Below are positions 1-64,000 of a stretch of 64,000 nucleotides of DNA, one piece after another. Under the pieces are notes generated by a model. The model made no database searches and was not told the DNA's origin. It saw only the letters and a program-made list of their open reading frames with translations. This DNA is from Chloroflexota bacterium (GTDB lineage: Bacteria; Chloroflexota; Anaerolineae; UBA4142): contig JACRBM010000043.1 in assembly GCA_016219275.1 (NCBI GenBank), positions 1-64,000 of the forward strand, given 5' to 3'. Every line of letters begins with the position of its first letter. Position 1 is the first letter of the stretch. The position numbers and the translations under genes were made by a program.

Positions 1-322
1 GCGTTCCGCCGGGCGTCCATCCCTCATTGCATTCGGGACAATTGCCTACGTGGACGCGAAATTCGCCCGCGTACTATAGCCCCGTAGCGAAGCGGAGTGG
101 GGGCGGGCGACCAGCCAACGGCTCACGCGGGGCAATTTCAATTGCCATTTTACCGGCGGGCATACTACAGTTTCGAAAAAAGAGGTGTTTGAAGAATAGC
201 ATAGTGAGAAGGTAAAAAGAACTACCAGATGGGGGGTTTTTTATCCCCCACCTGGTAGGGTGGCGCCGAGGTTTCGGCTCTATGCCCGCTCGCGGGTCTG
301 GAGCGATCATCAAGATTAGAAT
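1..322. other. Stretch with no confident gene
   Basis: No reading frame here resembles a protein. A short frame open from the window edge on the plus strand stops near base 79 and could be the tail of an upstream gene, but it is too short to judge. The stretch carries a strong hairpin at 222-258 and two smaller ones between 260 and 300, so it is probably a transcription-end or repeat region. Confidence 0.4.
222..258. terminator. Hairpin with T- and A-rich loop
   Basis: The arms CTACCAG (222-228) and CTGGTAG (252-258) are extended by a run of G paired with a run of C, around a loop of T residues. It could end transcription from either side. It lies beyond the 3' end of the minus-strand DinB-like gene and so may serve as its terminator, although it is about 65 bases away. 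Confidence 0.45.
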
Positions 323-747
323 TCAGCGTTTCAACGCCGCGTTCACTTCATCGAGATGTTCACCCTGGTGCAACGCGAGCACGATCCCGCGTTTGTTGTA
401 GGTGTAGATTTCTTCGAGTAATGCTGGCGGAAAACTTTCCAGTCGTTTGTCCAGTTGTTGAGCCGATTCAATCGCGATCCGCGCGGCGGCGCGCGGCGGG
501 ATCGCCGCCCACAGAGCGGGAGCGATAGGTCGTTCACAAAAATATCAATTTCTGGGATGAAGAGTTTGCCATCGCGTTCGGTCATATCGAGGTCGTACAT
601 CACGCGGCGATCCCAGAATGCCAGATGCGCCAGAGCGATGGCGACAGTCCAGCGTTCGCCGACGGCGTGTTGCATTTCATCGTCGGACAAGCGCGCCGCC
701 ACTGCGCGAATGCGCTCGGTGGATGCGCGGTTTTGTGCAATTCCCAC
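323..747 (-). pseudogene. DinB-like / mycothiol-isomerase-like protein, frameshifted
   Basis: The first about 75 residues look like a DinB / maleylpyruvate-isomerase N-terminal four-helix bundle (LSDDEMQHAVGERWTVA, then ALAHLAFWDRRV). After the 'SLPL' segment near base 520 the frame turns into arginine-rich nonsense. Shifting by one base restores a sensible end (WAAIPPRAAARIAIE, then LHQGEHLDEVNAALKR) that stops at 323-325. The gene therefore carries a one-base frameshift, either a real decay event or an assembly error. The final His of the metal-site region (LALHQGEH) sits in the shifted frame. The role of this family here is unknown. Confidence 0.7.
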
Positions 748-872
748 CTTTCCATTGCGCGCTTTGTTTGGCGTTTTTTACCCATTGAATACGCTGGTTT
801 TTATAAAGTAACTCAAGCCCGCAAAAAAAGAACGCGCAATCACGCCTACTTTAATTCGGATCAAGCGTTCCA

Positions 873-1799
873 TTATTTTGCTTTAGCGTCGCGTCGGTTC
901 GCGAAGATTGAGGCGACGATAGACACGGTTAAGATGACAGCAATCACGCCGAGTGAAATGGCAATCGGGATTTTAATGTCGAGCGCGGCGATAATCATCT
1001 TGATACCGACAAAACCAAGCACCAGGGAAAGACCGATCTTTAGATAGCGAAACGTGCCTATTGCGCCTGCCAGCAGAAAGTACAACGCGCGCAGTCCAAG
1101 TATTGCAAAAACGTTAGACGTATATACTATGAATGGGTCGGTGGTTATGGCAAAGATGGCAGGGATTGAATCCAGCGCAAAAATGAGATCGGTGGTTTCG
1201 ACGACGAGTAGCACGATGAACAATGGTGTTGCGACCAATTTGCCGCTCACGCGTGTAAAGAATTTTGCGCCATCATACTCTTGCGTAACAGGCATGATTT
1301 TTCGGAAGAGGTTGACGACAGGATTCTTTTCAGGATGCATGCCGCTTTCGTTCTGCGTCGCAAGTTTAACTGCAGTGTAAATCAGGAACGCGCCAAAGAT
1401 GTAGATGATCCACTCGAATTCGTGAATCAATGCTGAACCGACGGCAATTAGAATGCCGCGCATGATGAGCGCCCCCAAGATGCCCCAAAATAATACCTTG
1501 TGTTGCAATTCCCCAGAGGTGTGGAAGTAAGAAAAAATGACGACGAATACGAAAATGTTATCCACACTGAGCGACTTTTCAATCAAGTAACCCGTGAGAA
1601 ATTCGAGACCTTTCTCACTGCCCTGCATGTAAAAGATTGCCGCGTTGAATGCGAGTGCAACTGTAATCCACAGGAGACTCGTCAATAACGCCTCTTTGGG
1701 TTTAATAGTATGCGCTTTGCGATTGAATACACCCAAGTCCAGAGCCAGCATGATCGTGATGATTGTGGCAAAGACTGCCCAGTACAGAAATTCGTTCAT
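873..1799 (-). CDS. TerC family integral membrane protein (Alx-like)
   Basis: 308 residues with seven to nine hydrophobic segments. The TerC hallmarks are 'SLSVDNIFVFVVIF' near residue 80 and 'ETTDLIFALDSIPAIFAIT' near residue 207, which hold the acidic membrane residues of the family. TerC/Alx proteins are linked to tellurite resistance, manganese export and protection of secreted proteins; which applies here cannot be told. The length is normal for the family. It stands alone downstream, in transcription order, of the DUF1877 cassette gene. I looked for a yybP-ykoY manganese riboswitch in front of it and did not find a convincing one; that space holds an attC-like element instead. Confidence 0.9.
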   Translation of the reverse strand: MNEFLYWAVFATIITIMLALDLGVFNRKAHTIKPKEALLTSLLWITVALAFNAAIFYMQGSEKGLEFLTGYLIEKSLSVDNIFVFVVIFSYFHTSGELQHKVLFWGILGALIMRGILIAVGSALIHEFEWIIYIFGAFLIYTAVKLATQNESGMHPEKNPVVNLFRKIMPVTQEYDGAKFFTRVSGKLVATPLFIVLLVVETTDLIFALDSIPAIFAITTDPFIVYTSNVFAILGLRALYFLLAGAIGTFRYLKIGLSLVLGFVGIKMIIAALDIKIPIAISLGVIAVILTVSIVASIFANRRDAKAK

Positions 1800-1857
1800 G
1801 TTTTCTCTACTTACGAGTGTTCAAGACTGACAGATGAATTAACGATGCTGTCAAAAC

Positions 1858-1987
1858 GCATAACGGTGTGCGTTACCCGCTGGTGGGCGGGACGAGACAA
1901 CGCCTCTTTGATGGAACCAGCTTCAAGCCACGAAAAGCGCTTGAAAACGCGCAGACTCCCCAGCGTCGGGTGCACGCTTTGTTAGGC
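1858..1987 (-). repeat. attC-like recombination site (59-base-element-like)
   Basis: Read on the minus strand, the element opens with GCCTAAC, fitting the integron core RYYYAAC, then AAAGCGTGCACCCG. It ends with CGGGTAACGCACACC followed by GTTATGC. The inner halves are partly complementary, as in attC sites, and about 100 bases of imperfect palindrome lie between. It follows the stop of the DUF1877 gene by six bases, where a cassette attC should be. The closing core has one mismatch to GTTRRRY. The call rests on pattern alone; no integrase gene is in the window. Confidence 0.5.
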
Positions 1988-1993
1988 GCGTTT

Positions 1994-2596
1994 TCATGAC
2001 AAGCAAATTACCAGACCAAGGTTACGCTCTGCTGCTTGCTCAACAAAACTCTTTAGAACGCCAAAATACTCTTCACAGTAACCGAAAGTATCGTCTTCTT
2101 CAGGATTGCGCTCCCAAATGTCTGGATAAATCTCTAACTTTGTCATTTCTATAGGGTCAAAACGGCTTTTGAGAAACTCGCCATCAATTGGCTTCAATGC
2201 CGCATTTATCTTGTGGACGTCATCCGATGTGAAAACTCGGGCAGGACCATAACCGACATCAATATCACCAACTTCACCCCCACCCTTTACTAGGAAATTC
2301 AGAGGTGCTTCGCCTTCCCACGCAGATTTGGTAAGCATGTAGTGTAGACCGTGCCACGCTTTGTCAATATCTATATCGGCGATTTCATCTTCGGCGAGTA
2401 GGAGTTCCGCTGGTTGTTCAGTTTTACCATTCTTTCGTCCAAAAACCTTGCTGAAGAAACCCGATGGTTCTACACGGGCATTTTCATACGGATCTGGATC
2501 AGCTGAAGCAATGACTTTCCAAATAAGTGGCGGATCGGCAAGGACTTTCTGAATATTTGTATCGCTCAATGTGTAAATTACTAAGCACATGCTCAT
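1994..2596 (-). CDS. DUF1877 family protein, probable gene cassette
   Basis: 200 residues with the DUF1877 (YfbM-like) layout: a hydrophobic N-terminal strand, 'IDKAWHGLHYMLTK' near residue 78, a 'GYGPARVFTSDDV' segment near residue 117 and a C-terminal 'CEEYFGVLKSFVEQAAERN' helix. The function of the family is unknown. The gene is visibly poorer in G+C than its neighbours and is bordered by GTTAGGC/GCCTAAC cores at 1981-1987 and 2616-2622, the arrangement of an integron cassette. The start may be this ATG or the next one two codons in; both follow a weak AAGG. Confidence 0.85.
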   Translation of the reverse strand: MSMCLVIYTLSDTNIQKVLADPPLIWKVIASADPDPYENARVEPSGFFSKVFGRKNGKTEQPAELLLAEDEIADIDIDKAWHGLHYMLTKSAWEGEAPLNFLVKGGGEVGDIDVGYGPARVFTSDDVHKINAALKPIDGEFLKSRFDPIEMTKLEIYPDIWERNPEEDDTFGYCEEYFGVLKSFVEQAAERNLGLVICLS

Positions 2597-2615
2597 ATTT
2601 CATTTTCCTTGAAGC

Positions 2616-2622
2616 GCCTAAC
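2616..2622 (-). other. Integron-type core site GTTAGGC upstream of the DUF1877 gene
   Basis: Minus-strand GTTAGGC matches the GTTRRRY core and lies 20 bases upstream of the DUF1877 start. With the attC-like element downstream it would bound one mobile cassette. A full attC of a preceding cassette is not clear further upstream. Confidence 0.4.
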
Positions 2623-2669
2623 TATGACTTAAGCGGACAAATTTCCGCATGAGACCCCGCTGGGATTGT

Positions 2670-2691
2670 TATACAGAATTCTTTCTGTATA
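2670..2691. promoter_or_regulatory. Short AT-rich palindrome, possible operator
   Basis: The arms TATACAGAA (2670-2678) and TTCTGTATA (2683-2691) form a perfect 9-bp inverted repeat with a 4-base centre. It sits between the DUF1877 cassette and a MITE-like repeat. It resembles a repressor operator, but no adjacent divergent promoter is obvious. Confidence 0.3.
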
Positions 2692-2751
2692 ATTACCTAT
2701 GTGCGGATTATATAACAACTCCCAGGAAAGGTAAATGACATTGGGTAGCTC

Positions 2752-2881
2752 GACAAGGCTTTGTCATTGTCATTTCGACGAGCCGCGAAGCGTTTGCGAG
2801 GAGAAATCTCTGGTCGCGCAGGAAAAAGATTTCTCGCTTCGCTCGAAATGACAGCCTGGCGCGACTTTGACAAAGCCCTAG
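2752..2881. repeat. MITE-like nested palindrome
   Basis: The outer arms are GGCTTTGTCA (2757-2766) and TGACAAAGCC (2868-2877). The inner arms are TGTCATTTCGA (2769-2779) and TCGAAATGACA (2843-2853), and an AGAAATCT/AGATTTCT pair lies near the centre. The whole 130-base unit could fold into one long hairpin. It has no coding capacity and ends about ten bases before the stop of the response regulator gene, so it may also act in its 3' end. Confidence 0.6.
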
Positions 2882-2891
2882 CAAGTCCCCT

Positions 2892-3557
2892 CTACTTGAT
2901 CAACCCCAGCCGAATCGCCTTCACCGCGGCTTGCGTGCGGTCGTTCGTCCCCAGTTTTTGCAGGATGGTATGCGCGTGTCCTTTAACTGTTCCGACGCTG
3001 AGACTCAACACATCCGCAATCGCTTGATTCGTCAAGCCCTCAACCATCAAACGCAAAATATCTTTTTCACGCGCGGTCAGCGGCTCGATGTTTTCGGGTG
3101 GCGTGTCTTTACCGCCTGGCTCATTCTCCAAGTTGCGTAAGACGCTTTTGAGAAATTGGCTATCCACCATCGAAGTGCCGCTCGCCACCGCATAGATCGT
3201 CGCGAGCAAATCTTCCCGCGCGATGTCTTTGAGCACGAATCCCACCGCGCCGGCGGACAGCGAACGCAAGAGGTACGCGGTGCTGCGATACGTCGTCAGC
3301 ATGATCACGCGCGCCGACGACTTGGCATTCATCAATGTTTCCAACGCCTGAATGCCATCCATCCCCGGCATTCGCACATCCATCAACACGACGGTCGGTT
3401 TGAGTGCCAGTGCCATGCGAACCGCTTCGTCGCCGTTTTCCGCTTCGCCGACGATCCGCACGCGCGGCACGTTGAGCATACTGCGTAACCCAGTGCGTAC
3501 CATCGGATGATCGTCGGCGATGACGATGGTGATTTCCGAATTCATGTCACTGCTCAT
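2892..3557 (-). CDS. NarL/LuxR-family response regulator
   Basis: 221 residues. The receiver domain (about 8-125) has the acid pair D15/D16, phospho-acceptor D60 in 'LMDVRMPG' and the switch Lys in 'VLKDIA'. A LuxR-type helix-turn-helix follows (about 155-215), with 'PLTAREKDILRLMVEGLTN' and 'LSVGTVKGHAHTILQKL'. It is the output partner of the sensor kinase just upstream. The first ATG overlaps the kinase stop by 11 bases. A second ATG at 3545, directly after the kinase stop, is an equally good start. The two genes are clearly co-transcribed. Target genes are unknown. Confidence 0.92.
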   Translation of the reverse strand: MSSDMNSEITIVIADDHPMVRTGLRSMLNVPRVRIVGEAENGDEAVRMALALKPTVVLMDVRMPGMDGIQALETLMNAKSSARVIMLTTYRSTAYLLRSLSAGAVGFVLKDIAREDLLATIYAVASGTSMVDSQFLKSVLRNLENEPGGKDTPPENIEPLTAREKDILRLMVEGLTNQAIADVLSLSVGTVKGHAHTILQKLGTNDRTQAAVKAIRLGLIK

Positions 3558-5886
3558 TCACGCTCCTCTGAAATGCCGCGAGGGGTATCCGTACTGAAAT
3601 GCGCGTGCCGTGCCCGAGCTGGCTCGTGATCTCGCACGCGCCGCCCAGCATCTTGGCGCGTTCCCGCATACTGATCAAACCAAGCCGCTCGGTCTCATTC
3701 GTCAAGGCGGCAAGATCGAAACCACAGCCGGAATCCTGCACCTGCAAAAATAGATTGTTGGCATCGGATTGCAAATCCAGTTTGATGGTGTCCGTATGGG
3801 AATGTTTGCGCGCATTCGCGAGCGCCTCTTGCGCGATGCGAAAGATCGCGGTTTGGACCGCGGGACTCAATTCAATTCCATCCAAGTTAATCTGGGTTTC
3901 AGCGCGCCAACCTTCCTCCACGCACACATCAAGCACATAACGCCGCAGACCTTCCGCCAGACCCCAATCCTCCACGGCGGTCGGACGCAGTTCGGTGATG
4001 ACGCGGCGCGCTTCGGCAATCGCGCTTTGGATCAACGCGCGACTCTCCTCCAACTCGTGCCGCGCCGGCGCGTCCACGACCTGGGCGATCATCGAATTCA
4101 ACGTTTGCAGGTGCATGTTCGCGCTAATCACGAGTTGCGTCAATCCATCGTGCAAATCCAATCCAATCAGGCGACGTTCTTCATCTTGAATCTGCGCCAT
4201 CTTTTGCATCAGCGTCCGCACGCGCTCTTCGCGTTCAGCCAGACTGGTATACAGACGCGCGTTGCCCAGTGCAACCGCCGCTTGATCGGCGAGGAGACTC
4301 AAAATCCGTACGTCTTCACTCGTAAAGGTGCGCCGCGCGTCCAACACAATGTGCAACACACCCAGGATTTGTTCGCTCAGTTTCATCGGGAACGCAGCGG
4401 TGGAGGGCGCGGACCAACTTTGCGTATCGCCGGAATTGAACAGCGGTTCGCTCAACGCACCGTGGACGACGTGCGGTTGCCCAGTCGAGGCGACCACCGC
4501 GACGAGACTATCGGGACGCGGCGGCGTGGTCGCGCTGCTCCCATGCCTGCCGGCACTGGCGACCAGTTGCAATGCCCGCGCCGCGTCATCGCGCGTAAAA
4601 ATGTACACGTTCGACGCCTCGACGAGACCCAGGACGCTCGTGGCGATGGTGTTCAACACCTGGTCGAGATCGAGCGTGCTCGTAATGTGGAGACTCACCT
4701 GACGCAGTGTTTCGAGTTCCGCGAGACGCGCTTTCAAGCGCAACTCGCGCGTGGCGAGGTCGGTCATCATGTTGTTGAATGCTTCGGCGAGCCGCTTGAG
4801 TTCGTCGGTCGTGTTGACCGTGACCGGCTGTTCGAGATGACCCGCCGCGACGCGATCCGCGCCGCGCAGCAACGCCAGGATGTTTTGATTCATGCCGCGC
4901 GCGAGGCGTGTCGCAATGAACGCGGCAATCACCGTCATCGTGATCGGAACGACCAGACTGACGAGGATGGCGGTACCGACCGCCGCCCACAAATTCTGTT
5001 GCGCCTCGGCTAATTGTTGCGCCTCATGCGGCTGGATCTGTCCGACAATGACGCGTTGACCCGCCTGAAACATTTCGGCAAAGAAACGCGCGTACAACGA
5101 TTGCTGTTGATCGCGATCGCTGATCAATTGCGAGCCGATGTTTTGCAGGCGCGCGAACTGCGCGTCAATCCGATTCGCGCCGTCCGCCTCTGTCGCACGG
5201 TTCGCCATCGCGCGATACTGGGTCGCGTACTGCTGAAACTGGATCGTCGTCGCCGTAAATTGCGCGCGCGTGTTATCGTCCGGCAGGGTGAGATACGCGG
5301 TGACTGCCAGCAACATCCCCTGCGCGTTTTCGTTCATGCCATTGACCACGCGTTGGAAATCGGGATCGGTTCCGCGCAAGGGGAGCACTTGACTCAGCAA
5401 CAAACCGGTCAGTTGCGTCTCCGTGTCGAGCATGATTTCCAAATCGCTGGTCTGTTTGTCGTGCAGGCGAATCAAGTCCTTGCCGAGGTTGGCGGCATTC
5501 TGCCGCGTCTGCGCGAGTTCATTCGCCCAACGGCGTTCTTCATCGGTCGCGGCGAGCGATTGATACGTCGCCACGCTCGCGCCGAAAAGTGTGATTTGAT
5601 CTTCGAACTGGGTTGCAAATCCGGCGGCGCCTTCAAGGTGATAGCGGTAGAGCGCGGCTTCGGCGTTGCGGAGTTTTTCATGCGTCTCGACGGCAGCCAA
5701 CTGGCGCACGCGCGCGCTTTCGATCACTTGAAGCGAGGAGGATACGGAGCGCGCGAGAAAGAAAAGCGCGAGGATGTTGATGATGACTGCCAAGCCAAAG
5801 AGGAGCATCAGCACGAGCAGGCGCGTGCGGATGCTAATGTTTTCGATTCGATTGAGCAATCTATGCCAGACCTGGGTCAATCCCAT
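3547..5886 (-). CDS. NarX-like sensor histidine kinase (HAMP-GAF-HisKA_3)
   Basis: 779 residues. A transmembrane helix (about 22-46), a long extracytoplasmic helical sensor of roughly 250 residues and a second helix (about 298-325) are followed by HAMP, a GAF domain (about 395-545) and a HisKA_3/HATPase core. The phosphorylated His is H579 in 'LDLHDGLTQ', the pattern of the NarX/DegS class, which pairs with LuxR-type regulators like the one downstream. The N box is 'ALANARKHS' and the G box 'DSGCGFD'. The sensor helices are Gln- and Ala-rich like chemoreceptor sensor bundles, so the ligand cannot be guessed. A good promoter lies about 80 bases upstream. Confidence 0.93.
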   Translation of the reverse strand: MGLTQVWHRLLNRIENISIRTRLLVLMLLFGLAVIINILALFFLARSVSSSLQVIESARVRQLAAVETHEKLRNAEAALYRYHLEGAAGFATQFEDQITLFGASVATYQSLAATDEERRWANELAQTRQNAANLGKDLIRLHDKQTSDLEIMLDTETQLTGLLLSQVLPLRGTDPDFQRVVNGMNENAQGMLLAVTAYLTLPDDNTRAQFTATTIQFQQYATQYRAMANRATEADGANRIDAQFARLQNIGSQLISDRDQQQSLYARFFAEMFQAGQRVIVGQIQPHEAQQLAEAQQNLWAAVGTAILVSLVVPITMTVIAAFIATRLARGMNQNILALLRGADRVAAGHLEQPVTVNTTDELKRLAEAFNNMMTDLATRELRLKARLAELETLRQVSLHITSTLDLDQVLNTIATSVLGLVEASNVYIFTRDDAARALQLVASAGRHGSSATTPPRPDSLVAVVASTGQPHVVHGALSEPLFNSGDTQSWSAPSTAAFPMKLSEQILGVLHIVLDARRTFTSEDVRILSLLADQAAVALGNARLYTSLAEREERVRTLMQKMAQIQDEERRLIGLDLHDGLTQLVISANMHLQTLNSMIAQVVDAPARHELEESRALIQSAIAEARRVITELRPTAVEDWGLAEGLRRYVLDVCVEEGWRAETQINLDGIELSPAVQTAIFRIAQEALANARKHSHTDTIKLDLQSDANNLFLQVQDSGCGFDLAALTNETERLGLISMRERAKMLGGACEITSQLGHGTRISVRIPLAAFQRSVNEQ

Positions 5887-5965
5887 CGCCCATCCAAAAC
5901 TCAGCGCGACGATTCGATAGCCAACTAACTCTAGCGTATTCTTCTACAAACACGATCACAACTGC

Positions 5966-5994
5966 ATGATACAAGAATCAAGTATCATCGTCAA
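5966..5994 (-). promoter_or_regulatory. Sigma-70 promoter of the kinase/regulator pair
   Basis: On the minus strand TTGACG (5989-5994), a 17-base spacer and TATCAT (5966-5971) form a near-consensus promoter. Transcription would begin about 70 bases before the kinase ATG. Confidence 0.6.
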
Positions 5995-6037
5995 TTGGAG
6001 CCGCCCGCGTGAAAATCTCGCGCCGACTGGTGTTGCT

Positions 6038-6517
6038 CTATGCTAGGTCGCGCTTGGCTGGGTTCGCCGCACAAAATGTCGAAACGACGGTAAACCGTTC
6101 ACGTCCATGCGCGCCGGCGACGATGCCATCCCCGCAACGCAACCAGGCGTGAGCCACCATCTTTTCCGGCGCGGTCGTATCTTTGGCAACACCCAGGTAG
6201 AGCGTGGCGGGAATGCCGCGGCGCTGCAACAGGATGACGGCGGCTAGCGACTCGACCAGACACGTGCTCAACCACGGCACGCGCGCCGCGACGGCATGCA
6301 CTGCCCAACCGATGCACGCGGCTTGTGCCGCGCGCACAGAATCGAGCGTGACGGCATCAGCGCCTTGCGTCAAGCCCAGCCCGTCGGCAATGCGGCGGAA
6401 CGGAAACAAGTGAATTGCCGCGCGCATCATGCCAAGCCAGACCAATGCTTCGAATAACAACCAACGCTCCGACCAGGACGTGGCGCGCAATTTACGCAGA
6501 CGGTTTATCCAGCCCAT
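6038..6517 (-). CDS. Lasso-peptide B2-type transglutaminase-like protease
   Basis: About 159 residues from the ATG at 6517; a longer frame opens at 6562, but 'WINRLRKLRATSWSERWLLFEAL' is the usual family start. The B2 family (transglutaminase-like, PF13471) removes leader peptides from RiPP precursors. Catalytic Cys is in 'WLSTCLVESLA' and catalytic His in 'VAHAWLRCGDG'. The start overlaps the end of the PqqD-like gene by 26 bases, so the two are translationally coupled as B1/B2 usually are. No lasso cyclase or precursor was found in the window, so the natural product is unknown. Confidence 0.82.
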   Translation of the reverse strand: MGWINRLRKLRATSWSERWLLFEALVWLGMMRAAIHLFPFRRIADGLGLTQGADAVTLDSVRAAQAACIGWAVHAVAARVPWLSTCLVESLAAVILLQRRGIPATLYLGVAKDTTAPEKMVAHAWLRCGDGIVAGAHGRERFTVVSTFCAANPAKRDLA

Positions 6518-6785
6518 GCACCATCTGCTCGCTTTCCAATTCAGCCAGGAAATGCAGGACATCGTTGGCGATCTGCTCCGGCGTGCCCGCGAATTCCTGG
6601 CTCAATTGCCGGCACAATTCGTCCACGCGGCGCGGCGTCTCCAATAATTCCCAGATGCGTTTGCCGATCTGATCCAGCGCGATATAATTGTCGCTTGCCA
6701 GATTGAGGATCACAATGTCTTGATCCACCGCGCGGCTCACCAACCCTTCAGCGCGCACAACGCGCGTGTTCAATTCAATTGTCAT
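6492..6785 (-). CDS. PqqD-like RiPP recognition element (lasso B1 type)
   Basis: 97 residues forming the PqqD winged-helix fold: 'DIVILNLASDNYIALDQIG' strands followed by 'RIWELLETPRRVDELCRQL' and a long C-terminal helix. Such proteins bind the leader of a RiPP precursor and present it to the maturation protease, here the overlapping B2-like gene. With the sulfotransferase upstream it makes a three-gene minus-strand unit. The start ATG follows a weak GAAGAGTAG-like stretch. Confidence 0.82.
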   Translation of the reverse strand: MTIELNTRVVRAEGLVSRAVDQDIVILNLASDNYIALDQIGKRIWELLETPRRVDELCRQLSQEFAGTPEQIANDVLHFLAELESEQMVHGLDKPSA

Positions 6786-6796
6786 CTACTCTTCTC

Positions 6797-6836
6797 CACT
6801 GCTCACTGCTCACTGCTCACTGCTCACTGCTCACTG
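6797..6836. repeat. Tandem heptamer repeat (CACTGCT x5.7)
   Basis: The unit CACTGCT is repeated five full times plus CACTG, filling the short gap between the sulfotransferase stop and the PqqD-like start. A related degenerate heptamer tract (GTTGACT) sits in front of rtcB at 58400-58430. These resemble the short tandem heptamer repeats known from cyanobacterial and Chloroflexota intergenic DNA. Confidence 0.7.
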
Positions 6837-6837
6837 T

Positions 6838-7677
6838 TTACTGTTCACCATAACCAAATCGTCGCATCGTTTCACCATGTGTTTCGATCAATCGTCGCGC
6901 CAAATCAGGCGGCAACTCTTCCCGCCACGCGCCGACTTGCCCGCGTCGGAAAAATGCGCCGGACGCGGCGACGGATCGTTCGCGAAATCCCTGGGTCTGT
7001 TCCTGTCTTTGCAATTCCGAAAAATCGGAAAAGGCGACGGCGTGACGCACGCGCGTCGCGTCCCAGGGCAACCCGCAGAAACGCACCACCGCGCCAAACA
7101 CGGTTTCTGGATCGCGGCGCAGGTCTTCGTAGCGCACCACATGCACGCGCAGACCTGATTCGTCGAGCCAGGAACGCGCGTGCCCGCTCCACGAGCCAAG
7201 CGATTGGCGCAGTTGATCGGACAGTCCGCCGAGCGAACGCGACGTGGCGAACGTTGGATCGCAGAGATTTTCGACTGCCTTTGCCACGCTCACGCCATAA
7301 TGATGCGCGACCGACATTGCCATGTCCAACGGATTTCGTAAAATATAAATCACGCCGGCAGTAACATCGCTGGGAAAAAGCGGCTCGCCGCGATCCGTGC
7401 GCGCCCACGCGTCGTGAACTTTCATGTAGAGCATGTCCGGCGTTTCCCGCGCGAGACAACGATACACGCCGGGACGCAAGCGCGCGATGACGGCATCGCT
7501 CAATGCCGACGCTTCGACGCCGACCCACTCGTCGAACCAGAGGCGCGCGCTCGCGATCGGTCCGCCATCGAGCGCGTTGATGTTGGCGGGCGCGTCCGCC
7601 GCGCGCAAATAATTCGTGAGCAATGCGCGCATCCAGGTGTTGCCGGATTTGGGGTAGGAAGCAAGCCAGGTTATCAT
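6838..7677 (-). CDS. PAPS-dependent sulfotransferase
   Basis: 279 residues. The 5'-phosphosulfate loop is at the very N-terminus ('SYPKSGNTWMR', residues 7-17) and the 3'-phosphate site is 'YILRNPLDMAMSVAHHYG' (about 111-128), both canonical for sulfotransferase domain family 1. The C-terminal 'FFRRGQVGAWREELP' matches the PAPS-binding 'RKG..GdW' loop. The acceptor is unknown. Because it lies just upstream of the PqqD-like and B2-like genes on the same strand, it may modify a RiPP, although an unrelated small-molecule acceptor is equally possible. Confidence 0.9.
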   Translation of the reverse strand: MITWLASYPKSGNTWMRALLTNYLRAADAPANINALDGGPIASARLWFDEWVGVEASALSDAVIARLRPGVYRCLARETPDMLYMKVHDAWARTDRGEPLFPSDVTAGVIYILRNPLDMAMSVAHHYGVSVAKAVENLCDPTFATSRSLGGLSDQLRQSLGSWSGHARSWLDESGLRVHVVRYEDLRRDPETVFGAVVRFCGLPWDATRVRHAVAFSDFSELQRQEQTQGFRERSVAASGAFFRRGQVGAWREELPPDLARRLIETHGETMRRFGYGEQ

Positions 7678-8250
7678 CAGTCGTCAGTCGTCGGTAATCA
7701 GTATTCTAGCCACCTGATCGTTTGAAAAATGGACACGGATTAACATAGAATAACACAGGTAATCAAGGAAAAGAAATCGAGACTGTGGTACGGGGTGTCC
7801 CTCCAAATTTTGGAACACTCAACCTTGCGAAGGTTTTGACGACAAATCAAATAGGATTGCCGTTCAACCTGCGCAAGGTTTTTTCACCACCCAAAAACTT
7901 GACGCACACCCTGTGGTACGTCCGCTGATGCGGATGTGCCAACTCGAGCGTTTTGATGTAAACTAGAGCTATGAACCCAACACCCTCCAGCACCTCATCC
8001 AAACTACTTACTAACAATTCTATCACATCTCATACCCACTACAAATGGGGGTACCACGGCAATTCTCGTTGAACCAAATACGTTGCGGCATCCGAGAATC
8101 AAGACCTCGGCGTGCTCAAAATGATTGCGTAAGAACCCCGATGCGCCACCGACTCAACTTGCTTCAGCACCCGCCGGAGTTAAAGTTGTGACGGAGATCG
8201 GTAACCGGGCTATCGTCTCAACTGGTCCGACATTTTTAACGGAGGAAACT
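7678..8250. other. Intergenic stretch with small palindromes
   Basis: This 573-base gap between divergently oriented genes has no supported ORF. It holds two copies of a 15-base near-palindrome, AACCTTGCGAAGGTT at 7821-7835 and AACCTGCGCAAGGTT at 7866-7880, within an AT-richer segment. The second half (about 7990-8240) is the leader of the S41 protease gene. I found no promoter good enough to name. Confidence 0.5.
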
Positions 8251-9591
8251 ATGCCAATCTATCTACGACGCATCTTGATGCGCGTGATCATAGTGTTCGT
8301 TTTGTGTCTCGGCATCGGCGTTGGAATTGTGTTCGATCACCAGGTCCTCGCCGCGCAAGCGCAGACGCCCACGCCAGCCGGACCCGATATGCAATTGATC
8401 GCCGAAGCGTGGAGCAAGATTGACCAACACTATGTAGACAAGAGCGCCAAGCAAACCAAGCCGCTCACGTATGGCGCGATCAGCGGCATGGTCAACGCGC
8501 TCGGCGATACCGGGCACAGCACGTTTATGACGCCGGAGATGGTCAAGGCGCAACACAATTTCCGGCAAGGGGCGTACGAAGGCATCGGCGCGCAACTGGA
8601 ATCGAAGGATGGACACCCGGTCATCATCGCGCCGTTCGATAATTCGCCAGCGCAACGCGCCGGCTTGCGCGCGGGTCACATCATTCTCAAAGTCAACGGC
8701 GACGTGGTTACGGGTCTGCCGTTGGAACAAGTGATCAGCCGCGTCCTGGGTCCGGCTGGCACAGCGGTCACGTTGACGATCCTGGATCCGCAAACGAACC
8801 AGACGATGGATCTGACCATCGTGCGCGCGCGGATCACGCTGAACAATGTGACGTGGCAACAGTTGCCCGGCACAACGCTCGCGCATTTACGGATCGCCGC
8901 GTTCAGCCAGAACACCAGCCGCGATCTGCGCGCCGCGCTGACCGAGATTCAGCAACAGGGTATGACCGGCATCATTTTGGACTTGCGAAATAATCCCGGC
9001 GGATTGTTGAGCGAAGCGACCACCACCGCGAGTCAATTCTTGTCGAGCGGCGATGTGCTTTTGGAAAAAGACTCGCAGGGACAAATCCGTCACATCGCGG
9101 TACGCCCTGGCGGACTCGCAACCCAGGTTCCGCTCGTGGTCTTGGTCAATCGCGGGAGCGCGAGTGCGTCCGAGATCGTGTCGGGCGCGCTGCAAGACGC
9201 ACAGCGCGCGACGCTGATCGGCGAGACGACCTTCGGCACCGGCACCGTGCTCACCGAGTTTGGGCTGTCCGACGGCTCGGCGTTGATGCTCGCGATCCAA
9301 GAATGGCTGACGCCGAATGGACGCGTGATTTGGCACAAAGGGATCATCCCGGATAAAACGGTCACACTGCCGGTGACCGCGCGTCTGTTGATGCCGGAAG
9401 GGGAACGCAATTTGACGGCGGAGCAACTGCGCGCGAGTGAAGATCAACAATTATTGCGCGCCATCGAAACACTCATAAAGTCCGCGCAACAAGATAATCC
9501 ATTCCCAGTTCCAACCGACGCGTCCACAATCGAGGTGTCGCAACTCTTGGCGCTCAACCTGGACTATTTCCAGCGATTTGCTTTTGTGTAA
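8251..9591 (+). CDS. S41-family (CTP-like) secreted protease, Lys-to-Thr variant
   Basis: 446 residues. An N-terminal signal or anchor helix (about 8-32) ends near 'VLAAQAQT'. A PDZ domain follows (about 115-200, 'GIGAQLESKDGHPVI', 'SPAQRAGLRAGHIIL'), then the S41 core. The nucleophile Ser lies in 'NRGSASASEIVSGAL'. In C-terminal processing proteases the general base is the Lys of 'TFGKG'; here it reads 'TTFGTGTVL', with Thr in its place. The protein may use another mechanism or be a binding protein. The start is the ATG after GGAGG (8241); an in-frame upstream extension has no ribosome site and no homologous look. A strong terminator follows at once. Confidence 0.9.
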   Translation: MPIYLRRILMRVIIVFVLCLGIGVGIVFDHQVLAAQAQTPTPAGPDMQLIAEAWSKIDQHYVDKSAKQTKPLTYGAISGMVNALGDTGHSTFMTPEMVKAQHNFRQGAYEGIGAQLESKDGHPVIIAPFDNSPAQRAGLRAGHIILKVNGDVVTGLPLEQVISRVLGPAGTAVTLTILDPQTNQTMDLTIVRARITLNNVTWQQLPGTTLAHLRIAAFSQNTSRDLRAALTEIQQQGMTGIILDLRNNPGGLLSEATTTASQFLSSGDVLLEKDSQGQIRHIAVRPGGLATQVPLVVLVNRGSASASEIVSGALQDAQRATLIGETTFGTGTVLTEFGLSDGSALMLAIQEWLTPNGRVIWHKGIIPDKTVTLPVTARLLMPEGERNLTAEQLRASEDQQLLRAIETLIKSAQQDNPFPVPTDASTIEVSQLLALNLDYFQRFAFV

Positions 9592-9593
9592 TG

Positions 9594-9632
9594 ACAAGAC
9601 CGTCTCTGATTCAGAGACGGTCTTGTTTTATT
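9594..9632 (+). terminator. Rho-independent terminator after the S41 protease
   Basis: A perfect 16-bp stem (ACAAGACCGTCTCTGA with its complement) with a one-base centre is followed by TTTTATT, starting three bases past the stop codon. Confidence 0.85.
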
Positions 9633-9681
9633 CACCATCAGGCGCGTTGGATTTGCGATGCGGCAAGCGCAGACTCACGCT

Positions 9682-10344
9682 TCAACAGCCCGCGATTGCG
9701 CGCATCCCCTGCAAAATCGGATCGGTTGTCCCGCGTGTGTTCTCGCAAAACTCGGCTCTCCAGGTAGCTGGGTCGCCGGCGATTTGAGCGCCGAGGACAA
9801 ACATTACGCCATAGCCGCCGGCGCGGCGCGCCAACACCATGAAAACATTCGCAAAGTTGGCGAGGGCTTGGGCGCGATCCGTCGCATGTCCCACCGCTTC
9901 AATCGTCAATGGATAAAAGTCGCCGGCGGGACCTTCCAGTTTCACTGTCAGTTCACCGACCTTGGTTCCCGGACCACCCAAGGGCGCGGTGAATTCCTTT
10001 TGCCGCGCGAGTTTAATGGAACGTCCGGCGGGAACGACAGGATCAATCTGGTTGGGATGATCCAATCGCAAATCAATCAACGGCTCGGCATTTCCAATGG
10101 AAATCAAAGTGTACTTGGTGCTGTTGAACGAATCCGCGCCGGCGGTATTGCGCGTTCGCGTGATCCAGTACACCGGATCAACGGTCTGGTCAATCGCCGC
10201 GCTCAAGTTCGCGGACGAGTCAAAAGCCAACACCGCGTCTGGCGCGTTCGCCAAGGAATATACCGCGCGTTTGCCAAAGTACGGTCCGAGCGACTTGCTT
10301 TTTTTCATCTCGAACGTTGCTTCAACCACGAATTGCGAAGCCAT
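9682..10344 (-). CDS. Hypothetical protein
   Basis: 220 residues, not recognised. It is mostly predicted strand with no signal peptide, and contains 'VDPVYWITRTRNTAGADSF' and a C-terminal helical part ('RAQALANFANVFMVLARRAGG'). A good ribosome site (GGAGTG) precedes the ATG. It follows the metalloprotease-propeller gene on the same strand with a gap of about 120 bases and probably belongs to the same unit as the TIR proteins. Its composition is like its neighbours. Confidence 0.7.
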   Translation of the reverse strand: MASQFVVEATFEMKKSKSLGPYFGKRAVYSLANAPDAVLAFDSSANLSAAIDQTVDPVYWITRTRNTAGADSFNSTKYTLISIGNAEPLIDLRLDHPNQIDPVVPAGRSIKLARQKEFTAPLGGPGTKVGELTVKLEGPAGDFYPLTIEAVGHATDRAQALANFANVFMVLARRAGGYGVMFVLGAQIAGDPATWRAEFCENTRGTTDPILQGMRAIAGC

Positions 10345-10467
10345 TTAGCACTCCTTTTTTGACCTGGGTCGCTAGCGCGATTGTAACCACTTTGCCGATG
10401 CCAAACTACTTTGTTGTGCGAAAATTTGAAGGCGCACCTCCTTTCTGCTCATCCGATTGCGTCACAG

Positions 10468-13400
10468 TCAAAGGTCGAGTTGGATCGTCGTGACCACATT
10501 CACCGCGCCGTACTTGAGCGCATAGTAGCCAGGTTCGAGTTGTGCGTAAACGATCCGCGTATCCTCAGCGTTGCCGGCAATTTTCTGGACACTCCTTTTC
10601 AACCACCATAACTCCTCAGGTCGCGGATCAACGACGAGTGTGGGCGTCGCTTGCTGTAAATAGAAAACCGCCCAGCGACTAGTCCAGCGCGTAGAAGGCG
10701 CAAGCGCGATGACCTGCTCGGTCTTTAGCGTCGGCACAGTGATGCCCGCTAACGCGTCAACCTCATCTACCGGTTCCCATACCTCGTTCACGCGACGCCA
10801 CAGTCCGTACAGCGCGGTGCCTGCCCAGAGCACATCGTCCTTCGCAAGAATTTGCGTGACCGTGGCATCGTGCGGTAAATCGCCGCCGTCGAGTCGCGTC
10901 CATTCCCAAGCATGGTTGCGCGAGACGCCTTTGAACGCGCCGCTCGTCGTGCCCGCATACACCGCGAATTCCGGCGCGGCGCTGACGGCAAGGCAAAGCA
11001 CCGCCGAATCATTCAGGTTTGCTTTCGTCGCAACCTGGATTTGATGTTGCGTTTCGCCATTCTGGTCAATCTGCAATTGCCAGATACCGACGTTGCCCGT
11101 GCCGACGTAAACCGTCGCGTCGTTCGACGCGAGACACGTGACCAAATCATCGGCTTGGCGATTTAAGACAACCATCTTCCACGAGCCATTCGCGGCGCGC
11201 GTCCACACTGCGTTGTAGCCAGCGATGCACAATGCCGATACCGCGTTCGTCGCGATGGCGAGATCGAGCGCGAGCCGACCTTCGAATTGCGTGCCATTTT
11301 GCGGGTTGTAGAATGTCCAGGTCGGATTCGGATGCAACGCGCCCAAACCGCTCCCCACAAATGGGTCGTCGTTCGAGGGAGTGGCAAGTGCAAAGAGTCG
11401 CCCATGTTTGGCGTTCTTCCATGCCGCGACCTTGCGCCACCGGGCATGGTTGGGACCTTGCTGATAAACCTCGGTCTCCGTCGCGGCGTACCACGTGTTA
11501 CCACGAACGGCGAGCGCAACCACATCGCGCAAAAATTCATTCGGCTGATTGTCCACCAGTTCGTCTTCTTTGCGCGACCAATTTTGTCCGTCAAAGCGCA
11601 TCACGCCGGCATCTGCGCCGACGACGACCGATTGCCCCGATGTGGTTAATGCCTGGATTCCTTGGTTGGTCACGATGCCACGTTGTGAGAACAGCACGCG
11701 CAAAATTTCGCGCCATTCGATCTGGGGGAATTCAACTTCGGCGGTGTACGAGAGCGTCTCGCTGGCAAACTCGAAATTGGAAACGAGTTCACTGTCGAAT
11801 TTGATGTACGCGCTCAACGCTAAACGATCCGCCACATCAACGCCGACGAGTGTTCGCAAATCCCACAACACGCGCGCCCAGACCATCGCCGCATCATACA
11901 CCGGTAACGCGTCCTCACTGACCACGGCAAGCGGATAGAGATTCGGCAAAGCGAACAGGTCTGCGCCGGCGATGGCGTCTGGACGCGTCAGCGCCCAGCG
12001 TTGTCCCCACCCTTTGTCAACGCCGGCGACGACATCCTGGGCACGATACGCCGCGCGCGCCCACAACAACGCGGGGTCCGTTTGCTCGGCGAGTGAGCGC
12101 GCAAAATAATTGGCATACCCCTCCAACAACGAACGCGCAAAGGGCGGCGCACCGGGCGAAGCTTTGAACGGTTTTGGATTGAGCAGCCACATCAACGCGT
12201 GCGCGACTTCGTGATAAATCAACTCCGGGTCAAGCGCCGGTTGATGCACTAAATTCGCGGCGGTCTCGATGCCATCACCTGGGTCTTTTTGAAACGTGAT
12301 GCGCGGCGGCGTACTGCCGAAATCGAACTTGGTTCGCGCAATCGTGTCCACGACTAGGTCAATGTGTGTCGCCGGATTCAAGCGCGCGCGAACACTGTTG
12401 GGTTGTCCAGCGCAACCGTTCTGAAAATAGGTCAACATTTTGCCGGCGTGATACGCCGCGTTCGCCGCCTTGAATTCGGGCGTGCTCGGATCATGGCTCA
12501 ACGGTCCTGCTTGCCATTGGAAAGGAACCTCGCCGTTCGCCGTTTGAATTTTGACATGGATGAACGCCGGCGTAGGATCGGCGTCCGGAAAATTGCCGGT
12601 CAGTTGCGCGTTCGGTACGAGTTCCCAATGCAACGCCTCGCCCGCATTCGAAAACGCCACCGCGTTCGCGTGCAACGCGGACGATTGCGGCAAACCGAGC
12701 ACCTCGCCGGATTCGCGATCAATGAACAGCGTCCAGGTTTCTGTGTCATCGGGAGAATGCAATTCAACCTGGGTCGCGAGAAAATACTCTCCACCGAAAG
12801 GCAGTACACACGATTCGCTCCCGGCATAATGCACCACCCGCGCGTGCCAACCGGCAAACGAAGGCACGGCGTCCACACATTTCACCACGCGATTTCGTGC
12901 GCGTTCCACGAGTTCGATTTCGACTTGCGCGTCTGGGTTTGGCGTACGCTCGGTATAGTGCGCTACCGCATTGAGCGCGATGCAAACGGCTTGCTCGATG
13001 GAGACCTCTGACTTGAAGGCGAGATCGTGCGGCGCCGGGAAAAAAGCGCTCGTCGCATAGACGCGTCGCTCCTTCGCCGTGATGTGCACGTTGAGCGTAC
13101 CGCCATACACCGGCAATTCGCCGGAGAATTGTTGGTAACGCACGTCCGCTTCCACCTCGCGCGTCAAGTCGTCCGGCACAAGACGCCACACCGATTTCCA
13201 CTCGATTGTTCCGAACAACGCTTGCGAAATCATCGGATTGTTGAGCCACGCCGTTGCCTTCTCGACCGGATTAGACCAACTCACTTGATCCGATTGCAAC
13301 CAACCTGGGAGATGCGTCGGCAGACCGGTCGCCGCCGAGCGTTGTGCGCGCCAAGTGAACAAGGTGTTTTTGAATTCCTGTTGCATCTTGGCGTACTGTG

Positions 13401-13638
13401 GTTGGTAATCGCGCAACGCGGTTTGCGAAATCTCCAGCTCTTTCGCGTCGGCATTAAAGCCGCCGCCCACGAACGGGTCCTGACCAGGCGATAGCACGCG
13501 GATATTCGCTTTGTCGTCGTGGGGGCGAATGATTGGCGATTGACGCGAACGTTGCGGCGACAGTTCGCGCGCGAAGCGCGATTCGCCGCGCGGGTAAATC
13601 GAATTCGCAGCCGGACGGCGTACGTGATTCACGAGCAT
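10468..13638 (-). CDS. Zinc metalloprotease with C-terminal beta-propeller
   Basis: About 1056 residues. The N-terminal third resembles an FTP/PepSY-type propeptide region. The zinc site is 'YHEVAHALMW' (H476, E477, H480), with 'LLEGYANYFARS' about 30 residues on as the third ligand; this is the gluzincin (M4/M36-like) pattern. From about residue 660 the chain turns into propeller-like repeats ('VVVGADAGVMRFDGQNW', 'VYVGTGNVGIWQL', 'VYAGTTSGAFKG'). No signal peptide is evident, so it may be cytoplasmic. A GGAGG abuts the ATG at 13638 with no spacing, so the GTG at 13632, six bases on, may be the true start. It lies behind two TIR genes. Confidence 0.8.
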   Translation of the reverse strand: MLVNHVRRPAANSIYPRGESRFARELSPQRSRQSPIIRPHDDKANIRVLSPGQDPFVGGGFNADAKELEISQTALRDYQPQYAKMQQEFKNTLFTWRAQRSAATGLPTHLPGWLQSDQVSWSNPVEKATAWLNNPMISQALFGTIEWKSVWRLVPDDLTREVEADVRYQQFSGELPVYGGTLNVHITAKERRVYATSAFFPAPHDLAFKSEVSIEQAVCIALNAVAHYTERTPNPDAQVEIELVERARNRVVKCVDAVPSFAGWHARVVHYAGSESCVLPFGGEYFLATQVELHSPDDTETWTLFIDRESGEVLGLPQSSALHANAVAFSNAGEALHWELVPNAQLTGNFPDADPTPAFIHVKIQTANGEVPFQWQAGPLSHDPSTPEFKAANAAYHAGKMLTYFQNGCAGQPNSVRARLNPATHIDLVVDTIARTKFDFGSTPPRITFQKDPGDGIETAANLVHQPALDPELIYHEVAHALMWLLNPKPFKASPGAPPFARSLLEGYANYFARSLAEQTDPALLWARAAYRAQDVVAGVDKGWGQRWALTRPDAIAGADLFALPNLYPLAVVSEDALPVYDAAMVWARVLWDLRTLVGVDVADRLALSAYIKFDSELVSNFEFASETLSYTAEVEFPQIEWREILRVLFSQRGIVTNQGIQALTTSGQSVVVGADAGVMRFDGQNWSRKEDELVDNQPNEFLRDVVALAVRGNTWYAATETEVYQQGPNHARWRKVAAWKNAKHGRLFALATPSNDDPFVGSGLGALHPNPTWTFYNPQNGTQFEGRLALDLAIATNAVSALCIAGYNAVWTRAANGSWKMVVLNRQADDLVTCLASNDATVYVGTGNVGIWQLQIDQNGETQHQIQVATKANLNDSAVLCLAVSAAPEFAVYAGTTSGAFKGVSRNHAWEWTRLDGGDLPHDATVTQILAKDDVLWAGTALYGLWRRVNEVWEPVDEVDALAGITVPTLKTEQVIALAPSTRWTSRWAVFYLQQATPTLVVDPRPEELWWLKRSVQKIAGNAEDTRIVYAQLEPGYYALKYGAVNVVTTIQLDL

Positions 13639-13680
13639 CCTCCTTTCTTTTCGTAACACTGGCGTCATTCTTTAGCGAAA

Positions 13681-13725
13681 ACTCTTGCGAAGGTTTTTCG
13701 ATTAACCCTTCGCAAGGTTGACTGA
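13681..13725. repeat. Paired small palindromes (CTTGCGAAGG type)
   Basis: CTTGCGAAGGTTT and CCCTTCGCAAGGTT lie in opposite orientation about 20 bases apart and could pair into one hairpin between the metalloprotease gene and the TIR-propeller gene. The motif matches the copies at 7821 and 7866. Confidence 0.5.
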
Positions 13726-13740
13726 ATTCCAAAATTACTT

Positions 13741-15414
13741 TTATGGCAACAGCGCGCGATACCAGGGCACGATTTGATAACGCAAGACCCGATTGCTGGC
13801 GAACACGATGCGCGAGTTCATCAACACGAGCGGGACATCCGCCGGCGCGCGCGGGTCTTGGGCGAAATACAACAGGCAAGCGAAACAAAGATTCACCGGC
13901 GCAAGTGTGTCGGGAGTGCCTGCCCCGCGAACATAGTTGTAATAAACTTTGCCGAAAAAATCCGCCACGTACCAACGCGGTTGTGCGTTGCCATCTACGT
14001 ACAATCCACTTACCGTCTGCGAGAATTCGCCGATTGGGTTCGACGGCGCACCGTTTTCGATTCTCCAGACATGATACGGCTTGGCATCATACGGCGCGCG
14101 AAGATCCTGGGTCAACATCACGATCTCGTTTTGCGGATTCGGCGCGTGGGCTAACGCAAGATAGCGATAGCGTTGCATTCCATCGTGTTGACGTTGCCAA
14201 CATGCGCCATCATCGCGGCTATAGTACAAACCGGCATAACTGGGTGGACGTTCAGTCGCGCCGCTACCCACGTACAGTCCGGCATCCGTCATCAACATCG
14301 CGTTGACCAAAAAATTTTCTGGCAGCGCGCGCCCAGCCGCGCCCGGACATGCTCCTGCCGTATCCACGCGCGTCCACCGATTGCCGCCATCTGTCGAGCG
14401 CCACAAGCTGCCGCCGGTGACCGCGACAAAGACCAGATCAGGATTGCTGGGTGAAACTGCCACCAATTTGAGTTGCTCGGGTACTTGACCGACACCGACC
14501 GCGTCCCAGCTTGCGCCCGCATTGTCGCTCCGAAGCAAGCCGACATCGCTCGTCGCGGCATACACGCGACGTCCCGTTGCCGCAAACGATTTGATTGCCG
14601 CGATCGTGCAGGTCTGACCAGGTAGCTTGAACTCGAGCGTCGCCGTGACCGCTTTCCACGTTTGCCCGCCATTCTCACTGCGCCACAAGCCCGGCAAATC
14701 GGCAACCTTTTTGCAATCGTTTGCAAAATCGCTCGCGGCGCCGACGACGAGCGCATCGTCCACGCGCAAAATGCGGAACGCGTCTTGCGCGGTGTGCCCG
14801 AGATCATCGCGCAGATCAACCGCGGACCACCCGAGTCGCGGCGCAAACGGTCCTTGTTGACCCAGCATCAATATCAAAACACCGAGCGCGGTCAACGCGA
14901 TGGTGTAACGCCGAATCTCGCGCCGATAGCGCCGAACCCAGCGTCGCCACGCACTCCAATCCCAGCCACGCGGGAAAGGAACGGGAATCACATCTTCAAC
15001 ATCGCGGCGGACGCGCGTGAATTGCTGTTCCCATTTCTTTTGGTTTGTGAAATCGGCAGAGGTCAATTTGGGCTTGGTGAAAATTTCGGGCAGGTCACAC
15101 GGCTTGAGGATGAGCGGCAATAACTTGCGTCGTTGCGCCAGTGGATCGTCGTACCGCAACAATTGCGCCTCGAACACATTCAATTCGCTTGCCAGCCACG
15201 CCGGCGTCACTACGACGAGCGAACGATAACTGTGCGCGACCGCGTGTTGAATGTTTTCGATTTCCGGTTTGCCCACCACAAAGTCGCGAAAGCCGACACA
15301 CACGCGCAAGTTGGCTTGTTCCAAGCGCGGCAAGAGCCAGTCTTCCACCCACGCGCGGTCGGCGGAAGCATGGCTCACAAAAACATCGTACTGGGCACGC
15401 GCGTTCTCGGTCAT
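13741..15414 (-). CDS. TIR domain - transmembrane - beta-propeller protein
   Basis: About 557 residues from the ATG at 15414, which follows GGAGGT; an upstream in-frame extension lacks support. A TIR domain occupies about 8-150 ('YDVFVSHASADRAWVEDWLL', then 'GFRDFVVGKPEI', and a candidate catalytic Glu in 'ASELNVFEAQLL'). A short linker and one membrane helix (about 168-190) follow, then BNR/sialidase-like propeller blades ('GLWRSENGGQTWKAV', 'GLLRSDNAGASW', 'SLWRSTDGGNRW'). The order places TIR inside the cell and the propeller outside, like a one-piece receptor. TIR domains of this type are often NADases in conflict systems; activity here is inferred. Confidence 0.85.
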   Translation of the reverse strand: MTENARAQYDVFVSHASADRAWVEDWLLPRLEQANLRVCVGFRDFVVGKPEIENIQHAVAHSYRSLVVVTPAWLASELNVFEAQLLRYDDPLAQRRKLLPLILKPCDLPEIFTKPKLTSADFTNQKKWEQQFTRVRRDVEDVIPVPFPRGWDWSAWRRWVRRYRREIRRYTIALTALGVLILMLGQQGPFAPRLGWSAVDLRDDLGHTAQDAFRILRVDDALVVGAASDFANDCKKVADLPGLWRSENGGQTWKAVTATLEFKLPGQTCTIAAIKSFAATGRRVYAATSDVGLLRSDNAGASWDAVGVGQVPEQLKLVAVSPSNPDLVFVAVTGGSLWRSTDGGNRWTRVDTAGACPGAAGRALPENFLVNAMLMTDAGLYVGSGATERPPSYAGLYYSRDDGACWQRQHDGMQRYRYLALAHAPNPQNEIVMLTQDLRAPYDAKPYHVWRIENGAPSNPIGEFSQTVSGLYVDGNAQPRWYVADFFGKVYYNYVRGAGTPDTLAPVNLCFACLLYFAQDPRAPADVPLVLMNSRIVFASNRVLRYQIVPWYRALLP

Positions 15415-15454
15415 TCGACACCTCCAGATAGCGCGTTCGATGGTCTTGGTGAGG

Positions 15455-15892
15455 TCAGGTTGGGGTGGATGAATTGGATGGAGGACGCACGGCATTGATC
15501 AGGCGCGTCCAGGTTAGTGGGTCGGGCTGGGAGAAATCCAAATACGTCAGCATCCGAATGCGGAGAGGCAATTCGCAACGTTCCAGGAGCAGTGGGATGA
15601 CGCGGCGTTGGCGCGCGGCAGGATCGAGTGTTTGGGCGAGGATGTTTTCAAAGGCAGTCCATTCGCTGGCGAGGTAGCGCAGGGTAATGACCAACAACGT
15701 TTTGCGAGTAGTGAGCACCGCGCGCTCCATTTCGGTTACGCTAGGCGCGCCCGGTTCGAAATCGCGGAAATCAATCAGAACCGCAATGCCCGCCGCTTCG
15801 AGTGGCGGCAACAGATGTGCGCGCACCCAGGCGGCATCGTAGTGACTGTAGCTGATAAAGAGATCGCGTGTCGTGCTGTTCGTGTCCGGCAT
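15455..15892 (-). CDS. Stand-alone TIR domain protein
   Basis: 145 residues, essentially one TIR domain: 'DLFISYSHYDAAWVRAHLLPPLE' (split by the usual first loop), 'VLIDFRDFEPGAP' and 'YLASEWTAFENIL' with the candidate catalytic Glu. It precedes the TIR-propeller gene by about 40 bases on the same strand and probably starts this transcription unit. The two TIR domains share the same loop motifs, which suggests duplication. No ThsA-like SLOG/Macro partner is in the window. Confidence 0.85.
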   Translation of the reverse strand: MPDTNSTTRDLFISYSHYDAAWVRAHLLPPLEAAGIAVLIDFRDFEPGAPSVTEMERAVLTTRKTLLVITLRYLASEWTAFENILAQTLDPAARQRRVIPLLLERCELPLRIRMLTYLDFSQPDPLTWTRLINAVRPPSNSSTPT

Positions 15893-16120
15893 AGACCCTT
15901 CGATACATCATTCGAATCATCGCGCGCGGACTGAACTGGTTCGCGTTCGACAGACTTTTCAGGTTCAGTACTTCACGAAAGCATCCTGAGCGGCGCGGCG
16001 TCCTGAGCGTAGTCGAAGGATGCGTCTACGGGCTGAATTTCGCGGTGGAACGTTGTGCTTGTGCGAATTTTAACACAGTTCTTGTGACGATGCAATCGTT
16101 GGCGCGACTTGCATGGACAC

Positions 16121-16149
16121 TTGACAAACATTGTACAGGAATGTATAAT
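16121..16149 (+). promoter_or_regulatory. Consensus promoter with 11-bp direct repeats (CarH-type operator)
   Basis: TTGACA (16121-16126), a 17-base spacer and TATAAT (16144-16149) match the sigma-70 consensus exactly. The repeat TnnACA occurs at 16121 (TTGACA) and 16132 (TGTACA), exactly 11 bases apart, with a weaker TGTATA at 16142. Repeats of this form overlapping the -35 element are how CarH/LitR proteins occlude their own promoters. The start point would fall at about 16156, next to a GTG at 16157. Confidence 0.75.
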
Positions 16150-16168
16150 CTTTAGCGTGAATGCGCCC

Positions 16169-17440
16169 ATGGCTGGATTGACTATCAAAATCGTCGCCGA
16201 ACGCACCGGCGTTTCGGTGCATACGTTGCGCGCGTGGGAACGCCGCTATGGCGTCCCGCGCCCCAGTCGCCACGCGGATAATCGCTACCGGCTGTACGAC
16301 GAGCATGACATCGCTAACGTGCTGTGGATGAAGCGTCAAATCGCCAGCGGGCTATCGCCCGCCCAAGCCAGTCTGCTGTTCCAGCAAAAATCGCCGGCGC
16401 AAGCGTTCGCCGCGACGCAACCGCCGCTTGCCGAAATGCAAGCCGCGCTCCTCGCGGCATTTGTGGAAGCGGATGAGAACGCGGCGCAGAAAATTCTCGA
16501 TCAAGCGTTCGCGCTGTTCGCGCCCGCCCAGGTCGCGCTCGACATCATTCAACCGACGATGGCATCCATCGGCGAACAGTGGGCGCAGAACGAAATTGCC
16601 GTGTGGCAGGAACACCTCGCGAGCAATTTGGTGCGGCGCAAACTGGCGGCGGTGCTGCAATCGCAGGCGTCCAATCTGACGCTCAACCCGCGCGTGCTGA
16701 CCGCGTGCGCGCCCGCTGAAGATCACGAAATCGGTCTGCTGATGTTTGCGTGGCTCGCGCAACAACAGGGTTGGAGCGTGACGTACCTGGGTCAACGCAC
16801 GCCGCTCGCCGAAATCGCCGCCGCGGCGCGCCAAGCCAGGTCGAACTGGGTCGTTGTTACTGTGACGACGGTGATCGGCTTGGCAAGTTTGCTCCCGTGG
16901 TTGCGCCAAGAAAATCGCCCGCCAACGCCGTTGGCATTCGGCGGACGCTTGCTGAATCTTGTGCCCGCGTTGCAGGAACGTCTGCCCGGCGTTTTTCTCG
17001 GCGACGATCTATCCACTGCCGCGCGCAGCCTTGCCACGCTCAAACCATGTCGCGAGGTGTATGCGCCGCGGCGACGCGCTTGGGACGCGGTGATGGCGTT
17101 GCAGGAACATCGTTTGACGATTGCGGGCGAATCAGCGGAGGCGGTGTTCGCGCAGTTGTCGCTTGCGCCGCGCGCGCGTTGGCGCGCCGAAGATTTGCGG
17201 ATGGCTGGGTTGTATTTGACAGATAGTCTCGCGTCCGCGCTCGCGTTCGACGTGCCCGACTTGATGGAGCTGGACGGTCGCTGGCTCAAGCAGATGTTGT
17301 CGCCGCGAGCGGTCCCGCCCGACGCCGTTGTGAATCACATCAAACTGTTTTCGCGCGCGCTTAGTCGCGCCCTGGGTTCGGAACACGCGTCCGCTTTCAA
17401 ACCGTTGCTGGCGCGCTTGAGCGACGCGTGTTTCCAATGA
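16169..17440 (+). CDS. CarH/LitR-like B12-binding MerR-family regulator
   Basis: About 423 residues from the ATG at 16169. An N-terminal MerR helix-turn-helix ('TGVSVHTLRAWERRYGVP') is followed by a B12-binding helical bundle ('GEQWAQNEIAVWQEHLASN', the W..EH signature) and a Rossmann cobalamin domain. That domain has 'AEDHEIG', the ExHxxG motif whose His is the lower cobalt ligand. CarH proteins with adenosylcobalamin repress in the dark and release DNA in light. A C-terminal extension of about 140 residues is longer than usual and its role is unclear. The GTG at 16157 lies at the predicted transcription start, so a leaderless start is possible. It likely represses its own operon. Confidence 0.88.
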   Translation: MAGLTIKIVAERTGVSVHTLRAWERRYGVPRPSRHADNRYRLYDEHDIANVLWMKRQIASGLSPAQASLLFQQKSPAQAFAATQPPLAEMQAALLAAFVEADENAAQKILDQAFALFAPAQVALDIIQPTMASIGEQWAQNEIAVWQEHLASNLVRRKLAAVLQSQASNLTLNPRVLTACAPAEDHEIGLLMFAWLAQQQGWSVTYLGQRTPLAEIAAAARQARSNWVVVTVTTVIGLASLLPWLRQENRPPTPLAFGGRLLNLVPALQERLPGVFLGDDLSTAARSLATLKPCREVYAPRRRAWDAVMALQEHRLTIAGESAEAVFAQLSLAPRARWRAEDLRMAGLYLTDSLASALAFDVPDLMELDGRWLKQMLSPRAVPPDAVVNHIKLFSRALSRALGSEHASAFKPLLARLSDACFQ

Positions 17441-17447
17441 GGTTCTG

Positions 17448-18134
17448 ATGAAACGATTGGCTGTTTTCGGCGCGATGGTTCTAGTGATGCTTGCCACGCG
17501 TGCGGCGTTCGCGCAGGGTCCGATTTTCGTCGAGCCGCGCAGCAATGTGACGCGCGCGACGGCGTTCAAAATCACCGACGATCAAACTTCCTGGGTCGTT
17601 TACGCGCAATTGACCCAGCCCGGCGAAGTGAATTATTACACGTTCGACGGCGCGCGTGGCGATGTGGTGTACATCAGCGCCAACTTGCCCAAGACCGATG
17701 AGGCGACCCAGTTTGGCGTAGAGATCGCGTTGATTGGCAACGCGATCGCGCAAACCGACGCCGTGCCGTTTCCATTGAACGCGAACGAGCACGCGCTCGT
17801 GATGCCAGACCCCGGTCACGATCCAGCAAGTGTTTTCTTGGAGCCGACCACGCAAACGGCGTACTGGACGCGCCAAAGCGCGCGGGTCACTTTGCCGGGC
17901 GATGGCGCGTATCTGATCGCGGTGTACAACGCGCAGAACAAGACCGGCAAGTACGTGCTTACGCTCGGTGGACGCGCAGAATGGGGCATGTCCGATGTGC
18001 CGATGTTTCCCAATGTATGGATTAGCATTCAAAGCTATTTTGGCAAAATCAATTTCGCCGCCCTTGGCATCGGCGCGCTGATCGTCGTCACAGTGATTAC
18101 TGCCGGTACGGTGTACTTTTTTCTGCGTAAGTAA
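17448..18134 (+). CDS. Secreted, C-terminally membrane-anchored beta protein
   Basis: 228 residues. A signal peptide (cleavage likely after 'AAFA') is followed by a beta-sandwich resembling pre-peptidase C-terminal domains ('QPGEVNYYTFDGARGDVVYISANL', read in two parts), and one membrane helix (about 203-225) ends in 'FFLRK'. It begins seven bases after the regulator stop, so it shares that operon. The family is not recognised. Confidence 0.75.
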   Translation: MKRLAVFGAMVLVMLATRAAFAQGPIFVEPRSNVTRATAFKITDDQTSWVVYAQLTQPGEVNYYTFDGARGDVVYISANLPKTDEATQFGVEIALIGNAIAQTDAVPFPLNANEHALVMPDPGHDPASVFLEPTTQTAYWTRQSARVTLPGDGAYLIAVYNAQNKTGKYVLTLGGRAEWGMSDVPMFPNVWISIQSYFGKINFAALGIGALIVVTVITAGTVYFFLRK

Positions 18135-18181
18135 TTCGGCAATGTCACATTCGTTTTTTGTCATCGCCAAAGGAGGATGCA

Positions 18182-19102
18182 ATGAAACGGGTCATTATCG
18201 CCGGCGGTACGGGATTCCTGGGTCGTGCGTTCGCGCAAGCCGCGCCGCAAAACGAATACGAATTGATCGCGCTCACGCGCCAACCGGACAAGGCGAAGAA
18301 TTTGCCGAACGGGATGCGCGCTGTCCAATGGGATGGGCGCACCGCGGAGGGCTGGGGCGATCTGGCGAACGGCGCGTACGCGCTTGTGAATTTCGCCGGC
18401 GCAAGCATCGGCATGCCGCCGATTCCGTGGAGCGCGGAACGCAAACGCAAAATCCGCGAGAGCCGCGTCAATGCGGGGCACGCGATTGTCGCGGCGGTGC
18501 AGGCGACGACCGAGAAACCGCGCGTCGTGATTCAAGCATCGGCGGTCGGCTATTACGGTTCGCGCGGCGTACAAGTCATCACCGAAGAGACCTCCGCCGG
18601 AAATGATTTTCTTGCGCGCGTTTGCGTAGACTGGGAATCGTCTACCGCCGAAACCTGGTCGCTCGGTGTGCGTCGCGTCGTCATTCGCACCGGCTTGCCG
18701 TTGAGCAAAACTGACGGCGTGTTTCCGATGCTCGCGCTGCCGTTCAAATTTTTCGTCGGCGGTCCGTTGGGCAGCGGCAAACAGTACGTGCCCTGGATTC
18801 ATCTCGCGGATCACATCGCCGCGATTCACTTTTTGATAGATCACGCTGCGTTGCGCGGCGCGTTCAATCTCTCCGCGCCGAATCCGGTGACGAACGCGGA
18901 ATTCGGTCGCGCGCTCGGCAAGGCGATCAAGCGTCCGGCGTGGTTGCCCGTGCCGGAGATCGCGTTGAAACTCGCGCTCGGCGAAATGGCAGACCGGCTT
19001 TTGCTGACGAGCCAACGCATGATGCCGACGCGATTGCAGCAAGCCGGTTTCAAATTCAAGTTTCCAGATGTCGAACCGGCATTGCGCGACGCGTTGAAAT
19101 GA
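18182..19102 (+). CDS. TIGR01777-type NAD-dependent epimerase (SDR39U1-like)
   Basis: 306 residues. The N-terminal nucleotide loop 'IIAGGTGFLGRAFAQ' and the diagnostic 'FAGASIG', 'QASAVGYYG' and 'VPWIHLADH' motifs of the TIGR01777/SDR39U1 family are present. The active Tyr is in 'VGYYGSRG'. The substrate is unknown for the family. GGAGG precedes the ATG at 18182. It is often a companion of light- or B12-regulated genes, which fits the CarH-like regulator upstream; that link is inference. Confidence 0.9.
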   Translation: MKRVIIAGGTGFLGRAFAQAAPQNEYELIALTRQPDKAKNLPNGMRAVQWDGRTAEGWGDLANGAYALVNFAGASIGMPPIPWSAERKRKIRESRVNAGHAIVAAVQATTEKPRVVIQASAVGYYGSRGVQVITEETSAGNDFLARVCVDWESSTAETWSLGVRRVVIRTGLPLSKTDGVFPMLALPFKFFVGGPLGSGKQYVPWIHLADHIAAIHFLIDHAALRGAFNLSAPNPVTNAEFGRALGKAIKRPAWLPVPEIALKLALGEMADRLLLTSQRMMPTRLQQAGFKFKFPDVEPALRDALK

Positions 19103-19113
19103 AACGAAATCGT

Positions 19114-19150
19114 CAAGACCTTCCAGACGCTTGCGCGAGACCTGGAAGGT
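19114..19150. repeat. Palindromic extragenic element
   Basis: GACCTTCCAG and CCTGGAAGGTT flank a centre of CGCTTGCGCGAGA. The layout (8-13 bp arms around a CGCTTGCG/CGCAAGCG-like centre) is shared with elements at 28857, 49471 and 63825. Confidence 0.5.
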
Positions 19151-19184
19151 TTGCAATTCTAAATCATTTTGGATTGGAAACCAA

Positions 19185-20696
19185 GTGAGTGATTTGATTT
19201 TGGTCACCGGTGTCACGGGTTACGTCGGCGGGCGGCTCGTCCCGCGTTTGCTCGAGGCGGGCTATCGCGTGCGCGTGTTCGTGCGCGACCCGGCGCGTTT
19301 GCAGGGACGCGCGTGGCTTACCCAGGTCGAGGTTGTGGAGGGTGACGTCATCCAGCCGAATACTCTGCCGGCGGCGATGCGCGATGTTTACGCCGCGTAC
19401 TACCTGGTGCATAGCATGAGCCAAATGGCGGACTATGACACGCGCGACATGGTCGGCGCGCACAATTTTGCATTTGCCGCGCGCGATGCCGGCGTGGACC
19501 GTCTCATCTATTTAGGCGGACTGGGCGATCCGCGCGCCGATCTCTCGCGTCACTTGCGTTCGCGCCAACTCACCGGCGATGTGCTGCGCAAAGCCGAGGT
19601 GCCAGTCACCGAGTTTCGCGCGGCGATCATCGTCGGTTCCGGTAGCGTGTCCTTTGAAATCATTCGCCATCTCACCGAGCGCGTGCCGGCGATGGTCTGC
19701 CCGCGCTGGGTCACGACGCGTGTCCAACCGATCGCGATTCGCGACGTGCTTAGTTATCTCATTCAAGCGTTGCGTGTGCCGGAAAGCGCCGGACAAATCA
19801 TCGAGATCGGCGGCGCGGATATACAAACCTATCGAAGCATGATGCTGGGGTATGCCCGCGCGCGCGGTTTGCGGCGTTGGTTGATTCCCGTGCCCGTGTT
19901 GACGCCGCGCCTCTCGGTCTATTGGGTGCACTGGGTTACGCCCATTTCCTCGAGCATCGCCGCGCCGCTCATCGAAGGATTACGCAACGAAGTTGTCGTG
20001 CGCGACGACAAAGCGCGGCGATTGTTTCCCGACATCCAGCCGCTCGATTACGCGACCGCGCTCGAGCTTGCGTTGATGCGTCTCAAGACCGCGCAAGTCG
20101 AAACGTCGTGGAGCGATGCGCTCGTGACGAGCACCGGCGACGTGCGTCCGGTGACCATGACGCTGCAAGAAGGTATCATTGCCGAAACACGTCAACACAT
20201 CGTGAATGCCTCCGCCGAATCCGTGTTTCGCATTTTTACCGGACTGGGCGGCGCGCGCGGTTGGTTGTTCGCCAATTTTTTGTGGCGCGCGCGCGGCACG
20301 GTGGACCGGTTGGTCGGCGGCGTGGGCTATCGGCGGGGTCGCCGCCATCCGGACGATTTGTTTACCGGCGACGCGCTCGATTTCTGGCGCGTCGAACAAG
20401 TTGATCCGAATCGCTTGTTGCGCTTGCGCGCCGAGATGCGCGTCCCCGGTTTGGCGTGGCTCGAATTTCAAGCGCGCCCGCAAATAAATGGTACGACCTT
20501 GCTGATCCAAACCGCGTTCTTTGTGCCCAAAGGTCTGTTCGGTTTGTTTTACTGGTATTCGCTTTATCCGATTCATGCCTGGATTTTTTCCGGGCTGATT
20601 CACGAAATCGCGCGACATGCCGAAGCGCGCGAAGCGTCGCTCGGCGCAAAATATCAAGATGCCGCGTCGAGAAAGGTGTTGGAAAAAATCAAATGA
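19185..20696 (+). CDS. Atypical SDR with C-terminal DUF2867 domain
   Basis: About 503 residues from a GTG. The N-terminal Rossmann domain ('ILVTGVTGYVGGRLVPRLLE', then 'YYLVHSM', 'YLGGLGD') is NAD(P)-binding of the atypical-5 SDR type. From about residue 330 a DUF2867 domain follows ('SAESVFRIFTGLGG', 'GDALDFWRVE', 'YWYSLYPIHAWIFSGL'). The fusion is common for this family and its reaction is unknown. It follows the TIGR01777 gene after a palindrome and overlaps the MFS gene by ATGA, so the latter two are coupled. Confidence 0.88.
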   Translation: MSDLILVTGVTGYVGGRLVPRLLEAGYRVRVFVRDPARLQGRAWLTQVEVVEGDVIQPNTLPAAMRDVYAAYYLVHSMSQMADYDTRDMVGAHNFAFAARDAGVDRLIYLGGLGDPRADLSRHLRSRQLTGDVLRKAEVPVTEFRAAIIVGSGSVSFEIIRHLTERVPAMVCPRWVTTRVQPIAIRDVLSYLIQALRVPESAGQIIEIGGADIQTYRSMMLGYARARGLRRWLIPVPVLTPRLSVYWVHWVTPISSSIAAPLIEGLRNEVVVRDDKARRLFPDIQPLDYATALELALMRLKTAQVETSWSDALVTSTGDVRPVTMTLQEGIIAETRQHIVNASAESVFRIFTGLGGARGWLFANFLWRARGTVDRLVGGVGYRRGRRHPDDLFTGDALDFWRVEQVDPNRLLRLRAEMRVPGLAWLEFQARPQINGTTLLIQTAFFVPKGLFGLFYWYSLYPIHAWIFSGLIHEIARHAEAREASLGAKYQDAASRKVLEKIK

Positions 20697-21919
20697 ATAA
20701 TCGTCGTCTGGCGACTATCTTCGTCATCGTTTTTATTGACCTGCTCGGCTTTAGTTTGATTCTGCCGCTCTTGCCGTACTATGCCGAGACGTTCGGGGCG
20801 GATCCATTCACGACCGGCTTGCTCGTCGCCGCGTACGCGGTGACGCAGTTGATCGGCGCGCCGATCCTGGGTCGCTTGTCGGATCGTGTGGGACGGCGAC
20901 CGGTACTGCTCATCAGTATTTTCGGCACGTTCACCGGTTTTATGCTCTTTGGATTTGCGAACGCGCTGTGGGTGTTATTCGCGAGCCGCTTGATTCAAGG
21001 ATTGACTGGCGGCAACATTTCGGTCGCGCAAGCGTACATCTCGGATGTGACGGACGAAAAAAATCGCGCTAACGGATTGGGCATGATGGGCGCGGCGTTC
21101 GGTCTCGGTTTCATCATCGGTCCTGCGGTGGGCGGCACGTTGAGCCAATGGGGCTACGCGGCGCCGTCGTTCATCGCGGCGGGACTCGCGTTCCTGAATT
21201 TCATCGCCGTCTTGGTCTGGTTGCCCGAATCGCTGACGGCACAACAACGCGTTGCCAGCGCGTCACGGCAACGTCCGCCGTTTACCTTCGCTGCGCTGCG
21301 TAACGCGTTGACGCGCCCGCGCGTCGGTCCGCTCTTGCAGATTCGGTTCTTCTTCGGCTTGGCGTTCGCGGTGTTGCAATCCATCTTTGCGCTGTACGCG
21401 CAACACCACCTGGGGTTTACCGCGCAGACAACTGGGTATGTGTTGGCATTCGTCGGCATTCTCTCGGTGTTTATCCAAGCGGTTGGCGTCGGTTGGTTGA
21501 CCGCGCGTTTCCCAGAAAACCGTTTGATCTTTGTGGGCACGCTGGTGATGGGCGCGGCGTTGCTCGCGTGGTCGGTCGTCGGCGATTTGATTGGCATTCT
21601 TGTCATCACGACGCCGATCGCGCTCGCCGGTGGATTGCTCAACACCGTGTTGAGCAGCGCGTTGACCAAATCGGTGTACCCGGAAGAAATCGGCGGAACC
21701 CTGGGTCTCGCCGCGTCGGTCGAAAGTTTGACGCGTGTGATCGCGCCGATCGTCGGCGGATTTCTGCTCGACCGCGCGGGCGCGTGGTCGCCGGGCGTGT
21801 TCTGCGGCATCGTGATGGTGTGGGTCGTCTCGTTTGTGTGGCGACGCTTGATCGTCAATCCCGATCCGCCGCTTCCCGCGCGCGCGGCGCCGGTTCCAGT
21901 GGAGACGCGTGGTGGATAG
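20693..21919 (+). CDS. MFS transporter (drug/metabolite:H+ antiporter-like)
   Basis: 408 residues with twelve hydrophobic segments. Motif A between helices 2 and 3 reads 'GRLSDRVGRRPVLL' and motif C-like 'GPAVGG' lies in helix 5, typical of TetA/Bmr-type exporters. It starts in the stop of the SDR-DUF2867 gene. The substrate is unknown. It is the last gene of the CarH-headed run. Confidence 0.9.
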   Translation: MNNRRLATIFVIVFIDLLGFSLILPLLPYYAETFGADPFTTGLLVAAYAVTQLIGAPILGRLSDRVGRRPVLLISIFGTFTGFMLFGFANALWVLFASRLIQGLTGGNISVAQAYISDVTDEKNRANGLGMMGAAFGLGFIIGPAVGGTLSQWGYAAPSFIAAGLAFLNFIAVLVWLPESLTAQQRVASASRQRPPFTFAALRNALTRPRVGPLLQIRFFFGLAFAVLQSIFALYAQHHLGFTAQTTGYVLAFVGILSVFIQAVGVGWLTARFPENRLIFVGTLVMGAALLAWSVVGDLIGILVITTPIALAGGLLNTVLSSALTKSVYPEEIGGTLGLAASVESLTRVIAPIVGGFLLDRAGAWSPGVFCGIVMVWVVSFVWRRLIVNPDPPLPARAAPVPVETRGG

Positions 21920-21992
21920 ACCCGCAGGGTTTTCTAAAACCCTACGGCGCTTCCGTCGCGTCTAGTCCTCTGATACTAGCCCCACAATCCCA

Positions 21993-22021
21993 TTTAGCTA
22001 ATGCATCGCGCCGCGTATAAT
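21993..22021 (+). promoter_or_regulatory. Probable promoter of the motility supercluster
   Basis: A perfect -10 TATAAT (22016-22021) has a partial -35 TTTAGC (21993-21998) at a 17-base spacing. It lies about 45 bases upstream of the riboswitch aptamer, so the aptamer would sit in the resulting leader. Confidence 0.5.
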
Positions 22022-22063
22022 GAGCGCAGATTCAAGTAGAGACCAAGCGCGCCAGGTCTCTAC

Positions 22064-22150
22064 CTTCGAAAATGGCAAACCCGGCGAAAGCCGGCGACGC
22101 AAAGCTACGGACCTAAGGTCGCAAGACGATGGTCGCCGAGCCGCCGAAGA
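22064..22150 (+). ncRNA. Cyclic-di-GMP-I riboswitch (GEMM-I)
   Basis: The conserved core is present in order: GGCAAACC (22074-22081), a GCGAAAGC tetraloop hairpin (the GNRA loop docks in the receptor), GACGCAAAGC, GG.CCTAAGG, and the closing ATGGTCGCC. This is the GEMM-I aptamer pattern. A small AGAGACC/GGTCTCT hairpin precedes it (22038-22061). The platform downstream is a terminator hairpin, so ligand would decide read-through into the small ORF, the regulator and probably the archaellum genes. A GEMM-Ib (cGAMP) specificity cannot be excluded by eye. Confidence 0.9.
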
Positions 22151-22176
22151 AATTTCAACACTGCATCTCGTTACCC

Positions 22177-22210
22177 ATCCTGCTTCGGTCACTCGGAGTG
22201 GGATTTTTTT
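22177..22210 (+). terminator. Riboswitch expression-platform terminator
   Basis: ATCCTGCTTCGG pairs through GTCA with CTCGGAGTGGGAT, followed by seven T residues. It lies 27 bases after the aptamer and 18 bases before the next start codon. An alternative anti-terminator pairing was not resolved. Confidence 0.85.
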
Positions 22211-22227
22211 GTTCACGGAGGTGTGCG

Positions 22228-22344
22228 ATGTTCGAAGCGATGCTCGTTCTGATTTGTGTGGCAGCGGTATCGTGGGGTTGGCATCAACGCCAGATCATTT
22301 TGAGTCAAGTCGAAGACGAAGCGCGCACGCCGCGCCGGCGTTGA
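22228..22344 (+). CDS. 38-residue single-helix membrane ORF
   Basis: MFEAMLVLICVAAVSWGWHQ opens a 38-residue frame: one membrane helix, then a charged tail ending in PRRR. A GGAGG (22218) lies at good distance from the ATG. It is the first gene after the riboswitch terminator and precedes the regulator by 29 bases. The function is unknown. It could be a small membrane protein or a leader ORF. Confidence 0.55.
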   Translation: MFEAMLVLICVAAVSWGWHQRQIILSQVEDEARTPRRR

Positions 22345-22373
22345 GCCGAATCTGGTAGAGTGTCACCAAACCA

Positions 22374-23189
22374 ATGGCTGCTTCTTTTCCTGCGCCTACC
22401 CAGTCTGCGCCGCGTCTGCTGGTCGTTGACGATGACGACAATGTGCGCCAACCCATCGCCAAATTTCTCCAATTGAAGGGTTGCCGTGTTGACCAAGTGA
22501 GTTCCGGCGAAGAGGCGTTGCAACGGGTTGCCGGCGAGACGTACGATTTGATGATCGTGGACTTGGTGTTGCCGGGCATGTCCGGCTCCGAGATCATGCG
22601 CCGCGCGCGTGAACTGCGTCACGATTTGCTCATCGTCGTGCTCACCGCGCACGCGAGCGCGGAGAGCGCGATTCTCGCGGTCAAGTTGAACGCGGTAGAT
22701 TATTTGCTCAAGCCGTGCAAATCGGAAGATCTCTACCTCGTGATCGCGCGAGCGATGGAAGAGCGCGCGCAACAATTACGTCGCCAACATTTGGTGAACA
22801 TGATCGGCGATGTGATGGACGCGTTGCGCGATCCGAGTGAAAGTGCGCCCGCGCCGCGCGCGTCGGCGTCTCCGCCGCCGCTGGAGAGCATGCTCGAACT
22901 CGTTCGTGACAAGCGTATGGCGATCCTTCACACGCGTCCACCGCACACGGTCGAATTGACCGAAAGCGAAATCTCGATTCTTGTTGCGCTGATGGAACAG
23001 CCGAACCAGGTGTTGTCGGTCAATCAACTTGCCCGGTCGGTGGGATACGTGGGGATGGACAAATGGACGGTCGAGAATGTGATTCGTTCGGTCGTGTTTC
23101 GCTTGCGCCAAAAACTTGAAGCCGGTCCCGATGCGCCGCAACTCATACGCACGGTGCGCGGACGCGGTTACTTTTTTTCGCCGGCATAA
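22374..23189 (+). CDS. OmpR-type response regulator heading the motility cluster
   Basis: 271 residues. The receiver (about 14-135) has the acid cluster VVDDDDN, phospho-acceptor D63 in 'IVDLVLPGMSG' and switch Lys in 'LLKPCKSEDL'. A linker with a low-complexity 'PAPRASASPPP' follows, then a winged helix (about 185-270, 'LTESEISILVALMEQPNQVLS', 'RTVRGRGYFF'). No kinase is adjacent; a hybrid kinase lies downstream at 44036. Placed right after the riboswitch, it is a candidate regulator of archaellin expression. Confidence 0.88.
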   Translation: MAASFPAPTQSAPRLLVVDDDDNVRQPIAKFLQLKGCRVDQVSSGEEALQRVAGETYDLMIVDLVLPGMSGSEIMRRARELRHDLLIVVLTAHASAESAILAVKLNAVDYLLKPCKSEDLYLVIARAMEERAQQLRRQHLVNMIGDVMDALRDPSESAPAPRASASPPPLESMLELVRDKRMAILHTRPPHTVELTESEISILVALMEQPNQVLSVNQLARSVGYVGMDKWTVENVIRSVVFRLRQKLEAGPDAPQLIRTVRGRGYFFSPA

Positions 23190-23206
23190 CATCGCTCGGC
23201 GAATTT

Positions 23207-23233
23207 TTTTGCAATGAACTTGAAAGGGCAGAC
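23207..23233 (+). repeat. Upstream repeat, copy 1 (TTTGCAATGAA.TTGAAAGGGCA)
   Basis: A stretch of about 27 bases that recurs at 23834-23861 with few changes. Copy 1 precedes the coiled-coil membrane gene and copy 2 precedes the archaellin pair. It may be a shared promoter or activator site, though it could also be a duplication remnant; copy 2 overlaps the end of the coiled-coil gene. Confidence 0.45.
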
Positions 23234-23279
23234 GGGTCCGAATCCGGGTATAGTGACTGTGAAACAGAGTGAGGTGGGG

Positions 23280-23867
23280 ATGGAATCCGAACAAATGCAA
23301 CAGCGGATCGCAGCGCTCGAACACGAAGTCAAAACGCTCAAGCGCGATATTCAGAAGACGCTTGTCGAGATTCAACACGCGTTACCGGAAAAAACAGCCG
23401 CGAGTGCGCGTTGGCAGAAAAAAGCCTGGTTGCTCGCCATCGTCAATATGCTCCTTGCCATCGTCCTGTTCAGCAACATTTATCTGTATCTGCCCGGCGG
23501 TCTGTTTCTTGAAGATGCGACGCTCGCCTTGTTCTTGCGCGCGTTCTGGCTCGCGCTCGCGTTCGTATGGCTCTTGTTGCAGATGTACCCGCTGGTCTTG
23601 TTGCTCGAACAGGAAGACCCGGAATGGCAAAACATCGCGTGGCGCAACGCGTTGAGTTTTGTCCGTAATCGTCCCGATATGCTCATTGGACTGACCGTTG
23701 TCGTGTTGATCGTCGCCGTCGTGAATTCACTCTTGCCCTCGGCTTGGTTGATCGTTGCCTTGATTCTGCTCGTCCTTGCCGGTAGTGCGGGTGTGCGCTA
23801 TGTGCTGGAGCGCAAACACAAAGCGCGCAAATTATTTTGCAATGAATCTGAAAGGGCACGCCGGTAA
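23280..23867 (+). CDS. Coiled-coil multi-spanning membrane protein of the archaellum cluster
   Basis: 195 residues from the ATG after GAGGTGGGG. The N-terminal coiled coil 'RIAALEHEVKTLKRDIQKT' closely resembles the heads of the two coiled-coil proteins at 28561 and 28952. Four membrane helices follow (about 45-65, 78-98, 135-155, 160-178). The family is not recognised. The shared head suggests that all three bind the same partner, for example ArlH or a switch complex, with this one tethering it to the membrane. It sits directly upstream of the archaellins. Confidence 0.75.
   Translation: MESEQMQQRIAALEHEVKTLKRDIQKTLVEIQHALPEKTAASARWQKKAWLLAIVNMLLAIVLFSNIYLYLPGGLFLEDATLALFLRAFWLALAFVWLLLQMYPLVLLLEQEDPEWQNIAWRNALSFVRNRPDMLIGLTVVVLIVAVVNSLLPSAWLIVALILLVLAGSAGVRYVLERKHKARKLFCNESERARR
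23834..23861 (+). repeat. Upstream repeat, copy 2
   Basis: Second copy of the element at 23207, overlapping the last codons of the membrane protein gene and lying about 150 bases before the first archaellin. No clear -35/-10 pair accompanies it. Confidence 0.4.
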
Positions 23868-24011
23868 TCTCTGTGTTAAATTCGTTTATAGAATAGCAAA
23901 ACGTCAACGATGTAGGGTCGTCGGAAATGGAGGTATCTATCGAAGCGAAAGTCAAGCAACGTACTCTTCCACTTGTTATCCAGACAATCAAGATTCTAAA
24001 AGGAGACTAGA

Positions 24012-24581
24012 ATGAACACCAAATTCAAACGAATGATGAAGGACGAAAGTGGTATCACCGCGCTGGAAACGGCGATTATCCTGATTGCCTTCGTCGTGGT
24101 CGCCGCCATCTTCGCCTTCACCGTCCTCTCGACCGGTACCTTCCTCACGGAACGGAGCAAGGAAGCCGCGTATGCTGGCTTGCAAGAAGTCCGCGGCTCG
24201 ATGGAACTTAAAGGCAGTGTCGTACTCGAGAACACCGGGCAAGAAGTGGTCTTTAACATCGCAACGGTTGCCGGCGGTTCGTCGGTAGACCTCAGCAAAG
24301 TCAAGATGACCTATCGCGACACCGGCGTGAACACGGACCTCACCTACGCGACGGGCACGACCAGCACCGCGGGTAACTGGGTTGCCACCCAACCACCCGC
24401 CAACACGGCGACGGTGCAGATTCTATCTGCCGGTAACCTGGCGAAGATTCGGGTCTATTTGAATGCCGCTTTGACCGCGAACAAAACTTTTGCGCTCGAA
24501 GTGAAACCGCCGACGGGCGGTACGATGCAAATCGAACGCACCTGCCCTGCCGCAATTGACGTCGTGACCGATCTGCACTAG
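24012..24581 (+). CDS. arlB: Archaellin 1 (archaeal-type flagellin)
   Basis: 189 residues. A class III signal peptide of 14 residues ends in 'KDESG'. Cleavage after Gly by a prepilin peptidase would leave 'ITALETAIILIAFVVVAAIF', with Glu at +5. The helix and the next segment ('TVLSTGTFLTERSKEAAYAG') match methanogen-type archaellins such as those of Methanospirillum and differ from bacterial flagellins. The rest is a beta domain of 120-130 residues ending in 'IDVVTDLH'. AAAAGGAG precedes the ATG. It would be the subunit of the rotating filament. A Flp-type pilin is the main alternative and is disfavoured by length and by the arl genes downstream. Confidence 0.88.
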   Translation: MNTKFKRMMKDESGITALETAIILIAFVVVAAIFAFTVLSTGTFLTERSKEAAYAGLQEVRGSMELKGSVVLENTGQEVVFNIATVAGGSSVDLSKVKMTYRDTGVNTDLTYATGTTSTAGNWVATQPPANTATVQILSAGNLAKIRVYLNAALTANKTFALEVKPPTGGTMQIERTCPAAIDVVTDLH

Positions 24582-24655
24582 GCAACGACCAAGCCAACGA
24601 AGTTGGGAGGATCAATCATCTTCCCGAATTAGAAATCACAAAAGGGAGAATCCCA

Positions 24656-25231
24656 ATGAACACTAAATTCAATCGCATGGTGAAGGATGAGAGTGGCATC
24701 ACCGCGCTGGAGACCGCGATCATCTTGATTGCCTTCGTCGTCGTCGCCGCGATCTTTGCCTTCACCGTTCTTTCGACCGGCACCTTCCTTACCGAACGCA
24801 GTAAAGAAGCCGCGTACAGTGGCTTGCAAGAAGTCCGCGGCTCGATGGAACTCAAGGGCAGTGTCGTGCTTGAGACGACGGGTAGTCAAGTGGTCTTTAA
24901 CCTCGCGACGGTTGCGGGTGGATCGTCCGTTGACCTCAGCAAAGTCAAGATAACCTATCGCGATTCGAGCGCGAACACGGACCTCACGTACGATTCGGCG
25001 GTGTCTAGCACGGCTGGTTCAGGCAAGTGGGTCGTCACGCAGCCACCGGCGAACACCGCTACCTTGCAAATTCTCTCGGCTGGCAATTTGGCGAAAATTC
25101 GAGTCTATCTGATCACAGCGGTGACTGCCAACAAAACCTTTGCACTCGAAGTCAAACCGCCGACCGGCGGCACATTGCAAATCGAACGCACCGCGCCGGC
25201 TCAGATTGATGTCGTGACGGACCTCCACTAG
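24656..25231 (+). CDS. arlB: Archaellin 2
   Basis: 191 residues, a tandem duplicate of the gene before it. The first about 75 residues are almost identical, including the signal peptide and 'DESG' cleavage site. Differences cluster in the exposed beta domain ('DSAVSSTAGSGKWVVTQPPANT' region, two residues longer). It has its own ribosome site (AAAGGGAG) and a 74-base spacer. The pair probably builds a two-component filament or supplies major and minor subunits, as multi-archaellin archaea do. No prepilin peptidase gene is in the window. Confidence 0.88.
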   Translation: MNTKFNRMVKDESGITALETAIILIAFVVVAAIFAFTVLSTGTFLTERSKEAAYSGLQEVRGSMELKGSVVLETTGSQVVFNLATVAGGSSVDLSKVKITYRDSSANTDLTYDSAVSSTAGSGKWVVTQPPANTATLQILSAGNLAKIRVYLITAVTANKTFALEVKPPTGGTLQIERTAPAQIDVVTDLH

Positions 25232-25325
25232 GCGCACATTGAACCCGAGTCCGATTTCATAACATGGTACGGCGGTTTGGTTGACAGTTCAGCCAAACCG
25301 CCTTTCCCTGTGAATCAAGCCAGGT

Positions 25326-28300
25326 ATGCCGGAAATGAAAATAAACGAGAAAATAGAATCTCCTAGCCGATTGAGTATCCTCTGCGAACGCCTCATCGAG
25401 GCAGGATGGTTGATCGCGGTCATCCTCGCCCCGTTGTACCTCAACGTCAATACCTATCGCATTTTCGACGCCGACAAGATGGTGTTCATCCAATTGTGTG
25501 TGAGCGGCATGGCGCTTGCGTGGGTGATCAAATGGCTGGAACAACGCCGGCTCGGCGCACGACCCTGGCGCGAACGGTTCGCCGCGCCGCTCGTCTTGCC
25601 GACTCTCGCGATTGTCTTGGCGCAACTGCTCACCACGATCACCGCGATTGCTCCGGCGGTTTCCTTCACTGGATCGTTCACGCGTCCCCAGGGCGCATCT
25701 ATCGCCTTGACGTACGTCGCGCTCTTTGCGCTGATGGCGCAGGGCTTGACGACGCGCCAACAATTCGACCGTTTGGTCGCGACGCTCGCGCTCACCAGTT
25801 TACCGATCGCGTTGTACGGTATCATTCAAAATTATGGTCTCGATCCACTGGTCTGGGATCGCGACATTCCGGGACGCGTCTTCGCCACGCTCGGCAACCC
25901 GATCTTTTTAGGCGCGTATCTGATCCTGGTTTTCTTTCTAACCCTGGGTCAAGCCATCGCCAGTGCGCACGCGGCAAGAACGGCGGCAACGCGCGTGCCT
26001 TGGCTGCGCGCCGGGATTTTCGGATTGATCGCGCTGATTCAAGCGATATGCCTTCTGTTTACGATCAGCCGCGGACCCTGGGTCGGATGGATCACCGGGC
26101 TGGGCTTTTTTGCGTTGATGCTCGCGCTCGTTTTCCGCATGAGGCGCACGTTGCAAACCATCGTCGTGGTCGGACTGATCGGTGTTCTCACTCTCGTCAT
26201 ACTGAATGTGCCCAACACTCCGCTCGAACCGATTCGCAACGCGCCGTATATCGGATCGCTCGGTCACATTTTTGAAGGCGAAAGCGGCACGGGCAAAGTT
26301 CGCACGCTCATCTGGGAAGCCGATGCGCGCATCTTTGCCGAACGACCCGTCGCGCAATTTCCCGATGGAACACCCGACCGCTGGCATCTCTTGCGTCCCT
26401 TGATTGGCTATGGACCGGATTCAATGGCGGTGATCTTTACCCAGTTCCGTCTCGCCGACGGCAACATCGAGAACACGAAAGAAGATCACAGCCACAACGA
26501 GACCTGGGATGTGCTCGTTTCGACCGGCATTCTCGGCTTGGTGGCTTACCAGTGGCTATGGCTCGCGGTTTTTTTGCTCGGCTTGAAATGGCTCGATTTG
26601 ATACCGACGAACCGCGAACGCAATATAGTCATCGGGCTGTGGCTGGGCGGTGGATTTCTCTTTGGATTGGCGACCATCCTCGTTGGGCAATTCAAGTATT
26701 TCGGCATCGCGTTGCCGGCGGGAAACTTGGTGGGGCTGGGAATTTTCCTGGGTCGCGCCGCGTTGCGCGATCCGCGATTGCCGCCACTGAATCTGCCCGC
26801 GCGCCAAATCTTGATCGCGGCGTTGCTCGCCGGTTTCATCGCGCACTATGTCGAGATTCAATTCGGCATCAACCTCACCGCGACTCGCGTGCTTTTCTGG
26901 GCGACTGCCGCGCTCTTCATCGCGATCGGCGTGCGGAAACTCGAAGCGACTCAGTCGCCACAACACGCGACGGAATGGCTCGGCGCGGCGGCGAGTTACG
27001 CGCTTGTCGGCGCGATCGTTCTCGTCATTGTCTTGTTCGAGTTCATTCAACGCTCCAACAACGCCGATGTCTCGCAAACGTTTTGGCTGGCGCTCGCGTT
27101 CAATCCCATTTCGCAGCAGGACTCATTCGCGATTTTGTTTATGCTTCTCGGCGTTTGGATGGCGGCAGTCGCGCTCGCGGTGAGTGAGTTGCTTTGTGCC
27201 GGGGTGCTTGGGCGCGCCAATTGGCGCAACGCCTTCGCGGTTGTGAGCGGCTCAACCCTGGGATTGTCTGCGCTCTTTGGTTTGGGTTACAGCGCGCAAG
27301 TGAGCGCGTTGAAAAGCGTTCCGGCGAAATTGACGAGTACGCAAGAAGGACTGGTTGTCGCGGAACAACTCGTCGGCTTGACTGATTTCTTTAGCGTTAT
27401 GCTTCTGGCGTTGTTTCTGCTCATGCTCGTCGCGCTGACGTTGGAAACGCGCTGGCAAACTCTGGGTTGGGCGGTGAATCGCTGGGCGCTTGCGGCATTT
27501 GCGCCGTTGATGTTCGCGCTCATCGTCGCAGGCAACGCGCAGTTGCTCAACCCGATTCGCGCGGACACGTACAACAAAGTCGGACTGTTTTTCATGAACG
27601 CGCACGAGACCGACGCGGCGGTGGCGTTGTTTAGCCGAGCCATTCGACTCGCGCCGATGACGGATCGGTACTATATGTTGCTCGGCAATGTCTTTGCCAA
27701 CAAGGCATTCTATCTCGATATGACGAACCCCTCGCAGTTCGGCGACCAAACGCAATTGAACGATCTACTCAACTTGAACGCGCAACAGATTGCCCGGTTG
27801 AATCGGAACGATTCCGTGTACGCGGCGCAAACGATGTACCTCCGGGCGTACAACTTTAATCCGCTGTACGTTGATCATAGCGCGAACCTCGCGCGCTTGT
27901 ACAAACCCGAGCCGCCGCTCAACACGCCGGGCAAAAAGAAACTGGCGGACCTCACGAGCAAGTATTTCGCCGAGGCGGTGCGCCTCAGCCCGAACGACGT
28001 GCGGCTGTGGAACGAGTGGGCGGATTTCGATTTGACGTACTTGGAAAATTCGGACACGGCGTTGCACAAACTAACCGAGTCCGCCAAGCGGGACCCGTAC
28101 TTTGCGCCGACCTTTGTGGCGATGGGCGATGTGTTCAAGGCGCAACCGGATCTCGCGCGCGCCGCCGATGCGTACGAACGCGCGCTCGCCGCGCGCATCC
28201 CGCTCGCCGAAGCCGCGCGCAAACTCGCGTTCGTGTACTATCAGCAAGGCAAACTGAGCGACGCGATTGCGAGCTATGCCAAATTCGTCGAACTTGCGCC

Positions 28301-28466
28301 GGACGCGGCGAACGTGTGGGAAGCGCATAAAAATATCGCGTTGCTGTATGACCAAGCCGGCGACCGCGCGTCCGCCTTGCGCGCGGCGCAACGCGCGCGC
28401 GACCGCGCGCCCGCCGACGTGTACGCGCAATTGGATGAACTGATCGCGCGTTGGCGCGCGCCGTAA
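25326..28466 (+). CDS. O-antigen-ligase-like membrane protein with TPR tail
   Basis: 1046 residues. About a dozen membrane helices contain the Wzy/WaaL pattern ('GRVFATLGNPIFLGAYL' near residue 180, 'DHSHNETWDVLVSTGILGL' near residue 386). After further helices a soluble TPR region occupies about 760-1046 ('YKVGLFFMNAHETDAAVALF'-like repeats). WaaL/PglL-type enzymes move glycans from lipid carrier to lipid A or to Ser/Thr of pilins. Lying between the archaellins and arl accessory genes, it may glycosylate the filament; that is inference. The start is the ATG at 25326 or 25335; neither has a strong ribosome site. Confidence 0.8.
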   Translation: MPEMKINEKIESPSRLSILCERLIEAGWLIAVILAPLYLNVNTYRIFDADKMVFIQLCVSGMALAWVIKWLEQRRLGARPWRERFAAPLVLPTLAIVLAQLLTTITAIAPAVSFTGSFTRPQGASIALTYVALFALMAQGLTTRQQFDRLVATLALTSLPIALYGIIQNYGLDPLVWDRDIPGRVFATLGNPIFLGAYLILVFFLTLGQAIASAHAARTAATRVPWLRAGIFGLIALIQAICLLFTISRGPWVGWITGLGFFALMLALVFRMRRTLQTIVVVGLIGVLTLVILNVPNTPLEPIRNAPYIGSLGHIFEGESGTGKVRTLIWEADARIFAERPVAQFPDGTPDRWHLLRPLIGYGPDSMAVIFTQFRLADGNIENTKEDHSHNETWDVLVSTGILGLVAYQWLWLAVFLLGLKWLDLIPTNRERNIVIGLWLGGGFLFGLATILVGQFKYFGIALPAGNLVGLGIFLGRAALRDPRLPPLNLPARQILIAALLAGFIAHYVEIQFGINLTATRVLFWATAALFIAIGVRKLEATQSPQHATEWLGAAASYALVGAIVLVIVLFEFIQRSNNADVSQTFWLALAFNPISQQDSFAILFMLLGVWMAAVALAVSELLCAGVLGRANWRNAFAVVSGSTLGLSALFGLGYSAQVSALKSVPAKLTSTQEGLVVAEQLVGLTDFFSVMLLALFLLMLVALTLETRWQTLGWAVNRWALAAFAPLMFALIVAGNAQLLNPIRADTYNKVGLFFMNAHETDAAVALFSRAIRLAPMTDRYYMLLGNVFANKAFYLDMTNPSQFGDQTQLNDLLNLNAQQIARLNRNDSVYAAQTMYLRAYNFNPLYVDHSANLARLYKPEPPLNTPGKKKLADLTSKYFAEAVRLSPNDVRLWNEWADFDLTYLENSDTALHKLTESAKRDPYFAPTFVAMGDVFKAQPDLARAADAYERALAARIPLAEAARKLAFVYYQQGKLSDAIASYAKFVELAPDAANVWEAHKNIALLYDQAGDRASALRAAQRARDRAPADVYAQLDELIARWRAP

Positions 28467-28560
28467 CGCGCGGCTAGTACTTTCAGTTTGCCCGACGGGT
28501 ACCATTTGCTTAGATTGCCGCGTGAAACGCCATGTTAAGATAAGGTTGAAAGGAGTCGCT

Positions 28561-28794
28561 GTGGAACTCGAACAACGCGTTAAAGCCCTCGAATACGAGG
28601 TCAAGATTCTCAAGAATGATTTGCAACGCACGCTTTTGGAAATTCAAGAGCAAGTGCTCTTGCACTATTATCCCAGCTTGCGCGCCGACGACAGCAAGCC
28701 TTCCGAAGGCACGATCCAAGCGGTGGACGCGTTGCGCGTAAAACTGGCAAGCTCGACGCTACCGCCCAAGCCGGACGAAAGCAAAAAATCCTAG
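28561..28794 (+). CDS. Short coiled-coil protein, ArlC-like
   Basis: 77 residues from GTG, preceded by AAAGGAG. The first 38 residues ('ELEQRVKALEYEVKILKND') are a coiled coil nearly the same as the start of the next gene, including at the DNA level. The remainder is a low-complexity tail. In archaea ArlC/D/E are small coiled-coil proteins that link chemotaxis to ArlH; this gene has the right place and shape, but sequence alone does not prove orthology. Confidence 0.6.
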   Translation: MELEQRVKALEYEVKILKNDLQRTLLEIQEQVLLHYYPSLRADDSKPSEGTIQAVDALRVKLASSTLPPKPDESKKS

Positions 28795-28814
28795 TCGCGA
28801 TTCACACAATTGTC

Positions 28815-28923
28815 TAGAGCAAATTCCGATTCGATTTATGGTGTGCGTTGCATCCAAGACCTGTCAGGTTTCCGCGAAGCGAACCTGACAGGTCTGCCGT
28901 AAACGCGTTAGGAATCTGCTCTA
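28815..28923. repeat. Composite inverted repeat (MITE-like)
   Basis: The outer arms TAGAGCAAATTCC (28815-28827) and GGAATCTGCTCTA (28911-28923) match at 12 of 13 bases. The inner arms AGACCTGTCAGGTT (28857-28870) and AACCTGACAGGTCT (28882-28895) are perfect around TCCGCGAAGCG. It fills the gap between the two coiled-coil genes and contains no ORF. Confidence 0.65.
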
Positions 28924-28951
28924 AACCAGCAAGACCGACGGAGATTCGACC

Positions 28952-29461
28952 GTGGAACTCGAACAGCGTGTCAAAGCACTCGAATTCGAACTGAAAATTC
29001 TCAAGAACGAAATCCAGCACACGATCACTCAAGTACACGAGCTTGTTCTCGCGCAGTACGCAGCGGAAGCCGCGGCGGCGGTGAGCAAACCGGCGGAATC
29101 GCCAACCCCGGTTATTAAAGCCGTCCCGCTCGCCGAAATTCGCCACGCGCAACACGCGATCGTCGCCGAGGAACATCATGAACATCTCAAGCGGCTGGAA
29201 GTGTGGGCAAAGGGGAGTATCGAACGACTTGGCAGCGGACGTGTGGGCAGACTCGTGACGTTGTTCGCCGAACGCGGCTATCTGCTCGACGTGGACAGGA
29301 AACAGTTGATCGAAGTCGTCGCGCGCTACGAAGACACAGGTCCGATCAAAGCGCCGCTGACCCAGGTTCTCGACGCGGTGTTGAAGCTGGACGAATTGCT
29401 CGACCGCGCAGCGGACGGCGAAGAAGCATTGCAGATCATCGAGGAGGCGAATCTTGGATAA
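28952..29461 (+). CDS. ArlD/E-like coiled-coil protein
   Basis: 169 residues from GTG after CGGAG. The head ('ELEQRVKALEFELKILKNE') is shared with the 28561 gene and the 23280 gene. A Pro/Ala linker follows, then a helical C-terminal domain (about 75-165) with 'LKRLEVWAKGSIERLGSGRV' and 'LVTLFAERGYLLDVDRKQLI', resembling the conserved FlaD/E domain of archaea. Probable role: switch-complex protein between Che proteins and ArlH. The start of the ArlG-like gene overlaps its end by eight bases. Confidence 0.65.
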   Translation: MELEQRVKALEFELKILKNEIQHTITQVHELVLAQYAAEAAAAVSKPAESPTPVIKAVPLAEIRHAQHAIVAEEHHEHLKRLEVWAKGSIERLGSGRVGRLVTLFAERGYLLDVDRKQLIEVVARYEDTGPIKAPLTQVLDAVLKLDELLDRAADGEEALQIIEEANLG

Positions 29462-29924
29462 GATGATCGTGACGAGTCTCCTGATCGTCGCGGGCGTCAT
29501 TTCCGCCATTACCGTCTTCAACGCAATCTATCCGTTGATCGGACAGAGCAATGCTACGATGACCAGTATGCAAACGCGGATGGACGAGCGTTTCAAAACG
29601 CAAATTCAAATCGTTCACGCGGCGAAGACGCCGAGTGATGAAGTGCATCTCTGGGTCAAGAACATTGGCACCGCGCGCGTGCTCGCCATCGAATCCAGCG
29701 ATGTGTTTTTCGGACCGCAGAGCAATTTCGCGCGCATTCCGTATAACACCGGGAGTGGGACGTACTGGCAGTACTCGATTGAAGGCGGCGGCACGGATTG
29801 GAATCCGGTGACCACCGTCAAGTTCGTTATCAAGGGCTATACGTTTCTCGGTCCCGGCACGCGCTATTTTGTCAAGGTCGTTCTGACGAACGGCGTGAAC
29901 TCGGAATACTATTTCAGTGAGTAG
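29454..29924 (+). CDS. arlG: ArlG-like archaellum protein
   Basis: 156 residues. An N-terminal membrane helix without a cleavable signal ('MIVTSLLIVAGVISAITVFN') is followed by an archaellin-like beta-sandwich ('DEVHLWVKNIGTARV', 'RYFVKVVLTNGV'). The helix and the following 'AIYPLIGQSNATMTSMQTRM' closely resemble ArlG (FlaG) of methanogens. ArlF/ArlG cap a filament anchored outside the membrane and bind the S-layer as stator. The start is TTG, with GAGGAG seven bases before it and the last codons of the ArlD/E-like gene overlapping. Confidence 0.8.
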   Translation: MDKMIVTSLLIVAGVISAITVFNAIYPLIGQSNATMTSMQTRMDERFKTQIQIVHAAKTPSDEVHLWVKNIGTARVLAIESSDVFFGPQSNFARIPYNTGSGTYWQYSIEGGGTDWNPVTTVKFVIKGYTFLGPGTRYFVKVVLTNGVNSEYYFSE

Positions 29925-29945
29925 ACCTCACCCCTCATCCCCTTC

Positions 29946-29989
29946 CCCCTCTCCCCTCTCCTGAATTTTTCAGGAGAGGGGAGAGGGGC
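29946..29989 (+). terminator. Long G/C-run hairpin between the ArlG- and ArlF-like genes
   Basis: CCCCTCTCCCCTCTCCTGA and its complement surround ATTTT; the stem is about 18 bp. It lies inside the arl operon, 22 bases past a stop, with no T-run after it. It may be an mRNA-stability or partial termination element. Confidence 0.5.
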
Positions 29990-30016
29990 AGGGGAGAGAG
30001 GCGAGGCGGAGCGAGT

Positions 30017-30529
30017 ATGGAAACCGCGATTACCGGTCTCATCATTATCGGCTTGTTGATTCTGGTCGTCGTCGGCGTCACGACGACGGCGTTGACTACG
30101 CAAGCGAGTCTCGCCGAATCGTCGCGCGTGATGCAGGAACGCGCCGGGGAACGCGTCCGCACGAACGTCTCGCCGCTCAATGCGACGACATCGGCGGGTG
30201 GTGATTACGTGTACGTGACCTTCAAAAATATTGGCACGACCAAACTGACCGATTTCAATCGCTGGGATGTGATTTTGCAATACACGGGCAGTGGCACGGG
30301 GCAGGTCAGATGGTATCCCTACGGCGCTGGCGCTAATCATTGGACCGAACAAATCTATCAAATCGCTTCGCCGCCCACTGCCGAGACATTTGAACCGGGC
30401 GTGCTGAACCCAGGTGAAGAGTTAGTCGTCACTGTCAACGTGTCACCCGTTGTGGACGCGAGCACGATTAATCTCGCAACTGTGTCTACGCCGAATGGCA
30501 TCAGCGCCTCGATGGTGTTTACGCGCTAG
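30017..30529 (+). CDS. arlF: ArlF-like archaellum protein
   Basis: 170 residues with the same plan as its neighbour: an N-terminal helix ('METAITGLIIIGLLILVVVG') and a beta-sandwich with 'YVYVTFKNIGTTKLTDFNRW' and 'NPGEELVVTVNVSP', which is the ArlF/ArlG pattern. I call it ArlF because the ArlG features are stronger in the preceding gene; the two names could be swapped. Predicted to form the static collar of the motor outside the membrane. The ATG follows a GGCGGAGCGAG stretch. Confidence 0.72.
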   Translation: METAITGLIIIGLLILVVVGVTTTALTTQASLAESSRVMQERAGERVRTNVSPLNATTSAGGDYVYVTFKNIGTTKLTDFNRWDVILQYTGSGTGQVRWYPYGAGANHWTEQIYQIASPPTAETFEPGVLNPGEELVVTVNVSPVVDASTINLATVSTPNGISASMVFTR

Positions 30530-30557
30530 GCGCGAATCTAGCGCAAGGAGCAGAGTC

Positions 30558-31043
30558 ATGCTGGCAACCGAATTGCATAGCGAAATCAAATCGGTGCAGA
30601 GTGGACACGTCCAATTGCTCACCTTCAAATTGGACGACCAAGAGTACGCGCTCGATATCGCGAATGTCGTCCAGGTCGTGCGGATGGTCGCGATCACTCG
30701 CGCGCCGCATGTCGCGAATGCGGTTGTTGGCATCATCAATCTGCGCGGCAAAGTGATTCCAGTCGTGGACGTTCGCAAGCGTTGCGGTTTGCCGGTCAAG
30801 GAACACGATTTGAACACCCAGTTGTTGATCGCGCAAGCCGGGGGACGTATGGTGGCGCTCACCGTAGATGTTGTCTCCGAAGTCCTGACGATGCCAACCT
30901 CAAATATCGAAAGTACGCGCGCCGTGGGCGCGGAGATGGAGTTTTTATCGGCGATTGGCAAACTAGGCGACCGCCTTATCCTGATTCTCGATCCCAAGCA
31001 AGTGCTTTTGGAAACCGCCGCGGCGCAGATGAGCGCGAATTAA
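30558..31043 (+). CDS. cheW: CheW scaffold protein 1
   Basis: 161 residues, one CheW SH3-like double-barrel ('LLTFKLDDQEYALDIANVVQVV', 'VVGIINLRGKVIPVVDVRKRC', 'FLSAIGKLGDRLILILDPKQVL'). It couples receptors to CheA. AAGGAGCAGAG precedes the ATG at 30558, and the cheR start follows directly after its stop. It starts the chemosensory block, 28 bases after arlF. Confidence 0.93.
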   Translation: MLATELHSEIKSVQSGHVQLLTFKLDDQEYALDIANVVQVVRMVAITRAPHVANAVVGIINLRGKVIPVVDVRKRCGLPVKEHDLNTQLLIAQAGGRMVALTVDVVSEVLTMPTSNIESTRAVGAEMEFLSAIGKLGDRLILILDPKQVLLETAAAQMSAN

Positions 31044-32618
31044 ATGGGTTGTATGGATCAGAAAAGTTTTTTGTCCGACCAGTCCCATGAATCGCGCACG
31101 CCGGCGCTGTACCCGTCGAACTATGATAACTTTCATCGTCATGAGCTGCGTCTGCCAGTTCAGCGTGACCTTGCCTTGTCGCAAGGCGATTATGACCGGT
31201 TTCGCATATTCGTGTTGGAACGGATCGGCTTGGATTTTCCCGAGGACAAGCGCGCGATGCTGGGACGCGGCTTGGCGCAAGTGATGGACGTGATCGGTTG
31301 CGCGGACCTGGACGAACTGTACCGTCGCCTGAGCAATTTGCCTACCAGCGGTGCGCTATGGGATCAGGTCATCAGCGTGTTGACGGTCGGCGAGACTTAT
31401 TTTTTTCGGAACACCAGCCACTTTGACGCGCTCACCAAGTACGTCTTGCCGCGCATCGTGCAAGAGCGCGAGCATACCAATCGGCGGATTCGCATCTGGT
31501 GCGCGGGTTGTTCGACCGGGGAAGAACCGTACTCGATCGCGATCCTGCTCAAGGAAATACTCCCGAATCTGGAAAGTTGGAATGTGTTGGTGCTGGCGAC
31601 CGATATCAATCGCGAGGCGTTGAAAAAAGCGCAAGCCGCGCGGTACAGCGCGTGGTCTTTTCGCGGCGTCGAGAAACGCGTGCAAGACACGTACTTTCAA
31701 CTCGACGGCAATCAGTACGTGCTCGCGGATGCTATCCAGCGTATGGTGACGTTCGACTATCTTAACCTGGTCAGCGATCCATTCCCTTCGCTCACGAACA
31801 ACACGAACGCGATGGACATTATCCTCTGTCGAAACGTGACCATTTATTTCAATGAGCGCGTGACGCGCGCCGTCATTCAAAAAATTCACGCCTCGCTGGT
31901 CAACGACGGCTGGTTCATTCCCGGACCGTCCGAACCGAATATGCTGTACTATAGCGATTTCTCGGCGCAGAATTTTCCCGGCACGGTCGTGTACCAAAAA
32001 CCGAGCGCGCTCCACCTGAAACCCAGAGTCAAACCCTTCAAACCGATTGAAATGCCGCCGCCGGTCTTGCCAATTGCTTCTACCCCCGCGCCGCAACCCG
32101 CACGTGCGCCTGCCGCGCCGCCGCCCGACGCATACAAACAGGCGCTCGAGTTGTTGCGCGAAGGCAAGAGCGACGCGGCGCTCGCGAAATTGTACGAAAA
32201 GATTGATCGCGACGCGCAATTTGCGCCGGCTTATTTTACGCTCGGCAAGATTTACGCGAACAAGGGCAATCTCGAAAAAGCGCAACATTGGTGCGAGCGC
32301 GCGATTCGTCTCGACAAGATGCACCCTGAACCGTACTATACGCTTTCGCTGGTGTACCAGCAACACGGCTTGCTCGATATGGCGGTGGACGCCCTCAAGA
32401 AGACGATTTATCTCGACCGCGATTTCGCGCTGGCGCGTTACAACCTCGCACAGATTTACCGGCGGCAAGGCGAACGCGAGCAAGCGCGCCGTGAATTACA
32501 AAACGTTCAGCGCATGTTGCAAGCGAAGCCGCGCGACGAAGTCGTTCCTGAAGGGGATGGACTCGTCGTCGCGCGCCTGCTTGAGCTGGTGGCAAACGAA
32601 CTCGCGCTCGACGAATAA
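31044..32618 (+). CDS. cheR: CheR methyltransferase with TPR tail
   Basis: 524 residues. The N-terminal CheR helical domain (about 45-110) and SAM-dependent methyltransferase domain carry 'IRIWCAGCSTGEEPYSIAILL' (motif I) and 'MDIILCRNVTIYF'. After a Pro/Ala linker (about 335-365) a C-terminal TPR array runs to about residue 500 ('YFTLGKIYANKGNLEKAQHW'). TPR-carrying CheR proteins use the repeats to bind partners. It would methylate the two receptors downstream. The exact start (31044 or the ATG at 31053) is uncertain; neither has a clear ribosome site. Confidence 0.92.
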   Translation: MGCMDQKSFLSDQSHESRTPALYPSNYDNFHRHELRLPVQRDLALSQGDYDRFRIFVLERIGLDFPEDKRAMLGRGLAQVMDVIGCADLDELYRRLSNLPTSGALWDQVISVLTVGETYFFRNTSHFDALTKYVLPRIVQEREHTNRRIRIWCAGCSTGEEPYSIAILLKEILPNLESWNVLVLATDINREALKKAQAARYSAWSFRGVEKRVQDTYFQLDGNQYVLADAIQRMVTFDYLNLVSDPFPSLTNNTNAMDIILCRNVTIYFNERVTRAVIQKIHASLVNDGWFIPGPSEPNMLYYSDFSAQNFPGTVVYQKPSALHLKPRVKPFKPIEMPPPVLPIASTPAPQPARAPAAPPPDAYKQALELLREGKSDAALAKLYEKIDRDAQFAPAYFTLGKIYANKGNLEKAQHWCERAIRLDKMHPEPYYTLSLVYQQHGLLDMAVDALKKTIYLDRDFALARYNLAQIYRRQGEREQARRELQNVQRMLQAKPRDEVVPEGDGLVVARLLELVANELALDE

Positions 32619-32642
32619 ACTCGGCGTAAAGAGAGGGACACG

Positions 32643-33275
32643 ATGGTCAAGACAACACACCCGTTAACCAAAAATCAAAATCAGAAAAGCAACTTGGATT
32701 GGGATCAGGTGCGGCAACACCTCGCCGAATCGCAAGCCCAAATGTCCGGCGAAAAAGCAGTGCCGTACGAAAAAATGAAAGCGGTCTTGCTCGAACGCGC
32801 CAAGGCGTTGACCAAGTCCACCGAAACGCATACGGGCGAGACGATGCAGTTGGTGGTGTTCCAACTCGCCAACGAAAAATACGGCATCGCCACCGACTAC
32901 GTCCAGGAAGTGCAGCCGCTGCGTGATGTCACGCCGGTGCCGTGCACCCCTGGCTTTGTCGTCGGCGTGATCAACATTCGCGGTTCGATCTACTCGGTGA
33001 TTGACATTCGCAGTTTCTTCGGCGTCGAGAAAAAAGAATACACGGATACGACCAAAGTCATTCTCGTCAACGCGGCGGGTTTGGAGATCGGCATCCTCGC
33101 CGACGACGTGAAAGGCGCGACGAATGTTCTCGTCAGTGACATCAAGCCGCCGTTGGCGACCCAGAGCGCGGTCAAAGAAGAATTTCTCCAAGGAGTGACC
33201 AAAGATATGCTCATCATCTTGAATCTCGAAGCGCTGTTGCGCGACGAGCGAATCATCGTCCACGAAGAGGCATAG
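32643..33275 (+). CDS. cheW: CheW scaffold protein 2, with N-terminal extension
   Basis: 210 residues. A CheW domain occupies about 65-205 ('QLVVFQLANEKYGIATDYVQEV', read in two parts, and 'VVGVINIRGSIYSVIDIRSFF'). The first about 60 residues are a charged helical extension ('VRQHLAESQAQM') not present in the first CheW. GAGAGGGAC precedes the ATG. A terminator-like hairpin follows 60 bases after the stop. Confidence 0.9.
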   Translation: MVKTTHPLTKNQNQKSNLDWDQVRQHLAESQAQMSGEKAVPYEKMKAVLLERAKALTKSTETHTGETMQLVVFQLANEKYGIATDYVQEVQPLRDVTPVPCTPGFVVGVINIRGSIYSVIDIRSFFGVEKKEYTDTTKVILVNAAGLEIGILADDVKGATNVLVSDIKPPLATQSAVKEEFLQGVTKDMLIILNLEALLRDERIIVHEEA

Positions 33276-33759
33276 TCGCGCGATGGCGTTCACCTTTTTT
33301 TCCGCGACACGCAAGCGGTTGACGTGACCCAGGTACTAGACCCGAAGGAGATCGTTCCTTCGGGTCTAATTTCTGAGAGCGATTTAATAACGCGCTCTCA
33401 AACAGGGCGTACTCCGGTATGATTTGACTATGCCCCCAAGAGTTCTCTCGACGCCGGCGCAAAATAAAGGTAAAGTGAATTCAACAAAACTCCAATGGAT
33501 ACTCCGCGAGGATTATTCCTCCGTGGACAACAGTTGCAGTCTGGAACGCGAGGCATGCGCGAGTCGGTAGGGCAACTCAAGTAAACCATCACAAGATCGA
33601 GTAGAGTGTTAGGAGTGGAGGCAGATTGGCTAACCATCGTCGGTCTACCCCAAAGGAAAAATCGCGAATTGTGGAGCGCACGGGTCCGGGACGGATGACG
33701 AAGTCGTCGTGAGGACCGCTCATATCGTTCGTGAGCAATTGCAAGGAGAGCAAGGTAAC
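33276..33759 (+). other. Intergenic leader before the first chemoreceptor
   Basis: 484 bases with no supported ORF. The first part holds the 33337-33368 hairpin. The remainder would be the leader of the receptor gene and contains a possible -10 (TATGAT near 33417) without a clear -35. I compared it with GEMM and other common aptamers and saw no match. Confidence 0.4.
33337..33368 (+). terminator. Hairpin terminator after cheW2
   Basis: TAGACCCGAAGGA pairs perfectly with TCCTTCGGGTCTA across a 6-base loop. The T-tract is short (ATTTCT), so termination may be partial. Confidence 0.6.
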
Positions 33760-36696
33760 ATGGCAAACCTAAAATGGGTGACCGGCAGTCTGCAAACGAA
33801 AACGACATTGCTGATCGTCGGGATAATGACGGCATTGCTGGCTGCGTTTATCTTTTACGATGTCCAATCGCAGAAAAACACGTTGGAAGAAGTCTTGCTT
33901 CAAAAAGGCACGAGTATGGCGCAGACTGGCGCGGCGTCCGTTAGTCATGTTCTCGAAGATGCCATTGCCACTGGTCGGCTGACGGAAGCGCAGGTGTTCG
34001 ACGAGGACTATAAGCCGATCGCGGGTACCAATCCACAAAAGTATCACACCGCCAATGACAGTTTCCTGGATGCCAATATCCTCCAGATCGAAGACACATA
34101 CCTCAAAGATGCGGATGTCCTTTTCGCCGTAGCGGTGGATACGAACAGCTATCTTCCCACACACAACACGCGTTACACAAAGATGCTCACCGGCGACTAT
34201 CAGACCGACTTGGTGGGCAATCGAACCAAGCGCCTCTTCAATGATCCAGTCGGCATTGCTGCTGCCCAAAATTTGCAACCAATACTGCGTCAGATCTATC
34301 GCCGGGACACTGGCGAAATAGCGTGGGACATGTCGGCGCCCATCTATGTCAAAGGCAAGCACTGGGGCGGGTTCCGTGTGGGGTTCTCGCTGGCAAAAAT
34401 TGATGCGGAGGTAGCAACTGCCGTGTGGCGCATTATGCTAGCTGCGCTCTTGCTGATTGGCGCGATTGGGGTGACTGCTTTCCTCGTGGCACGCTCCATC
34501 ACCAAACCGCTGGTACCGGTGATGACGATGATCCAGGAAATGGGCAAAGGGCACCTGGGGATGCGCCTCAGGACGAAACGAAAGGACGAGATTGGTATTC
34601 TGGCGAACACGATGGATCAATTCGCCGACGATCTCCAGAACACTGTGGTTGGCACAATGAAGAAAATCGCGGCGGGTGATCTCTCAACCAATGTCAACCC
34701 CAGAGATACCCAAGATGAAATCTCGCCAGCGTTGAAGGCGACGACTGAATCGCTGCGCGGACTCGTGAGCGAAGCAAACATGCTCACCAAAGCCGCCGTC
34801 GAAGGCAAGCTCGCGACGCGCGGTGACGCGGCAAAATTCCAGGGCAGTTATCGCGACATCGTGCAAGGCGTCAACGACACGCTCGACGCGGTGATCGGTC
34901 CGCTGAACGTCGCGGCGGAATACGTCGATCGGATCAGCAAGGGTGACATTCCGTCCAAGATCACGGACCAGTACAACGGCGATTTCAACGGAATTAGAAA
35001 CAACCTGAACCAATGTATTGATGCAGTGAATGCGCTGGTCGCCGATGCGAATATGCTCTCGAAAGCGGCAATCGCCGGCAATCTCGCGACGCGTGCGGAC
35101 GCCGCGAAGCATCAAGGCGACTTTCGCAAAATCGTCCAGGGTGTCAACGACACGCTCGACGCAGTGATCGGTCCCCTGAACGTGGCGGCGGAGTATGTGG
35201 ATCGCATCAGCAAGGGTGACATCCCGGCGAGGATCACGGACAAATACAACGGCGATTTCAACGAGATCAAGAACAACTTGAATCAGTGCATTGAGGCGGT
35301 CAACCTGATGATTGCGGATGCGAACAAATTGAGCCAAGCGGCAATTGCCGGCAAGCTCGCGACGCGCGCCGATACCGCGAAACATCAGGGCGACTTTCAC
35401 AAGATCGTACAAGGCGTCAACGACACACTCGATGCGGTGATTGGACCATTGAACGTGGCGGCGGAATACGTGGATCGCATCAGCAAGGGCGACATGCCCT
35501 CCAAGATCACAGATAAATACAACGGCGATTTCAACGAGATCAAGAACAACCTGAATGCGTTGATTGATACGGTCAACATGCGCAACCAGGACATGGATCT
35601 GTTGATCGCCGGAGCGACGGCTGGCAATCTGGCAGTGCGCGCGGATGCGCGCAAATACGTCGGCTATAACGGCAAATTGATTGATGAAATCAATCGCATG
35701 CTCGATACGATTGTCGCGCCGATCCACGACACGCAGCACATCCTGGGACAAATCGCGCAAGGCGATCTGACGGTCAAGCTGAACGGACATTACCAAGGCG
35801 ACTTTGCCGTTCTGCGCGATAGCATCGAGACGCTGGTGCGCGGACTGAAAGGGATGGCAGGACAATCACAGCAGAGCGCCGTCTCGATGACGTCGGCGAC
35901 GGCGCAGATTCTGGCGAGTTCGACGCAGATGGCGAGCACGACGCGCGAGCAAGCGAGCGCGGTGAACGAGGTGTCATCTACGGTGCGTGAGATCAAAGCA
36001 TCGGCGGAGCAAGTGGCGCAACGCGCGCAAAGTGTGGCGGAGCAAGCGACGCGGGCGAGTGAAGCGGCGCAACGCGGGACGGACGCGGTCGGCGCGGCGA
36101 TGCGCGGGATGGACGACATTCGCGGCAAGGTCGAAGCGATAGCGGAAAACATCCTGGCATTGTCGGAGCAGACGCAACAAATTGGCGAGATCATTGACAC
36201 GGTGACGGACATTGCGGGACAATCGAACATCCTGGCATTGAACGCGGCAATCGAAGCGGCGCAAGCGGGCGAAGCGGGCAAGGGCTTTCGCGTGGTAGCG
36301 GACGAAGTGCGGAGTTTGGCGGAGCAATCGCGGCAAGCGGCGGCGCAAGTCAAGACGATTCTGGGCGACATTCAGCGTGCGACGAACCAAGCGGTGATGG
36401 CGACGGAGCAAGGAACGAAAGGGGTTCATGCGGGGAGCGAGCAGGTCAATCGGACTGCCCAAACAATCCAAGAGCTGGCGCGGGTGGTGGATGAATCGGC
36501 GCAAGCGGCGCAGCAGATCGTAGCGGGAGTAGAACAACAGACGATTGGGTTGGACCAAATCGTGATTGGGATGAACGACATCAACCAAGCGGCGCAACAA
36601 ACCTCGTCTGGCGCGCAACAATCGCAGAAAGCGGCGCAGGACATGAACGAACTTGCCGAACAGTTGAAGCACGTCGTCGCGCAATACCGGATGTAA
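33760..36696 (+). CDS. Methyl-accepting chemotaxis protein with tandem HAMP-like repeats
   Basis: About 978 residues from the ATG after AAGGAG. Helix 1 (about 12-34), an extracytoplasmic sensor domain of roughly 190 residues (dCache/sCache-like by layout), helix 2 (about 224-246) and HAMP are followed by three near-identical 91-residue blocks ('[20 protein letters not shown]') that look like stacked HAMP units. The C-terminal signalling hairpin has '[20 protein letters not shown]'. The poly-HAMP stack would transmit the signal over a long distance to the Che core. It is the first of two receptors here. The ligand is unknown. Confidence 0.93.
34861..35560 (+). repeat. 273-base tandem coding repeat inside the chemoreceptor
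   Basis: The coding segment beginning GTGCAAGGCGTCAACGACAC recurs at 34861, 35134 and 35407, exactly 273 bases (91 codons) apart, with high DNA similarity. A further relative occurs once in the second receptor near 37794. Recent duplication or gene conversion is likely; the region could also collapse in assembly. Confidence 0.85.
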
Positions 36697-36707
36697 TGTG
36701 ACTTGCT

Positions 36708-36740
36708 AAACCCGAAGGGTCTCGGCGACCCTTCGGGTTT
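36708..36740 (+). terminator. Hairpin terminator between the two chemoreceptor genes
   Basis: AAACCCGAAGGGTC and GACCCTTCGGGTTT pair perfectly over TCGGC. A TCTTTTTCTC tract lies 12 bases later. The stem shares its CCCGAAGG core with the 33337 hairpin. Confidence 0.6.
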
Positions 36741-36785
36741 CGGATTCCAAATCTTTTTCTCGACTTGTATGGAAACTAGGTGCTT

Positions 36786-39710
36786 ATGTTGAAACATTTG
36801 GATGATCTGAGCTTACAAACAAAGTTGATCGGCATTGCAGTACTATGCGCCTCCGTCATCGCCGTCGGCACGCTCGTCGGCGCGATGGGGATGTACCAGA
36901 TCAACGACCAAACGCTCCAGATCTACAACCATGACCTGCAAACGTTGCGGCAAGTGGATCAAATCGTCGCGGATATGTATCAGATTCGCGGCGACACGTA
37001 CAAGTTTATTCTCAACTCGCTGCAACGCGGCGTGACGCAAAAACAAATTGATGCCGTCAGCGCGCAAACGACCGCGGCGCTCACCGCGCTAGAAGCGATG
37101 ACGCGCGAACGCGACGACCAGGCGTTGATCGGCAACCTCGCCTCTGCCTGGATCAAGTATCAGCGCGCGCTCAAGGATGTGCTCGACAACGCGCAAGCCG
37201 GCAAAGAGGGCGCATCCACGTTCAGTATGGACGCGGGCGACGCGCTGACGGCGCAACGCGCGTTCACCTTAGCCGCGGACGCGGTACGCGCCAAGATGCT
37301 CGCGCGCGCGGCAAACGCCAAAGCGCACGGTGACATGATCTTCACCGTCGCGAGCGCGCTTGCGTTGGTTGGCGGTGTGCTGGGTGTAGCGATTGTGCTC
37401 ACGCTCGGCATCGTCATCGCGCGCCGCACAACCGGCGCGGTTGCCCAGACTGTCCAGATGATTCAAGAAATGGGCAAGGGTCAACTCACGCGCCGCTTGC
37501 GCCTGCAACGTCGCGACGAAATCGGCGTGCTTGCCGGCACGATGGATCAATTCGCAGACGATTTGCAACATCTCCTAAACCATAATCTCGCGCATATCGC
37601 GGAGGGCGATCTGGATATCGCGATCACCGCGTTCAGCGCCCAAGACGAGATCGCCGCGGCGGAAACGCGGATGATCGCGTCGCTGCGCGCGTTGGTGAAC
37701 GAAATCAACACGCTCAATCACGCCGCGACCGAAGGCAAACTCAACGTGCGCGGCAACGCGCAAAAATTCAACGGCGGCTATCGCCAAGTCGTGCAAGGAA
37801 TGAACGATACGCTCGATGCCGTGATCGGTCCGTTGAATGTTGCGGCGGAGTATGTGGATCGCATCGCGCAAGGCAACATTCCCGCGAAAATCACCGATCC
37901 CTATCGTGGCGATTTCAACGAACTCAAGAACAATCTCAACACCTGCATTGACGCGATTCACGCGCTCGTCGCCGATACCGATCGGCTCAACCAAGCCGCG
38001 CTCATCGGTCAGTTCGAAACGCGCGCCGACGCGGCGAAGCACGCCGGTGATTTTCGCAAGATCGTGGATGGCATTAATCGGACGCTCGATACCGTCGTCG
38101 AAAAGATATTTTGGTACGAACAACTGCTCGACGCGATTCCGGTTGGAGTTTCGGTGACCGACCTGAATATGAACTATACGTTCGTCAACAAGCCGGTCGA
38201 AGAGTTCCTAGGCGCGCGGCGCGCGCAACTCGCCGGCACACGGTGTAAAGACTGGAGCGCCGACATCAGCCAGACCGGTTCGCGCGCGACGTTTCATCAA
38301 CAGGGCAAGGATTTCCAAGTGGATTCGGCGTACCTCGTCAATCGCCACGGCGAGCGGCTAGGACACGTCGAAGTGATACGCGAGGTGACCGCGACGACGC
38401 GTCGCAACGAGTACACGCGTGTCGAACTCGAACGCTTTACCGGCAATATGCGGAAATTCGCGGAAGGCAATCTCGATCTCGATCTGCGCGTTGCGGAACC
38501 GGACGAATACACGCGCGGGACGCATGAAAATTACACCAAGCTCAACCATAGTTTGCGCCAAGTGCGTGACTCGGTTGCCATGCTCCTTGCCGATGTGAAC
38601 GCGCTCTCGCAGTCGGCGGTCGAAGGCAACTTGACCCAGCGCGCGGAGGCGAGCCGGCACGGCGGCGATTTTCGCAAGATCGTCGAAGGCGTGAACGCGA
38701 CGCTCGACGCGGTGACGCAACCGGTCAACCAGACGAAACAAATTCTCGGCATGATCGCGCAAGGCGACCTCACCGTCAAAATGAACGGACACTATCGCGG
38801 CGATTTCGCGTTGTTGGGTGAAAGCATCGAAACGATGGTGGGCGGACTCAACCGTCTCGCGGCGCAATCGCAACTGAGCGCGTCGCACATTGGTTCGGCG
38901 GCGTCGCAAATTCTCTCGTCGTCCACGCAAATGGCGGCGAACACGCGCGAGCAAGCGAGCGCGGTGAATCAAGTGACGAGCACAGTCAGGCAAATCAAAG
39001 TGTCGGCGGAGCAAGTGGCGCACCGCGCGCAGAGCGTTGCCGCGCAGGCGACACATGCGATGCAAGTCGCCGACAAGGGCACTGCCGCCGTCGAAGAGAC
39101 GATGGAATGGATGCACGATATTCGCGGCAAGGTCGAAGCGATTGCGGAAAATATCTTGGCGTTGTCCGAACAAACGCAACAGATCGGCGCGATCATTGAC
39201 ACGGTCAGAGATATTGCGGGGCAGTCGAACATTCTCGCGCTCAACGCCGCCATCGAAGCGGCGCAAGCTGGCGAAGCGGGACGCGGCTTTCGCGTCGTCG
39301 CGGACGAAGTGCGTAACCTTGCCGAACAATCGCGCCAAGCCGCCGCACAAGTCAAAGTGATCCTGGGTGACATTCAAAAAGCGACGAACCGTGCGGTGAT
39401 GGCGACGGAGCAAGGCACCAAAGGCGTGAACGTCGGCAGTGAAACCGTGTCGCGCGCCGCGCACACGATCCAGGAATTGACCGACTCGGTGTCCGAATCG
39501 GCGCAAGCGGCGCAAGAAATTGTCGCCGGGGTGGAACAGCAAACGATCGGTCTCGACCAAATCGTTGTGGGGATGAACGAGATGACCCAAGCTGCGCAGC
39601 AGACCGCGAACGGCGCGGCGCAATCGCAACAAGCCGCGCAAACGCTGACCGACACCGCCGCCGCGTTGCAACAATCGGTTGCGCGCTTTACGGTCGCAAA
39701 ATCTGGCTAA
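36786..39710 (+). CDS. Methyl-accepting chemotaxis protein with PAS domain
   Basis: About 974 residues. Helix 1 (about 14-36), a four-helix-bundle sensor (about 40-190), helix 2 (about 198-220) and HAMP, then two HAMP-like blocks related to those of the first receptor. A PAS domain follows (about 440-545, '[21 protein letters not shown]'), then a further HAMP-like region and the signalling hairpin ('[20 protein letters not shown]'). The PAS fold offers an internal, possibly redox or ligand, input. The last 250 residues closely match the first receptor, so both should dock on the same CheW/CheA array. Confidence 0.93.
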
Positions 39711-39800
39711 CCCAGGCGAGACCGTGTGACCATGTGCCTGTGGTCATGGGACATTCGGTAAACCAACACCCTATCAACTTGGGCGCGAGAGGAGAGTATA

Positions 39801-40040
39801 ATGAGCGTGTATGAAAGCGTCGTGCAAATTGCGACGCCGTACTTTGAGAATACCGCCAAGACGGAAACATTTCTAGCGCGGCAATGCCGGTCGCATCTCA
39901 ATTGCGAACCCAGCAATCTAAAAGCGAGCGATCTCTGGAATCTGGCGCACTGGGCGATGATTTCCGGCGGGATGATGATCGGCAAAGAACGCGCTGAAGA
40001 GTTGGGTGACAAGATTCGCGACCTACGCAAGACGATGTGA
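39801..40040 (+). CDS. Small conserved-looking protein between receptor and cheA
   Basis: 79 residues, helical, not recognised: 'YFENTAKTETFLARQCRSHL' then 'LWNLAHWAMISGGMMIGKE'. A strong ribosome site (AGAGGAGAG) precedes the ATG, and cheA follows within 35 bases. It is soluble, with two Cys. Its place in the Che operon suggests a signalling or adaptor role; archaea need CheF as adaptor to the motor, and no CheF-like gene is seen here. Confidence 0.65.
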   Translation: MSVYESVVQIATPYFENTAKTETFLARQCRSHLNCEPSNLKASDLWNLAHWAMISGGMMIGKERAEELGDKIRDLRKTM

Positions 40041-40073
40041 CCGATTACGGCATAGCACTCGTGGGAGACAGTT

Positions 40074-42452
40074 ATGTTCAACCTTGATGACGACATCATG
40101 CGCCAATTGCGTGCGACCTTCAAAATCGAAGCCGCCGAACATATTCAGGCGATGAACCGCGTCCTCCTCGCGCTCGAACAGAATCCCGAAGAGCAAGAAC
40201 GCGCCGCGCTCCTCGCGGAAATTTTCCGCGAAGCGCACAGTCTCAAGGGCGCGGCGGGCGCGGCGGATTTTCCCGATGTGGAAAAAACCGCGCACAAGTT
40301 GGAAAGCGTATTTGGCGCGGCAAAGACCGGCAAACTCCAATTGACACGCGATTTGTGTGATGTGCTGTACGCCGGGATTGATTCGGTCGGCGAAATTGTC
40401 GAAGCGTCACTCGCCGAAAAAGACCACGGACTCGATTTGCCCGCGTTGTACGCGCGGCTCGACGCCGCCGAATGCGGACAAGTGATCCGCGATGCTCCCG
40501 CTGCACCCGTGATGCCCGCGCCGGTGATCGCGCCTCTCTCACCGGTTCCCTCGAATGGCGCGTCCGCGCCGACACCGCAAGCCGTGGTCGCACCACTTCC
40601 CGCGCCGGCAGAGCAACCGTTCGAATCGCGCGCAATCGCGGAACCGCGCAACAAGCCCGCGCCAGAAAAAGAACGCCGCAAAGCCGGCGTGCACGGTGCG
40701 CCCGCAAACGAAGATACGATTCGCGTCGCGACCGGGAAACTCGATTCGTTGATGGCGCGGTCCGGCGAATTGCTCGTCGCCGGTCTCAAGATTGATCAAC
40801 GTCTGCGCGAGATCGAAGAGACCGGGCACGCGCTCGAAGAGTTGAATCGCGAGTGGCTCAAGGCGCGCGCCGCCAACAGCGCGCTGTTGCACGATGGCAA
40901 CGAACAAATCAAACCATTGATTCGGCTGATGGATGTCTATCAAGAAAAATTGCGCGCGCTCTCCATCCAGGTCGGCGATCTCAAACGCGGTTTTTCCGGC
41001 GATGCGTTGCACTTGGCGCGCGTCACGAACGATCTCGGCGAAGGTGTGATGAAAGTGCGGATGCTCCCGGTCGCGACCGTGTTCGACGCATTTCCGCGCA
41101 TGGTGCGCGATCTCGCGCGCGACATGGGCAAAGAAGTTGAACTGCGCGTCGAAGGCGCGGAGACCGAACTGGACCGCAAGGTGCTCGAAGAAATCAAAGA
41201 CCCGGTGATGCACCTGATTCGCAACGCCGTGGATCATGGCATCGAAAAGCCGGACGAACGCGCGCGTGTGGGCAAGCCGACGCAAGGCGTCGTGAATCTG
41301 CGTGCGTTCCAAAAAGGCAATAACATCGTCATTCAAGTCGCAGACGACGGCGCGGGTATCAATCGCGATAGAGTAAAACAATCCGCGCTCAAACACGCGG
41401 TCATCACGCCCGAACAGGCGCAGGTGTTGAGCGATGACGAAGCGTTAATGCTCATCTTTGCGTCTGGTTTGTCCACTAGCCCGATCATCACCGGCGTTTC
41501 TGGACGCGGTGTCGGGATGGATGTGGTGCGGCGCAATGTCGAAGCGTTGCAAGGGCAGGTGGACGTTCACACGGCGCTCGGCAAGGGCACAACATTCGAC
41601 CTGACTCTGCCACTCACCCTCGCCACGACCCAGGAATTGCTCGTCCAGGTTGCCGACCAAACCTTCGGCATTCCAATCTCGGCGGTCGAGCGGATTCTAC
41701 GCATCAGTAAAAAAGATATTGCCGCCGTGTCGGGGCGTCGCGCCGTCGTGGTGGACGACGAACCGGTGTCGCTTGTGCCGCTCGCTCAAGTACTCGAACT
41801 GCAAAATGACGAGCAACAAGTTAGCACGGACGGCAAGATGCCTATCGTGATCCTGGGATCGGGACGCAAGCGCGTCGCGTTCCTTGTGGATGCGGTCGTC
41901 GGTCAACAGGAGAGCGTCGTCAAGAGTCTGGGTAAACAACTGGCGCGCGTGCGAAACGTTGCCGGCGCAACCATCCTGGGTTCCGGCAAAGTGGTGATGA
42001 CGCTCAACCCGATGGACTTGGTCAAGTCTATTCGCGGCGCGCAGAATCACGCCGTTGCCGCGCCGGCGAAAACGAAAAAGACCAAGCAAGCCGCGATCCT
42101 CGTCGTGGATGATTCGCTCAGCACGCGCACACTCGAAAAAAATATTCTCGAAACGGCGGGATATAAAGTGACGGTGGCGACGGATGGCGTCGAAGCGTTG
42201 AGCGTGCTCAGTTCCAACGGCGGCTACGATCTCGTCGTCTCCGATGTGTTGATGCCGCGCATGGACGGTTTGCAGTTGACCGCGAGCATCAAAAAAGATC
42301 CGAACCTGAAAAAGATTCCAGTCGTGCTCGTCACGTCGCTCGATTCGCAAAAGGATCGCGAGAGCGGCTTGGAAGTGGGCGCAGACGCGTACCTCGTCAA
42401 AAGCAATTTCGATCAGAGTAATCTGTTGGACACCGTAGCGCAGTTGATCTAG
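40074..42452 (+). CDS. cheA: CheA histidine kinase fused to a receiver domain
   Basis: 792 residues. An Hpt domain (about 8-115) has phosphorylatable H55 in 'REAHSLKGAA'. A Pro-rich linker follows, then a dimerisation region, an HATPase domain ('HLIRNAVDHGIEKPDERA', 'VADDGAGINRD', 'GRGVGMDVVRRN'), a CheW-like domain (about 510-650) and a C-terminal receiver ('ILVVDDSLSTRT', 'VSDVLMPRMDG'). There is no separate P2 domain obvious in the linker. CheA-REC hybrids feed phosphate to or drain it from their own receiver. It is the core kinase of this cluster. Confidence 0.94.
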   Translation: MFNLDDDIMRQLRATFKIEAAEHIQAMNRVLLALEQNPEEQERAALLAEIFREAHSLKGAAGAADFPDVEKTAHKLESVFGAAKTGKLQLTRDLCDVLYAGIDSVGEIVEASLAEKDHGLDLPALYARLDAAECGQVIRDAPAAPVMPAPVIAPLSPVPSNGASAPTPQAVVAPLPAPAEQPFESRAIAEPRNKPAPEKERRKAGVHGAPANEDTIRVATGKLDSLMARSGELLVAGLKIDQRLREIEETGHALEELNREWLKARAANSALLHDGNEQIKPLIRLMDVYQEKLRALSIQVGDLKRGFSGDALHLARVTNDLGEGVMKVRMLPVATVFDAFPRMVRDLARDMGKEVELRVEGAETELDRKVLEEIKDPVMHLIRNAVDHGIEKPDERARVGKPTQGVVNLRAFQKGNNIVIQVADDGAGINRDRVKQSALKHAVITPEQAQVLSDDEALMLIFASGLSTSPIITGVSGRGVGMDVVRRNVEALQGQVDVHTALGKGTTFDLTLPLTLATTQELLVQVADQTFGIPISAVERILRISKKDIAAVSGRRAVVVDDEPVSLVPLAQVLELQNDEQQVSTDGKMPIVILGSGRKRVAFLVDAVVGQQESVVKSLGKQLARVRNVAGATILGSGKVVMTLNPMDLVKSIRGAQNHAVAAPAKTKKTKQAAILVVDDSLSTRTLEKNILETAGYKVTVATDGVEALSVLSSNGGYDLVVSDVLMPRMDGLQLTASIKKDPNLKKIPVVLVTSLDSQKDRESGLEVGADAYLVKSNFDQSNLLDTVAQLI

Positions 42453-42518
42453 AAATTGGACATTAGCTAGTGAAGGTTGGAGCGAAATACACTCGATCCA
42501 ACCAACGAGGACAAACAC

Positions 42519-43580
42519 GTGATTCGCGTATTGATCGTGGATGATTCCGCCGTTTTACGGCAGAGCACCAAATTCATCTTGGAAAGCGATCCCGAACTCA
42601 AAGTGGTTGGCGAAGCCGCAAACGGCGCGGATGCCGTGACCCAGGTCGCGCGCTTGAAACCTGATGTGATCACGATGGACCTGCACATGCCCAAGATGGA
42701 TGGGCTGGAAGCGATTCGTGAAATTATGGCGCAATACCCGGCGCCGATCATCGTGGTTACCGGCGTTGATTTCGAGCGCGAGATCGGCGTTTCCACACAA
42801 GCCACCCGGCTGGGCGCGGTGTCGGTGATGCGCCGTCCTGACAGCATCACAAGTGGGGATTACAAATCGTTTGCCGCGCAATTGATTCGCCAGGTCAAGG
42901 CGATGAGTTCGGTCAAGGTTGTGCGTCACGCGCGGTCGCTCGGTGTATCGTCGGTGTTGCCAATGGCAAGCAACCCAGGAACGCCGAGATTGGCGGCGGT
43001 GGAAAGCGCGCCGGTCAAAACGCAAATTGTCGCAATCGGGTCTTCGACCGGCGGACCGGCGGCGCTCCATCAAGTGTTGCGCGCGATGCCCAAAAATTTT
43101 GCGGTGCCGATCTTGATCGTGCAACACATTTCGTTCGGGTTTGTGGACGGCTTGGCATCGTGGCTGAACGACGCGTGCGCGCTCCACGTCCAAGTGGGTC
43201 GCGCCGGCGAACGCGTCGAACCGGGCAAGGTGTACATTGCGCCGGATGATCGGCACATGATCGTAGACCGGTTTTCGCGCATCGGATTGAGCGAGAATCC
43301 ACCCGTCGGCGGACATCGCCCGGCAGTGACCGCGCTGTTTCAATCCGTCGCGCAAGCATTCGGCGCGAGCGCGCTCGCGGTGATTCTCACCGGGATGGGC
43401 GCGGACGGCGCGGTGGGCATGAAAGTGTTGCGCGACGCCGGCGGCATCACTCTCGCGCAAGACCAAGCATCGTGCGTGGTGTTTGGAATGCCGAAAGAAG
43501 CCATTGCGCTGGGCGCGGTTCGGCACATCGTGCCACTCGATCGAATCGCGCAGAGAATTCAAGAGTTGGTTGTGGTATAG
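42519..43580 (+). CDS. cheB: CheB protein-glutamate methylesterase
   Basis: 353 residues from GTG, preceded by CGAGG. A receiver domain (about 1-125, 'DLHMPKMDGLEAI') and a methylesterase domain (about 165-350) have the catalytic triad S176 ('GSSTGG'), H203 ('VQHISFG') and D296 ('GMGADGAVGM'). It reverses CheR methylation of the receptors upstream and is activated by CheA. An in-frame upstream extension lacks a ribosome site. Confidence 0.95.
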   Translation: MIRVLIVDDSAVLRQSTKFILESDPELKVVGEAANGADAVTQVARLKPDVITMDLHMPKMDGLEAIREIMAQYPAPIIVVTGVDFEREIGVSTQATRLGAVSVMRRPDSITSGDYKSFAAQLIRQVKAMSSVKVVRHARSLGVSSVLPMASNPGTPRLAAVESAPVKTQIVAIGSSTGGPAALHQVLRAMPKNFAVPILIVQHISFGFVDGLASWLNDACALHVQVGRAGERVEPGKVYIAPDDRHMIVDRFSRIGLSENPPVGGHRPAVTALFQSVAQAFGASALAVILTGMGADGAVGMKVLRDAGGITLAQDQASCVVFGMPKEAIALGAVRHIVPLDRIAQRIQELVVV

Positions 43581-43591
43581 GAGATAAGACG

Positions 43592-44005
43592 ATGATACGC
43601 GTTTTGGTGGTGGATGATTCGCCGACCGCGCGCGAAGCGATTTGCGCGATCCTGCGGAGCGAACCGGAAATTCAGGTCGTGGGCGAAGCGGCGGACGGGG
43701 CGCAGGGCGTCGAATTGGCGCGGCAACTCAAACCCGATGTGATTACGATGGACATTAATATGCCGCAGATGAACGGCTATGAAGCGACCCGCGCGATCAT
43801 GGCGAAAATGCCGACGCCGATCGTCGTCGTCACCAGCGTCACACAAAAAGAGCTCATCCATGAAGGTCTCGATATTCTGCTCGCCGGCGCGCTCGAAATC
43901 GTGCAAAAGCCGAGCAGTCTCACCGATACGAGTTTCGCTTCTGTCGGCGCGGAATTGATTGCCAAAGTCAAAGCCGTTTCGCAAATCAAGTTTCCGCGTC
44001 CGTAG
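43592..44005 (+). CDS. Single-domain receiver of CheB type (CheY-like)
   Basis: 137 residues, a lone receiver with D8/D9, acceptor D54 and 'KPSSLTDTSF' after the switch Lys. The sequence ('DGAQGVELARQLKPDVITMDI') is much nearer to CheB receivers than to CheY and may be a CheB copy that lost its esterase. The ATG at 43592 follows GGAG. It could be the diffusible CheY of this pathway or a phosphate sink. Confidence 0.85.
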   Translation: MIRVLVVDDSPTAREAICAILRSEPEIQVVGEAADGAQGVELARQLKPDVITMDINMPQMNGYEATRAIMAKMPTPIVVVTSVTQKELIHEGLDILLAGALEIVQKPSSLTDTSFASVGAELIAKVKAVSQIKFPRP

Positions 44006-44035
44006 GATCAATGTCGTTCACCCAGGAGTCTGACC

Positions 44036-45997
44036 ATGAACAATCGCATTCTCGTTGTCGACGATAGCCGCACCGAAGCGATGCGCGCGCGCCTGATTTT
44101 GGAACGCGCCGGCTATCAAGTCAGTCTTGCCGCCGATGGGAAAGAAGGTCTGGTCAAAGCGACCGTAGAAAAACCGGACGTGATTGTGCTCGACACGGTG
44201 ATGCCGCAAATGAGCGGCTTGGAAGCGTGCGGTATTCTCAAGATTGATCCTAAGACGAATTCGATTCCGATCATCCTGCTGGTGAGCAATGGCGAAGCCG
44301 CCGATCTTCCGTCGGGATCGGGCTTGGACTGTTTGTTGAACAAACCGTACGAACCGAACGCGCTCGTCAGTAAAATTCAATCGCTCACCACCGCGCGCGC
44401 GCTTGCGTCCGATTTCGGCGAGGATACAGCGCGTTTGAAAACCGAGTTACAAAACGCGCGCCAGGAAATTCAAGCCGCGCATAAAGCGCGCAGCGATTTT
44501 CTCGCAAACATGAGTCACGAACTGCGAACGCCGTTGCACGAAATCATCGGCATGACTGAGTTGATGTTGAGCACGCCGTTGAATATCGAACAGGAAAAAT
44601 ATGTCAACACTGTCAAGCAATCGTCGAACGCGTTGCTCAGTCTCGTCAGCGATGTCATCGAATTCTCCGAACTCGAAGCCGGGCAGCTGGGACTGGAAGA
44701 GCAACCGTTCAATCTTAGCGAACCCATCGAACGCACGACCGAGATCATGTCGCCGCGCGCATCGGACAAGGCGCTCGATCTCGCGGCGACCGTGGGCGCG
44801 AATGTGCCGCGGCAACTCATCGGCGACGCGAATCGTTTGCGTCAAGTGCTGGCGAATCTGGCGGCGAACGCGATCAAGTTTACCAAGAAAGGCGGCGTCA
44901 CGATTCGCGTGGATGCCGAAGCGATCCATGATCGCGAGGTAGAACTGCATTGGCGCGTGAGCGATACCGGCATTGGCATTCCCGCCGACCGGCATGAACT
45001 CATCTTCGAACCATTTCAACAAGCCGACACTTCGGCGACGCGGCGTTTTGGCGGACTGGGTATGGGACTTGCGCTCGCGAAACAACTTGTCAAACTGATG
45101 GGTGGTCACATCTGGGTCGAAAGCGAACTGGGCAAGGGTAGCACGTTCCATTTCACGGTTAAGATGAAAATGCTGGTCCCAGTCGCGCAAGCGCCCGCCG
45201 CCTTCGCGACGGGCAAGGGTTGGCTCCGCGCGTTACGGATCCTCGTCGCGGAAGATAGCCCGACGAATCAACTCATCGCGAAATCATCGCTTACCAAAGC
45301 CGGGCATACCATCACGCTCGCGTCGAACGGCTTCGAAGCGGTCAAGCAATTTGAATCTTCGCACGCGCCGGACGCGCCGCCGTTCGACCTGGTTCTGATG
45401 GATGTCGCGATGCCGGAGATGGATGGACTGGACGCGACGCGTGCGATTCGCGAAAAAGAAAAATCGCTCGGCGGTCATCTCACGATTGTCGCGATGACCG
45501 CGTTTGCTACGAAGGAATATCAAACCAAGTGCATTGATGCTGGGATGGATGCGTACGTCACCAAGCCGGTTCGCATCGAAGAATTGAATCGCGTGATCGA
45601 ACCGTTGCTGACCAAGCCCATCGAAACCCAGCCCGCGCCAGTGGATTTGCGCGAGGCGCTCGAAGTCGTGGGCGAGGACATTGATATTTTGCGCGATGCA
45701 GTCGCCTCGTCGCTTGCCGAAGTGCCGGCACAATTACAGATGCTCAAAGACGCGATGTCGAATCAAGACGCGTCGGCGGTCGAAGCCAAGGCGCATCGGC
45801 TCAAGGGTGTGATGGCGAACCTGGGTGGTTTGACTGCGCGCGAGGTCGGTCAGCGCCTCGAAACGATGGGCGAGCAAGGCAACCTCGTGGGCGGACACGA
45901 TGCGGTAGCCGCGTTCGAAAAAGAAATCACGCGCGTGATCGCGTTCTATACGGATCCGGCGTGGGAACAATCCGCGCACGCGCTCGCGGGAGGATAA
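44036..45997 (+). CDS. Hybrid histidine kinase REC-HisKA-HATPase-REC-Hpt
   Basis: 653 residues. An N-terminal receiver (about 3-125), a coiled coil, and a HisKA domain with H161 in 'MSHELRTPLHEI' come first. The HATPase follows ('LANLAANAIKFTKKGG', 'DTGIGIP', 'GLGMGLALAKQLV'), then a second receiver ('LVLMDVAMPEMDGLDA') and an Hpt domain with H587 in 'AKAHRLKGVMANLGG'. All four relay stations are present. There is no membrane segment, so it listens to cytoplasmic input, possibly CheA through the first receiver. The lone receiver four bases downstream and the receiver on ArlH are candidate relay targets. Confidence 0.93.
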   Translation: MNNRILVVDDSRTEAMRARLILERAGYQVSLAADGKEGLVKATVEKPDVIVLDTVMPQMSGLEACGILKIDPKTNSIPIILLVSNGEAADLPSGSGLDCLLNKPYEPNALVSKIQSLTTARALASDFGEDTARLKTELQNARQEIQAAHKARSDFLANMSHELRTPLHEIIGMTELMLSTPLNIEQEKYVNTVKQSSNALLSLVSDVIEFSELEAGQLGLEEQPFNLSEPIERTTEIMSPRASDKALDLAATVGANVPRQLIGDANRLRQVLANLAANAIKFTKKGGVTIRVDAEAIHDREVELHWRVSDTGIGIPADRHELIFEPFQQADTSATRRFGGLGMGLALAKQLVKLMGGHIWVESELGKGSTFHFTVKMKMLVPVAQAPAAFATGKGWLRALRILVAEDSPTNQLIAKSSLTKAGHTITLASNGFEAVKQFESSHAPDAPPFDLVLMDVAMPEMDGLDATRAIREKEKSLGGHLTIVAMTAFATKEYQTKCIDAGMDAYVTKPVRIEELNRVIEPLLTKPIETQPAPVDLREALEVVGEDIDILRDAVASSLAEVPAQLQMLKDAMSNQDASAVEAKAHRLKGVMANLGGLTAREVGQRLETMGEQGNLVGGHDAVAAFEKEITRVIAFYTDPAWEQSAHALAGG

Positions 45998-46000
45998 GGG

Positions 46001-46423
46001 ATGGCGTTTCGAATTTTGTGTGTGGATGACGATCAGCCGCAATTGAGCATCATCTCCGCAGTGCTGCGGAAAGAGGGTTATGAGGTGGATTGTGCGCTCG
46101 ACGGGAACGAGGGTCTGGTCAAAGCGCGTTCGTTCAAACCAAACCTCATCATCCTGGATGTGATGATGCCGGGCTTGAACGGATACCAGGTCTGCAAACG
46201 ATTGCAAGCGGATCCGGAGACCGCCAAGATAGGCGTGTTGATGTTGACGGCAAAAGGCGGCGTGGACGATAAATATCGCGAAGCCGGCGATTTTGCTGGC
46301 AAGGTCAAGGACCGCATGGCTGGGTTTGAAGTCGGCGCAACCGAGTTCTTGACCAAGCCAATCAAAGCGAAGGAACTCGTTCAGCGCGTCAAAGCCGTGC
46401 TCTGGGCGCACGGCAATGAATAA
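46001..46423 (+). CDS. Single-domain response regulator with inserted loop
   Basis: 140 residues, a receiver ('ILCVDDDQPQL', 'LIILDVMMPGLNGYQV', switch Lys in 'FLTKPIKAKEL'). An insertion of about 15 residues follows strand 4 ('GGVDDKYREAGDFAGKVKDR'), unusual for CheY. It begins three bases after the hybrid kinase stop, so it is likely its partner. A terminator-like hairpin follows, closing the signalling block before the ubiquitin-like genes. Confidence 0.9.
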   Translation: MAFRILCVDDDQPQLSIISAVLRKEGYEVDCALDGNEGLVKARSFKPNLIILDVMMPGLNGYQVCKRLQADPETAKIGVLMLTAKGGVDDKYREAGDFAGKVKDRMAGFEVGATEFLTKPIKAKELVQRVKAVLWAHGNE

Positions 46424-46432
46424 GCAAAACTA

Positions 46433-46460
46433 GGAACGCTCCAGCGAGCGTTCTGGTTTT
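46433..46460 (+). terminator. Hairpin terminator before the ubiquitin-like genes
   Basis: GGAACGCT and AGCGTTCT pair around CCAGCG, followed by GGTTTTCC. It separates the receiver gene from the E2-like gene, which starts 16 bases later, so read-through must occur if there is no extra promoter. Confidence 0.55.
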
Positions 46461-46475
46461 CCGAGTCATTGAAAC

Positions 46476-46910
46476 ATGGAACTCGCCGAGGCGCTCCGTC
46501 GTAAAATCGAGCGCGATGTGGAACAAGCGCAAACTTTTTATCCGATCACGCCGATTCGCAACGCGAACGGGATGATCTGCCGATTGCAATTGGAGATGAG
46601 CGGGGCAATCGGCGCGGGCAATCCCGCGCGGATGCACTATGCGCTCTTGATCACGCTGGACGGCTATCCGTTCGTTTGCCCGCGCGCGTGGGTCGAAAAA
46701 CCGGACGATGCGTTTATCTTTCACATGCAAATATGGCAACCGCGCCCGCCGCTCAATTTGCCGGAAGTGTGCACGAGCGCGGAGTTGGCGTACCAAAAAG
46801 ATTGGACGGCGCGCCGCATCGCGCCGGGCGAACGAACGATCCTGGGTTTTCTGCGCCAGGTGCTGTTCATGCTCAACAACGAAAACACGCACAGCAAAGC
46901 GCGTCCGTGA
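46476..46910 (+). CDS. E2-like ubiquitin-conjugating (UBC-fold) protein
   Basis: 144 residues with the order of an E2 fold: an N-terminal helix ('ELAEALRRKIERDVEQA'), strands ending in 'HYALLITLDGYPFVCPRAWV' (the YPF.P turn of E2 enzymes), a His-containing strand ('IFHMQIW'), a candidate catalytic Cys C99 in 'LPEVCTSAEL', and the downstream Trp helix ('YQKDWTARRIAPG', 'ILGFLRQVLFMLNNEN') like the 'W.p...ti..vl..i..ll..pn' end of true E2s. The canonical HPN is not kept; H83 is the nearest His. Predicted to take the Ubl from the E1-like protein encoded next and pass it to a target. Confidence 0.82.
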   Translation: MELAEALRRKIERDVEQAQTFYPITPIRNANGMICRLQLEMSGAIGAGNPARMHYALLITLDGYPFVCPRAWVEKPDDAFIFHMQIWQPRPPLNLPEVCTSAELAYQKDWTARRIAPGERTILGFLRQVLFMLNNENTHSKARP

Positions 46911-46923
46911 GACAGCCAAGACG

Positions 46924-47041
46924 TGTCGTTGCGAGGAGCGTAGCGACGACGCAATCGCCAGATCGCTGATTGGGGATTGCTTCGGACACACTTGCCCTGG
47001 CGGGAACGCAAGTGCCAGGGAAAACCGCCCTCGCAATGACA
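46924..47041. repeat. MITE-like inverted repeat inside the ubiquitin-like operon
   Basis: The outer arms TGTCGTTGCGAGG (46924-46936) and CCTCGCAATGACA (47029-47041) match at 12 of 13 positions. Inner GCAATC/GATTGC and CCCTGGC/GCCAGGG pairs add further stems. It has no ORF and lies in the 181-base gap between the E2-like and E1-like genes. The arm sequence is a common extragenic repeat type in environmental bacterial genomes. Confidence 0.7.
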
Positions 47042-47091
47042 GCATGGCAGAATGATTTGAATGTTCACTCGTAGGTCTTCCGAGATAAACC

Positions 47092-48726
47092 ATGAACTGG
47101 GAATTTGAACGCTATAAACGACAACTGGGACTCGTGCATCAACGCCGCGTAATGGATTTGAACATCCTCTTGCTTGGCGATGGTCCCGCCTTGCCGTACG
47201 TCGCGACGAATCTCGCGCTGCTCGGCGTCGGCACGCTGACTCTGCCCGCCGCGTCTAGCTGCGTCACCACGCAACAGCGCGCCGGTCAGTTTCTTTTTCG
47301 CGCGGAGGATGAAGGCGCGCCGATTTCGGAAACGCTCGCGCGGCGCGTCGCGGAATTGAATCCGCGCATCCACGCGGAGTTCGTCGAGCCGCAACACGCA
47401 CGCGCGTGCGATGCCGTCGTCGTCACCTCCGATGTGGCGCACGCGTTGCCGTCGAACATTCCGGTGATTTGGGCGGGCGTGACCGATTACGGCATGTTTA
47501 TCGGCGCGCGTAAACCGCACGCCGCGCCGCTCGCGCCGAATCTCATCACGCCGGCGCTTGCCTCGCTGTGCGGCGCGCTCGCCGCGCAAGAAGTGCTGCG
47601 TGTGACGCGTTGCCTTCGTCCCTCCGAGATCGTCAAGTTCTGGGTCACGCTCAACTATGCGTTGCGCGAACCGGCGAACGCGGGACTCGTATTCGCGGTG
47701 GACGGTGCGCCGACGGCGTCGTTCAGCGACAAGCCAGATGGCGCGTTGCCGATCTGCCGCGTCCCGGTAAATTTGAACAATGATCTGGTGCGTCTCTTGT
47801 TCGAACAATCCACGTTGGGCGAGCCGATTGCGGAGATTTACGATAGCCCGACCGAGTGTTTGTACTATTCGCCGTTCTGGGGCAATCGGCTTGAGAACGA
47901 TGGCATCGTCGAAGCGCCGATCGCGTTGTCCGCGCCGCACGCGCCGCGCGTCGTGCTCGGCGGGATCGGCGGGCTGGGTACTTGGGTCGCCGCGTTGCTC
48001 GCCGTGTCGGATTTCACCGGCGAACTTGTCGTGTTTGACGCCGACACGCAAGTTGAAAATCACAACCTCAATCGCCAGGTGCTGTACGACGATAGCGCGA
48101 TTGGCGCGCCGAAAGTGCATGCGGCGGCGCGCGCGCTGCGCCGGATCAATCCCGCGCTCACCGTCACCGCGTTGCTCGAAGAGATTCAAGCGACGACAGT
48201 GGTCACGCACGCCGAGTTGATGGCGCACGCGAATCTGGCGATCAGTACGTTCGACAACTTTCGCGCGCGCTATGTGTTCAGCGAATGGGCGGCGTTGAGT
48301 TTTGTGCCGCTCGTCAATGGCGGGTCAGATGGATTTAACGGTGATGTCGAGGTGATCGAGCCAGCCAAGCACGGCTGTCTGCTTTGTCGTTGGGAGCAAG
48401 CGCGCGGGCGCACGGTCGCGCAAACGATGAGTATGGACGAAGCGCATCTCTCGTGCACGCGCGAGGATGCGAACGCGCCGGAAGTCGGCGCGGCGCTCGT
48501 CACGACGACCGCCGCGATTGCGAGTTGGCAAACGTTGCTCGCGCTGTTGGCGTTGGCGAAACCAGCTGCGCGCGTGGATCATCACCTGGGTTTCCTGGGC
48601 AAAGAGAACGCGGTCGAAAAATGTCGGATCGCGACGCCGTGCCCGGTCCACGAAAAAGGCGCGTGTGAACATCCGCAACGATTTTGGCAGATGCTCGAAG
48701 AGACCATTCACGGAGACGATCCATGA
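47092..48726 (+). CDS. E1-like activating enzyme with two ThiF-type halves
   Basis: 544 residues. The C-terminal half is an active-looking adenylation domain: G290-G296 'GGIGGLG', 'DADTQVENHNLNRQ' (316-329), zinc Cys C429/C432 in 'GCLLCR' and C517/C525, and a candidate transfer Cys C455 in 'HLSCTRED'. The N-terminal half (about 1-280) begins like an E1 ('ERYKRQLGLVHQRRVMDLNI') and keeps the Rossmann pattern, but the loop reads 'GDGPALP' and the catalytic Arg/Lys motifs are missing, so it looks like an inactive partner domain. This mimics the inactive/active pairing of eukaryotic E1s and of bacterial BilD. It would adenylate the Ubl C-terminus. Its end overlaps the JAMM start by ATGA. Confidence 0.85.
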   Translation: MNWEFERYKRQLGLVHQRRVMDLNILLLGDGPALPYVATNLALLGVGTLTLPAASSCVTTQQRAGQFLFRAEDEGAPISETLARRVAELNPRIHAEFVEPQHARACDAVVVTSDVAHALPSNIPVIWAGVTDYGMFIGARKPHAAPLAPNLITPALASLCGALAAQEVLRVTRCLRPSEIVKFWVTLNYALREPANAGLVFAVDGAPTASFSDKPDGALPICRVPVNLNNDLVRLLFEQSTLGEPIAEIYDSPTECLYYSPFWGNRLENDGIVEAPIALSAPHAPRVVLGGIGGLGTWVAALLAVSDFTGELVVFDADTQVENHNLNRQVLYDDSAIGAPKVHAAARALRRINPALTVTALLEEIQATTVVTHAELMAHANLAISTFDNFRARYVFSEWAALSFVPLVNGGSDGFNGDVEVIEPAKHGCLLCRWEQARGRTVAQTMSMDEAHLSCTREDANAPEVGAALVTTTAAIASWQTLLALLALAKPAARVDHHLGFLGKENAVEKCRIATPCPVHEKGACEHPQRFWQMLEETIHGDDP

Positions 48727-49403
48727 AACCGCCGGTCCGAAAATGCGTAATTGATACACGCGTCTATCAAGCCGCCTTGGAATTTGCCGGCAATCTCGAA
48801 CGCGATGAATGGGGCGGGATTGGCATTGGCACGTACATGAAATCCGGCGAGGCGTATCTCAAGGGAATAGTCTTTCCGCCGCAATATCGGAGCAACTCGG
48901 CGTACTGCGCGTTCGAGATGAAATATCTCGCGCTGCTCAAATTCGCGCTCGGTGACCTGGGAATTTTTCCCCAAGTCACGATGATTGCCTGGGTGCATTC
49001 GCATCCGGGGCACGGCATTTTTCTTTCGGATATTGATCGGGAAACGTTTGGCGATCTGTTGAGCGAGAACGAACGCCTGCTCGCGCTCGTCATCGAACCG
49101 GTTCAGCGCGAGATCGGCGCGTTCATCGGAGTGCAAGCCAACGAGCAAGTTCCGATCCCGGTCGAACAACGCGAACTGGGGTTGAGCGAAGATCAGCGCA
49201 TCCGTTTGAGCGTGCTCGAAAGTATGTTGCCTGAAATGCCCAAGGTCATCGTGCCGCCGCTGCCCAGTACGTTCTCGGCGCACGCCGCGCTCGAAGTGGC
49301 GTACACGCTTTCGGAAAAAGTGGTACGTCTGCGTCGGTGGCTCGCCATCTCGGAGCGGGCGCGCGGAGTGGAGCAAGCCCAACTAAGCGATGAGCCGGCG
49401 TAG
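48723..49403 (+). CDS. JAB/JAMM-family metalloprotease (deubiquitinase-like)
   Basis: 226 residues from the ATG overlapping the E1 stop. The full JAMM site is present: E29 in 'RDEWGGIGIG', then H92, H94, S102 and D105 in 'HSHPGHGIFLSDID', matching HxHx7SxxD. A helical C-terminal extension (about 150-226) is longer than the minimal fold. JAMM partners of bacterial Ubls trim the Ubl precursor behind GG and remove it from targets. Here the Ubl carries two residues after GG, so trimming by this protein is expected. Confidence 0.9.
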   Translation: MKPPVRKCVIDTRVYQAALEFAGNLERDEWGGIGIGTYMKSGEAYLKGIVFPPQYRSNSAYCAFEMKYLALLKFALGDLGIFPQVTMIAWVHSHPGHGIFLSDIDRETFGDLLSENERLLALVIEPVQREIGAFIGVQANEQVPIPVEQRELGLSEDQRIRLSVLESMLPEMPKVIVPPLPSTFSAHAALEVAYTLSEKVVRLRRWLAISERARGVEQAQLSDEPA

Positions 49404-49470
49404 AGTTGAGTTGCCCAAACATCTCTCTTGTCGAGTACTATGTACGTTAAGAAAATGATTTGGAATTTCA

Positions 49471-49516
49471 GATTTGGTCGAGACGTTCGCGAAGCGTGCA
49501 ACGTCTCGACCAAATC
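49471..49516. repeat. Palindromic element between the JAMM and Ubl genes
   Basis: GATTTGGTCGAGACGTT (49471-49487) and its exact complement (49500-49516) flank CGCGAAGCGTGC. The 17-bp stem could reduce transcription into the Ubl gene or mark a mobile insertion. No T-tract follows. Confidence 0.65.
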
Positions 49517-49562
49517 CAATTCTAATATCAAACCTCAACATCTATAGTTCAGGAGCATCGCG

Positions 49563-49817
49563 ATGTCAACCAAAAATGTTCAAGTCTATGTGTACTTTGC
49601 GTGGAAAGATAATCACGTCACTATCCAGGTAGACGAGAATCAAACCGTGCGGAGCGCGTTACGCTGGGTGTTGCCGCAAGGCGTCAACATTGATTCGATT
49701 GAAAATGCGATTGACGAGACCGGTTTGAACGTGATTGACCAACACGGCGCAAACCTCCACGATGGAATGAAAATCACCGTTAGCCGCAACAAGGTGTACC
49801 AGGGCGGCGCGCGATAG
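49563..49817 (+). CDS. Ubiquitin-like protein (beta-grasp) ending in GG plus two residues
   Basis: 84 residues. Strand-strand-helix-strand order fits a beta-grasp ('VQVYVYFAWKDNHVTIQVDE', 'TVRSALRWVLPQG', then 'GANLHDGMKITVSR', the 'L.DG..' turn of ubiquitin). The chain ends Q-G81-G82-A-R, so removal of two residues would expose the diglycine used by E1/E2 systems. AGGAGC precedes the ATG. It is the last gene of the E2-E1-JAMM-Ubl set and lies 186 bases before arlH. A YukD/EsaB-like Ubl is the alternative, but those lack GG and sit with type VII secretion genes, which are absent here. Confidence 0.82.
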   Translation: MSTKNVQVYVYFAWKDNHVTIQVDENQTVRSALRWVLPQGVNIDSIENAIDETGLNVIDQHGANLHDGMKITVSRNKVYQGGAR

Positions 49818-49938
49818 GATTCGAGTCCTTAAGTAACTTGTACTATTGTTTGACGCAATCACGCACGTTATACTATTCCTAACACAACGCGGAGAAGGTT
49901 CGCCGCGCTCGCTGACGCGTGACGGCAGGAACGATTCG

Positions 49939-49979
49939 AGAGGTCGAGCGATTCAATCCCACGCTATCGCGCGACCTCT
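49939..49979 (+). terminator. Hairpin in the leader of arlH
   Basis: AGAGGTCG (49939-49946) and CGACCTCT (49972-49979) enclose 25 bases, followed by GATTATTT. It may end Ubl transcription or act in the arlH leader. Confidence 0.4.
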
Positions 49980-50003
49980 GATTATTTCGGATAAACTAGC
50001 GTT

Positions 50004-51074
50004 ATGGCAACCAAGAAGAAGAAAATTCTACTGATCGAGAATGATTTGCAGTTGGTCGAATTGGCGCGCTATCCGTTGGAAGAGGACGGCAATGCTGTCA
50101 TCGCGTCCACGGATGGTCCTGCCGGTTTGCGCGCCGCGCGGCGCGAACAACCCGACCTTGTGCTCGTAGATTTCAAATTGCCTTCGCAAAAAGGCAATGA
50201 CGTTGCCAAGGCGCTCCGCAAAGACCCCGCGACGGAACACATCCGCATCGTGATGATCGCGGACGAGAGTCAACTCGAAAATCTCGAAATCGGTCCGGGA
50301 TCGTCCGTTGACGATTTTCTGATCAAGCCCTTTGCGCCGGCTGAACTCATCACCAAGATCAAGCCCCTGCTCAAGAGCGACGACGACCTCAAGAGCAAAC
50401 TGATTTCCACCGGCAACTATGACCTCGACAACAAAATGGGCGGCGGCGTGCCGTTCGGTTCGCTCACGTTGATCGAAGGCGATTCGGGTGCGGGCAAGTC
50501 CGTGCTTTCGCAACAAATGATGTACGGTTGTTTGGTAGACGGACTCAAACTGTCGCTCTTTTCGAGCGAGAACACGGTCAAGAGTCTGGTCAAACAGATG
50601 CGTAGTTTGAACATGGACATTCTCGATTACCTCTTGCTCGACAAACTTCGCATCTTTCCGATCGAGACGGCGCGTCTCGGTCGTGAAGCGCCGCCGACCC
50701 TGCTCAAAGCCATGAAAAACGAAAAAGGGCGCGAGATGATTTTGGTGGACTCGCTCACCTCTTCGATTCCAAACTCGTCCGATAAAGAAGTGCTGGGATT
50801 TTTCGAAGACAGTAAACGCATGTGCGCGGAAGGCACGACCGTCATGGTCATCATTCACACGCATGGTCTCACGCGCGAGTTGCTCACCCGCTTGCGTTCA
50901 TTGTGCGACGCGCACTTGCAACTCCGCACCGAAGAAGTGGGCAACAAACTCGTCAAGACGCTCGAAGTGACCAAGGTGCGCGGCGCGGAGCAAACGACTG
51001 GCAACATTATCAGTTTCGAAGTCGAACCCGGTTGGGGCATTCGGGTCATTCCGATCAACAAAGCCAAAGGATAA
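50004..51074 (+). CDS. arlH: ArlH motor ATPase regulator with N-terminal receiver domain
   Basis: 356 residues. Residues 5-125 are a response-regulator receiver with E12/D14, acceptor D56 in 'LVDFKLPSQKG' and switch Lys K108 in 'FLIKPFAP'. Residues 132-356 are an ArlH (FlaH) RecA/KaiC-like domain: 'STGNYDLDNKMGGGVPFGSL', Walker A 'GDSGAGKS' (159-166), and Walker B-like 'MILVDSLTS'. In archaea ArlH is a free-standing ATP-binding protein that docks on ArlI and is the point where chemotaxis acts. Here the receiver could let phosphorylation act on the motor directly. It starts the arlHIJ set; arlI begins seven bases on. Confidence 0.93.
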   Translation: MATKKKKILLIENDLQLVELARYPLEEDGNAVIASTDGPAGLRAARREQPDLVLVDFKLPSQKGNDVAKALRKDPATEHIRIVMIADESQLENLEIGPGSSVDDFLIKPFAPAELITKIKPLLKSDDDLKSKLISTGNYDLDNKMGGGVPFGSLTLIEGDSGAGKSVLSQQMMYGCLVDGLKLSLFSSENTVKSLVKQMRSLNMDILDYLLLDKLRIFPIETARLGREAPPTLLKAMKNEKGREMILVDSLTSSIPNSSDKEVLGFFEDSKRMCAEGTTVMVIIHTHGLTRELLTRLRSLCDAHLQLRTEEVGNKLVKTLEVTKVRGAEQTTGNIISFEVEPGWGIRVIPINKAKG

Positions 51075-51080
51075 ACCATT

Positions 51081-52859
51081 ATGGGTGGTCGTGTCGTTTT
51101 GCCGTTCGAACAGCCCAATGATATTCAGTGCGATCACGGAACGCGTTGTCCGATCAACGCGGTTTCCAAAGCCCTGCGTAAAGCGTGCGAGGAAAATCCG
51201 ACGCTGTTTGACTATCTCCATTGGCTGCCGATGGACCAAGTCGGCGTGCCGGAATTTTATCCCAAACTCTCGCGCGATATGTCGAGTTTGGAACAGCGCA
51301 ACCTCATCTATCCGATCAAGGAAGGATTGTACGTCCATATCTTTCCCGACCCTAAAGGTGAACGTGATAGGTATATTCCCATCGAACCGCACCTCGTCGT
51401 CAATCTCGACGAGATCATCCCACAACTCGAAGTAAAATTGCTCGACTATGTGGAAAAGATCGGCGCGGCGGAAACGACCGATGATAAACGCGCGGCATTG
51501 CTCGAAGCGATTGACAAGAGTACATTCGTAGACCCTCTGGCGTTGGTGAAACGACAAGCCGCCGCGACTGCCGCGGCAAACGCCAAGTCGAATGGCAACG
51601 GCAACGGCAAATCGAACGGCAAAGACAATTTCACACACCTGGGCAAGGTGATCGTGACGCCGCGCGAGATGGAGGCGCTCAAGTACTTGCTCTTGCGCGA
51701 TAAAATCGGTTTCGGCTTGCTTGCCCCGTTCCTGCTCGATACCTACATCGAAGATATATCGTGCAGCGGCGTTGGTTTCATTTTCATCGAGCACAAAATT
51801 TTCAAAAGCATCCAAGCCGCGATCAACTTTGCGACCGAAGACGATGTGGACGACTTTGTAATTTGGATGGGCGAGTGGATCAAGCGCCCCGTCACCGTTC
51901 GCAATCCGATCGTGGACGCGGTGCTTCCCGACGGCTCGCGTATCAATATCGTCTATGGCACGGACGTGAGCAAGCGCGGCAGCAACTTTACGATCCGTAA
52001 ATTTTCCGACGTGCCGGTCAGCATCACCGAGTTGATCGAGTTCGGGACGATGGATTACATGATGGCGGCGTATCTCTCGTTCGTCCTCGAAGAAGGCATG
52101 AACATGTTCGTTTGCGGCGCGACCGCGTCCGGCAAGACGACGACGATGAACGCGATCACCACGTTCATTCGTTCCGACAAAAAAATCGTCAGCATCGAAG
52201 ACACACCGGAGTTGCAAGTGCCGCACAAGAACTGGATCCGCGAGACGACGCGCGGTTCGGGTAAAGAGCACACTGGCTCCGAAGTCGGCATGTTCGATCT
52301 GCTGAAAGCCGCGCTGCGGCAACGCCCCGACCGCATCATCGTGGGCGAGATCCGCGGTGAAGAAGGCGCGATCGCGTTTCAAGCGATGCAGACCGGTCAC
52401 GGCGTCATGTCCACCTTCCACGCGGCGTCGGTGGAGAAACTGATTCAACGTTTGACCGGCGATCCGATCAACATTCCGAAATCGTACGTGGATATTCTCG
52501 ACGTGGTGCTGATCCAAGCCGCGGTCAAAATCGCCGGGCGCGGCATGGCGCGGCGTGTAACCAGCATCAACGAAATCGTCGGCTATGACCCGCCCTCGGA
52601 AAGTTTTTCGTTCATCGAAACGTTCAAGTGGAATCCCGCGACGGACACGTTCGACTTTCCGGGCTTTATGAACAGTTACTTGCTCGAAGAAAAAGTCGCG
52701 CTCAAGCGCGGTATTCCGCCCTTCAAGAAAAAAGTCATCTACACCGAACTCAAACGCCGCGCCAAAATTTTACAACGTTTGCACGTCGAAAGAAAGTTGA
52801 AGAATTTCTATGACGTCTTCGCCGTCCTCGCCGAAGCACAGCGCCAGGGACTACTTTGA
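51081..52859 (+). CDS. arlI: ArlI archaellum motor ATPase
   Basis: 592 residues. The N-terminal domain contains an unusual Asn/Gly/Lys linker (about 172-182) not conserved in archaeal ArlI. The C-terminal secretion-ATPase domain has Walker A 'GATASGKT' (346-353), an Asp box ('VSIEDTPELQVP'), Walker B 'RIIVGEIRGEEG' and a His box ('QTGHGVMSTFHAAS'). The pattern 'EDTPEL.vph.nW' is closer to archaeal FlaI than to TadA/CpaF. It powers archaellin assembly and rotation. arlJ starts inside its 3' end. Confidence 0.92.
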   Translation: MGGRVVLPFEQPNDIQCDHGTRCPINAVSKALRKACEENPTLFDYLHWLPMDQVGVPEFYPKLSRDMSSLEQRNLIYPIKEGLYVHIFPDPKGERDRYIPIEPHLVVNLDEIIPQLEVKLLDYVEKIGAAETTDDKRAALLEAIDKSTFVDPLALVKRQAAATAAANAKSNGNGNGKSNGKDNFTHLGKVIVTPREMEALKYLLLRDKIGFGLLAPFLLDTYIEDISCSGVGFIFIEHKIFKSIQAAINFATEDDVDDFVIWMGEWIKRPVTVRNPIVDAVLPDGSRINIVYGTDVSKRGSNFTIRKFSDVPVSITELIEFGTMDYMMAAYLSFVLEEGMNMFVCGATASGKTTTMNAITTFIRSDKKIVSIEDTPELQVPHKNWIRETTRGSGKEHTGSEVGMFDLLKAALRQRPDRIIVGEIRGEEGAIAFQAMQTGHGVMSTFHAASVEKLIQRLTGDPINIPKSYVDILDVVLIQAAVKIAGRGMARRVTSINEIVGYDPPSESFSFIETFKWNPATDTFDFPGFMNSYLLEEKVALKRGIPPFKKKVIYTELKRRAKILQRLHVERKLKNFYDVFAVLAEAQRQGLL

Positions 52860-54294
52860 GGAAATCAGTCCCTTCGACATGTTCTATCAATTGACTTATA
52901 TGTCTGCCACCGCGACGGCGGGCGTTTCGCGCAGCAAGGTGTTCGAATTGGCGCGCAAACTCCCGTGCACGCCGGCGCGCTTTTTCAAAGAAGTGGACGA
53001 GATCGTCACGAATATGCGCTTTAATTATCCCGACGCGGTGCAGATGGTGGGCGAGCGCGCCAAGACGGAAGAAGTGAAAACATTTTTGCTCCGCCTCTCC
53101 GATGCATTGCGCTCCGGCGAACCGCTTCCTGGGTTTCTCACGCGCGAAGCTGGTGTGCTGGGTGAGCAGTACGGCAACGATTACGAAACAAAACTCGAGA
53201 GTCTGAAGAAATGGACCGACGCGTACACTTCGGTCACCGTGTCTGCCGCACTCATCGTGATCATGATTATGGTCTCGACAATGATCTATTCGATGAGTCC
53301 CATCACGATGGCAGGCATGATTATCGTTTCGATTGGCGGCGCGTTCGCCGTCGCGTGGATTATGCTCCGCACGTCGCCACAAGAAGTGCTCGACGTGGCG
53401 CTTCACAAAGGATCCAAGCAACAAAAGCTAACGCTGACACTAGCGCGCGTTCTGATTCCGTTCAGTATCCTCGTGCCAGTCGCGCTGGTCTATTTTCTGA
53501 ACCTCAACAAGGGGTGGGCATTGATTGCCTTTGGTCTCATTGTCACGCCGATTGGTCTTGTGTACAATCAATCGCAAGGCAAGACTCAGCGCAAAGACCG
53601 TGAGATCAGTGATTTCCTGCGCTCGGTTGGCGGCGCGGCAACCTCGCGGGGCACGACGCTCAAAGAAGCGATTGCGACGTTGCGGTTCGAATCGTTCCCG
53701 ACGCTCAAGCCGGATATTCGGATGTTGGATTTGCGCTTGAAAGCATTCGGCAAACCGCGCTTGTGCTGGGATATGTTCGCGACGGAAACGGGCAGTAAAC
53801 TTGCCGAGCAAGCGACTGGTGTATTTACTGAAGCGGTGGGCTTGGGCGGCGACCCCGAACGCGCCGGCATTTTGACCAGCCAATTCGCGATGAAGACCGC
53901 GATGTTGCGCGAGAAACGCCGGGGCGTTGCGGCAACCTTCGCGTGGCTCATCATCGTGATGCACGGTGTGATGTCCGCGTTGATGGTCTTTCTGCTAGGG
54001 ATTCTAGCGCAGTTCACCGTGCGGATGGAAGCGGTCATGCGGGACGCCGGTGGCACGAGCGCGTTATCGAGTATGGGCTTGGGCGGGATGTTCCAGTTCA
54101 ACGCCGCGCAGATCAATTTTCTGACCGATATGATTTTGGGCATGACGTTTATGCTCGCATTCGTCAACGCATTCGCGGTCGTCGCGAGTGAAGGCTCGCA
54201 CATCATCAAGACCATTTTCTACGCGGGAATTCTGCTGATCATTTCCGGCGCTCTGGTTCTTGTTGGTCCGTCGCTTGTCAAGTTGGTGATTTAG
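52810..54294 (+). CDS. arlJ: ArlJ polytopic platform protein
   Basis: 494 residues, seven to nine membrane helices in two T2SF-type halves. The N-terminal 'DYFEEISPFDMFYQLTYMSA' followed by 'AGVSRSKVFELARKLP' matches archaeal ArlJ (FlaJ). The large cytoplasmic loops carry basic and acidic patches that contact ArlI. The ATG at 52810 overlaps arlI by 50 bases and keeps the conserved N-terminus; the next Met (about residue 24) would cut it. It is the membrane base on which ArlI acts. Confidence 0.92.
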   Translation: MTSSPSSPKHSARDYFEEISPFDMFYQLTYMSATATAGVSRSKVFELARKLPCTPARFFKEVDEIVTNMRFNYPDAVQMVGERAKTEEVKTFLLRLSDALRSGEPLPGFLTREAGVLGEQYGNDYETKLESLKKWTDAYTSVTVSAALIVIMIMVSTMIYSMSPITMAGMIIVSIGGAFAVAWIMLRTSPQEVLDVALHKGSKQQKLTLTLARVLIPFSILVPVALVYFLNLNKGWALIAFGLIVTPIGLVYNQSQGKTQRKDREISDFLRSVGGAATSRGTTLKEAIATLRFESFPTLKPDIRMLDLRLKAFGKPRLCWDMFATETGSKLAEQATGVFTEAVGLGGDPERAGILTSQFAMKTAMLREKRRGVAATFAWLIIVMHGVMSALMVFLLGILAQFTVRMEAVMRDAGGTSALSSMGLGGMFQFNAAQINFLTDMILGMTFMLAFVNAFAVVASEGSHIIKTIFYAGILLIISGALVLVGPSLVKLVI

Positions 54295-54361
54295 CGTTCG
54301 TGGTGATTGCTCAACCTTCGCAAGGATGGGCTGGGTAGATAACGTTCCTGACTGAAACACA

Positions 54362-55351
54362 ATGGCAACTCCTTCTTTCAACGTGACAACGCAAAAGAAC
54401 GACGCCTTCTCAACCGCCGCCGACATTCGTCTCCAACGCATGTTGGAAATGGCGCCCGACTCCAGTGCGCCGGTCAACGAGACCACGCCGCTGGAGCCGC
54501 CGCGCCCAGCGCGGCGACAATCGCTCAAGGTATCGCGTCGCACGCTGGTGCTGATCCTGGGTGTTGTCGCGCTCGTGTTGCTCGCGTTGCTGACGGGTTG
54601 GGTGATCGGTTCGCTAAATCAACCGACGCGCGCGGCGTGGCAATCGTCGCCGGCATACGAACGAATGTACCTCTCGATGATCGCGGACAAGTACGCGCGC
54701 ACCGGCGACGCGCTTCAGGCGCAACGCGATCTTGCCGGCGCGCGTCCCGAAGACATCGCGCGCACGCTCGACGCGATGCAGCGCGAGGTGAACGATGCCA
54801 CGCGTCGCCAACGACTCGTCGCGCTTGCCGACACCGTGCGTCCGCCGGTTTCGCAAACGTCGTATGTGCCGTTGTTGTTTGGACAACCGGCGTTCTTGCT
54901 CAGTCTGTTGCTCTCACTCTCGCCGATGTTCGCCGCGCTCGTGCTCATCGTCGTCCCGTACATTCGCGAACGTATTCGCCCGGCTTCCGAACACGCCGAC
55001 GAGGAGCACGTGGTCGCGACGGAAGCGTCCGCCGCAGAACTCGAAGCGCTACTTGCCGATGTGAACCTGGATGCGCCAGTGGCGGGGACGCCCGACGTGG
55101 TCGAGCAGAAGAACGAAGACGCCGCGAAAGAAGAAGAAAAGAAAAAAGAAGAGGAAGAAGAGGAAGAGGAAGAAAAGCAAGAGGACGGTGGTTTGGGCGA
55201 CCTCGCGAGTTTGTTCGAGGAAGAAGACACGTCGCTCGCCGCGCTCGAAAATTTCTGCAAGGGTCTGCCCGAAATCAACGTAGACGTTTTGATCGCGAAT
55301 GCCAAAAGCGCGGCGCAGACGCTCAAGGACGCCATTGCGCGCCGAGGATAA
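54362..55351 (+). CDS. Bitopic membrane protein with a Glu/Lys-rich tract
   Basis: 329 residues, not recognised. A cytoplasmic Pro-rich N-terminus, a helix (about 60-84), a helical extracytoplasmic part (about 95-165), a second helix (about 180-202), and a cytoplasmic tail with an uninterrupted run of acidic and Lys residues (about 256-276, 'KEEEKKKEEEEEEEEEK'). The end is helical ('LPEINVDVLIANAKSAAQTL'). It follows arlJ by 67 bases and precedes the PilN-like gene, so it is probably a motor-associated protein with a charged interaction tail. Confidence 0.7.
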   Translation: MATPSFNVTTQKNDAFSTAADIRLQRMLEMAPDSSAPVNETTPLEPPRPARRQSLKVSRRTLVLILGVVALVLLALLTGWVIGSLNQPTRAAWQSSPAYERMYLSMIADKYARTGDALQAQRDLAGARPEDIARTLDAMQREVNDATRRQRLVALADTVRPPVSQTSYVPLLFGQPAFLLSLLLSLSPMFAALVLIVVPYIRERIRPASEHADEEHVVATEASAAELEALLADVNLDAPVAGTPDVVEQKNEDAAKEEEKKKEEEEEEEEEKQEDGGLGDLASLFEEEDTSLAALENFCKGLPEINVDVLIANAKSAAQTLKDAIARRG

Positions 55352-55372
55352 ATCGGCTACAATGTGGGCGCG

Positions 55373-56713
55373 ATGCAACCGAAAAATCCCAGCCCTGCCG
55401 CGGCGTCCAAGCCGCCTCCTTCTCCCACACCGACACCCGAGCCAACCACTGCGCGTCGTCTGACGCGGACTACGCTCATCCTTTGGTTGGTGGCGGTCGG
55501 GATGGGCTTTTTCTTTTTGCCGCTGTATTTTTTTTCCGCGACGCTGACCGAAGACGCGGGCAGTCTCCGCAGCGAGTTGTCCGCTTTGCGCGCCGTGCTG
55601 ACGAGCGTGCCGACGCCGTTCCCGGAAGCGCAGCGCGTGCTCACGCCGCTCGCGCAAGCGCAGGCGCAACTCGCGCAAGTCAATCTCGTTTATCCCACCC
55701 TCGCCGCGCCGCGTCCCAATTTGCCGCAAGTGATGGCGGCGATCCAACAGTACGATTCCAACTTTCTCGAAATCAATTCGCTCACGCTCACCAACAATTC
55801 GATCATCGTCAACGGTCAAGCCGCGCGCGATGATGTTCTGCTTGGGTACGTCAGTTCACTCGAGCAATCGAAACTCTTCACGCGTGTCACGATTCAATCG
55901 CAACAATTCCTGTCCATGCCGGTCGTCACCCAAACGCGCACGCCGACCGTCGTCCCCACACCCGCCGCCACGTGGACCCAAATTCCCTCGCGCACGCCGT
56001 TCCCATCGCCGACGCCGCGTGCGCCGGTCACGACTGTGCCCGTGACGCCCACACTCACGAGCACGCCGACGAACACGCCGACGCCTACTGTCACACCGAC
56101 AAGCACCACTGAACCGCGCGACCAGTACGAGCCGGACAATTCGGAAGCCGAAGCCAAACCGCTTTTCATGTTCGCGCCGCAACTGCACAATTTTTATCCC
56201 AACGGCGATTTTGACGTCGTTTGGTTTGAAGCCAAGAGCGGACGCCAGTACGATATCTACACGTTCGATCTCGCGATGGGCGTGGACACATTTCTGCGCG
56301 TGCGCGTCGGTGGACAAAGTTACGAGAATGATGATCGTCCGAACCGCCCGTACGAATCGTACGTTTCGTTCGTGCAAACTGGGGCGAACGAACTCGCGTT
56401 CGTCACCATATCGAATCGCTTGCCGGTGTTTGGCAGCGACAAGACGTACCGCATCACAGTCGAGGAGCGCATTCCCACGCCGACGCCGACGGCAACCGTC
56501 ACCGTGACGCCCACTCCCACGCACACCGCAACCGCGACGCCAACGCCGACGAGCACCTTCACGCCGACCGCGACCAAAGCGCCGGGCGCGTTCCGCGATC
56601 CCGCGTTCAAACTTGCCGCGTTCATTCCTGGGACGCGTGACGACGCGCGCGTGGTTCACGCCGACCCGATGACGATCAAGTTCACGTTGGTCTTGGAGTT
56701 GAAACTGCAATGA
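55373..56713 (+). CDS. PilN-like membrane protein with Pro/Thr stalks and pre-peptidase-type domain
   Basis: 446 residues. A Pro-rich cytoplasmic start, one helix (about 33-55) and a PilN/PilO-like alpha-beta part (about 60-185, 'QQYDSNFLEINSLTLTNNSI') come first. A Pro/Thr stalk follows, then a beta domain near 250-370 ('DQYEPDNSEAEAK', 'DFDVVWFEAKSGRQYDIYTF') like bacterial pre-peptidase C-terminal domains, a second stalk and a short end. PilN/PilO align type IV pilus motors across the envelope. The last four bases overlap the next start (ATGA). A GTG at 55364 is an alternative start. Confidence 0.72.
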   Translation: MQPKNPSPAAASKPPPSPTPTPEPTTARRLTRTTLILWLVAVGMGFFFLPLYFFSATLTEDAGSLRSELSALRAVLTSVPTPFPEAQRVLTPLAQAQAQLAQVNLVYPTLAAPRPNLPQVMAAIQQYDSNFLEINSLTLTNNSIIVNGQAARDDVLLGYVSSLEQSKLFTRVTIQSQQFLSMPVVTQTRTPTVVPTPAATWTQIPSRTPFPSPTPRAPVTTVPVTPTLTSTPTNTPTPTVTPTSTTEPRDQYEPDNSEAEAKPLFMFAPQLHNFYPNGDFDVVWFEAKSGRQYDIYTFDLAMGVDTFLRVRVGGQSYENDDRPNRPYESYVSFVQTGANELAFVTISNRLPVFGSDKTYRITVEERIPTPTPTATVTVTPTPTHTATATPTPTSTFTPTATKAPGAFRDPAFKLAAFIPGTRDDARVVHADPMTIKFTLVLELKLQ

Positions 56714-57807
56714 GACTGCCCACACTCCGCTTGCCGTCGCTGCCGGCGGGCACGGCAGATTACTTGCAAAGAAATCTTTACGCGATTCTCGCTGGCGTCT
56801 TTATCATCGCGATTGGGTTCGGCTATTTGTATTTCTACACGTCGCTCGTTGCTCCCACGCTCAACACGCGCAATCAACTCGCGTCCCAGGTGACGGATGC
56901 GCGCCAAGCCGCCCAAGCGCGCGGGATTTTGCCCGAAAGCCCGGACAGTTTACAAACTAAATTGAACAATGCGCGCGCGACGCTCGTCGCCGCGTCCAAA
57001 GTATTTCTGACCGACGCGCAAATCAGCGATTACATCAAACGGTTGTATCTTTACGCGGATGACAGTCACGTGACGATTATTGATTTGCAGACGAGCGTGC
57101 GCGCGGGTGTTGCGCCGCCTACGCCCACTCCACTGGTAACTGCCACCCGCACCATCACGCCGACAGTTCCTGCCGCGCCCGCCGCGCCGCCAGCCCAAAC
57201 CAGCCAACCAACTGTGTTGCTCAGTCCCACTGCCACACGCCCGCCGGTTACTTTCACGCCGACGCGCGCGCCACAAGGCGCGCCGACCGGGGCGGGCGCA
57301 GATTTATTTCGCGTGACGACGGTGCGTTTGCAGGCGCGTGGCTCGTCGAATCAACTCGTCGAGTTTGTCTCGCGTATCCGCGAAACACAGATTCCCGGCG
57401 TCCTCGTCACCGTACTCGATTTGGCGCAAGGCGAGAAGAATGCGCTGCTGACTCTGGAACTCGTGATGGTGTCCGCCGCCGCGCCGGAAACCGCGACGCC
57501 GCGACCGACCGCGCCCGCGCCGACCAGACCGCCCGTTGTCGCGACACCGGCGCTGCCGCCGCCAACGGCGCTACTCATGCCCACACCCACGTTGATTTTT
57601 ACTCCACTGCCTACGTCCACCGCGGCGGCAACCGCAACCTTCATTCCAACGTTGTCGCCCGCGTCCACCACCTATGTTGTTCGCGCCGGCGACACACTCT
57701 ATTCGATTGCGCGGCGATACAACACCTCGGTCGAAGCGATCATGGCGGCGAATCGTCTTTCGAATTACAACATTTACGTTGGACAAACCTTAATCATCCC
57801 GCGCTAA
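56710..57807 (+). CDS. PilO-like membrane protein ending in a LysM domain
   Basis: 365 residues. One helix (about 24-46), a coiled coil, and a PilO-like ferredoxin-type fold split by a Pro/Thr insert ('ARATLVAASKVFLTDAQISD' before it; 'VEFVSRIRETQIPGVLVTVL' after it) are followed by a second Pro/Thr stalk. A C-terminal LysM domain (about 321-364, 'YVVRAGDTLYSIARRYNTS', 'VGQTLIIPR') binds peptidoglycan. It overlaps the PilN-like gene. Together they could anchor the archaellum motor to the cell wall, a need that S-layer archaea meet with ArlF/ArlG alone. This is the last gene of the supercluster. Confidence 0.82.
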   Translation: MRLPTLRLPSLPAGTADYLQRNLYAILAGVFIIAIGFGYLYFYTSLVAPTLNTRNQLASQVTDARQAAQARGILPESPDSLQTKLNNARATLVAASKVFLTDAQISDYIKRLYLYADDSHVTIIDLQTSVRAGVAPPTPTPLVTATRTITPTVPAAPAAPPAQTSQPTVLLSPTATRPPVTFTPTRAPQGAPTGAGADLFRVTTVRLQARGSSNQLVEFVSRIRETQIPGVLVTVLDLAQGEKNALLTLELVMVSAAAPETATPRPTAPAPTRPPVVATPALPPPTALLMPTPTLIFTPLPTSTAAATATFIPTLSPASTTYVVRAGDTLYSIARRYNTSVEAIMAANRLSNYNIYVGQTLIIPR

Positions 57808-57926
57808 CAAGTCCATCCTTGCAAAGGTTATCAAACACCTTCCCACTCTAGTCGTCTCTCGCTGCCTAATTTGATTCGCGTTGAATCGCGCCTTCAAACC
57901 TTTGCAAGACTCAACTATTGTGTCTG

Positions 57927-57935
57927 TGCTATAAT
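57927..57935 (+). promoter_or_regulatory. Extended -10 promoter of archease/rtcB
   Basis: TGCTATAAT combines the extended TGn with a perfect -10 hexamer, eight bases before the archease ATG. A -35 is not clear, as is usual for extended -10 promoters. The start point would lie at or just before the start codon, so the mRNA may be leaderless. Confidence 0.55.
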
Positions 57936-57942
57936 ACGCGTG

Positions 57943-58350
57943 ATGAAACGTTTTGAAGAAATTCCCCACACTGCCGATTGGTCGTTTCGCGCGTTCGGGC
58001 GCGATCCGCGCGAGCTGTTCGCGAACGCGGCGCACGCGTTGTTTGCGTTGCAAGGTGCGCGCGCCGCGGACGACGCGCCGGAAATCGCGCGCGAAATCAA
58101 ATTGAGCGCGATAGATCTCGAAGCGCTTTTCGTTACCTGGCTGAGCGAATTACTGTGGTTCCAAGAATCGCATCGCGAAACGTACACGCGATTCGAAATC
58201 GAAATGCTCACGCCAACCGAATTACGCGCGCGCGTGTTCGGCTCGCCGCGCATCGCGATGGACAAGGTCATCAAGGCAGTCACGTATCATAATTTGAAGA
58301 TCGAGGAAACGCGTGAGGGCTGGCAAGCGGTGGTGGTGGTGGATGTGTAG
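57943..58350 (+). CDS. Archease (RtcB activator)
   Basis: 135 residues covering the whole archease fold: 'EEIPHTADWSFRAFGRDP' at the start with the metal-binding Asp, 'LFVTWLSELLWFQES', and 'AMDKVIKAVTYHNLKIEE' near the end with the second acidic site. Archease speeds guanylylation of RtcB and is usually its neighbour, as here; rtcB begins 93 bases downstream. A GTG one codon upstream of the ATG is an alternative start. Confidence 0.93.
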   Translation: MKRFEEIPHTADWSFRAFGRDPRELFANAAHALFALQGARAADDAPEIAREIKLSAIDLEALFVTWLSELLWFQESHRETYTRFEIEMLTPTELRARVFGSPRIAMDKVIKAVTYHNLKIEETREGWQAVVVVDV

Positions 58351-58351
58351 G

Positions 58352-58432
58352 GCAGTGGGCAGTAAACGGTGAACAGTGAACAGTGAATAGTTTGTCGCGT
58401 TAACTGTTGACTGTTGACTGTTGACTGATTGC
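58352..58432. repeat. Degenerate heptamer repeat tract
   Basis: AGTGGGC AGTAAACGGTGAACAGTGAACAGTGAA and, further on, GTTGACT repeated three to four times fill the archease-rtcB gap. The two halves are complementary (GTGAACAGT against ACTGTTGAC) and could form a hairpin. The unit matches the CACTGCT tract at 6797 in length and style. Confidence 0.6.
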
Positions 58433-58442
58433 TGGAGGTAAC

Positions 58443-61412
58443 ATGATTCGCAAACAAGACCTCGAACGCATTAGCGAGAATGTCTGGCAGGTGCCGCAGA
58501 ATTATCGCGAAGATATGCGTGTGCCGGCGCGGCTGTACGCGGACGAAGAATTGGTGGAAGACGCGTTGCAGGACGAATCGGTGAATCAACTCGTCAACAC
58601 CGCGACCTTGCCCGGCGTCGTCAAGTACGCGATCGCGATGCCGGACGTGCATCAAGGGTACGGCGCGCCGGTCGGCGGCGTGTTCGCCACGCAAATGCCG
58701 GACGGCGTGATTTCGCCGGGTGCGATCGGGTACGATATCAACTGCCTTGCCGGCGATTCGCGTGTTCTGCACCACTTTGGTTATACGGTTCCGATTGCCG
58801 AGATGGAGTCGAGTTGGCAACAAGATACGCTGGTCTGCCAAGATTTCTCGCACGAACGCGCGATGGACACGCGCATCGTTCGCTTTCTCAAACTCAAGCC
58901 CCGCGCGCGCGTTTACCGCGTCACGACTGATACCGGCGACACGATCACAGCAACGGGCGATCATCCATTTTGGACGCCGGAAGGAATGGTCGCATTGTCG
59001 AACATTCGCCCGGGGGATTGCGTTGCGCTCTATCCTTTTGCCGGCGTGCCTTTTGAAAAACCATCCGACGAAATCGTCGTGGATCGCGAAGCGATTTTGC
59101 GAATACTCAAACTGCACGATAAAGATTCGCGCGGCAATTCCGACACGCAAATTCTCAATCAGTTGAATCGTCGCGGTTTGTTGCCTTTGCGTCTGACCGC
59201 GCGCCAGATACCCCATTTGCTCCGTTTGCTCGGTTACGTTTGGGGCGATGGCACGATTTATTTCGCCGGCAAACGCGGCAATGGGATTACTTGGTTCTGG
59301 GGCAAGCCGGAAGATTTGGAAAAGATTCGCGCTGACGTGCAGGCACTAGGTTTCACTCCATCGCGTATCTATGCGCGTGAGCGCAACCACGCGATCAAAA
59401 CGTTTTACGCCGATTACCAAATCGAGACGACCGAGACGGCGTTCAAAGTCAGCAGTTCCGCGTTTGCCGCGCTGTGCGCCGCGCTGGGCGCGCCGGTCGG
59501 CAACAAGACGCGTCAAGATTTCGAAATGCCGACTTGGTTGATGTCCGCGCCGCTGTGGCAGAAGCGGTTGTTCCTCGCCGCGTTGTTTGGCGCAGAGTTA
59601 TCCGCACCCAAACCATTCAAAATGCGGAACTATAACTTTTACACGCCAATGCTTTCGATGACCAAGCGCGAACCATTCGTCGCCAGCGGCAAACGATTTA
59701 TCCGCGCGGTATCGGAACTCCTTGCCGAGTTTGGCGTCGAGACGAAAACGATCAGCACGCGCATCGAGAATGAATCGCATCGTTTGCGCCTTGTATTGTC
59801 GTCCAAGCCGGAGAGTTTGATCAATCTTTGGAGCAAGGTCGGGTTCGAATACAATCAGTCTCGCCGCGCGTTGGCTAACGTCGCGCTGCAATATATCAAA
59901 CACAAGCGCGAGATTGTAACGCGCCGCGCGCGCGCCGCCGCGGATGCAGTGGTGATGCAAGGGGCTGGCGTTGCGCGCGCAGAAATCTTTGCGCGGCTCA
60001 CGACGCCGGAGGTCAACGAACGATTTATCGAACGTTCGTTGTACGAAGGACGCGACACCGCGCCGCGTGTCGCCACCAACTTTGCGATGTTCGACGAATA
60101 TCGCGCTCGGGCTACTACCGGGCTAGGCGCAAGTGGAATGGTTTGGTCGCGCATTGCATGCGTCGAAGTGGTTCCCTTCGACGATGCGGTGTACGATTTC
60201 ACCGTCGCGCATCACGATCATAATTTCATCGCCAACGGTTTTGTCGTTTCAAACTGTGGCGTCCGCCTGCTCGCGTCGGAGTTGCGCGCGGAAGAAATCG
60301 CACCGCAGATCAAAGACCTCGCCACCGCGCTGTACAAAAATTGTCCGAGCGGCGTCGGGTCGGAGGGAAGCGTTTCCCTTGGTTTCAAAGACCTCGACGA
60401 AGTGTTGGAAACGGGATCCGAGTGGGCGCGCAAAAAAGGTTTTGCGCGGCAAGAAGACCTGGATCGCACCGAGGAACGCGGGCGCATGTATCACGCGGAC
60501 GCGGCGTTCGTTTCCAAACGCGCCAAGGAACGCGGCAAGCATCAACTTGGCACGCTCGGCGCGGGCAATCACTTTATCGAAGTGGATCGCGTTGCGGTGG
60601 TGTACGATGACGCTGTCGCGGACGCGCTCGGCTTGTTCCCCGAACAAATCGTCGCGCAGATTCACTGCGGCTCGCGCGGGCTGGGTCATCAAGTCTGCAC
60701 CGATTACGTGAACGATTTTCAACGCGTCGTGCGCGACGCTGCGCGCAAAATCGTATTGCCCGATCGTGAACTCGTGTGCGCGCCGTTCGAGTCAGACGAA
60801 GGGCAAGCGTACTTCAAAGCGATGGCGTGCGCCGCGAATTTTGCGTTCGCGAATCGCCAGGTGCTCGCGCATCACATTCGTCGCTCGTTTGAAGAGGTGT
60901 TTGCCGGCGTCGTTAAAAATTTCGGGCTGTTCCAGATTTACGACATCGCGCACAACATGGGCAAGATTGAAGAGCACACGCTTGGCGGCGTGAGCGTCAA
61001 GGTGTGCGTGCATCGCAAAGGCGCGACGCGCGCATTCGGTCCTGGGTCGCCGGTGTTGCCGAGCGATCTGCGCGACATCGGGCAACCGGTGCTGATTCCC
61101 GGCTCGATGGGTACCGCGTCCTACGTGTTGATCGGCACCGCCGGTTCGATGGAGCAAACGTTCGGCTCGTCGTGTCACGGCGCGGGTCGCGTGATGAGTC
61201 GCGCGCGCGCGAAACGCGAGGTGCGCGGCGAACAACTGCGCGAGGAACTGGGCGCGCGCGGCATCGTCATTCGCGCCGGCTCGATGCCGGGTCTCGCGGA
61301 AGAAGCGCCGCAAGCGTACAAAGATGTGTCGCGCGTCGTCGAGGTCGTGCATCGCGCCGGCATCGGCAAAAAAGTCGCGCGGCTTGAACCGCTCGCGGTG
61401 ATCAAAGGTTAG
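58443..61412 (+). CDS. rtcB: RtcB RNA ligase interrupted by an intein
   Basis: 989 residues; the joined exteins make 485, a normal RtcB length. N-extein 1-100 ends '[10 protein letters not shown]' and C-extein begins '[11 protein letters not shown]' at C605, together restoring the RtcB motif YDINCGVRL whose Cys binds the catalytic Mn2+/GTP site. Other RtcB marks are '[12 protein letters not shown]', '[15 protein letters not shown]', '[10 protein letters not shown]' and 'SMGTASYVL'. RtcB joins 2',3'-cyclic phosphate to 5'-OH RNA ends in tRNA splicing or RNA repair. GGAGG precedes the ATG. The enzyme is inactive until splicing occurs. Confidence 0.95.
58743..60254 (+). mobile_element. Intein in rtcB (504 aa) with degenerate LAGLIDADG endonuclease
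   Basis: The intein spans residues 101-604. Block A is 'CLAGDSRVL' and block B '[13 protein letters not shown]' with the conserved His. A homing-endonuclease region has LAGLIDADG-like motifs '[11 protein letters not shown]' (near residue 260) and '[11 protein letters not shown]' (near residue 377). Block F is '[20 protein letters not shown]' and the end is 'VSN', followed by Cys of the C-extein. The penultimate residue is Ser where His is usual, so splicing may be slower or conditional. It sits exactly at the active-site Cys, a favoured intein position known in archaeal RtcB. Confidence 0.92.
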
Positions 61413-61429
61413 TTCCTTGAGTTCCCTCA

Positions 61430-61494
61430 TTTCCTTCATTTCCCTTGATTTCCTGGGTGAGGGAAATCAGGGAAATCAGGGAAATGAGGGAAAT
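61430..61494. repeat. Short-unit repeat with inverted halves (GGGAAATCA type)
   Basis: TTCCCTCATTTCCTTCATTTCCC and the following GAGGGAAATCAGGGAAATCAGGGAAATGAGGGAAAT are complementary, giving a long A/G-rich hairpin. The second half is a 9-base unit repeated four times and supplies GAGGG as ribosome site for the next gene. Confidence 0.65.
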
Positions 61495-62475
61495 ATGCAG
61501 TTGCGAAATATTCCGCTCGATGACGCGCTCGGCGCGATTCTCGTCCACAATATCACGGGCGCGGACGGGCGCAAGGTGTTGGCGAAAGGTCGTCAACTCA
61601 ACGCGGACGATATCGCGAAAATTCGCGCGCTCGGCAAGACGACGGTGTACGCGGCGATGCTCGAACCAGGCGACGTGCGCGAGGATGACGCGGCGACGCG
61701 ACTGGCGCGCACGCTCATCGGCAATCATATCGAGGCGAGCAAGCCGAGCGGGGGCAGAATAAATCTTTACGCGAATCATGCCGGCTTTTTGCGCGTGAAT
61801 CGGGACGCGTTAAAACGCATCAACGAATTAGACGGCGTTACGCTCGCGACGATACTGGGATTCACACGCGTCGCGCCGAAGAAAATGATTGCGACGCTCA
61901 AGACGGTTGGACTCGCGTTGCCCGAAGCGACCCTGCGCACGGCAGACGACATCGGCGCAGTGTTGAGCATCACGCCGGTCGCGCGTTCTGACGTTGCGAT
62001 TGTTCTGACCGGGAGCGAGAACGCGCGCGCGCGCGTCGAAGAAATTTTTCTGCCGCCGCTCCGCGCGCGGTTCGAAGACCTGGGCGCGCGGGTGATCGCC
62101 GAAGCGTACGTGGACGAAGACGCGGACGCGCTCGCGGGGACATTGGGCGGGGTGATCGGCGGCGGCGCGCAATTGGTTGTGATTGCGGGCGAAACTTCGA
62201 TCATGGATGCGAACGACGTAACGCCGCGGGGCATTCAAAACGCCGGCGGCATGATCGAGGTGTACGGCGCGCCGGTGGAGCCGGGGAATTTGTTGTTGCT
62301 CGCGTACAAACCTTGCGAAGGTTTACTGGATATCCCAATCATCGGCGCGCCTGGGTGCGTGAAATCGCGCGAGACGAATGTGGTAGATTTGCTTCTGCCG
62401 CCGTTGCTTGTGGGCGAGCGCGTGACGCGCGCAGACGTGAATGCGCTCGCCGAGGGTGGGTTGTTGATTGGATAA
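61495..62475 (+). CDS. Molybdopterin-binding-domain (MoCF/MoeA-like) protein
   Basis: 326 residues. An N-terminal 'IPLDDALGAILVHNITGADG' part resembling the MoeA entry motif is followed by a small helical linker and a MoCF_biosynth-type domain (about 165-300) with 'GAVLSITPVARSDVAIVLTG', 'GGVIGGGAQLVVIAGETSIMD' and 'DVTPRGIQNAGG'. Substrate or cofactor is not certain; the family lies close to MogA/CinA-type proteins. The ATG at 61495 follows GAGGG in the repeat; an upstream in-frame extension ('GNQGNQGNEGN') is only translated repeat. A perfect terminator follows. Confidence 0.8.
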   Translation: MQLRNIPLDDALGAILVHNITGADGRKVLAKGRQLNADDIAKIRALGKTTVYAAMLEPGDVREDDAATRLARTLIGNHIEASKPSGGRINLYANHAGFLRVNRDALKRINELDGVTLATILGFTRVAPKKMIATLKTVGLALPEATLRTADDIGAVLSITPVARSDVAIVLTGSENARARVEEIFLPPLRARFEDLGARVIAEAYVDEDADALAGTLGGVIGGGAQLVVIAGETSIMDANDVTPRGIQNAGGMIEVYGAPVEPGNLLLLAYKPCEGLLDIPIIGAPGCVKSRETNVVDLLLPPLLVGERVTRADVNALAEGGLLIG

Positions 62476-62514
62476 ATGCAGTAGGGGCGACGCAAGCGTC
62501 GCCCCTACTGCATT
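62475..62514. terminator. Bidirectional terminator between convergent genes
   Basis: AATGCAGTAGGGGCGACGC (62475-62493) pairs perfectly with its complement (62496-62514) over a two-base centre. It overlaps the last base of the plus-strand gene and the stop of era, so it can serve both. Confidence 0.8.
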
Positions 62515-63436
62515 ATTCGTTCGAATATCCCAGCTCGCGCAGACTATCGCCGCGCTCGCGCCATTTCTCCCAGACCTTGACCCACAGTTCCAAAAACACC
62601 TTGTGCCCGACCCAGGTTTCGATTTCTTTGCGCGCGTCCTGCCCGATTTGTTTGAGCATCGCGCCGCGCGCGCCGATGATGATGCCTTTTTGCGTATCGC
62701 GTTCCACGTAAATCGTCGCGCCGATGTGCGTGAGATCGTCACGGCGGTCTTGCCATTCTTCAATCGCGACCGCGACCGAATGCGGAATTTCCTGGCGTGT
62801 GTGTTTGAGCACTTGCTCGCGGATCAACTCGGACGCCATCATTTGCAAATTCTGATCGGTCACTTGATCGGCGGGATAAAGTTCGGGACCCTCCGGCAAG
62901 CGCGCGAGAATTTGCGTGAGCAGTTTATCGCAGTTGTCGCCGCGTTGAGCCGAAACGCGCATCCAATCTTCGTGCTTGATGAGTGACCAGAACGCTTCGG
63001 TGTTTTCCTGTACATGTTCGGGTTTGAGCAAATCCATTTTGTTGAGCGCGAGCAAAACCGGCGCGCGGCATTTATCGTTGAGCAAGCGACCGATATGGAT
63101 GTCTTCCTCGGTTGGCAGGTGCGAACCATCGGCGACGAACACAACGACGTCCACATCGTTGATCGTTCGCGTCGCGGCTTGCACCATCGTGCTGCCGAGC
63201 TTGTGCAAGGGTTTGTGGATGCCGGGCGTGTCCACGAAAATAACTTGCGCGTCCGGACGCGTGAGGATGCCGCGCAGCGCGCGTCGCGTCGTCTGCGGTT
63301 TGGGCGAGACGATTGCGATTTTTGCGCCGACGTACCGATTGACGAGTGTGGACTTGCCGACATTCGGCTTGCCGACAATCGCGGCAAAACCGGATTTGTG
63401 TTGCGTAAAAACGAGCGTGGGGTCTATATGATTCAT
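62513..63436 (-). CDS. era: GTPase Era
   Basis: 307 residues. G1 'GKPNVGKST', G2 region 'SPKPQTTRR', G3 'DTPGIHKP', G4 'NKMDLL' and G5 'SAQRG' are all present, followed by the C-terminal KH domain with 'GATIYVERDTQKGIIIGARG' and the 'LKQIGQDARKEIE' helix. Era binds the 3' end of 16S rRNA during 30S assembly. The ATG at 63436 fits the family start; an upstream extension of about 79 codons is not supported. It is convergent with the molybdopterin-domain gene. Confidence 0.96.
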   Translation of the reverse strand: MNHIDPTLVFTQHKSGFAAIVGKPNVGKSTLVNRYVGAKIAIVSPKPQTTRRALRGILTRPDAQVIFVDTPGIHKPLHKLGSTMVQAATRTINDVDVVVFVADGSHLPTEEDIHIGRLLNDKCRAPVLLALNKMDLLKPEHVQENTEAFWSLIKHEDWMRVSAQRGDNCDKLLTQILARLPEGPELYPADQVTDQNLQMMASELIREQVLKHTRQEIPHSVAVAIEEWQDRRDDLTHIGATIYVERDTQKGIIIGARGAMLKQIGQDARKEIETWVGHKVFLELWVKVWEKWRERGDSLRELGYSNE

Positions 63437-63522
63437 AGCCAAAGTATACACGAGGTTAAGAGAAACGCAAACGCGTTGGCAGCGCCGCGCGGGGCGTACT
63501 ATAATCACACGCGAGGAAAAAA

Positions 63523-63777
63523 ATGCCGGCGATGGATCAACAAGTATGGCGCGCTGCGCTCGCGTATTATCAAGCGTGGAACGAGGAAAAATTCGTGACC
63601 CAGGTCTTGCAACGCGGGCGTTACACGACGGACGAAAAGTGGCAGATGTATCAAGACCTGTACGAGCAGGCAATGCGGATCAAATCGCGGTCGAGCTTAA
63701 CGGAACTATTGCACCATGCCCAAGAGTTAGAAGAATACTATACCCAAATCCAAAAATTTGAAAAGCGGCGGGCGTAA
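63523..63777 (+). CDS. Small hypothetical helical protein
   Basis: 84 residues, mainly helical and charged, with 'QVWRAALAYYQAWNEEKF', 'KWQMYQDLYEQAMRIK' and 'LLHHAQELEEYY'. GAGG lies at good distance from the ATG, and the gene is divergent from era with about 85 bases between. Not recognised. Confidence 0.6.
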   Translation: MPAMDQQVWRAALAYYQAWNEEKFVTQVLQRGRYTTDEKWQMYQDLYEQAMRIKSRSSLTELLHHAQELEEYYTQIQKFEKRRA

Positions 63778-63824
63778 AGAAAGTGAGACGGCATGTTGCG
63801 CCGCAAAACGCGGCGATAAAATCA

Positions 63825-63862
63825 AGACCCGTCAGTTTTCGCGCAAGCGACCTGACGGGTCT
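63825..63862. repeat. Palindromic extragenic element near the window end
   Basis: AGACCCGTCAG (63825-63835) and CTGACGGGTCT (63852-63862) flank TTTTCGCGCAAGCGAC. Sequence and layout are close to the inner palindrome at 28857-28895. It overlaps the 3' end of the minus-strand partial ORF. Confidence 0.6.
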
Positions 63863-63999
63863 CCGTATTTATATAGTTCCTCGCGTGTCCACGTTCGCTT
63901 GCCGGGAACCGGACCTTGCTTGATCAACGATTGAATGTAGGCGCGTTCCTTTGTCCAAGTTGCAGTTTGGGGGCGCGCTAGGGCGATAACCTCGCGTTC
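63832..63999 (-). CDS. Partial ORF, C-terminal end of a minus-strand gene
   Basis: The frame runs in from the window edge for about 55 codons ('VIALARPQTATWTKERAYIQ', 'KQGPVPGKRTWTREELYKYG') and stops at 63832-63834. The last ten codons lie in the palindromic element. The sequence is protein-like with a helix-turn-helix flavour, but too short to name. Confidence 0.4.
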   Translation of the reverse strand, partial: EREVIALARPQTATWTKERAYIQSLIKQGPVPGKRTWTREELYKYGDPSGRLREN

Positions 64000-64000
64000 A

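What the first reader, a model, noticed from the sequence alone, without database searches (positions are those of the whole stretch)
46476..49817. Ubiquitin-like conjugation operon (E2, E1, JAMM, Ubl) embedded between chemotaxis and archaellum motor genes
All four parts keep their key residues: E2 Cys99, E1 nucleotide loop and Cys455, JAMM HSHP...SDID, and Ubl with GG two residues from the end. They lie on the same strand between the receiver gene and arlH. I know of Bil-type antiphage operons with the same four functions, but not of one built into a motility locus. The Ubl could modify archaellin, ArlF/G, receptors or motor proteins, or the set could be a defence island that landed here.
Basis: partly seen in the sequence, partly recalled or inferred. 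Interest (0 to 1): 0.95.

Follow-up and report, generated by a model that had tools for sequence, protein, structure and literature searches.

The report
Ubiquitin-like tagging genes in motility operon
A Chloroflexota bacterium carries a compact four-gene kit that looks able to attach and remove a small ubiquitin-like protein tag, placed between its chemotaxis genes and its archaellum motor genes; the kit exists in only one other known genome, where it also follows the chemotaxis genes, so it may be a tag-based control of sensing or movement rather than an ordinary phage-defence set.

Summary
On the + strand at 46476-49817 lie an E2-like gene (Cys99), a two-half E1 (inactive N half, active C half, Cys455), a JAMM isopeptidase (E29, HSHP-x6-SDID) and an 84-aa Ubl ending GG-AR, between a response regulator of a full che operon and receiver-ArlH/ArlI/ArlJ. 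E1 is certain by profile; JAMM is motif-complete with weak profile support; E2 rests on motif, topology and a low-confidence fold; Ubl on context, its GG end and a weak fold.

In several hundred related genomes and a pattern scan of 84,980 species, the set occurs in one other genome (sister genus, G137). The che-RR-arlH junction is conserved without it; 16 of 18 arl genomes lack it. In G137 it still follows the same che regulator while arlHIJ lie on another contig. Its synonymous divergence equals that of che and arl genes and dN/dS is 0.12-0.35: gained once, inherited with che, kept by selection. No defence neighbours; no plasmid, phage or viral-contig relatives. It works like Bil (IAD-AAD E1, Ubl needing trimming) but fails tested Bil features. 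Most likely a lineage-specific reversible Ubl system tied to chemosensory/archaellum control (target inferred); rival: displaced defence module.

The parts
31044..33275 (+). cheR-TPR (31044-32618) and cheW (32643-33275) at the head of the chemosensory cluster
   Evidence: Pfam CheR 1.3e-49, CheW 2e-33
33709..39710 (+). two multi-HAMP chemoreceptors (MCP), 995 and 976 aa
   Evidence: Pfam MCPsignal 2.9e-36 and 7.3e-37 with HAMP arrays
40074..42452 (+). cheA (Hpt-dimer-HATPase-CheW-receiver)
   Evidence: Pfam
42477..46423 (+). cheB, response regulator, hybrid histidine kinase (44036-45997), response regulator (46001-46423); order conserved in G137, G227, G118, G171, and in part in G247, G087 (contig ends cut the rest)
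46424..46475 (.). 52-nt RR-E2 spacer with a strong hairpin (terminator-like or bidirectional; co-transcription with che not shown)
   Evidence: RNA fold -17.8 kcal/mol, z -3.2; scan lists it as terminator-like on the - strand only
46476..46910 (+). E2-like conjugating enzyme, 144 aa, catalytic-type Cys99
   Evidence: active-site block QIW..N.PEVC..A..W aligns with IWHPN..GSVCIDA..W of an Ubl-E2 fusion in the same genome (hhalign P 0.022, 27 columns); low-confidence AlphaFold2 model resembles UEV/RWD/E2 folds incl. Ubc9, UFC1, BilB 8tz0, BubB 9eae; orthologue 76% identical in G137
46911..47091 (.). E2-E1 spacer holding a strong hairpin element
   Evidence: sequence; RNA fold z -3.6
47092..48726 (+). 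E1-like activating enzyme, 544 aa: N-terminal inactive ThiF-type half (about residues 1-190) plus active ThiF half (284-509) with Cys455 and CxxC...C...C metal-site cysteines
   Evidence: Pfam ThiF 4.5e-43, two stretches in NCBIfam ThiF/MoeB models; N half also hits a ThiF domain, residues 19-99, 2e-10; alignment
48723..49403 (+). JAMM/JAB isopeptidase, 226 aa (E29, H92-x-H94, S102-x-x-D105); ATG overlaps E1 stop
49455..49530 (.). dispersed hairpin repeat inside the JAMM-Ubl spacer (5-bp spacer in G137)
   Evidence: fold -40.6 kcal/mol, z -8.2; 25 matches in the own genome, 5 in G137
49563..49817 (+). Ubl, 84 aa, C-terminus ...KVYQGGAR (GG codons 49803-49808); G137 orthologue has a tail of about 30 residues after GG
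   Evidence: fold model weak
50004..51074 (+). receiver domain-ArlH fusion (downstream neighbour)
   Evidence: Pfam Response_reg 7.7e-16 + KaiC; NCBIfam PRK06067 FlaH 2.8e-76, above its cut-off; ArlH equivalog 207.7 bits, just under its cut-off of 215
51081..54294 (+). arlI (51081-52859) and arlJ (52810-54294)
   Evidence: NCBIfam archaellum ATPase FlaI 9e-198; ArlJ/FlaJ 1.5e-104 (below its cut-off)

Best explanation
The four genes form one lineage-specific ubiquitin-like modification module. JAMM is expected to trim residues after the Gly-Gly of the Ubl; the two-half E1 adenylates the Ubl C-terminus and loads it on Cys455; E2 takes it on Cys99 and transfers it to a target amine without a dedicated E3 in the cluster; JAMM also removes it. 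The module was gained once, at the junction between the che operon and arlH in the common ancestor of two Chloroflexota genera, and has since been inherited with the che genes and kept by selection. The most likely role is reversible tagging of a chemosensory or archaellum component. Shown: gene content, active-site residues, order, synteny, shared descent, purifying selection. Inferred: every catalytic step and the target.
For: Complete parts with key residues. Same four genes, same order, behind the same response regulator in G137. Junction HK-RR-arlH-arlI without the cassette in G118, G227, G171, and with other inserts in G247, G006, G087. G000 and G137 are sisters with support 1.0 in the che and arl FastTree trees and 1.0/100 in the joined trees. 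Synonymous divergence of cassette genes (dS about 1.0-1.2; Ubl 2.1 near saturation) equals cheB, rr, hk, arlJ (1.0-1.15); dN/dS 0.12-0.35. GC3 and codon usage match the neighbours. No match to the E2 in plasmids or phages, nor to JAMM or E1 in viral contigs. Other relatives put signalling genes at this very junction: winged-helix regulator + GGDEF in G247, kinase and receivers in G006.
Against: Only two genomes carry it. 16 of 18 arl genomes of the class lack it, so it is not needed for archaella. The characterised bacterial E1-E2-JAB-Ubl sets named in the literature read here are defence-linked or suspected so (PMC10097602, PMC11354881, PMC13373217). E1 and JAMM evolve faster (dN/dS 0.27-0.35) than che genes. 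A hairpin lies between RR and E2, so co-transcription with che is unproven. The RR|arlH junction accepts varied cargo, so position alone is weak evidence. E2 and Ubl have no profile match of their own.
Confidence: 0.45

Rival explanations
1. A Bil/Bub-like antiphage or stress module that landed at the RR|arlH junction and has no functional tie to motility; it tags phage or host proteins during infection.
For: Same four functions and E1 layout as Bil as described in PMC11354881; E1 hits PADLOC E1-E2 models (3e-10) and BilD weakly (5.6e-04); patchy distribution; E1 relatively fast evolving; the junction takes different inserts in relatives.
Against: PADLOC BilA/BilB/BilC models do not hit; no recognisable defence gene among the immediate che/arl neighbours; no relatives in plasmids, phages or viral contigs; inherited vertically at che through the split of two genera instead of the turnover usual for defence genes.
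Confidence: 0.37
2. A host Ubl module with a general housekeeping target (for instance membrane or metabolic proteins) that sits next to che by accident.
For: The breakpoint between Ubl and arlH in G137 shows that neighbours change; the same genome holds another, unrelated Ubl system away from motility genes.
Against: Retention behind the same che regulator in both known carriers.
Confidence: 0.13
3. A sulfur-transfer set of the ThiS/MoaD-ThiF/MoeB kind with no protein conjugation.
For: E1 best named profile is ThiF.
Against: Two-half E1, a separate Cys-bearing E2-like protein and residues after the Ubl GG do not fit; ThiF/MoeB equivalog scores lie far below cut-off.
Confidence: 0.05

Closest known systems
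Bil (bacterial ISG15-like, BilABCD)
   Same: Ubl, separate E2, JAMM and separate E1 with inactive N half and active C half holding the catalytic Cys; JAMM expected to expose the Ubl C-terminal Gly (features of BilABCD as described in PMC11354881).
   Different: E2 lacks the CEHH motif of BilB; Ubl is a single domain, BilA is described as two; BilA/B/C profiles do not hit; gene order E2-E1-JAMM-Ubl; context is che/arl, not a defence island.
Bub (bacterial ubiquitination-like) operons
   Same: Bacterial Ubl conjugation operon; low-confidence E2 model matches BubB 9eae at Z 5.3.
   Different: Bub operons often carry CapW, CapH+CapP or CapK+CapS regulators (PMC13373217); none was recognised among the immediate neighbours. 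No Bub profile was on hand.
Type II CBASS Cap2/Cap3
   Same: E1 and E2 chemistry plus JAB protease; PADLOC E1-E2 models hit the E1 at 3e-10.
   Different: Cap2 fuses E1 and E2 and conjugates cGAS (PMC10097602); here the two are separate, a Ubl is present and no CD-NTase is nearby.
Operon type 6d of Iyer et al. 2006 (PMC1779556)
   Same: Stand-alone Ubl with C-terminal Gly, JAB, E1-like and E2-like genes.
   Different: 6d adds an alpha-helical protein and a JAB-N domain, and its E2 has a conserved His after the Cys; the window E2 has no His between Cys99 and H139 near its C-terminus. 6d was not listed for Chloroflexota or beside che/arl in the passages read.
GntR-ThiF E1 / RING-TM / Ubl-E2 fusion / FHA-JAMM / vWA cluster of the same genome (G000:C42) and of G171, G227, G292, G098
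   Same: Another E1-E2-JAMM-Ubl system in the same order; E2 active-site block alignable.
   Different: Ubl fused to E2, E1 with one ThiF domain, RING-like membrane protein, FHA and vWA partners; elsewhere in the genome.
Ubl(GG)-X-JAMM-dual-ThiF E1 clusters in G181 and G284
   Same: E1 with two ThiF halves and a matching Cys column; Ubl-like protein ends in GG.
   Different: No recognisable E2; other partner genes; in G181 not at its arl locus.

Membership tests
Bil | Ubl, E2, JAB and E1 encoded together as separate genes | tested here: met
Bil | E1 with N-terminal inactive and C-terminal active adenylation halves and a conserved Cys after the adenylation motifs | tested here: met
   alignment; N-half ThiF match
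Bil | E2 CEHH motif (Cys+6 Glu, +8 His, +13 His; PMC11354881) | tested here: not met
   after Cys99 the window and G137 proteins read C-T/V-SAEL-A/L-YQKDWTARR, no His
Bil | BilA with two tandem Ubl domains (as described in PMC11354881) | tested here: not met
   84-aa single domain
Bil | recognised by BilA/BilB/BilC/BilD profiles | tested here: not met
   only BilD at 5.6e-04, weaker than many E1-E2 models
Bil | JAMM pre-processing of Ubl | not testable with these tools
   residues after GG are present in both orthologues; needs biochemistry
Bil | defence-island context | tested here: not met
   context is che and arl genes
Bil | protection against phage | not testable with these tools
   needs a phage challenge
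E2/UBC superfamily | UBC fold with catalytic Cys after the YP..P and iW/N/VC block | tested here: inconclusive
   motif alignment; fold hits dominated by UEV/RWD/E2 but model pLDDT 51
JAMM/MPN+ isopeptidases | Glu plus HxHP-x6-SxxD | tested here: met
Ubiquitin-like beta-grasp modifiers | beta-grasp fold and C-terminal Gly-Gly | tested here: inconclusive
   GG present; model pLDDT 60 with ubiquitin fragment and SUMO1 among weak hits, Z about 2
Bub operons | Bub gene set with CapW/CapH+P/CapK+S regulators | tested here: inconclusive
   no such regulator recognised among the immediate neighbours; no Bub profile available

The most novel reading that the evidence does not exclude
Reversible conjugation of a ubiquitin-like protein regulates bacterial chemosensory or archaellum machinery: a prokaryotic Ubl pathway wired into motility control rather than defence or sulfur metabolism.
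Probability: 0.35. Interest if true: 0.9.

Novelty: new variant of a known kind. Interest (0 to 1): 0.62.

Why it matters
Bacterial E1-E2-JAMM-Ubl systems are known mainly as antiphage modules. A set that has been inherited beside a chemotaxis operon through the split of two genera would point to Ubl tagging as ordinary cell regulation in bacteria, and bears on how ubiquitin signalling arose. It also touches an open question: how chemotaxis signals reach the archaellum motor in Chloroflexota, where CheF is missing (PMC12488501).

Tried and rejected
Tested whether the arlH leader of G137 shows that Ubl was inserted into that leader: the shared segment is a dispersed repeat with 25 matches in the genome, so this history was dropped. 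Structure models of E2 (pLDDT 51) and Ubl (pLDDT 60) were too weak for Foldseek (no hit below E 0.6); VIA rows are quoted with that caveat. PDB sequence searches with the E2 and Ubl profiles gave nothing usable. Viral-contig scans for JAMM and E1 found nothing. The GTDB contig scan used two short peptide patterns and may miss diverged relatives. The listed E1 hits in other class genomes match the second ThiF half only; those inspected were MoeB/ThiF-like or the dual-ThiF clusters. The first tree script printed no trees; repeated with FastTree and IQ-TREE.
Full report
What is there. The window is contig 43 of a 6.16-Mb draft genome; its nearest carrier relative, G137, is a groundwater Chloroflexi MAG (contig JACRPR010000249.1, same length and content as G137:C221). 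From 31 to 46.4 kb runs a full chemosensory cluster: CheR-TPR, CheW, two multi-HAMP receptors, CheA, CheB, a response regulator, a hybrid kinase and a last response regulator. From 50.0 kb run receiver-ArlH, ArlI, ArlJ and further genes. Between them, on the same strand, lie E2 (46476-46910), E1 (47092-48726), JAMM (48723-49403) and Ubl (49563-49817).

Parts. E1 is certain: ThiF 4.5e-43 over its second half. Its first half is also ThiF-like (residues 19-99 hit another E1's ThiF domain at 2e-10) but lacks the glycine loop and acidic residue, i.e. an inactive adenylation half. In an alignment with other E1s of the class, Cys455 falls in a column that is Cys in three of them and a gap in a MoeB-like protein. 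JAMM has E29 and HSHP-x6-SDID; its Prok-JAB score is sub-threshold, but a two-sequence profile finds RPN11 at 8.4e-07. E2 has no profile hit; its QIW..N.PEVC..A..W block aligns with IWHPN..GSVCIDA..W of a Ubl-E2 fusion in the same genome (P 0.022), and the low-confidence model matches UEV, RWD, Ubc9, UFC1, BilB and BubB folds best. The HPN motif itself is not kept. The Ubl is 84 aa, ends GGAR; the G137 reading frame runs on for about 30 residues after GG, so a trimming step is implied. Its fold is only weakly supported.

Spread. E1 was searched in 298 genomes of the class, E2 in 400 of the phylum, JAMM in the 20 of the order and 396 of the class, and E2 patterns in 84,980 species genomes. Only G137, another genus of the same family, carries the set. 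Among 18 arl-bearing genomes of the class two have it.

Synteny and history. HK-RR-arlH-arlI is conserved without the cassette in G118, G227 and G171; G247 has a winged-helix regulator and a GGDEF protein at the junction, G006 and G087 extra kinase/receiver genes. In G137 the order is cheA-cheB-RR-HK-RR-E2-E1 on one contig and E1-JAMM-Ubl-holB on the next, the E1 being cut at residue 159/161 by contig ends; arlHIJ are on a third contig behind a ferritin-like gene. Window and G137 are sisters in the che tree, the arl tree and the joined tree. dS of E2, E1 and JAMM (1.0-1.2) matches cheB, rr, hk and arlJ (1.0-1.15), dN/dS is 0.17 (E2), 0.34 (E1), 0.27 (JAMM), 0.12 (Ubl, near saturation). Codon use and GC3 fit the neighbours. 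One gain in the common ancestor, then vertical descent under selection, explains this; the split from arl in G137 came later. In G137 JAMM and Ubl are 5 bp apart, so the window's JAMM-Ubl spacer was probably widened by a dispersed hairpin repeat.

Mechanism. By analogy with Bil as described in PMC11354881: JAMM exposes Gly-Gly, E1 adenylates and loads the Ubl, E2 transfers it, JAMM reverses. The residues for each step are present; no step is shown. The target is inferred from place: two of two carriers keep the set directly behind the che response regulator. That is suggestive, not proof, since the junction is open to other cargo and a hairpin separates RR from E2.

Membership. It works like Bil but fails Bil tests: no CEHH in E2, single-domain Ubl, no BilA/B/C profile hit, no defence context. 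It is close in content to operon type 6d of Iyer et al.. It differs from the other Ubl systems of the same order, which use a Ubl-E2 fusion, RING-TM and FHA/vWA partners, and from E2-less dual-ThiF clusters. In the paper library I found no report of a Ubl set in a motility locus; the two Chloroflexota archaellum papers do not mention ubiquitin. The library is open-licence only, so absence is not proof.

Verdict. A real, complete, rare and vertically inherited Ubl conjugation module at a che/arl junction: a new variant of a known kind. That it controls sensing or motility is the best single reading, but not much ahead of a displaced defence module.

Noticed in passing
window 50004-51074; also L060, L090-L096, L039, L042, L044, L046: ArlH carries an N-terminal receiver domain (residues 8-120). 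Matches over (nearly) the whole fusion occur in 13 of 18 arl-bearing genomes of the class; two more have a separate receiver next to ArlH. With CheF reported missing in Chloroflexota (PMC12488501, which does not mention receivers), this fusion is a candidate direct chemotaxis-to-motor link.
   Followed up: partly
window 58443-61412: RtcB RNA ligase interrupted by an intein (Pfam Intein_splicing spanning 109-604), next to archease.
   Followed up: no
L058 5816-14087 (G000:C42): Second Ubl system in the same genome: GntR-ThiF E1, RING-like membrane protein, Ubl-E2 fusion, FHA-JAMM, JAMM, FHA and vWA proteins; related clusters in G171, G227, G292, G098.
   Followed up: partly
L132 8176-13649, L133 1204-5986: Clusters with a small protein ending GG, a 411-420-aa unknown protein, JAMM, dual-ThiF E1, an unknown helical protein and a membrane protein, with no recognisable E2, in G181 and G284.
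   Followed up: no
window 13741-15495 (-): TIR domain fused to sortilin/Vps10-like repeats.
   Followed up: no
window 49438-49547: Hairpin repeat of about 110 bp, dispersed through this genome and present in G137, including upstream of its arlH.
   Followed up: partly
L090 4212-5617: In G247 the RR|arlH junction holds a winged-helix regulator and a GGDEF protein instead of the Ubl cassette.
   Followed up: no
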